Position numbers and translations under genes: made by a program. The notes under the pieces were generated by a model. The model did no database searches. It had not been told where the DNA came from and saw only the letters and a program-made list of their open reading frames with translations. Positions 1-29,982 of a stretch of 29,982 bases of DNA are shown in pieces. Within the stretch, counting starts at the first letter, position 1; the number at the start of each line of letters is the position of its first letter. This DNA comes from a virus. The DNA lies in IMG/VR virus record IMGVR_UViG_3300046002_006485, positions 1-29,982 of that record; one strand, 5' to 3'.

Positions 1-1
1 A

Positions 2-355
2 GAGCGTGATCCACTCTCACTTGCTAAGTACAATCAAGATCGTCAAGATGCTAGATTAAAAGAAGATTTTACTCCGAGATATAATTTTCTATCTACAGTA
101 GAAAATGTAACGCCGTATAAACCACTAGACCAAGACGCTATGTTTAAAGACGTAAACTACAGACCTAATAACACTGCTTTATCAGGATCTTCGTATGGCA
201 ATCTATTTAACTACCAAATCGAAGAAAGCTCATCAGAACGTTACAAGCGCCAACAAAATCTTTCTAAAGTACTAGCTGATCCTGAGTTAGTTCGTGAGAG
301 AGGTATTATGCCACAATTAGCTCAAGCTTTTATACAGGATCATATATCCTTATGA
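2..355 (+). CDS. C-terminal fragment of a large virion-module protein, ends at a probable frameshift
   Basis: The frame is open from base 2 with no start codon, so this is the 3' part of a gene that begins outside the window (117 codons visible, TGA at 353-355). The first in-frame ATG, at 140, lies in the middle of a continuous coding stretch and is probably not the start. The protein is hydrophilic, rich in Asn, Gln, Ser and charged residues, with no signal peptide or membrane segment. I do not recognise a domain. It stops just before the next frame, whose upstream extension reads PYDNGGKELM and joins naturally to the AFIQDHI end of this one, so the two are probably one polypeptide interrupted by an indel near 342-350. 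Lying directly upstream of the giant virion RNA polymerase gene, it is likely the tail of another virion or cargo protein; that is inference from gene order. Confidence 0.7.
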   Translation, partial: ERDPLSLAKYNQDRQDARLKEDFTPRYNFLSTVENVTPYKPLDQDAMFKDVNYRPNNTALSGSSYGNLFNYQIEESSSERYKRQQNLSKVLADPELVRERGIMPQLAQAFIQDHISL

Positions 356-374
356 TAATGGCGGTAAAGAACTT

Positions 375-941
375 ATGACTTCTGCGTACTCGGCGTTAGT
401 GCAATCTCCTAAATCAGTACAAGTATATGAGTTAGGCACTGGTAATCAAATGACTGCTGAAGCAGCTGGAATAGAAGGCAGTGATCTATTAATGAATAAG
501 ACATCATCTTCTAATGGCACTGAAGTATCTCAAGATGTTAAATACATAGTGCCGCAACCTTTTGTTCCAAGAGGAGGACTTACTATACCTAAAAATGGTA
601 AGCAATACGTAATTGTGGATCAGGACCAAGAGCGATATACACAAAACAAAGCAATGGGTGAATCATACCAAGACATTTATACAAGAGGTAAAACTACGGG
701 AAGACAATTTCAAATAGGGGATGGTGTTAGTGCTGCTCCAAATTTAAACATAGAAAACTCACGAGAGCGCTCAGGAAAAGATCTTCAACTTACTTACTTC
801 TTATACCGCAATGGTGTACAAGATACTCAGTTCAATAAGGAAACAGGTAAGCAGGAACCGATTCAATACGACTTACCCGTAAGTGAACTAATTAATAATA
901 TTCCTAGTTACAAAAACGGAATTTACAAAAAATTAAAATAA
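375..941 (+). CDS. Unknown virion-module protein, probably the C-terminal part of the preceding gene
   Basis: 188 codons from ATG 375 to TAA 939-941, one base before the ATG of the giant polymerase gene. The same frame stays open upstream to 321, and the residues just before the ATG (PYDNGGKEL) look like real coding sequence, so ATG 375 is probably internal to a longer protein begun in the frame ending at 355. The chain is polar, with a proline-rich patch at residues 60-75 (VPQPFVPRGG) and a lysine-rich end (YKKLK). I see no catalytic motif or membrane segment and do not recognise a family. Its C-terminus abuts giant virion proteins, so a structural or cargo role is the likeliest, but this is only inferred. 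Confidence 0.7.
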   Translation: MTSAYSALVQSPKSVQVYELGTGNQMTAEAAGIEGSDLLMNKTSSSNGTEVSQDVKYIVPQPFVPRGGLTIPKNGKQYVIVDQDQERYTQNKAMGESYQDIYTRGKTTGRQFQIGDGVSAAPNLNIENSRERSGKDLQLTYFLYRNGVQDTQFNKETGKQEPIQYDLPVSELINNIPSYKNGIYKKLK

Positions 942-942
942 T

Positions 943-3900
943 ATGCCAGAGGTCGTAAAAGGAAAAAGTTTAGCTGAACTTGGAGTTCCTAAATTAACAC
1001 GAATAGATCTTAGACGAGATGTAACCGTACCATTAGCAGCTAACTCTAATTCGTACGATAGGAACTATCGCCCAGATTATAATCAAGAAGAAAACCGAGC
1101 TGAGAACCAGAGCTTCTGGGATGCAGCAGGTAGTGGGCTACTCTCACGTTCCTTATCTATTATCCCTAAAGTAGTAGGAGGATTTGGTTCTGTACTTAGC
1201 ATTCCCAAAGCTATAGCTGACCAAGATCTCTCTCCGTTATGGGATAACTCTATTACTAAGTGGGGCCAAGAAGCTGATGAGAAGTTACGTGATGTATTAC
1301 CTACATACTCTTCCGCACAATACAATGACTCCGGTTGGATCGGTAAGATGGGAACTGCTAAGTTCTGGACAACTGACCTTGCAGATGGAATAGCGTACGT
1401 AGCATCTGCGTATGTACCCGGTGCCGTGATTGGTAAAGTGGGTGGAGCAGTTGGAACAGGAGCTAGGGCATTAACCATAGGCTCTAAGTTTGGTGCGCTT
1501 GATGAATCCTTAGTAGCTGCTACAAAAGCATTTGGACAATTAGAAGGAGCCGTGCCTGTATCTAGACTCGCTGATGCCGGCCTACAAGCTGTAGATGATG
1601 CTATCCTAAAAGGATTTGCACGTCCGGTTGCTAAGACAATACTTGGTACTCGTGACCTCGTAAAGAATACTGCTGAGTTCTTAAAGAGTGTTGCGCCTAC
1701 AGGACAACAGATTAAGCTTGCTACAAGCACAGGTTACAATACTGTAGCAGAGGCTGCAGCTGAAGCGTACGGTACACGTAAGGATGTATATGAGATTCTT
1801 ATTGAGAAAGGCGTAGATGAAGAAACAGCTAAGTTCCAAGCGGGACAAGCAGCTGCTCGTGTATTTAAAACAAACGTAGGTGCGCTTATAGTGCCTAACT
1901 TCATAGAGAACACCTTCTTACACGGAGCGTGGAGCTCTTCACAAAAGAGTTTACGATCTAAGATCTGGGCTAAGGGTGGAGCGAAAGCAGTTGAAGAAGC
2001 TGCGGTTAAAGCGAAGCTCTGGTCTAAAGCTGGGACAGGTATTCTCTCAGAAGGTTTCTGGGAAGAGAACATTCAAACCTCTATGCAGCAATATGAGAAG
2101 AACCTTGCTAAAGGAAGACTTGATGATGAGGATGATTACATAGATCAGATCATCTCTAACATGGGATCAAACATCCTAGGTTTTGCAAAGTCATTTGTTC
2201 CTGGAGCTGAGCTAACTGCTGATGAAATAGAAGGTAGTGTAGCTATTGGATTGGGTGCTACGATAGGCGGACTGTCTGGTGTTTATGGAGCTATGTTAGA
2301 TAAGAAGCAAGAGAAAGGAATGAGAACTGAGGAGTTAGCTCGTAGAGCTGATCTTTTCGGAGGTTCTTTTTCTAAAGCTGCTCACGTAGCTTTTAGAGAG
2401 AATGCTAACTCTATTAATAAAATTAGCAAGGCCGAACCTACAAAGACTATTAAATTAGGAGATCAAGATCATGAGATAACTAATTACGAGTTAGATGAGG
2501 ATGGTAATACGATTGTAGACCCAGAAGCTGTTACTCAAGTGACAACTAATCAATTGCGTGAGAAAAGATTCTGGGATGCTCAGACTGTAGCAGCCTTTAA
2601 CAATGATCCTGTTATGGCAGAGATGAACAAGCACACAGCTATGGCTTCTCATGTCTACACACTTATGAACAAAGGCTACTCTAAAGAAGAGATTGGTAGT
2701 TACTTCGATTCCTTAGAAGAAGGTGCGAATGCTGATCTGTCTGCCTTAGGGATTGAGTCAGATATAAAAGCTAATATTGCTCTAGGCAAATCATTAGCCA
2801 CTACATTCGAGAACATATCTAGTACTACATCTTCTAAAGCTAAAGAGATGGCCGATGGTCAATTTGATCTTTGGGTAAAGAAGAATTTATTCTACTCCGC
2901 AACTAAACGGAAAGCCTTAGAATCTGCAAGATCCAAAGCAACCACTGATGGTGCGAAGGAAGTAATAGATAACATGCTTAAAGACTTAGACGGTTTAGAT
3001 ACTGAACTAACCTCAAAGCGTGCAGAACTTAAGAAGACTTTTAAAGAACTCTACTTAGATGTAGAAGCTGCTAGAAATGAAGCTAAGGCTCTAGGTAAGA
3101 AAGCAAACAAAACTCCTGAGGACATAGCAAGGTTGAATGAACTTGCATACAGTCTTTCACAGAATGCTTATGCAAATGGTCCCTTTGATACAACAGAAAC
3201 TAGATTAGCACGAGCACCTATAGGTAAGAAGGCCTCGTTAGAAACTGCAGCTGCGAATAATCTTATTCGTATCGAAGACATAAAAACTAAGTTAGCAGCG
3301 GGAGCACCTGCCACTTCCTTAATGGGTATGTACAAAGGACTTCCGTACAGCAATGATGAGACAAGGGCTTTGAAAGTAACATTAGATAATAAGTTAGCAG
3401 AAGAGTCTGCCAAGCTTTCTGAAGTTGCTGCGAACTTTGAAGCAAACGTGAATGAGTTAGATGCTCTTCAAGATCATATAAATGATGAAGATCCTATGAT
3501 GTTATCTGAAATCATGGAACCAGAAGCTATTGAAGCTTTCGGATTACGTGACATGCCTTGGACTAGCGCTGCTTACAACAATAGTTCATTATTAATACAA
3601 GGTAAGATAGCAGAACATACTCGAGCTTTAGAAAATATCGCTGCAAGACAATCCACCATCAATAGATTCATGGATGGTGAGTACGATCCTCAGTTAGATG
3701 AAAGTGCTACTGTGTTGAAAGACTATAAAGCATTAGATGCTGAAGATCAAGATGCATTTGTTAATGAGCTGTTCTATAAAGAAAAGATCTTATTACCTAC
3801 AAAAGCATACATTGCTGAGTTTAGGGAAGAGTTGATTGAAGATGAAACTGCGTACGAAGCAGTGCACTCTAATCTACTTGCAGCCAAAGCTTACTTTACT

Positions 3901-6900
3901 GCACATGAAGACACAAAGAAACTCGCTCAGATAAATGCATTCTTAGATGTGCTTGAGAATAAAATATTCCCTGCATTAATTAAGAATGTGAATCAGCGTT
4001 CTGAGAAACACCGTGAGGTAAACAATGCATTGACAGCACATTTAGTAAGGGCAATCTTTACTCCCAAGATGAGTAAGTTGTTTGAGTCTGTAATAGGTGC
4101 TGAGAAAATGGCAAAAATTAAAGAGGAGCTTAATGAAGGTGAAAATGATGTACTTCCTTTTGATGGTGTTCTATCTATCGTTTCTACATTTAGAAATCTT
4201 TCTACTGCAGAACAAGAACATGAGTTCTTAGATTCACTAAAAGAGATTAAGTTCTCAAAAGATTTTGAAGCGTTTGGGTTAAAACCTGCTCGTGTAAAGG
4301 AGTTGGATACCTACTCCTTAACAGGTCCTATAGCAGTCATAGACAATCTCATACGAGATCATTATGGAGATGATGTGCCTCCGTACATCACTAAGTTCTC
4401 TAACGACTATGACTTTAACTACTTAGCTAAAGTTGCTAAGCCCGTAGACGATAAGTTCGCTCTTAAAATTAAAGACTACTATGAGCAAGCATTAGCTTTA
4501 GGGTTAATTACTAAGCTCATGGGTTCGAACTTAGATTACGTAAAGTTTGTTGCTCTTAAAGAGAAATTAGCACAACCGCCTTCCTTACAACAGAACATTG
4601 TTCTTACTCAAGGGATGTTGTTCCTTACTAATCCTCCGCTAACTGTTTCGCATGCTGGAGATAACGTATTACTATCTAAAGGTATTGGTGGTAGCGGTAA
4701 GACATTCTTACTAGCTAGTTCGCTATATGAGATGTACAAGTCGCTGAACCCAGCAGCTAAAGTCTACGCATTCTCTAAGACAAAACTTACTTCAGAGAAT
4801 ATCAATAACGCAATCTTTGGAGATAAAACTAAAGGTTCGTTTGAAGCCTTTATGGCTGCAGATATCTCCCCTTATGATTACATAGTTATAGATGAGGTCT
4901 ATACCTTTTCTAAGGAAGAACTAGATGCTATCACTGCTAAGATAAAGTCTAAGAGGATTATTGCCTTAGGCGACCCTTCACAGCTTAAAGCTGAGGCTGA
5001 GTCTTCACTCGATAAATCGCTACGTGCTTATAACACTATTCCTCTTACAACTTCGTACCGCACAAATGTAGGTTATATAGCTTCGTTTATGTCTAAGTAC
5101 CAGTTGAATGCTAAGGAGGTACAATCTCCAATTGCTACTGCTTCAGAAGAACTATCTTCTATCACAGACACATCCGCAGTCTTTGGAGTAATAGGTGCTA
5201 AAGATACTGAGTTTCAAAAACTCTTGTCTACACCTACTACACGTTCAAGAGTAGTTTTAGTTTCTTCACAAGAAGATAAAGCTAAGTATTCAGGTGTAAC
5301 TGTCCTTACAGTAGCAGAAGCACAAGGATATCAGTGGGATGAAGTGTTTGTAGATATCAATGAACTTGATTTACCTGCAGAGCCTTTCGAAATGAATAAG
5401 GTTTACTACACAGCGTATTCTCGAACTAAGTCTCTATTAGTCACTACTTCTCCTTCTGTTGTGAATGGTGCTCCTAATACTGACATGAGTTCTACGATCA
5501 CTAACTCTGTAGAAGAGCTTACTAAGACAAAGGATTACTTTAACTCTAATATCAATTCTGCTAAGAATCTTCAAAACATCTTAGCTGGTGTTACGATTAT
5601 TTCTCCTAGTGCGCTAACTGAGGTTACTGCTACTGAGGAAGATGTTGAAACTAACTCATCTGAAGACGTTGCTATAACAAGCGAAAGCTTTGCTGCAATA
5701 GATCCAGCTGATGTCGTTCTTCCAACTCCTGAACTTCAAGAAGGAGAAGCTTTCCTTATCAACCCTACTAACTACGCTTTTTCAAGAGGAAACGTGCCTA
5801 CTTCAGGTATTGGCCATATTATTCCTTTATCACGTAATGGAGTAAACTTCTATCAGGTAGTAATGAAAGGTAACGAAGGTAAGTACTATAGAGTTGCGGT
5901 TCTCTCCGAAGAGGAAGCGAAGACTATTCCGCTTAAAGGAATGCCTGTATTAAATGAAGCAGCACTTACTGAAGTCATCCCAGATATCTCTTTAATCTCT
6001 GCTGGAGAAATTGAGATCACACGAGCTGATGCATTATCCATCTCTTACATTCCTGGAGCATTTGAAACAGCACAGCCTGCTTACGACAATGGAGCTACTT
6101 CGTTAATCGAGGATGTAATCATTAAGTTCTACACTTCTTACTACGGTACACACCCTTCAGGTTTAGAATTCATTCAATCTCTTAATCCGGAAGAACGTTG
6201 GGTAAATAAAAATGCAGATGGTACGTACACTGTTAACTGGAAAGCAATACAGCGTACAGTTAAAGACCCATCAGGTAATGATGTGATTGTTTCTGATATC
6301 AATCTTAAGATCTTTGACAAGCATAAAAACAAACCCCCTAAGGAGTTAGCTCACGTCACGCCTGCTCCAGGCTTTCCTTACTTAATCTTTAGCAACCTTA
6401 AACGTGTTGGTAGGGAAGGTATTGTAACAGCTTCAGAGAAACCTTTTGTAATACCTCTTAACTCTTCACCATTAGATGCATCTTCAGTTTCTAATTTAAT
6501 AGAGTTCACACGTGCTGCAGAAGTGTTAGAGCAAGAACTTGGAATTCCACTTGGTTCAGAAGAGTTTGGTGATACTGTACGTTCTGCTTCTGAACATTAT
6601 GAAGTAGATATTGATACGCATACTGGAGAAAACACTTACGGAATTAAAAAGAAATCTACTGCTCCTCCTATCTCTTCCGCAATGGATCAGGTTGTAAGAG
6701 GTGTGTTTGGTGGAACTCGTAGGATGGTCACGTTCGAAACTGAAGATGAAGCAGTTGAGTATCTAAATGAGAATGGAACTACCATCGAAGGCACTGATTA
6801 CTTTAAAGTAAATGGAGATGTAATTGTAGCTATTACTGAGACTAAGAATAAGCGATTCAGATTAGAAGCTTCTACTGATGCAACTAATCGAGAAGAGAAC

Positions 6901-9900
6901 ACAATCCCATATAAGCAGTTGCAAATGCGTGAAGGTATGGGCCCAGCTCAGCATGAATTTAACAACCTAGCTAAAGCTAACTCTAATGTAAATGGAGAAC
7001 AGCTCCGGAGAAACTTGATGAAGTGGGATCCAGTGCAAAAGAAGAATGTGAAACAGTCTGGTATGTATCGGGCAGGTTCGTTGCTCACTAACTATGAAAC
7101 AGATGAGAAAACTGGAGATAGTTTCGTAAAAGAGTTTGTTGATTATGATAGGCTCTACGCTAATCCTGATGTAATCGCATTACTTGGAGAAGGTGTGCAG
7201 TTTACGGACCAAGATAAACTTTCTGATCTGCGTACTGCGCTACAACGTGCGTACCAAGATAGAGGCAGTGATGCAGCTACAGCACGAGGACAAGCAGAGA
7301 ATGTAATTTTCTTCTTTACTTCTGCCGAGACCACACTCCCATTCTTACAAGCAATTGTTAATCCTATCTTAGAAGAGGGAGCAAATGGAAATTTGAACAC
7401 TCCTTTAAAGATGTCAGAGATCAGCAGAACTAATCTTGCGAAAGATCACAAAACTGTATCTCAACAACTTTCGTCTAGCTTCATTAAAGTTAATCCTACA
7501 ACTGTTACTTACAAGTTAACAGATGCGATTGTAGTGGGGCCTGAAGTTGAGAAAGGAAAAACTTATGGAGCTAAGGAATTGTTTAGTGAAATGAAGGTTG
7601 TAGGTGAACTCGAGCGAATACGTTTGCTAGTGGAAACGGCATTACCTGAGCAAGCTAAAGTATATGAATCTCTTAAAGGTATATATCTTAATGGTGAGTA
7701 CCGTAAGGATTTAGCTATGACAGCTTTAGATGAAAATGGAGTATTTTCCATTAGTGTTGGGTTACCCGTGGGTAAAATAGAGTCTCATCTTATGTTGCAT
7801 GAAGGATTGCATGCTGTTACTAAAGCTTCATTAATGAAAGGAAAAAAGGATAGGTTATCTAAAAAAGATACTCCTGAAGCCTTATTATATCAACGTATAG
7901 CAGCACTTAAGAAACGTTTTGATGGTGCTGTCAAAGGTAAAATTAATCCTGACACAGGAAGTAAATATAAGCTAACTGAGGTATATGAAACAACACCTTC
8001 TGAACTTGACATTTTTGAGTTCGTTGCATCGTTATCTAATCCTAAGTTCAGAGAGCTTGCTAAGTCAATAGAAGTGTTACCTAAGTCTAAAGACTCTATC
8101 CTAAAACGGTTACTTCAAACGATCTTAGATTACTTAGCGGATATCTTAGGACTGGATGCTAATGTTTATGATGCAACACTTGCCGTACTTGAGAACTTCT
8201 ATGGTGACACAAAGGCTCAATTCTTACGGCCTGCTCCACCAGTTGTAGTAACGAGATCTGTTACCGAAGTGAAAGCTGAGACTCTTGGCCGGCTGAACAA
8301 ACAATTGAATGATGCAGATGAATATGAGTTTGATGAACTTGCAGCTAATGTAACTAGTAGTTTTCCTATGTTGGAGAGAATCCCTACATATGGTGAAACT
8401 TCTAACCTTAAGTTCAGGGATAGCTTCTTGCTTCTCCCAGAAGAAGAGCAATTACGAATTCTTAGTAGTATAGGCACATCTTCATTCGCCTACGTTAATC
8501 AGAATGTGGAACAGGTATACACGCACTTAGGAACTATCTACACATCCAAATCAATGGGTTTGTACTTAGACACACTACTTGCTGGTAAGGAACTAACTAA
8601 AGAACAGATTAACTTAATCAAGTCTATCATATTCTTAGATGCTTCTAATCCAACTACTAAGTTAATTCCTAACATCCTTAAAGCAGTTACCAATGACCGG
8701 GATGCGTTATATGATATTCTGTTTACTCAAGTCTTCAATAACAAAGACAAGTCAGAGTTCCTTATAAAAACTAACTCGACTACTAATCGTGAAGCCTTCA
8801 CTAAGATGATGACCTTGCCAGAGTTTAACAAACTGTTTGAAGCATTAGGTTACTTGGTTATGCCTGAGATTGCACTCGCGATTCAGAAGGTTGAAGATCG
8901 TTCAGCTGCACGTTATATAGTAGCTAAGAACTTAGTTCTTAATACGGTTTCTGCTAATATGGCTAAGACAACTGAAGTGATGAAGATTAGGAATGAGTTA
9001 TTCGCAGAGCTTAAAACTAATCTTTCTAATCCAGCATATGTTTTCCCTAATGGATTGACTCGCTCAGGATCTGCTAAAGCAATCAAAGCGTTGTATGCTG
9101 AATTAGGAACAGCGAATTCTAATCGTAAAGTTGAAATTCTATATAATGAATTGCCTGCTCTCGAAGATATGTTAGCTGGTATTGATTCTCTTACGTCAAG
9201 CAATACTAAAACTAACACTTTAGTTCTTAAGGACATTATCAAGGATATCTATCCTAACACAAACTTTGATGAGAATGCTATTGGACGTGTGAACTTGGAG
9301 CTTGCTGAGTTAGGAGAAGAGGAATTCTATTCAGGTGATACTGAGTTAAAAGAGTCTTCTGGTATCTTAGAATATCTTAAGTTATATAACAAGTCTTATG
9401 AGACCACACTCTCTGAAAGTATGAAGGACTTCTTGTCTTTTGTGCAGGTAGGTAATAGGTATCTATCATCAGCACTTGTGTACATTAAGACAATGCAGCT
9501 CGCTTCTACTCTTGATTGGACTCAAAGTCTTTCGAGTACCAAGAACTCTATCAGTGCGCAGTTGTTAAAACTTAAATCTGATTCTGGTCTTTCAGGGTTA
9601 GATCTTGCAATCATAGATAACTTATATAACAATATAATCCTTGCTACTAATAACAGTTTTGTAGATGGCGTAACCATCCCTACGAATCTTCATATTACAG
9701 CAGTGAATTCTATTGCAGGCGTAAATGCTTACATTGCTTATGAAGCAGACGGTATAAAAACTCTTGCTGAGTTAGAGAAGCTTCCTACATCAGGTAAGCA
9801 GATGACATCTAACTCACTATTCCTTTTCCTTAAGGCGAAGAATAATGCTCTTACGATTGCACAGTTCAATAAGATGTTACACAAGGCAGATGCTATAAAC

Positions 9901-12900
9901 GTCTTACGAGGTGTTCATAATACTATGGCTTCAATGAAGGAAACAGATTTGTTTATCTCTACACGTACATCTGCAGAAGGTAATACATTCCGTATGGTTA
10001 AGTCTCGTTCTTCTGACGTTTCTGTCACTATTAAAGAGTTTATCTCTAATGAATTGTATGAGCGTTTTGGTAACGGCACTTTGAAAAGTCTGCACACACT
10101 TTATTACGATCATAAGTTCGTGTCAGAAGGCAAGCCTACAACAATACGGGCTGCACTAAGTAGTAACCCAAAAGCTAAGAAAGTGGCTATTCGATATTTC
10201 TATAAGATGCTGAATCTTCCAGCTAATAATCTGACGATTAAAGATGAGGAGGTTGCTGAGCTTGCAGAGAAGATAAAAGGATTGCTTAGCCATACTGCTA
10301 AAGTCACTTCTGACATTGTTACTTCTGAAGATGATACTGTTAAGGTGTTTAACTTCCCTGAATGGCTAGAGAGTGTCGATGGTTATATCTCTGAGATCAA
10401 TAAACCAATGGCTAGATCTGATGAGTTTATTCGTAACCCATCTGTACTCGATCTTAATGGTAATAAGTTCTATAAGTATCACGAGTCTTCCTTTATGTAT
10501 GATGTACTCAACAACATTATAGATATAGATTCTTCTTTAATCAACTCACAATCAACTAAGAATTCTAAATTTAGAGTTGTGCCCGATCACCTACTTACCG
10601 ACTTACATAAGCATAATATATTTATACAGTCTCCAAAAAGAGCTGCGAATAGAATCTATGCTGTAGGTGAGTATGCTGGCGCTAAGAATAAAGACAATGG
10701 CTCTTCAACCGAGTACCTACGTGAGAACAAGTTCTTTTTCTTCCAGCGTAAGTTTATTACTGGATTTGTAGACGGCATTCGTCAATATGGAAATTCTTAC
10801 CACCAGTTTTCTTTTGTTCCTTCAGACTCTCCTAAGCATCCATTAGTTCGTTTAGGATTACTTTCTATGGACAAGACAAAATATGGTATAGCAGAAATGT
10901 TTGATTCTTTAAAAGCGAAAGCAAATCTATTAGAAAGAGGTATCATAGATATCGAGAAGTATGAGAAGTCACTTAGTTCTAATCTATTCGCTAACTTTAA
11001 AGTTGGCTTAAAGGTAAGTACTGAGTTTCCTAATTGGAGAGAGATTCCTTCTGATGAACTCGCAGCTCGTGCTTACGATTACTTAAAGAAAGAAGCGCTT
11101 ACTTACTTAGAGAACAATATTAAAGAGTTAGAACCTTCTTTTGATAAACGAATGATCGCTACCATGCTTTCTTTACGAAACGCTGAAAAAGAAAAGAACC
11201 TCTTTAGTGGTGAGTTTAATGAACTTTTAGATACTATTCAATATGACTTTACTAAAGGTGAGGAAATTATTAATTTTAAATCTAGTGATAAGGGCAATAT
11301 AAATTTAATTTTACCATTGTTTACTCTTTTTTACTTAAATAACACTGTTAACTCTTATCATTTAAATCAATTATATTTAGGTGACTACTCAGCGTTTCCT
11401 TCTGTAGATATGATTATTAAACGTTTTGCTGGGACAAAAGCTCCTGGTATTCGTGGGTTAGTTGACCCAATAATAGGTATGAAAGAGACCTACAAACTTG
11501 CTATCCTTGCTGATACAGTAGTCGGATTAGAAACTACACGAGCTAAGTTTGCAGAGCTGTTCTTCGGCGGCGTAGTACCTGAGAATGAGAAAGAAGAGTT
11601 CGAAAACTTTATGACATTTTTTGGTGATGAGTTTGAGTCTACAGATGCGCAAGGGTTTATGACTCCTGCTCGCTTAGCAGATCTTTCTAAAGGCTTTGAG
11701 AAATCTTGGACATTAGGTAATGTCCACAAGCCTGTGTACTTCGGTATAGACCCACATACTTTCAATGATAAAGATGGTAACCCTGTAATGAGTACTTCAA
11801 TCGCTCGGTATGTTAAAAACTCTACAGTAGTCCTTACTGACGAGTTATGTGCTAAGTTTAAGTATCTTGCAAGGTTACGAGAAGTGATGGAGAGTCAGGG
11901 TAATGATGAAGCTGTCTTTAGATCCGCTGTCAAAGTTGGATTGCCTATTTTATATTCTGAAGAAGGTGTGCCTTTGAAATATCCTACGATGGCTAATATT
12001 ATGAAAAAAGTAGCTGGCAAGGATACTGATTTATCTTCTTTAGAAGGAATAGGAGCTGTTGGAATGTTAAGTGATTTTGCAGATGCATATGATTCTGCGC
12101 CAGTACTGCCATCTCTTACGCTATCTAATCACAATTATCGGTTACAGTTCAATGCTACTACAGACGTAGAGAAAGATGTTTCAGTTTACTCTCAGTTGAT
12201 GTACTTCTTAAATGTATATGGAGACAAGCTTAAGAATCCTGCTTACGAGAATACACAAGTTGCAGCAAGACAGGTGTATGATTTGATAGCAGAGTTAATA
12301 AACGATGGTAAGAAAGAGTTCTTCGATACTTTAACTAAAGAAGGGTTGAATAAATACTTAGCTAAGAACTTGGGAGGTTCAGGATCTGAAAGAGCTCTTG
12401 ACCTTATATATAATGGTGTAAACCATAATCACCCAATTCTTGAGAAGAAAGGTATCATTGCACTTGCTTCTGGTTTAGGAAAATCTACTACCAAGATTAA
12501 GTTTAAAGGTGGTAAGCTTGTACTTCAAACAGCAGAAGGTGTGTCTTGGGATACAGGAACAGATATAGTTGCAACTAACAAAACAAATCTAGATGCGCTT
12601 ACTTACAAGTATGAAGAAGTAAATGGGAGAAAAATGTTAGTAGCTGAAGTTGTAGTTCCTGCTGAGTTACTTACTACAGAACAGCGTGTGGCGCTTAAGA
12701 ACGGCCAGAGTATTTATACTATGCCTGATGGTATGGCATTTCGTATTCCTTCTACTGAACTCCACTCTGCAATTGCATTTCGTATTGTAGACACATATCC
12801 TGGTGGTAAAACAAACGTGATTATAGCTCCTAAAGAGTTAGTGCCTATTCATGGTAGTGACTTTGACGTAGATAGTCTCTTTGTAATTATGCGTGAGACT

Positions 12901-15900
12901 GTAAGCATTTCTGAAGCTTCTTATGTAGATGGAATTGTGTTAACAGGACTTATATCTAAACTTGGACAAGTGTTTAATGAGTTAAAAAGTTTAGAAGATA
13001 CACTTGAAAGTCAAGAAGACATATTAAAACTGCAGGAATTAAAGCGTACGTTTAAAGAACAATTTAAGTTATCCGTAGAAGTTGCTACAGCTACTACTGA
13101 TAGTGGACTTGAGTTAGAACGTAAGTTCCAAGAGGCGTTCATAGCTTCTAAAGCTCCTAATGAAGCTACATTCCGTAAATCTTGGATGAAACGTAATCAC
13201 ATAGTAATGGGTCCAGATAAAATTATGGAACCTACTGTATTAAGTGCGTTTTCAGAAATGATTACTAAGATTGAAGACTTCTCAACCTTAAATCCTTCAT
13301 TTATTCCTTATCTCGAGACAGTTCTTAAGTTTATAACTGAGATAGTTTCTACTGAAGATGTGATGATAAATACTAATGCCGATACTCCAGTAGGTTATGA
13401 GGTTGTAAACAACAAGTATTCTTTATCTAAAGAATACCTAAACTATATCAAATATAACTTAGCTGCACTAGAAAGCTTAGAAGGTTCTCTACAAGAGGAG
13501 TTAAAAGCTGGGTTTGGAGGATTAATTTCTAAAAGTATTAAATCTCTCAAGTCTCTCAAAGCTAAGTACCTTAAGAACTCTGTCACAGAGACTATGTTAG
13601 ATGTTATTACGGACGAGAACAATAAGTATCGTATGACTACCCCAATTGCCTTTACTGCTCTTACAGACATCATTGATGATGATTTCTACAAACAGTTTCA
13701 ACAAGGTAAGGACTTAGATTTAACTAACTTAGAAGATGAGTTTCAAGCATTCGAAATGCTTACAGCTGGTGTTGTATTAACTGGTGCCTTTGCTAATGCA
13801 GCTAAATCATTTGGTTACTTAGCTACTGCTGGTGCGGAGGAAACTTTAAATAAAATTTATATTTCTATTGGAGAACTTCAACAAGAGTTATTGATGACTT
13901 CTGATGCTGATAAGAAAACTGCGCTTAATAAACAGATAGATAATTTACAGAAAGCTAAGGACGACTATTATAAAACTTTCGAGTTTAAAGAGTACCGTTC
14001 ACCGGTTCTAAATTATGATACTCGCTATCGCTTCAATATAAACGGAGAAGATACACTGTTTGATAGGATCGCTACTAAAGATGCTGAAGGCAAATACTTA
14101 GTTACTCAAGTTCTTGATACACTTACTAATGCTGCGATAGATAACTTGAAACTTGGTTATTTATATCGCGCTGGTATTAACCAGAACATAGGTAATGCAG
14201 TAGTAGGACTTGTTTCTACAGGTATGCCAATGGAAGCTATAATTGCGTTATTATATCAAGATGTATTCAAACCATTAACTAAATCTAAAGTTAAGAACGC
14301 TAGTACGTTTGTAGCTGATCTTTTAAAGAAGTACCCAGTAAGTACTAAGGTGTTGTCTCTCGAAGATCTGAAAAATAATATAACAACTCCTAATGATGAA
14401 ATCACTGCAGCTGCGGTTCATCTTTTCGCTAAAGGCTTTAAGATTGGTGGGGATATGAGATCATTATCTACGTTCCTTAACATTGTTAAAGAGCAGGAAG
14501 TGTTTGTTCAGAATATCTTTAAGAACCAAGAGTTGCTAGAAGCTAAGATAGGTACATATAAAGATGGAGTACTTAAGTCTCGTCAAGACTTCTCATTCAT
14601 TATTCCTAACATGTTCAACTCTGCGGCACATTTAAAAGCTGCTTACGAAGTAAACACGGATCTGATTTCCTTTATTAAAGACAAGTGGTCACTCCACTCT
14701 GATCCTATGATACATATGTCTAAAGAAGTTTACAAAGCAGTAACGCTTAACTCTGCAGATGAAACTGGAGAAGAGTATGTTAAAATTCGCCGTGCATTCT
14801 CTAATTACCTGCTAGCTTCTGACCCGTTAATCAAGTCGAGGCTTTCCTTAGTAACTCCTAAAGCAGTTACTCTTTCTGATGGAGGTTCATATGTACTTTC
14901 TAAACAAAGAACATTTAATGATGAAGTTGCTACGTTTATTCAGAAGTTACAAGCTTATGACAGAACTCACCCATTAGGTGAACGTAACGAATTCTTAAAC
15001 ACGCTTTCTATACAGTTTAATGATCAGAAAGTTCGTACACTTAGTTTTAGAGCAGGTATAGGTATTCAACCAGAAGATATTGCTAAACTTGCATTAGGTT
15101 TTAAACAACTTAACCAGTATACAATCATCAATGGTGAAGTTACAAGATCCTTAGTTCTTGATTCGTCTAAGGTATCTCCAATACAACGAGATCTTTTAGT
15201 TTACGCGTTACTTAACCTAGGACTTGATAACTCATCTTCTTCTTACGCAGCGTATATTCCATCTACAATGTTTAAAAACGTTATAGATAGATATGTAACT
15301 AAGTTGACAAACGCTTCTGAAGGTGTTACAGGTGCGCAGCTTAATCACTTTGCGTTGTTTAACGTAATTACAAATGCAAATAGGCTACCTAAGATCTATT
15401 ACGATAGATCTGCTTCGTTCATTCCATATGATCCAGTTACACAGGCTAAAGCTATAGATGCTGGTTATGAAATAATAACATTACCTAACACGGATACTCG
15501 TATTAAGGTGTTCTTTGATAAAAGGTTTACTCCTGAGAAGAACGATAAAGGAGAAGCCAAAGCTTTCCCACCTTACATTAAGGATACATACAAGCAAAAA
15601 ACTACTGTGTTTAAGCTTGTTCTTTTTACCCCAGATTACGGGTATTACCAGAAAGTGGGAAATATAAATGATGTTTATTATACAGAAACTCCTGATAACT
15701 ACAATATAGCAACAAACTTTACTCCTACAGAACTTACTGTTCATACAGTTCAAGAGTCTCCAACTACTGCACTTACTTACTCTAAATTAATTAACGGAGT
15801 TAAAAAGGATGATATAATTTTTATAACTCCTAGTTATAACTATGATCGCTCATTACGTAGGAAAGTACAAGTAGGAAGCGTTACTAAGAACCCAACAGGT

Positions 15901-16077
15901 TCAGGTATTATCATAAAGTTTCAAGACATCTCCGATACAGCAGTATTATCTGATTGGGATGAAGACGGAGTACCTAAGTCAGTAGATAACGTGTTAAGAG
16001 CCTTCGGTTTAAGTCTTGAGGAATTTTCACAATACAGTCCAGAAGAGCAACAAAAATTATTAGATTGCAATGGCTAA
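943..16077 (+). CDS. Giant crAss-like virion protein: SF1 helicase, zincin peptidase and virion RNA polymerase in one chain
   Basis: A single uninterrupted 5044-codon gene. Seen in order: two Gly/Ala-rich, membrane-like segments (about residues 150-172 and 407-455) in an N-terminal part that resembles ejected phage proteins; charged coiled-coil stretches (about 640-900); an SF1 helicase with Walker A GIGGSGKT 1247-1254, Walker B IDEV 1316-1319, GDPSQL 1343-1348, TSYRTN 1370-1375 and YTAYSRTK 1489-1496; a zincin motif HEGLH 2286-2290 with a candidate third ligand E2359 in FEFVA; and the polymerase loop GSDFDVDS with Asp 3973, 3975 and 3977, preceded by RIPSTELHS. The loop matches the DFDID of the phi14:2 virion RNA polymerase (gp66, about 2180 aa) and YonO-like two-barrel polymerases, whose aspartates bind catalytic Mg. 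In relatives the enzyme is packaged, injected and transcribes early genes. This chain is more than twice that length. The peptidase might cut the chain, which is inference. The ATG follows the previous stop by one base, and the end overlaps the next gene by 8 bases. Confidence 0.92.
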   Translation: MPEVVKGKSLAELGVPKLTRIDLRRDVTVPLAANSNSYDRNYRPDYNQEENRAENQSFWDAAGSGLLSRSLSIIPKVVGGFGSVLSIPKAIADQDLSPLWDNSITKWGQEADEKLRDVLPTYSSAQYNDSGWIGKMGTAKFWTTDLADGIAYVASAYVPGAVIGKVGGAVGTGARALTIGSKFGALDESLVAATKAFGQLEGAVPVSRLADAGLQAVDDAILKGFARPVAKTILGTRDLVKNTAEFLKSVAPTGQQIKLATSTGYNTVAEAAAEAYGTRKDVYEILIEKGVDEETAKFQAGQAAARVFKTNVGALIVPNFIENTFLHGAWSSSQKSLRSKIWAKGGAKAVEEAAVKAKLWSKAGTGILSEGFWEENIQTSMQQYEKNLAKGRLDDEDDYIDQIISNMGSNILGFAKSFVPGAELTADEIEGSVAIGLGATIGGLSGVYGAMLDKKQEKGMRTEELARRADLFGGSFSKAAHVAFRENANSINKISKAEPTKTIKLGDQDHEITNYELDEDGNTIVDPEAVTQVTTNQLREKRFWDAQTVAAFNNDPVMAEMNKHTAMASHVYTLMNKGYSKEEIGSYFDSLEEGANADLSALGIESDIKANIALGKSLATTFENISSTTSSKAKEMADGQFDLWVKKNLFYSATKRKALESARSKATTDGAKEVIDNMLKDLDGLDTELTSKRAELKKTFKELYLDVEAARNEAKALGKKANKTPEDIARLNELAYSLSQNAYANGPFDTTETRLARAPIGKKASLETAAANNLIRIEDIKTKLAAGAPATSLMGMYKGLPYSNDETRALKVTLDNKLAEESAKLSEVAANFEANVNELDALQDHINDEDPMMLSEIMEPEAIEAFGLRDMPWTSAAYNNSSLLIQGKIAEHTRALENIAARQSTINRFMDGEYDPQLDESATVLKDYKALDAEDQDAFVNELFYKEKILLPTKAYIAEFREELIEDETAYEAVHSNLLAAKAYFTAHEDTKKLAQINAFLDVLENKIFPALIKNVNQRSEKHREVNNALTAHLVRAIFTPKMSKLFESVIGAEKMAKIKEELNEGENDVLPFDGVLSIVSTFRNLSTAEQEHEFLDSLKEIKFSKDFEAFGLKPARVKELDTYSLTGPIAVIDNLIRDHYGDDVPPYITKFSNDYDFNYLAKVAKPVDDKFALKIKDYYEQALALGLITKLMGSNLDYVKFVALKEKLAQPPSLQQNIVLTQGMLFLTNPPLTVSHAGDNVLLSKGIGGSGKTFLLASSLYEMYKSLNPAAKVYAFSKTKLTSENINNAIFGDKTKGSFEAFMAADISPYDYIVIDEVYTFSKEELDAITAKIKSKRIIALGDPSQLKAEAESSLDKSLRAYNTIPLTTSYRTNVGYIASFMSKYQLNAKEVQSPIATASEELSSITDTSAVFGVIGAKDTEFQKLLSTPTTRSRVVLVSSQEDKAKYSGVTVLTVAEAQGYQWDEVFVDINELDLPAEPFEMNKVYYTAYSRTKSLLVTTSPSVVNGAPNTDMSSTITNSVEELTKTKDYFNSNINSAKNLQNILAGVTIISPSALTEVTATEEDVETNSSEDVAITSESFAAIDPADVVLPTPELQEGEAFLINPTNYAFSRGNVPTSGIGHIIPLSRNGVNFYQVVMKGNEGKYYRVAVLSEEEAKTIPLKGMPVLNEAALTEVIPDISLISAGEIEITRADALSISYIPGAFETAQPAYDNGATSLIEDVIIKFYTSYYGTHPSGLEFIQSLNPEERWVNKNADGTYTVNWKAIQRTVKDPSGNDVIVSDINLKIFDKHKNKPPKELAHVTPAPGFPYLIFSNLKRVGREGIVTASEKPFVIPLNSSPLDASSVSNLIEFTRAAEVLEQELGIPLGSEEFGDTVRSASEHYEVDIDTHTGENTYGIKKKSTAPPISSAMDQVVRGVFGGTRRMVTFETEDEAVEYLNENGTTIEGTDYFKVNGDVIVAITETKNKRFRLEASTDATNREENTIPYKQLQMREGMGPAQHEFNNLAKANSNVNGEQLRRNLMKWDPVQKKNVKQSGMYRAGSLLTNYETDEKTGDSFVKEFVDYDRLYANPDVIALLGEGVQFTDQDKLSDLRTALQRAYQDRGSDAATARGQAENVIFFFTSAETTLPFLQAIVNPILEEGANGNLNTPLKMSEISRTNLAKDHKTVSQQLSSSFIKVNPTTVTYKLTDAIVVGPEVEKGKTYGAKELFSEMKVVGELERIRLLVETALPEQAKVYESLKGIYLNGEYRKDLAMTALDENGVFSISVGLPVGKIESHLMLHEGLHAVTKASLMKGKKDRLSKKDTPEALLYQRIAALKKRFDGAVKGKINPDTGSKYKLTEVYETTPSELDIFEFVASLSNPKFRELAKSIEVLPKSKDSILKRLLQTILDYLADILGLDANVYDATLAVLENFYGDTKAQFLRPAPPVVVTRSVTEVKAETLGRLNKQLNDADEYEFDELAANVTSSFPMLERIPTYGETSNLKFRDSFLLLPEEEQLRILSSIGTSSFAYVNQNVEQVYTHLGTIYTSKSMGLYLDTLLAGKELTKEQINLIKSIIFLDASNPTTKLIPNILKAVTNDRDALYDILFTQVFNNKDKSEFLIKTNSTTNREAFTKMMTLPEFNKLFEALGYLVMPEIALAIQKVEDRSAARYIVAKNLVLNTVSANMAKTTEVMKIRNELFAELKTNLSNPAYVFPNGLTRSGSAKAIKALYAELGTANSNRKVEILYNELPALEDMLAGIDSLTSSNTKTNTLVLKDIIKDIYPNTNFDENAIGRVNLELAELGEEEFYSGDTELKESSGILEYLKLYNKSYETTLSESMKDFLSFVQVGNRYLSSALVYIKTMQLASTLDWTQSLSSTKNSISAQLLKLKSDSGLSGLDLAIIDNLYNNIILATNNSFVDGVTIPTNLHITAVNSIAGVNAYIAYEADGIKTLAELEKLPTSGKQMTSNSLFLFLKAKNNALTIAQFNKMLHKADAINVLRGVHNTMASMKETDLFISTRTSAEGNTFRMVKSRSSDVSVTIKEFISNELYERFGNGTLKSLHTLYYDHKFVSEGKPTTIRAALSSNPKAKKVAIRYFYKMLNLPANNLTIKDEEVAELAEKIKGLLSHTAKVTSDIVTSEDDTVKVFNFPEWLESVDGYISEINKPMARSDEFIRNPSVLDLNGNKFYKYHESSFMYDVLNNIIDIDSSLINSQSTKNSKFRVVPDHLLTDLHKHNIFIQSPKRAANRIYAVGEYAGAKNKDNGSSTEYLRENKFFFFQRKFITGFVDGIRQYGNSYHQFSFVPSDSPKHPLVRLGLLSMDKTKYGIAEMFDSLKAKANLLERGIIDIEKYEKSLSSNLFANFKVGLKVSTEFPNWREIPSDELAARAYDYLKKEALTYLENNIKELEPSFDKRMIATMLSLRNAEKEKNLFSGEFNELLDTIQYDFTKGEEIINFKSSDKGNINLILPLFTLFYLNNTVNSYHLNQLYLGDYSAFPSVDMIIKRFAGTKAPGIRGLVDPIIGMKETYKLAILADTVVGLETTRAKFAELFFGGVVPENEKEEFENFMTFFGDEFESTDAQGFMTPARLADLSKGFEKSWTLGNVHKPVYFGIDPHTFNDKDGNPVMSTSIARYVKNSTVVLTDELCAKFKYLARLREVMESQGNDEAVFRSAVKVGLPILYSEEGVPLKYPTMANIMKKVAGKDTDLSSLEGIGAVGMLSDFADAYDSAPVLPSLTLSNHNYRLQFNATTDVEKDVSVYSQLMYFLNVYGDKLKNPAYENTQVAARQVYDLIAELINDGKKEFFDTLTKEGLNKYLAKNLGGSGSERALDLIYNGVNHNHPILEKKGIIALASGLGKSTTKIKFKGGKLVLQTAEGVSWDTGTDIVATNKTNLDALTYKYEEVNGRKMLVAEVVVPAELLTTEQRVALKNGQSIYTMPDGMAFRIPSTELHSAIAFRIVDTYPGGKTNVIIAPKELVPIHGSDFDVDSLFVIMRETVSISEASYVDGIVLTGLISKLGQVFNELKSLEDTLESQEDILKLQELKRTFKEQFKLSVEVATATTDSGLELERKFQEAFIASKAPNEATFRKSWMKRNHIVMGPDKIMEPTVLSAFSEMITKIEDFSTLNPSFIPYLETVLKFITEIVSTEDVMINTNADTPVGYEVVNNKYSLSKEYLNYIKYNLAALESLEGSLQEELKAGFGGLISKSIKSLKSLKAKYLKNSVTETMLDVITDENNKYRMTTPIAFTALTDIIDDDFYKQFQQGKDLDLTNLEDEFQAFEMLTAGVVLTGAFANAAKSFGYLATAGAEETLNKIYISIGELQQELLMTSDADKKTALNKQIDNLQKAKDDYYKTFEFKEYRSPVLNYDTRYRFNINGEDTLFDRIATKDAEGKYLVTQVLDTLTNAAIDNLKLGYLYRAGINQNIGNAVVGLVSTGMPMEAIIALLYQDVFKPLTKSKVKNASTFVADLLKKYPVSTKVLSLEDLKNNITTPNDEITAAAVHLFAKGFKIGGDMRSLSTFLNIVKEQEVFVQNIFKNQELLEAKIGTYKDGVLKSRQDFSFIIPNMFNSAAHLKAAYEVNTDLISFIKDKWSLHSDPMIHMSKEVYKAVTLNSADETGEEYVKIRRAFSNYLLASDPLIKSRLSLVTPKAVTLSDGGSYVLSKQRTFNDEVATFIQKLQAYDRTHPLGERNEFLNTLSIQFNDQKVRTLSFRAGIGIQPEDIAKLALGFKQLNQYTIINGEVTRSLVLDSSKVSPIQRDLLVYALLNLGLDNSSSSYAAYIPSTMFKNVIDRYVTKLTNASEGVTGAQLNHFALFNVITNANRLPKIYYDRSASFIPYDPVTQAKAIDAGYEIITLPNTDTRIKVFFDKRFTPEKNDKGEAKAFPPYIKDTYKQKTTVFKLVLFTPDYGYYQKVGNINDVYYTETPDNYNIATNFTPTELTVHTVQESPTTALTYSKLINGVKKDDIIFITPSYNYDRSLRRKVQVGSVTKNPTGSGIIIKFQDISDTAVLSDWDEDGVPKSVDNVLRAFGLSLEEFSQYSPEEQQKLLDCNG

Positions 16078-19000
16078 ATGCGTAAATATTAATAATCCGG
16101 AGTTTAAGGCCCTCCAAGAACAAACTGGCCTTTCAGTACCATTGTTATCTGCTAAGGTTGCTATCTGGCAGGATAAGAATAATGCGGATCATTTTCCAAA
16201 TGCGAATGAGATAGTAGGGGCTTCGGCCCCCTCAATTTCAGGAGTTGATATAGCCTTTAGAAAATATCCACAGTTAAGTACTGTTGGTAACCAGCAAGAA
16301 TATGCAGCTTACTTAAATTCTATTTTCCCTAAATCAGCGATTAAAGATATTGTTTATCATGCTGGGCAAATTAATACGCAATTTCCAGAATACATGGATG
16401 TTCGTAATGGAGAATTAGAAAGTCTCAGATTACAAAAACAACAAGGTACTTTAGAAGGATTCGATCTGCAAAGATTACAAAGTCTGGAAGAATATTTAAA
16501 GCAACCTAAGAAGTTTGACAAGAGTGCTATAGGTTTGTCTGGGTATTCAGGACTATACCCTTCAGGAGCTGGTTTTTATTTTGGTCTTGGTTATGAAAGT
16601 ACTGTTAGTGAATATGGAGAACCTGGGCTATTCTTAGTGAATATAAAGAACCTTCTCACTTCTAAGTCTAATGATTTTCCTGCTATTATGGACGATTTCA
16701 GAGAGCAGAGATCTAAACACATACTCCCATCATTAGGTAAGGATCAAGGATATGATGGTGTATACAATGATGAGTACGATGAGATTGCAGTACATGAACC
16801 AGAGCAGGTACATTTTATTGGCACTCCTGAAGATGTAAAAGCATTCAGAGATTTCCTTACTCTTAAGTACCCCGTTTCTCCCTCTTACTCTGTGTTGTCT
16901 AATGCAGTTAAAGATGAGATTAAACAGGTGTATACAATGGATGGTGAAGAATACCAGACAGTGACTAATGAGTTTATGCCTGCTATGCAACATAAACCAT
17001 TTACTCTTGTGGATACTTTCGGAACTCGTCAAGCTGATAACTTTTGGAAAGATACTGACAAGACTGAAAAGAAGAAGTTCTCTCAGTTCGTTACTGCAGT
17101 AGATTATGAAACATATAAACGATTAGTAGATGAGACCTATGAGATAGGTAAGTACAAAGGAATAATCTTTCACAAAATTATTTCTAACTTTATTTCTGGT
17201 GATAACACGGGTTTATCTGAGATGTATTCGGTATCAGGTATTGCGCCTAAAGAATTTGATTGGTTAGATGCTGAAGCAATAAAGCGTATTATTGGTCGAA
17301 CAGGCACAAATGCATATAACGATAATCCTTCATTACGAACTGATAAGCTTATTGCGGAACCTTCTATGGTAAGTAAGATTATGAACGTAGGGGGAACACC
17401 TGACTTAGTAATAGATCATGGTGGAGATATTTTTAGTGTGTTCGATCTAAAAACAGGTAAGCATTTTGATAGAAACTTTGAACTTGATTTCTTTAAATAT
17501 GGAAGAGCTGGAGATGCTGATATCTTCGTAAACCCTCGTAACAAGGCTAAGCTTCAGATCATGCTATACGCTATGATGATTAAGCTGAACAATCCTAAAG
17601 CGCGATTTAAGAATTTGGAAGTGGTGCACGTAACTAATCGTTACAATATAGATGAGATAGACTCTGCACGATTCATCAACACACCCGCTTACCTTAAGAT
17701 GATTAAGTCGTATTTACAGGCTGAGCGTCCTTCTACTTACAAAGCTATGTTAGAAGCTTCCCCTTCTATATTTGATACAGCCACATATAACTATGTCTCT
17801 GCTAACAAGTATGGTAACAAGGAAGCTGGAGAAGTGCTTAAACTTAAGATGTTAGAACTTCAATCTTTAGTTATGTTTGATACTAATCTATATAAGAACA
17901 TAACAGTAGGTAAGCACTCAGGTAAGGAGAGATATGTGCAGATAGCTGAGCTTATTAAAGAGATTAACGAGTTAAAGAGAGATCCTGAAATGGATCTCAA
18001 GTCTTGGGATACTGATATGGGTTGGATGGATCGTTGGATGGGAACTAATACAGCTTCTACTAATCCTTATATCAAGGCTTATTACTCGATACTTTCTGAA
18101 AAGAAACAGCATGCGAGGACAGCGCATGGTAAGTGGAGAGCTGCTTTTGATGATGTACTGAACCCGCTAATAGAAGAGCGTACAGGTAAGCCGTACTCTA
18201 AAGTAATAGGTGGAATAGATCGCACAAAGCTTTTCGAATGGGCATATAAAGGAACTCGGTTATATCATGCTGATGACTCTGAGTTTAAGAGTTTTTCTCA
18301 GGCGCAACAGAACTTTTTAAACTTTGTAAACAACTCTGTTGAGATGTTCTTTAACGACAAGTTAGCTAACTATGAGAATATTCCTAAAGGCAACACTGCA
18401 CTAGCTAATCGAGTAGTTACATTTACAGAGCGCGCTGGCCGCAAACTTAATGTGACCAACCTTGACCTGTTTAATGGTAAGTACTCCAACTCTTCTCGTC
18501 CTGAGTTTGCTTACTATAAAGGATTCTTTCCTAAGTATGCTCCTCAGTTATATGATGTAGCTAGAAGGTACAGCACTTTCTCTAAAGAAACGTTAAAGTT
18601 TATCTACAATCGTACTTTCACGTATTACTACGAAATGGTGTTTGACAAGTGGGATGCTTCTCGTGAAGCTATTCCTATGAAGTATTTAGATAATGATCAT
18701 ATCATGGATCAACAAGCCTACACACTGAACCTTGAGCTTTCGTTAGATAACTTTGTAAAACAGAACTTTTACAAGCTTCATATGGATGAGGTTTATGCTT
18801 ATGGGTTAGGTCTTAAGTTATATCTTGACTTTAATAAGCGAATGGAAAATGGTGCAGAAAAGCCAAGACTTGAAGCATATATAGAAGACTCAGTTAATCT
18901 TCATATTTTAGGTAAGAAATCTACAGGAATTGATTTTAGTGGCCGTTCGTTTGGCAAAGTAACAGAAGAAGGTTATAAACAGTTTAGTGGAGTTAAGTTT

Positions 19001-20380
19001 CTTCGTTCAGTTAAATCTTATTTTAGTGGAGTTACTATGTGGTTAAAACCTGTTTCAGGTTCTGTAAACGCTGTGTTTGCTAATCTTGTAACTCTTAAAG
19101 AAGCAGCTCGTAACTCTTTTGGTTCTAAGGTAGGCAATGCGTCTTTTGGTCTTTCTCATCTTCGAGAAGGATATGCTGAAGCAATTGGCATGTTTGGTCG
19201 AGATGCATTTACAGGTAACTTTCGCACCACTAAAGGTTGGTTACTCATGGAACAATTTGGATATATGCCTGATAATGTGGATTGGTACTCATCTAAGAAT
19301 GAAATGTTGACAGCTAACAATAATTTATTCACTACTAAAACTTTAACACTTTTTCACTCTTTACCTGAAGAAGTACTTGCGACTTCTATGTTTATAGCGC
19401 AACTAAAAGCTATGAAAACTGTAGATAAGAATGGTAACGAGATCTCAATGTGGGATGCTTATGAAGTTGTAGATGGCAATATTACTTACCAAGGAGGATC
19501 TCGTGGGCAGCGTAGCACCTCTAATTTCTCAGACAAACCTTCGTATAAGGAAGTACTGGGCTTAGAAATAGAAGAAGTAAATGCTATGAAATTTCTTTAT
19601 GAGAAGATTCATGGAGGTTATAGGTTAGATGAAAGAGTAGCTGCTGAGTATTATATACTTGGTGAACTTATGATGCAGTTAAAACGTTATCTTCCTTCAA
19701 TACTTAAAAATGTTTGGGCATCGCGTGGAACGAGACAAGGAGAAGGCTTTTTTAAGAAGGAAGTTGATATCCACGGTAAGGAGATACTTAAGTGGGATGC
19801 ATCTATTGTAGAAGGCCGTTGGAGAATGTTGTTAGGTTTACTTTTTAATAGGTTAGCTATACAAAATTCTACTCCAGGAGATAAAGGTTCTAAAATACGT
19901 GAGTTCTTTGGTTTTCAGTTTGATGAGTCTTACGATTGGGATAAGCTTTCTGAGCAACAGAAAGAAGATCTTAAAGACTTTGCCATTACTTCAGCACTCT
20001 ACTTCTTTATGATACTTGCAGGTAAGAGTATGTGGGATGATGACGATAAAGACACTACTAAGAAAATGTTCTACCGGATCACTGATGATTTTGGTTCGTA
20101 TGTTTCTCCAATAGAGATTCTTAAGAATGCGATTAATCTTTCAGCTCCAGTTACAGCTAAGAAGTCAATTGCAATGTTAGATTCATCTTCTAAGTTTTTT
20201 TGGAGTGTGCTTATGTACACAGTTGGTATGGATGATAAAGCATTAACACGAGACGGTAATTTCCGAGGGAGTAAAGATCTTCAGAGAAGTATTCCTTTTA
20301 TTTCTGCATATCACGATTTATATTCTAAGATGGAAAATGATTCTTACTTTCAACAGTTTTTGGATGTGAGAACTTATTAA
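16070..20380 (+). CDS. Giant virion-module protein with putative ADP-ribosyltransferase and RecB-like PD-(D/E)XK nuclease domains
   Basis: 1436 codons, starting in an ATGGCTAA overlap with the polymerase gene and ending TAA just before the terminator. Residues about 90-260 read like the ART domain of phage polyvalent proteins: YHAG (H97), GAGFYFG (Y170), LFLVNIKNL, YDGVY, then DEIAVHEPEQV (E238), a plausible H-Y-E triad. Residues about 430-505 form a RecB/Cas4-type nuclease: GTPDLVID (D445), FDLKTGK (D459, K461) and QIMLY (Q496, Y500). The remaining 900 residues match nothing I know; they contain many aromatic and basic residues and an acidic run DDDDKD near 1325. Position after the virion polymerase suggests a co-packaged cargo protein that could act on host DNA or proteins early in infection; that role is inferred. 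Function of the ART domain is less certain than the nuclease. Confidence 0.88.
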   Translation: MAKCVNINNPEFKALQEQTGLSVPLLSAKVAIWQDKNNADHFPNANEIVGASAPSISGVDIAFRKYPQLSTVGNQQEYAAYLNSIFPKSAIKDIVYHAGQINTQFPEYMDVRNGELESLRLQKQQGTLEGFDLQRLQSLEEYLKQPKKFDKSAIGLSGYSGLYPSGAGFYFGLGYESTVSEYGEPGLFLVNIKNLLTSKSNDFPAIMDDFREQRSKHILPSLGKDQGYDGVYNDEYDEIAVHEPEQVHFIGTPEDVKAFRDFLTLKYPVSPSYSVLSNAVKDEIKQVYTMDGEEYQTVTNEFMPAMQHKPFTLVDTFGTRQADNFWKDTDKTEKKKFSQFVTAVDYETYKRLVDETYEIGKYKGIIFHKIISNFISGDNTGLSEMYSVSGIAPKEFDWLDAEAIKRIIGRTGTNAYNDNPSLRTDKLIAEPSMVSKIMNVGGTPDLVIDHGGDIFSVFDLKTGKHFDRNFELDFFKYGRAGDADIFVNPRNKAKLQIMLYAMMIKLNNPKARFKNLEVVHVTNRYNIDEIDSARFINTPAYLKMIKSYLQAERPSTYKAMLEASPSIFDTATYNYVSANKYGNKEAGEVLKLKMLELQSLVMFDTNLYKNITVGKHSGKERYVQIAELIKEINELKRDPEMDLKSWDTDMGWMDRWMGTNTASTNPYIKAYYSILSEKKQHARTAHGKWRAAFDDVLNPLIEERTGKPYSKVIGGIDRTKLFEWAYKGTRLYHADDSEFKSFSQAQQNFLNFVNNSVEMFFNDKLANYENIPKGNTALANRVVTFTERAGRKLNVTNLDLFNGKYSNSSRPEFAYYKGFFPKYAPQLYDVARRYSTFSKETLKFIYNRTFTYYYEMVFDKWDASREAIPMKYLDNDHIMDQQAYTLNLELSLDNFVKQNFYKLHMDEVYAYGLGLKLYLDFNKRMENGAEKPRLEAYIEDSVNLHILGKKSTGIDFSGRSFGKVTEEGYKQFSGVKFLRSVKSYFSGVTMWLKPVSGSVNAVFANLVTLKEAARNSFGSKVGNASFGLSHLREGYAEAIGMFGRDAFTGNFRTTKGWLLMEQFGYMPDNVDWYSSKNEMLTANNNLFTTKTLTLFHSLPEEVLATSMFIAQLKAMKTVDKNGNEISMWDAYEVVDGNITYQGGSRGQRSTSNFSDKPSYKEVLGLEIEEVNAMKFLYEKIHGGYRLDERVAAEYYILGELMMQLKRYLPSILKNVWASRGTRQGEGFFKKEVDIHGKEILKWDASIVEGRWRMLLGLLFNRLAIQNSTPGDKGSKIREFFGFQFDESYDWDKLSEQQKEDLKDFAITSALYFFMILAGKSMWDDDDKDTTKKMFYRITDDFGSYVSPIEILKNAINLSAPVTAKKSIAMLDSSSKFFWSVLMYTVGMDDKALTRDGNFRGSKDLQRSIPFISAYHDLYSKMENDSYFQQFLDVRTY

Positions 20381-20396
20381 GCGTTAGGAAAAAAAT

Positions 20397-20429
20397 AAGG
20401 GGGTACTTCATAGCGAAGTACCCCCTTTT
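20397..20429. terminator. Bidirectional intrinsic terminator between convergent modules
   Basis: The 11-bp perfect stem gggggtacttc (20399-20409) pairs with gaagtaccccc (20415-20425) around the loop atagc, and two further A-T pairs extend it. Rightward, the stem is followed by TTTTGTGTTT. Leftward, the complementary strand continues TTATTTTTTT. It sits 17 bases after the stop of the last rightward gene and about 20 bases beyond the last leftward stop, so it can end transcription from both sides. Confidence 0.92.
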
Positions 20430-20447
20430 GTGTTTAATCTCGATTAT

Positions 20448-20606
20448 TTACTTAAGGATCTGAATTCCATTTACTAATAGAGTCTTTCCATCTGCGTGTA
20501 CCCACTTTTGAAAACCCAATGAGGATTTCTTAGTGTTAGTAAAGCCTTGTGCTTTAAGTGAATTCTTCATCTGTGTGTTAGTGAGCTGACCTTTTTTAGA
20601 ACGCAT
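20448..20606 (-). CDS. Small basic protein of unknown function (52 aa)
   Basis: A 52-codon frame from ATG at 20606 to TAA at 20448-20450, the last gene of the leftward module before the terminator. The product begins MRSKKGQLTN, is rich in Lys, Gln, Asn and Thr, contains a GFQKWVHADG segment and ends GIQILK. The start lies 12 bases after the upstream stop, fitting operon spacing, and the frame fills nearly all of the otherwise empty 20430-20618 interval. No family is recognised; the basic N-terminus would allow nucleic-acid binding but nothing more can be said. Confidence 0.65.
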   Translation of the reverse strand: MRSKKGQLTNTQMKNSLKAQGFTNTKKSSLGFQKWVHADGKTLLVNGIQILK

Positions 20607-20618
20607 GTTATATAAAAT

Positions 20619-21104
20619 TTAAAGTGATAAGTGCAAATATATTTCATCTTCCTTACTCGGGATACTCCAGATCTCAGCATCTTCAGGAAGCGCTATTCCA
20701 ATCTGACGTTTCCAGTAATCTCGGATAAGGATAAATCTTGAGGGGGTATATTTATCTTTGGTGAGGATTCTATAATCGAATGATAGCTGGCCTTGTATAT
20801 ATTGAGAGAAGTGTTCTCGAACATAAGCGCGATCAATTTCAGAGTACTTGCCTTTAATAAAAGGAGTAACTATGTGGTCTTTTTGGTAGTCCGATATTCT
20901 AAATATTAGCATGATAGATCCTGTTAAGGTATCGTATTCATGTTGGTATGCTTCATTAATTCTTGCTTTAGACAGTAAGATAGTGGGGGTGTCCTCACGT
21001 AATTCTACGTAAAAGAAATTTCCCCAATCCTCGTTACTTTCATATTCTGAGTTACCTAAGTAGGTGTTGATAATGTAGTTCTGCGGTACTCCCAATTTAA
21101 GCAT
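20619..21104 (-). CDS. Hypothetical protein of the replication module
   Basis: Two starts are possible. ATG 21104 (161 codons, MLKLGVPQNY) overlaps the upstream exonuclease gene by 8 bases in an ATGCTTAA arrangement; ATG 21137 (172 codons) would overlap it by 41 bases. I prefer 21104 because short overlaps are the rule in this operon, but there is no Shine-Dalgarno sequence to decide. The protein is a soluble alpha/beta-looking chain with Trp-Gly-Asn-Phe-Phe (near residue 24 from this start) and many Tyr and Arg residues toward its end. I do not recognise it. Its coupling to the exonuclease suggests a role in DNA processing, which is only contextual. Confidence 0.8.
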   Translation of the reverse strand: MLKLGVPQNYIINTYLGNSEYESNEDWGNFFYVELREDTPTILLSKARINEAYQHEYDTLTGSIMLIFRISDYQKDHIVTPFIKGKYSEIDRAYVREHFSQYIQGQLSFDYRILTKDKYTPSRFILIRDYWKRQIGIALPEDAEIWSIPSKEDEIYLHLSL

Positions 21105-22152
21105 CGGGAGAATGAACGATCTGCTTTTCTGCGTCATTAAATACGTCTAGTTTAATTACACCGTTACTAAGGTACACGTCTTTAGGAAGGTCCCAGTAAT
21201 CCGTTTCGATATGGAACCTAAGTTCCTCCATTAATTCATTGATTCCTTTATAATACTTATTTCCTACGTAACAACCTGTTAAACCACACTCTCTATCCCT
21301 TTTACTTGTTTTATAGATCACTGCAGCTTGCGATGAGCTTAGCTTAGAGTCTACAACTACAAATACAAAATCTTCAATAGTGTAGCCATCTGCTACTAAG
21401 TTGCTAATTAGCTCATCAGTAAGCATTGCTTGCTCGTAAAAAGCGCATTGTCTGTAATATCCCCACTTTAAGAAACTCTCATGAAAGTTATAAACACCTC
21501 CTGAGGTAGTCTTCAAATCAAATGGGTATATCTTCTTTTCCTTGTGATCAATTCGTATGCCGTCTAGCAACCCTTTACATTCAAACCCGTTATAATCAAA
21601 GTAGATAGGGTATTGGTGTATTAGTTCTATATGGTTATCCATCCAATCATCCCAAGTAACAAAGTAGGGGTGGGTAAATTCATTAGCGAGAATCAGGTCC
21701 TTACATTTCAATACTAACTCATATTCATCTTTACTTATGATTACTTTTCCAGTAACTTCGCATACAGACCTATAATATTTAGCTGTTTCTTCATTCTTCC
21801 ACATGTTTTCGATAACACGTTCTATCTTCATTTTATACCCGGACTTTTCATATCCCACTTGATAGAGTTCAGATGCGGATGATTCGTCGAGTCCGCATGG
21901 TAGATGCTCTACAAATTTCCCCATGTATCCTGATGGGCGTATAGCATCACTTACATGGTAATCATTTTCCCAACGATCTGGTGAAGTGAGAAGGCAGTCC
22001 AAGGCACCGCCAATACGAAATGCTTTTCGATCTTCATCTTCTGTGTCTGGGTTGTTAAACTTGATTTTTATCCATCGAGGATTGTGTAATCCACTTAACA
22101 TAGAGTTACTCACCCTCTTGCTCTTAAAGTAATCCGTTATTTTAGTATCCAT
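21097..22152 (-). CDS. PD-(D/E)XK exonuclease (RecE/exonuclease VIII-like)
   Basis: 351 codons. The layout fits the phage PDDEXK exonuclease family related to RecE. The N-terminal segment SNSMLSGLHNPRW is followed by FRIGGALDCLLTSPDRW (residues 45-61), like the G-x-x-x-H-x-L-L-L-x-P motif of the family but with Asp in place of His. The catalytic core is KGLLDGIRID (D197) and PFDLKTTSGG (D212, K214), followed by YYRQCAFYE (Y232, Q235, Y239), the QxxxY-type motif of RecB-like nucleases. Such enzymes resect double-stranded DNA ends during phage recombination or replication, working with an annealing protein or SSB. ATG at 22152 overlaps the upstream small gene's stop as TAATG. Function as a nuclease is secure; exact substrate is not. 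Confidence 0.85.
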   Translation of the reverse strand: MDTKITDYFKSKRVSNSMLSGLHNPRWIKIKFNNPDTEDEDRKAFRIGGALDCLLTSPDRWENDYHVSDAIRPSGYMGKFVEHLPCGLDESSASELYQVGYEKSGYKMKIERVIENMWKNEETAKYYRSVCEVTGKVIISKDEYELVLKCKDLILANEFTHPYFVTWDDWMDNHIELIHQYPIYFDYNGFECKGLLDGIRIDHKEKKIYPFDLKTTSGGVYNFHESFLKWGYYRQCAFYEQAMLTDELISNLVADGYTIEDFVFVVVDSKLSSSQAAVIYKTSKRDRECGLTGCYVGNKYYKGINELMEELRFHIETDYWDLPKDVYLSNGVIKLDVFNDAEKQIVHSPDA

Positions 22153-22286
22153 TATTCTTGCAGTTTTTCATCTGTTCTCTTGTTTGTATATACACGTGTC
22201 TTAGCGTTATAAGTGACGCTTAATTTAACTTCCCCGAAGAGAAAACACAATCCAAAAATTCCTAATATTGCTGCTAATGCTATCAT
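22152..22286 (-). CDS. Small single-pass membrane peptide (44 aa)
   Basis: A 44-codon frame from ATG 22286 to TAA 22152-22154. Residues 1-18 (MIALAAILGIFGLCFLFG) are strongly hydrophobic, and the rest (VYTNKRTDEKLQE end) is polar and charged, as in a one-pass membrane protein with a short cytoplasmic tail. It is locked between its neighbours: its ATG overlaps the upstream stop as ATGA, and its stop overlaps the exonuclease ATG as TAATG, which is strong evidence for real, coupled translation. No family recognised; a signal-anchor peptide is the most that can be said. Confidence 0.75.
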   Translation of the reverse strand: MIALAAILGIFGLCFLFGEVKLSVTYNAKTRVYTNKRTDEKLQE

Positions 22287-22549
22287 AGTTCTGTAATTAA
22301 TTCTGAGTTAGATCCTGGGAGTACTTCCGTGATTTCTGGTAATGGTGGTATTGCTTCTTTTTCAACTAACTTAGCATACACTTCTTTAGAAGCAGCTTCA
22401 AGTTCTTCAGCAGTAAAGCCTAAACCTGAGTAGCGATCTATAATATCTCTTTCTTTTGTACCTAAGATCTGCCCTAAGAATATATATTTAACGTATAGTG
22501 GGACTAACTCTTCAAGCTCTTTGTACAAGTTTTCTGTCTTTTTATTCAT
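22283..22549 (-). CDS. Hypothetical small acidic protein
   Basis: 88 codons, begun inside the last codons of the upstream gene (8-base overlap) and ended in an ATGA overlap with the 44-aa membrane peptide. The product is mostly helical in appearance, with LYKELEELVPLYVKYIFLGQ at the N-terminus, a GFTAEELEAASKEVYAKLVEKE helix in the middle and a proline-rich acidic tail (PPLPEITEVLPG). No catalytic motif or membrane segment is visible and I do not recognise a family. Confidence 0.75.
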   Translation of the reverse strand: MNKKTENLYKELEELVPLYVKYIFLGQILGTKERDIIDRYSGLGFTAEELEAASKEVYAKLVEKEAIPPLPEITEVLPGSNSELITEL

Positions 22550-23015
22550 CTTCGTTAACTGTTAGTAATATCTCTAACACTTCTGTTGGTGTCTTAGTTT
22601 TGTTCATTACCGCTACTGACTTAAGTTTGTTTTCAAATCGCTCATTATTTCTAATGTGCTTAGTTGGGAACAACACTTTACCTTCGTTAGCGACGATTTG
22701 ATTCTTTACAGCTTCATAAGAAGGGATTCCCCACCTATGATTGATATATTCTTGGTCTTTATCAAGATCATTAATTTCTTGTCGTAGAACTTCAAGTTTA
22801 GCAAGTCCTGTAGCCACCATTTCAGCGTGCTGTTCTTGTATTTCTTCTCGGTCTTTAATTAACTTTAAAATATGCTTGCGTTCTACATCTTTTACAAACT
22901 CTTTATATTTTTCAGATTCTTTGATAGCTTCATTATGAAGAACTATCTCTGCTGCTTTAATATCATATGCTCTTTGTGCAAGAACATTTACTTCGTCTTT
23001 TGTCAAGTTTGCCAT
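22542..23015 (-). CDS. Hypothetical coiled-coil protein
   Basis: 157 codons, starting 4 bases after the previous stop. Residues about 20-90 are dominated by Glu, Lys, Gln and Leu at heptad-like spacing (for example IKDREEIQEQHAEMVATGLA) and should form a long coiled coil. The C-terminal half, with NHRWGIPSYEAVKNQI and an acidic end LTVNEDE, looks globular. No enzyme motif is seen. It may be a scaffold or adaptor for replication proteins, but only its position suggests this. Confidence 0.78.
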   Translation of the reverse strand: MANLTKDEVNVLAQRAYDIKAAEIVLHNEAIKESEKYKEFVKDVERKHILKLIKDREEIQEQHAEMVATGLAKLEVLRQEINDLDKDQEYINHRWGIPSYEAVKNQIVANEGKVLFPTKHIRNNERFENKLKSVAVMNKTKTPTEVLEILLTVNEDE

Positions 23016-23019
23016 TTTT

Positions 23020-23385
23020 CTAAATTTCTTTGTATGTAATTACTTCTTTTACTTGCTTAGGTGTTTCGTAAGCCGTCATTGTGCTGCTATTTGCAGTATC
23101 GACTATGGTTCCATAACTAGCTATTGCTTCAGTTTCGTTATCTTGTAATACAATGAAACTTGTCTGTTCACCAGCTTTTAAAGCTACCGTGCTTTTTGTT
23201 ATACAAACAAGATGATACATTCTAGCTTCAGCCATAGCTTCTTCTGAATGCGATTCTCTAAGCTTGTCTAGTATAGCATTATCAATACTATCAAATTCTG
23301 TACGTGACCAGTTGTTCTTTATACTTATTTCTAGCTCCCATAAAGCTTCTCTCTCCATGATAGCTTCTAATGTTTCTTGTTTCAT
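23020..23385 (-). CDS. Hypothetical protein
   Basis: 121 codons, starting in an ATGA overlap with the resolvase gene and ending with TAG, which shows that TAG is a stop in this genome because the next start follows at 23015. The N-terminal half is helical and acidic (EAIMEREALWELEI, ESHSEEAMAEARM). The C-terminal half alternates hydrophobic and Thr/Ser residues as in beta strands (TSFIVLQDNETEAIASYG). I do not recognise a domain. It is co-translated with the endonuclease I-like gene and could be an accessory factor, without direct evidence. Confidence 0.75.
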   Translation of the reverse strand: MKQETLEAIMEREALWELEISIKNNWSRTEFDSIDNAILDKLRESHSEEAMAEARMYHLVCITKSTVALKAGEQTSFIVLQDNETEAIASYGTIVDTANSSTMTAYETPKQVKEVITYKEI

Positions 23386-24035
23386 ATTGCTGAAATTAAT
23401 TTTTCAAGTTTTGTTAATCTGCTACTCATAACAGGGAATGCTTCGTAAATAAGCTCTTCTGCTTCATCATAAGTAAGAGTGTTATCCATGTGAGCTTTCA
23501 TTAGAGTATTACGCTGCTCCTCAGTTGCATAGTCTTCATTCATACGCTCTGCAAATATCTTATCCTCTCGTATCAACTTATTGATATAAGCGATTCTCAC
23601 ATCAATCATCATGAAGCACTCTTGAAACACTCGTAAGTTCTTGATCTTCTTTATGGCGCCCATAATCTGTTTTTTGTTTCGCGGCATGAATAATATCTTC
23701 TTATCACCTTCTTCCTCAAGTTTCTGCTTGAAGAACTTCCACTTAATCATAAAGTCAGGAGTCTTCATTCCTTTAGTCTCCATTATCCAATACGGCCCTA
23801 CAAAGTCAGGCGTATATGTTACCTGTATATTAGTAGGGGATAATTTGTCTTCTTCTACGCAAAAGTTTTGGCCTTTAAATCCTTCTAAGAGAACGTACTT
23901 AGTCGGTTCGTATTTAAACTCAAGGCCTGCTTCTTTAAGTAGTGTAGCAGCTGCTCCTTCTAACAGAGACTTATACTTAACACCATCTACGATTATCTCT
24001 TTTGCTGCTCCTCGTCTTCGTGCCTTAGTGACCAT
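23382..24035 (-). CDS. Endonuclease I-like Holliday junction resolvase
   Basis: 217 codons. The PD-(D/E)XK core matches the phage endonuclease I family (T7 gene 3): E26 in YKSLLEGAAATLL, D77 in VTYTPDFVGP, and E86 and K88 in WIMETKGMKT correspond to T7 E20, D55, E65 and K67 in order and spacing of the last three. The N-terminus is basic (TKARRRGAAK), suited to DNA contact. At 217 residues it is longer than T7 endonuclease I (149), with an extra charged helical C-terminal half. In T7 the enzyme cuts branched DNA and degrades host DNA. The start is a TAATG overlap with the upstream membrane gene, and the stop overlaps the next gene by 4 bases. The resolving function is inferred by family. Confidence 0.83.
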   Translation of the reverse strand: MVTKARRRGAAKEIIVDGVKYKSLLEGAAATLLKEAGLEFKYEPTKYVLLEGFKGQNFCVEEDKLSPTNIQVTYTPDFVGPYWIMETKGMKTPDFMIKWKFFKQKLEEEGDKKILFMPRNKKQIMGAIKKIKNLRVFQECFMMIDVRIAYINKLIREDKIFAERMNEDYATEEQRNTLMKAHMDNTLTYDEAEELIYEAFPVMSSRLTKLEKLISAI

Positions 24036-24319
24036 TATACTACTGTTATCTTCAGTTTTGGATAATTCTTTTTTAGGCCGTTATAATTATAGTTAGCTAT
24101 AAGTAGTTTTGCAACGACATCAATACTGATAAATACAATAGGAGTTGTTTCATACAAACCTCCATTTAGTTCATCTAGACGAAGAAGAAGTTCATCTACT
24201 TCTGTGATCTGAGTTAGATCATATTCATATTTCTTTGGTTTAGTTGCCCACCAAGCAAAGATTATAGTTAGCGCCATGACACCAACTGCTAAATACCAAG
24301 GTATTATACATATCACCAT
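24035..24319 (-). CDS. Hypothetical membrane protein
   Basis: 94 codons starting at ATG 24319, 7 bases inside the end of the uracil-DNA glycosylase gene. Residues 1-25 (ICIIPWYLAVGVMALTIIFAWWA) form one hydrophobic segment followed by KPKK, giving a single-pass protein with its C-terminus probably cytoplasmic. The soluble part contains ITEVDELLLRLDELNGG and VFISIDVVAKLLIANYNY. No family recognised. A membrane protein inside a DNA replication operon could tether replication to the host membrane or modify it, which is speculation. Confidence 0.72.
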   Translation of the reverse strand: MVICIIPWYLAVGVMALTIIFAWWATKPKKYEYDLTQITEVDELLLRLDELNGGLYETTPIVFISIDVVAKLLIANYNYNGLKKNYPKLKITVV

Positions 24320-25011
24320 ACAATTTCTTTCTTTTTGAGTGATTTGAGAATCTCATTTGTTTTAGAGAAGTATTTACCACCAAAGAATCCAGCTCGATTT
24401 GCACTGAGTGGAGATGGGTGTGCGCCCTCAATAAAATGATGAGTTGTGTTCGTTATCACTTTCTTGTAGCTTTTTGCATAATTTCCCCACATTACCCAAA
24501 TGATATCATTTTTAGTATTCAAGTGTTCTATGATCTGTTTAGTAAATGGTGCCCAAAGTTCAGAGTGAGAGTTTGGTTTGCCATGTTCTACACTTAGTGC
24601 TGTATTTAGTAGCAATACTCCTTGTGCTGGCAAGTGTTCTAAATAAGAAGAAGAAACTTTTCTTTTTATACCTTCTAAGTAGCCATTTAAATCACTTTCT
24701 AACTCTATTAAGATGTTCCGTAAAGACGGGGAAACCTTTTTACTTTTTACAGGATTATCGAAACACACTCCTATTGCGCTACCATCATGGTATGGATCCT
24801 GTCCAATGATAACTACTTTTACCTTATCTTCTGAACATTCTTTAAACGCACGGAATATACTGAGTGCTTCTGGGTATACTGGAGCTTTTTGGGCTTTTGT
24901 TTTTATCTCGGGAGCGATGTTATCGTAGAAATAAGTAAATGCTTCTGGTATTGCTTCAGCCCAATCCGGAGATATGATATTTCTATCTATTAATATTTCT
25001 GTTTTTGTCAT
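24313..25011 (-). CDS. ung: Uracil-DNA glycosylase, family 1
   Basis: From ATG 25011 the protein has 232 residues, close to E. coli Ung (229). All active-site motifs are present: GQDPYH (residues 70-75, catalytic D72), F84 in IGVCF, LLLNTALSVEHGKPNSHS with N136, and HPSPLSA (198-204, catalytic H198), followed by FFGGKYF. The enzyme removes uracil from DNA by cleaving the N-glycosidic bond. A longer frame reaches ATG 25065, but it would overlap the primase gene by 38 bases and add 18 unrelated residues, so I chose 25011, 16 bases after the primase stop. Ung genes recur in the replication modules of crAss-like phages. Presence implies the phage DNA is not uracil-substituted. Confidence 0.95.
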   Translation of the reverse strand: MTKTEILIDRNIISPDWAEAIPEAFTYFYDNIAPEIKTKAQKAPVYPEALSIFRAFKECSEDKVKVVIIGQDPYHDGSAIGVCFDNPVKSKKVSPSLRNILIELESDLNGYLEGIKRKVSSSYLEHLPAQGVLLLNTALSVEHGKPNSHSELWAPFTKQIIEHLNTKNDIIWVMWGNYAKSYKKVITNTTHHFIEGAHPSPLSANRAGFFGGKYFSKTNEILKSLKKKEIVW

Positions 25012-25027
25012 GCGTAGTTTATTATAA

Positions 25028-25993
25028 TTAAAATGGGACATCGAATGTGACGTTTGGAATGACATAGTTTCTCACTTGTTTAGATATCATTTTCTCTACC
25101 ATACGTTTTGTGGTTTTTAATCCGTAATGCTTGCAGTGGTCAGATACATCTTTAAATGAGTAAGGATTGACTAAAGGCATAGCTCCTATAAATTCGGATA
25201 TTTTCTTGTTAGTAGCTAGTCCTGCAGCATCATTATCCATATATACAAATAGATACTTGAATCTCCGTTTAAGAGACGAGAGAGTGGACTTAATAGTAGT
25301 GTTTCGTAAAGAGATAGTTTCGGAGTCAAAGTTAATAGCATTGAAGCCAAGCTCTTTAAGTACCATCGTATCTTTAGCGGAGGAGGTAATAATGACTGTT
25401 TGCCCTACCCAAGGCAAGCGTTCTAATCCGAATACGTCATCATGGTTAGAATCTCCAAACCATTTATCATCATTTTTAGTTATTGGTCGATAGAACTTTT
25501 GTCGCTTAGAAGAATACCCGTAACTAAAAATTGGGTTTAAATCTCTCCATCTCTTGTATACATTACCATTGATATACAGCGTTTTAATTGCTTTTACTCT
25601 AAAGTAATTTAAAGTTCTCTTACTTATATAATATTTCTCAAAGTACGAAAAGTTTTCGTGTTCTAAGTAGGAATAAATTCTTTCTTCCACTGCTTTCTTT
25701 TCTTTCTTAGTATATCTTTGTTTATTATCTAATATTAATTTTAATGCTTGGGAACGATTAATCTTTTTCAAGTTCATCACCATTCCCACAGCATCAAAGT
25801 TATCTCCAGTCTTAAAATCGTGGTAGTAGAGCCTACCAGTTTTAGCATAATAAAATCCACAAGTTGGGTTTTTGTCTTCCCTAAACAAGCAAATAATATT
25901 CTTACCGTCAAGTTTAATATTGAAGAAGTGTTCTATAATGGATTCTTGGTTCTCTAGGATAAATCTGAATGGGTCAAAATCGGAGTCAAACAT
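25028..25993 (-). CDS. DnaG-like primase with Toprim domain
   Basis: 321 codons. The N-terminal part is a degenerate CHC2-type zinc finger: NIICLFREDKNPTCGFYY keeps two Cys (35 and 45) and the Asp-Lys-Asn-Pro-x-C pattern, with H58 as a possible further ligand, but a complete four-ligand site is not evident. The Toprim part has ITSSAKDTMVLKELG (203-216) and YMDNDAAG (251-258); D253 and D255 fit the DxD metal site. The canonical Toprim Glu is replaced by S204, as I recall for related Bacteroidota phage primases. It would make RNA primers for the DnaB-like helicase encoded upstream. The start is 11 bases after the previous stop. It could instead be an inactive or specialised Toprim protein. Confidence 0.83.
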   Translation of the reverse strand: MFDSDFDPFRFILENQESIIEHFFNIKLDGKNIICLFREDKNPTCGFYYAKTGRLYYHDFKTGDNFDAVGMVMNLKKINRSQALKLILDNKQRYTKKEKKAVEERIYSYLEHENFSYFEKYYISKRTLNYFRVKAIKTLYINGNVYKRWRDLNPIFSYGYSSKRQKFYRPITKNDDKWFGDSNHDDVFGLERLPWVGQTVIITSSAKDTMVLKELGFNAINFDSETISLRNTTIKSTLSSLKRRFKYLFVYMDNDAAGLATNKKISEFIGAMPLVNPYSFKDVSDHCKHYGLKTTKRMVEKMISKQVRNYVIPNVTFDVPF

Positions 25994-26004
25994 TTTCTCT
26001 TATT

Positions 26005-26259
26005 CTAATTCTCGTTATCTTCTGTTTTTGATTTGAAAATTGTATTTACGACAATACAGTCGTTATCTCTGGTGCTAAACATCTGTCCTGCTCGTGCCTT
26101 CTTCAAGAAGCTTTTCACTTCGTTGAATATAACTTCATCTGTGCTGTCATCCGGGTCCAAAAAGAATTTGTTGATGATTACATCATCGTTGACTTCATCA
26201 ATTGGGCCTACTGAGTTGTCTTGTGAAAAATAAACTGATAGATTAAGTGCGTTCGCCAT
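26005..26259 (-). CDS. Hypothetical acidic small protein
   Basis: 84 codons ending in TAG, starting 17 bases inside the upstream gene. The chain is strongly acidic (GPIDEVNDDVIINKFFLDPDD, then TKSEDNEN-like end), with a short basic helix FLKKARAGQMFSTRDND in the middle. No membrane segment or catalytic motif. Small acidic phage proteins sometimes mimic DNA or bind enzymes of the host, but nothing here proves that. It precedes the primase by 11 bases and is likely co-translated with it. Confidence 0.72.
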   Translation of the reverse strand: MANALNLSVYFSQDNSVGPIDEVNDDVIINKFFLDPDDSTDEVIFNEVKSFLKKARAGQMFSTRDNDCIVVNTIFKSKTEDNEN

Positions 26260-26677
26260 CGTAAAGTGTGTTTATGTTAATTTCTTGTGGCTCTTCGTTC
26301 AATAGCTCATCCATGTAATTCCTTGCTCCAGTACTATCATATTCATCTTGGTGCACATTGTTTTCTTCGGGTTCGTTCGTACTGTCCGAATCAAAGTGCG
26401 GAACTATAACTTCCTCAGCTGGATGAACACTTTCTATAGGTGAAGTCGTATTGAATGGAGAGTATGTCTCTGGCAATCTGGGCACTTCAGTGATGCTGAG
26501 GATTTCAATTACCGGACAGATGTATTCCGTATCAATTTCCCTTAACTCAGATTCTACATAGAAATCCATTATGTAATCAGGGGCACCTTCTTCAGGCACA
26601 TTTTCGAATACTATGGTTTCTCGATATGCGGCTTCTTCACCAAGCTTAAACTTGATGGAGTATGAAATTTTGAGCAT
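26243..26677 (-). CDS. Hypothetical acidic protein
   Basis: 144 codons from ATG 26677. The first 60 residues look like a small beta-rich domain (ISYSIKFKLGEEAAYRETIVF), followed by a long Glu/Asp/Pro/Ser-rich, probably disordered stretch (about residues 75-130, for example HFDSDSTNEPEENN). I do not recognise it. Its start overlaps the upstream gene by 32 bases and its end overlaps the next by 17, typical of this operon. The low-complexity acidic tail makes function prediction unsafe. Confidence 0.72.
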   Translation of the reverse strand: MLKISYSIKFKLGEEAAYRETIVFENVPEEGAPDYIMDFYVESELREIDTEYICPVIEILSITEVPRLPETYSPFNTTSPIESVHPAEEVIVPHFDSDSTNEPEENNVHQDEYDSTGARNYMDELLNEEPQEININTLYDGERT

Positions 26678-27008
26678 GTTTATATCTTATATAGTTAGAA
26701 AAATAGAGACGCATGTCCAGTGGCATTTTTAGATCTTCTTTAAGGAAGTGATAAACTGCCATCTTGCACGGATCTCCGTAAATGATATAGTGATTAATGA
26801 TGTCTAGCAAAGTGTGATATGATGAAAGCAACCGAGCGAGTTTGGTTACTTGATACGTTGGGTAAATGACACCGTGACGTATATAGATTTCTAAACAGTT
26901 GGAGGCTGACAGTCCTTTATGAGAATAGAGGATGTAAGAGTGGATTCGGTGAGTGATGAATCGAGTTTTGTATAAAGAATAGAGATATGATACTGATATA
27001 TTGTACAT
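26646..27008 (-). CDS. Hypothetical protein behind an internal terminator
   Basis: 120 codons from ATG 27008. The chain is unusually rich in Tyr, His, Ile and Leu (for example HRIHSYILYSHKGLSAS and ELYFSNYIRYKH-like repeats of aromatic residues), is basic overall and lacks a clear membrane segment. No family recognised. The ATG lies only 7 bases after the T-run of a leftward terminator-like hairpin, with no Shine-Dalgarno sequence, so expression needs either read-through or initiation immediately downstream. Coding status is less certain than for its neighbours; the frame is the longest in this interval and fits the operon's tight spacing. Confidence 0.6.
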   Translation of the reverse strand: MYNISVSYLYSLYKTRFITHRIHSYILYSHKGLSASNCLEIYIRHGVIYPTYQVTKLARLLSSYHTLLDIINHYIIYGDPCKMAVYHFLKEDLKMPLDMRLYFSNYIRYKHAQNFILHQV

Positions 27009-27015
27009 AAAAGCT

Positions 27016-27047
27016 AAAAAAAGGAGGCCCGCTTTTACGAGCCTCCT
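27016..27047 (-). terminator. Intrinsic terminator after the putative SSB gene
   Basis: Read leftward, AGGAGGC (27047-27041) pairs with GCCTCCT (27028-27022), with a partly paired loop, and the RNA then runs into seven U (27022-27016). It lies 8 bases past the stop of the putative SSB gene and just before the start of the next leftward gene, so it probably limits transcription between the two. The stem also contains an AGGAGG sequence, too far (over 30 bases) from the next ATG to be its ribosome site. Confidence 0.75.
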
Positions 27048-27055
27048 GTGTGAGA

Positions 27056-27607
27056 TTAAAGTATATCGTGGCTATTGGAGGTTTTTGGCTCAGGTTTAGT
27101 AACCCGATTAGCCAACTCCCACTCACTGTAAGCGAGGGTAGGCTCTTCACCTTCAACGTATTTCTCAATGAAGGACCAGTTTGGTACCCGAGAAAACTTA
27201 AAGTCTGCATCATAGATAAGCTTTACATTAACTTTAGCTTTGCTTAGCCTTGGAGTAAGCGCTTTTACGCATTTCTCCACATAATCAAAGTAGTTCTCAG
27301 AAATTACTCGTGGCGCTTCAAATATCTTTACGAGTTTAGAAAGTACTGCTGCTTTATCACGCTCTTCACGGATGATAGCTTCTTCAGTAGATTCTGTTAC
27401 CCCATTCTTAGTATTAGGGAATTTCCCGTTCGGTTCGAATACGCGGTGTCTCATTGTGCGTTTTTTATCATCTTCGAAATTAATATCAAAGTATGTGTCG
27501 CCAATCTCGACGGATTTGACACTAACGTTTGTGTGGATACCTACTGGAATGGATACGAGTGTTTCCTCAAATTCCGAATCAAATTTCAATTCTGTCTGCT
27601 TGCTCAT
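27056..27607 (-). CDS. Putative single-stranded DNA-binding protein
   Basis: 183 codons. After a short acidic N-terminus, residues 20-60 run VSIPVGIHTNVSVKSVEIGDTYFD then FEDDKKR and RHRVFEPNG, which resembles the opening strands of OB-fold SSB proteins in phages of this type (a G-x-H-x-N-V start followed by alternating strands and a basic loop). A helical middle (AAVLSKLVKIFEAPRV) and aromatic residues (YFDY, WSFIEKY) follow, with a short tail ending HDIL. It starts 4 bases after the RecA-like ATPase stop, and such ATPases (Sak4 type) are commonly paired with SSB genes. The assignment rests on pattern and context, without a decisive motif. It is followed by a terminator. Confidence 0.62.
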   Translation of the reverse strand: MSKQTELKFDSEFEETLVSIPVGIHTNVSVKSVEIGDTYFDINFEDDKKRTMRHRVFEPNGKFPNTKNGVTESTEEAIIREERDKAAVLSKLVKIFEAPRVISENYFDYVEKCVKALTPRLSKAKVNVKLIYDADFKFSRVPNWSFIEKYVEGEEPTLAYSEWELANRVTKPEPKTSNSHDIL

Positions 27608-27611
27608 AGTA

Positions 27612-28268
27612 TTAGTCGTTTAGCTTTGTAAATTCGTTTATCTGTTTATTAATGAAGTCTGAATCGTTTGGAATCCTCAATACATCTTCACCGAATATCT
27701 GGGGTGGGCATTTCGCTGAGATATTCTCACCCGCCAATTGGTATTCGTATTTAAAATTCTGTTTTGCATCAGACCATGTTTTATCAGCATAGAGAACCAT
27801 TGTATAATGTTTCTCTACTTGACCTTCGTGCTCTTTCCCGCTCACTTTAAGTCGTTTCTCTGGTGCGCCTTCTATATTAAGGATCTCATAGTGCCCCGTT
27901 ACAAAAACAGTTTTCTGAATTTTTTTCAGGATAGTATGAAATTTTGCAATTTCCTCGGAATACGAGCTCCATATGTCAAACCCTTTCTTAGTTTTTCTGG
28001 CTTCAGCCAAGACCATATCCATATACTCAGAAAATGAATCAAAGACAATGACCTCGATTGTAGGGTCTTTTGCCAGTTCGATGAGTGCAGAGAGAGCTGC
28101 TGTAGGATTACGATCTTGTATTGCTATATGCTTGCCAAACTTATCAGGAAATGGAAGCGGCTTGTTTTCTACATTAATATATCCTGTTTCTTTCCCTAGG
28201 TTTCTAAATGAGAAGGTTTTACCTCCGCCACTTGCACCTATCTGTAATACTTTGTAATAAAACTTCAT
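27612..28268 (-). CDS. RecA-like AAA ATPase (Sak4/AAA_24 type)
   Basis: 218 codons. Walker A is GASGGGKT (residues 11-18, with K17), almost at the N-terminus, and Walker B is IEVIVFDSFSEY (D77). A conserved strand, VFVTGHYEIL (121-130), carries a likely sensor. Short single-domain ATPases of this form, in which the P-loop follows a short strand, are typical of phage Sak4-like recombinases or annealing helpers and of the crAss-like ATPase next to SSB. It would bind single-stranded DNA and help strand annealing with the neighbouring SSB. The start at ATG 28268 follows an 88-base gap, the longest in the leftward module apart from the region around the terminal hairpin. Confidence 0.8.
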   Translation of the reverse strand: MKFYYKVLQIGASGGGKTFSFRNLGKETGYINVENKPLPFPDKFGKHIAIQDRNPTAALSALIELAKDPTIEVIVFDSFSEYMDMVLAEARKTKKGFDIWSSYSEEIAKFHTILKKIQKTVFVTGHYEILNIEGAPEKRLKVSGKEHEGQVEKHYTMVLYADKTWSDAKQNFKYEYQLAGENISAKCPPQIFGEDVLRIPNDSDFINKQINEFTKLND

Positions 28269-28300
28269 TCTTAGTGGTTACTGTTATCTAAATACTATTT

Positions 28301-28335
28301 AAAAAATAGGAACAGGAAATATAATTTCCCGAACC
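28301..28335 (-). terminator. Possible weak terminator between helicase and ATPase genes
   Basis: In the 88-base gap 28269-28356, read leftward, GGTTCGGGAAAT (28335-28324) pairs imperfectly with ATTTCCTGTTCC (28320-28309) around a 3-base loop: six A-T/G-C pairs, a G-T and a C-G pair, then a two-base mismatch and two more G-C pairs. TATTTTTT follows (28308-28301). Weaker than the other two hairpins. The remaining gap is AT-rich and may hold a promoter for the ATPase-SSB pair, but I see no convincing Bacteroidota -7 box. Confidence 0.42.
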
Positions 28336-28356
28336 CAATCAACATTTCTACAAACA

Positions 28357-29376
28357 TTATGCCGTATGAGTAAATTCCTCGATATTGGCAAATTTAAGGT
28401 TGTCCACAAACGGAACAATTTTGGTAGTGCCAAAACGTTCCTTGATGACATGAAGATAAATCATTGGTTGGTCCTTATCCTTAGGATTAAAAACCGGTAG
28501 CCCCGAATCATAGCCTTTAACTGCTGGGCCGTAATAGTTACCAATTCCATCTATCAAACAAGGCTTGTGAGCGATTATTACATAATCAGAGCCAAAATAA
28601 ACAGAACTAGCTCCGAAAAGATCTGTCTTATTCGGGTAATGCAACTTAGGGTTTTGACTCCTTTCTGGATTTTCTATGTTCCGATTCAACTGTGATACCA
28701 CAAAGAAAAGAGACTTTATTCCCAATGACGCAATAAACTTTTTCAAATCTATCAACATCAGCATTAAGTCATCTATTGTAGCCTTGTCATCCTTACCTTT
28801 AATAAGCAAGGTGTGGTCAATAGTAACTATAATATTCTTTTTGTTTTCAACTAGCTTTTTGGAGTATATAAAGTTTTTGATAGTGTCGCGTATATCATCT
28901 ACCGTACCATGAGTATCTACTATTGAAACTGGGTGCTTAGAGATAATCTCCAGTGCTTTATCAACAGCAAAAGTGTCTTTTAATTTCTCATTAGCAGAGT
29001 AGAGTTCTTTTATATTTTTTCCGGTATGGAAAGATAGATCTCTAGCAACTTCGTCAATACCCATCATCTCAAATTGGAATGCGAGAACTTCGAAATTATG
29101 ATCATTGTGCAATAAGATTTCTCTTATCCATTGTTTCGCTATTGTTGACTTACCTACACCTGACAAACCAGCTATGGTTACAATCCTATTCCAGTCAAAA
29201 CCATTCATGAAACATGAATTGAGTTTTTTAGAAGAGACTTGTAAAGATTTCTCAGTGCCTGATTGTCTTGCTACGATGTATTTTTTTGTTTCTACAGCCA
29301 CTTCATCAATACCTTTTATAGGTAACGATTTATATGACCGATTTTCCATACTCATCTCTTGTCTCTTCGTTTTCAA
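28357..29376 (-). CDS. DnaB-like replicative helicase (SF4)
   Basis: 339 codons from ATG 29376. The RecA core shows Walker A GLSGVGKST (70-78), FQFEM (100-104) matching the DnaB FSLEM motif with the catalytic Glu, Walker B NIIVTIDHT (D187, H188), and VVSQLNRNIE (227-236) matching the DnaB QLNR motif. A DnaB N-terminal primase-binding domain is absent, so this is a core-only helicase, as in many phages. It would unwind the fork and recruit the primase encoded downstream. The 29376 start overlaps the upstream gene by 47 bases; in-frame ATGs at 29355 and 29349 (MENRSYKS) would reduce this and are equally plausible. Confidence 0.9.
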   Translation of the reverse strand: MKTKRQEMSMENRSYKSLPIKGIDEVAVETKKYIVARQSGTEKSLQVSSKKLNSCFMNGFDWNRIVTIAGLSGVGKSTIAKQWIREILLHNDHNFEVLAFQFEMMGIDEVARDLSFHTGKNIKELYSANEKLKDTFAVDKALEIISKHPVSIVDTHGTVDDIRDTIKNFIYSKKLVENKKNIIVTIDHTLLIKGKDDKATIDDLMLMLIDLKKFIASLGIKSLFFVVSQLNRNIENPERSQNPKLHYPNKTDLFGASSVYFGSDYVIIAHKPCLIDGIGNYYGPAVKGYDSGLPVFNPKDKDQPMIYLHVIKERFGTTKIVPFVDNLKFANIEEFTHTA

Positions 29377-29881
29377 AGTCCATATAATCCATATAAGCTT
29401 GAGTTTTCAGGTAGTTAACACTGTTTTTCATGTACTTAAATGCATTATTTGGACCTGGCTGTGATCTAAATTTTATTTCTGATAGTAATGCCTTTAATAG
29501 GGAAGATGGATTTACTCCTGAGGAAATTACAAGATTATATTCTATATTAGTTTGCAGTTTATTTAGTCTTAAAAGTCTGCTTCTTAAGAATTTGTCATGT
29601 CCATCATGTTGTGGATAGGCTTTCCAAAATTCTTCAAAATTACCACTCTTAGTTACTGCAATTGGTACGCTTGTGTCACAACATCCTACGACAGTTTCAC
29701 CTGTAGGAGTAATTGTGTTTATATCTTTCAAAAACCCCATTCTTACAAGTTTAGAGATAGAATTTGGTGAAATTTTAATTTCCCAATCTTCTCCAATTAT
29801 TCTTGTGTGCAAGAAAATTAATTCTTCTACAGATATGAAATTTATGTTAGCTATGTTGATTGTTTCTTTCGTAATCTTCAT
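29330..29881 (-). CDS. Hypothetical replication-module protein, possible helicase loader or initiator
   Basis: 183 codons from ATG 29881. Residues 10-65 (SVEELIFLHTRIIG, SPNSISKLVRMGFLKD, TPTGETVV) read as a small helix-turn-helix or winged-helix domain. Residues about 80-110 carry NFEEFWKAYPQHDGHDKFLR, the F-W-x-x-Y-P pattern found in several phage replication and helicase-loading proteins. A helical tail FKYMKNSVNYLK ends the chain. It overlaps the DnaB-like helicase start, which fits a loader or initiator, but I cannot name a family. Two Cys (residues 68-69) are not in a zinc pattern. Confidence 0.75.
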   Translation of the reverse strand: MKITKETINIANINFISVEELIFLHTRIIGEDWEIKISPNSISKLVRMGFLKDINTITPTGETVVGCCDTSVPIAVTKSGNFEEFWKAYPQHDGHDKFLRSRLLRLNKLQTNIEYNLVISSGVNPSSLLKALLSEIKFRSQPGPNNAFKYMKNSVNYLKTQAYMDYMDFENEETRDEYGKSVI

Positions 29882-29981
29882 GTAATTCTATCATTCTTAG
29901 TGTTCCGTTTGTAATCAGAGTGAGTGTGTCATTTCCATTATTCCAGTCTTCTAAATCTCCTGCATCAGTAAGTATTGCTGA
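29847..29981 (-). CDS. C-terminal end of an upstream gene (partial)
   Basis: On the leftward strand only this frame stays open from the window edge; the other two meet stops within 35 bases. It gives 44 codons ending in TAA (29847-29849) and overlaps the next gene's start by 35 bases. The visible peptide is acidic, with a Trp-Asn-Asn-Gly stretch, LTLITNGTLRMIEL and an ERNNQHS end. Too short to identify. Confidence 0.6.
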   Translation of the reverse strand, partial: SAILTDAGDLEDWNNGNDTLTLITNGTLRMIELHEDYERNNQHS

Positions 29982-29982
29982 A

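Follow-up and report, generated by a model that had tools for sequence, protein, structure and literature searches.

A giant crAss-like phage protein predicted to join an SF1B helicase, a zincin-like peptidase and a two-barrel RNA polymerase

The giant reading frame and its modules

The window, i.e., the whole stretch of DNA analyzed here, is a complete IMG/VR fragment of 29,982 nt. Its plus strand contains an open reading frame (ORF) at positions 943 to 16077 that encodes 5044 aa (559.6 kDa) without an internal stop; the base composition gives an open run of 5046 codons a log10 probability of about -159. The same frame, with identical length, is present on two further IMG/VR contigs of about 59 kb each (G001 and G002), and G001 shares 99.8% identity with the window over 25.8 kb. 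The original prediction had placed a helicase, a HEGLH motif with a downstream E2359, and a DFDVD loop in one open frame, and all of these motifs were found at the residues it gave, in a frame that is unbroken on both contigs. An assembly or frame artefact, or a chance set of motifs, was ruled out with near certainty, because the same frame and length occur on the two other contigs and the same order of modules occurs in more than 25 divergent loci.

From the N terminus, the chain contains a cargo module, an SF1B helicase, a zincin-like peptidase, and a two-barrel RNA polymerase. As judged by homology, it is a colinear fusion of the phi14:2 virion proteins g067 and g066, with the helicase and the peptidase lying between them. 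The description of the protein as a polymerase plus a helicase was thus right in that both are present but incomplete, since g067- and g066-like proteins flank a helicase and a peptidase in one chain and a nuclease follows. With several enzymatic domains (helicase, zincin, and polymerase) in one chain, the protein belongs to the phage polyvalent proteins, and, judging by its homologues, it may be delivered into the host at infection.

The phage is assigned to the crAss-like phages (Crassvirales) by its terminase large subunit (TerL; 4e-77), portal (8e-100), and major capsid protein (MCP; 6e-60), as identified on contig G001 using PHROGs, with the MCP matching those of Fpv and crAss-like phages. 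The genes on the 59-kb contig are ordered as tail, cargo, the giant gene, the next gene, and a divergent replication block. In the window, this block encodes a DnaB-type helicase and a uracil-DNA glycosylase (24313 to 25065, minus strand; Pfam UDG, 1e-15), and PHROGs additionally identified a DnaG-like primase and an exonuclease-VIII-like gene.

The N-terminal cargo module (1030 to 3042, plus strand; residues about 30 to 700) is homologous to phi14:2 g067 and crAss001 gp47. The first 700 residues of the chain match both proteins, and the similarity to g067 was detected by BLASTP (9e-19) as well as by HMMs. Upstream of the giant gene, the window lacks 155 nt relative to G001 at positions 343 to 346, which breaks the frame of a 641-aa cargo gene into ORFs at 2 to 355 and 375 to 941. 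The copy on G001 is intact, and the gap is either a strain variant or an assembly error.

The helicase (4510 to 5577, plus strand; residues 1190 to 1545) was identified by Pfam (Viral_helicase1, 1.6e-12, and AAA_30, 2.4e-9; a Pfam value of 5e-13 was also recorded), by PDB profile search, by AlphaFold and Foldseek, and by an alignment of 35 sequences. A full set of SF1 motifs had been predicted at residues 1247 to 1496, and it was borne out: Walker A GIGGSGKT (residues 1247 to 1254; 4681 to 4704, plus strand) is followed by GDPSQ at 1343, SYRT at 1371, and TAYSR at 1490, and the catalytic residues K1253, D1317, E1318, D1344, Q1347, R1373, and R1494 are invariant in all 35 sequences. The AlphaFold model (pLDDT 88) has the tandem RecA-like fold. 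Its best Foldseek match is RecD2 (3gp8, 2.8e-12), with further matches to RecD, SLFN11, nsp13, and Dda, and the profile search matched sequences of Dda, Pif1, and RecD. By sequence and model, the enzyme is classified as a helicase of the SF1B (RecD/Pif1/Dda-like) type. Members of this group are translocases that move 5' to 3', and the same polarity would be expected here. Among 12 long related contigs, the only AAA_30-type helicase above the cutoff is that of the giant chain. It is unlikely to be the replicative helicase, since the phage encodes its own DnaB-type enzyme. In tblastn searches against annotated phages, two versions of the helicase gave no match. A relative of the helicase was also found on contig L126 (CALUMZ010000018.1) of an uncultured Muribaculaceae metagenome-assembled genome, which is possibly a hint to the host and possibly a binned phage.

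The zincin-like peptidase region (7468 to 8250, plus strand; residues 2176 to 2436) was delimited using alignments A4, A6, and A7 and hhalign. The predicted HEGLH (residues 2286 to 2290; 7798 to 7812, plus strand) and the downstream glutamate both stood as motifs: the H/E/H residues are kept in 48 of 48 sequences, and E2359 (8017 to 8019, plus strand), the probable third zinc ligand, in 46 of 48, which is the pattern of a zincin-like metallopeptidase. Together they fit a domain that precedes the polymerase in many crAss-like phages and is present in crAss001 gp47. The window copy is divergent and was tied to the other crAss-like zincins by profile comparison (hhalign probability 92.6, E value 4.6e-7), and the zincin profile weakly matches Zmp1/PPEP (0.007). 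Its AlphaFold model is poor (pLDDT 54) with no significant fold match, and the weak fold matches were disregarded on account of the quality of the model. Locus L004 carries two tandem zincin-like domains (HEFIH and HEVMH; 4851 to 5645 and 5633 onward); the HEGLH of the window corresponds to the first, and the place expected for the second lacks an HExxH. In six other loci (L034, L035, L046, L050, L053, and L063), a second HExxH lies about 1,000 to 1,300 residues after the DFDxD loop.

The two-barrel RNA polymerase core (11272 to 12942, plus strand; residues 3444 to 4000) was recovered by an HMM (4e-204) and by profile A3, which was built from the window and four metagenomic relatives and contains no known crAss sequence. 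The sole PDB match of A3 was 6VR4, the structure of phi14:2 gp66 (2.1e-28 over 504 positions), covering chain residues 869 to 1402. The DFDVD at residues 3973 to 3977 (12859 to 12873, plus strand), already proposed as the mark of a two-barrel polymerase, falls on the DFDID of phi14:2 g066, the catalytic aspartate loop. The choice of the phi14:2 enzyme for comparison was also apt, gp66 being 2180 aa long with its DFDID at 1361. This homology across the double-barrel core with its DxDxD loop places the polymerase, as far as sequence can, in the crAss-like two-barrel virion RNA polymerase type. In tblastn searches against annotated phages the window polymerase gave no match, and only the G005 polymerase reached named phages. 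The region C-terminal to the core (13375 to 15969, plus strand; residues 4145 to 5009) is also conserved (BLASTP to the G003 homologue, 7e-43). About 2,700 residues, including the peptidase, separate the helicase from the catalytic loop.

The next gene (16070 to 20380, plus strand; 1436 aa) overlaps the giant gene by 8 nt and is the counterpart of phi14:2 g065 and crAss001 gp49. It matches g065 by BLASTP (3e-9), with the similarity to g065 and gp49 located at the C terminus, and it is joined to the giant chain in several relatives, including those of G003 and G005. A PD-(D/E)XK nuclease is predicted at 17258 to 17593 (plus strand; D445, D459, and K461). The Pfam value is 0.034 in the window and ranges from 1e-7 to 4e-5 in the fused relatives; D445 and K461 are kept in 34 of 34 sequences and D459 in 33 of 34. 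A resemblance to the end of an ART-PolyVal ADP-ribosyltransferase was noted at 16703 to 16813 (about residues 212 to 248 of the product, P0002). In cr4_1 (5e-9) and cr55_1 (6e-10), the corresponding gene does encode an ART-PolyVal domain. Such a domain was rejected for the window gene, its E value of 0.19 being below significance and BLAST giving no match to the cr4 and cr55 copies.

Distribution of the helicase among crAss-like loci

About 100 loci were surveyed. The order of N-terminal module, helicase, zincin, polymerase, and nuclease module recurred across one clade, as a survey for the same domain order proposed earlier had been meant to ask. The helicase-peptidase-polymerase order was found in 33 genomes, in 27 of them within one chain and in 6 as separate genes. 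A tree was built from 78 polymerase cores by a quick search; its root is arbitrary and some of its branches are long. In it, the 33 upstream-helicase rows and 4 rows of unscored helicase status formed one branch with an SH-aLRT value of 99, and no member lacking the helicase was found in this branch. The helicase did not serve as bait for most of these genomes, since 29 of the 33 were returned by the polymerase similarity search.

The genes break at differing junctions. In the window, one gene holds the N-terminal module, helicase, zincin, and polymerase, and the nuclease module follows separately. Seven loci (L052, L053, L054, L056, L057, L063, and L066) have all modules in a single chain of 6,000 to 6,600 aa, the N-terminal module being unscored in L063. 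In L078 and L080, helicase, zincin-polymerase, and nuclease module are three genes; in L059, the helicase stands apart from a zincin-polymerase-nuclease chain; in L064, a helicase-zincin gene is followed by the polymerase gene; and in L004, the helicase gene is followed by a small zincin gene and then by a zincin-polymerase gene. In most split cases the helicase-bearing gene is directly upstream, and in L083 the helicase and polymerase genes are about 3.2 kb apart. At some of the breaks only one in-frame stop intervenes, which would allow for recoding or readthrough. Within chains, the spacing is steady, with 970 to 1535 residues from P-loop to HExxH and 1197 to 1685 from HExxH to DFDxD.

A different helicase subfamily, with a support of 100 in the helicase tree, occurs at the C terminus of the polymerase in two other lineages. 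One consists of the gut Suoliviridae proteins cr118_1 gp14 (YP_010110531, annotated as "exonuclease V"; 4946 aa; L127, 6325 to 21165) and cr50_1 gp59 (YP_010110216, annotated as "DNA helicase"; 4774 aa; L128, 3094 to 17418), both of which also hold a zincin and a two-barrel RNA polymerase that is missing from their annotation. The other is represented by contigs L100 (7505 to 16237) and L116 (7373 to 16513), which lie near phi14:2 in the polymerase tree and encode phi14:2-like polymerase chains with a C-terminal SF1 helicase, an arrangement unlike that of the window. The window chain is not of the Suoliviridae type either, as its helicase lies upstream of the zincin and takes a separate position in the tree. 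In the helicase tree, which has no root, long branches connect the two groups; separate acquisition of the two subfamilies is the simpler reading, and a single ancient helicase that changed place is a possible alternative.

Possible roles of the helicase

The reading we favor, with about an even chance of being correct, is that virion cargo and a transcription block are combined in one chain that acts as an early-transcription machine with a DNA-opening motor. The giant chain would be part of the virion and would be threaded, along with the DNA, into the host, where the polymerase would transcribe early genes from the incoming genome. Running 5' to 3' on the nontemplate strand, which is the direction of transcription, the helicase would open or pull the duplex for the polymerase, and the peptidase would probably act at the junctions between modules, cleaving the giant chain or a partner either while the virion is assembled or once it has entered the cell. 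Such processing by a zincin has been proposed for polyvalent proteins (PMC5512222). Injection is suggested because the phi14:2 and crAss001 homologues occur in virions: phi14:2 g065, g066, and g067 were annotated from virion tandem mass spectrometry, and crAss001 gp47, gp49, and gp50 were found in virions, with the cargo presumably passing through the tail in a partly unfolded state (PMC10172136). A cargo of 560 kDa is plausible because the 5002-aa chain of Thermus phage P23-45 is full-sized in virions (PMC10770324).

The proposal that the helicase is a DNA-opening or translocating motor for the polymerase was strengthened in one respect, in that the pairing is clade-wide and recurs in other lineages, and a functional link is argued because the pairing is kept throughout the clade and is present in another form elsewhere. 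The coupling to transcription itself is unproven by sequence and may be put forward because it is the most economical reading of two enzymes that travel together, with a 5'-to-3' polarity equal to the direction of transcription. Several observations count against it. The polymerase chains of phi14:2, crAss001, and Fpv3 do without a helicase; the intervening peptidase could part the helicase from a loop some 2,700 residues away; and the adjoining PD-(D/E)XK nuclease is a partner more typical of DNA processing. The poorly modeled zincin fold of the window copy also weighs against the overall explanation. The most specific version, in which an injected polymerase throughout the clade is served by a same-chain SF1B helicase that opens the duplex, other crAss lineages came to this separately at the other end of the chain, and the peptidase matures the chain, is held tentatively and judged to fall short of an even chance.

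The strongest rival, unlikely but of real weight, is a role in DNA processing or host takeover. The helicase and the nuclease of the next gene would work together in a RecBCD- or Dna2-like manner, be it in the processing of phage ends, in recombination, or in the breakdown of host DNA, and the chain would merely deliver several effectors together, as a polyvalent protein from which the peptidase frees them. The conserved catalytic residues of the nuclease, its fusion to the helicase chain in L052, L053, and G003, the RecD2/RecD-like fold of the helicase, the ART-PolyVal domains encoded by the corresponding gene in cr4_1 and cr55_1, and the description of polyvalent proteins with several effector domains (PMC5512222) are all in line with this. 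However, in the helicase clade the helicase adjoins the zincin-polymerase part and not the nuclease, and Pfam detects no nuclease in the next gene of cr118_1, which has the C-terminal-helicase form.

A motor for genome entry, with the helicase pulling phage DNA in, alone or with the polymerase and in the manner of T7 transcription, is improbable. The N-terminal module does belong to ejected cargo proteins (PMC10172136), and translocation is what SF1B enzymes are generally known for, but such helicases are loaded onto single strands, whereas the genome enters as a duplex, and nothing links the helicase to a membrane channel. Still less probable, to the point of being very doubtful, is that the helicase joined the cargo once and was retained for single delivery with no physical role beside the polymerase. 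The gene boundaries move freely among relatives, so the covalent linkage is dispensable, which agrees with modules that work when separate; yet every scorable member of a deep clade has kept the helicase, its catalytic residues are invariant, and the pairing with the polymerase is seen again in other lineages. If the helicase is tied to the polymerase, as in the favored reading, it would offer a testable answer to how an injected polymerase can initiate on double-stranded DNA without help from host factors.

Comparison with known systems

Phi14:2 shares with the window the homologous polymerase core and DFDxD loop of gp66 (6VR4) and homologous neighbors, g067 and g065, in the same order. However, these are three separate proteins without a helicase, and neither g067 nor g066 contains an HExxH. 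In crAss001, gp47 combines the N-terminal module and the zincin, gp50 is the polymerase, and gp49 matches the next gene; unlike in the window, these are separate genes and there is no helicase. HMMs detected no helicase remnant in the giant or polymerase chains of phi14:2, crAss001, and Fpv3. In cr118_1 gp14 and cr50_1 gp59, a zincin, a polymerase, and an SF1 helicase share one chain as in the window, although the helicase is C-terminal and of the other subfamily. Public giant proteins labeled "DNA helicase" and "exonuclease V" thus contain an unannotated RNA polymerase.

The polymerase of phage N4, gp50, is of the T7-type single-subunit family. Like the window chain, this ejected polymerase is a giant and carries an HExxH domain of the zincin type, and the consulted parts of the sources mention no helicase (PMC12633501, PMC5512222). 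In P23-45 gp96, a two-barrel polymerase and a metallopeptidase are likewise part of a giant virion protein, but here the fusion is with a tape measure protein and a helicase is unmentioned (PMC10770324). The polyvalent proteins of Iyer et al. (2017) are also multienzyme chains with a zincin hub and include phage polymerase-zincin chains; their helicases are of the SWI2/SNF2 type, with UvrD present in a few actinomycete plasmid-type proteins, and in the portion of that study consulted none stands beside a two-barrel polymerase (PMC5512222).

Among crAss-like phages, giant proteins reach about 6000 aa (PMC10136315), and giant multidomain transcription proteins, one with DxDxD and some with PD-(D/E)XK, are described in PMC7886860, whose Fig. 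3 is a domain map of them. The zincin fusion is already stated in a GenBank note. A helicase-polymerase fusion was not described in the text of the openly accessible papers searched, although two such giants bear names in GenBank that refer to their helicase, and earlier recognition of the helicase in Fig. 3 of PMC7886860 is possible. Giant virion polymerases and peptidase fusions were therefore already known, and what is new is that the helicase is not a one-off but is paired with the polymerase across a whole clade.
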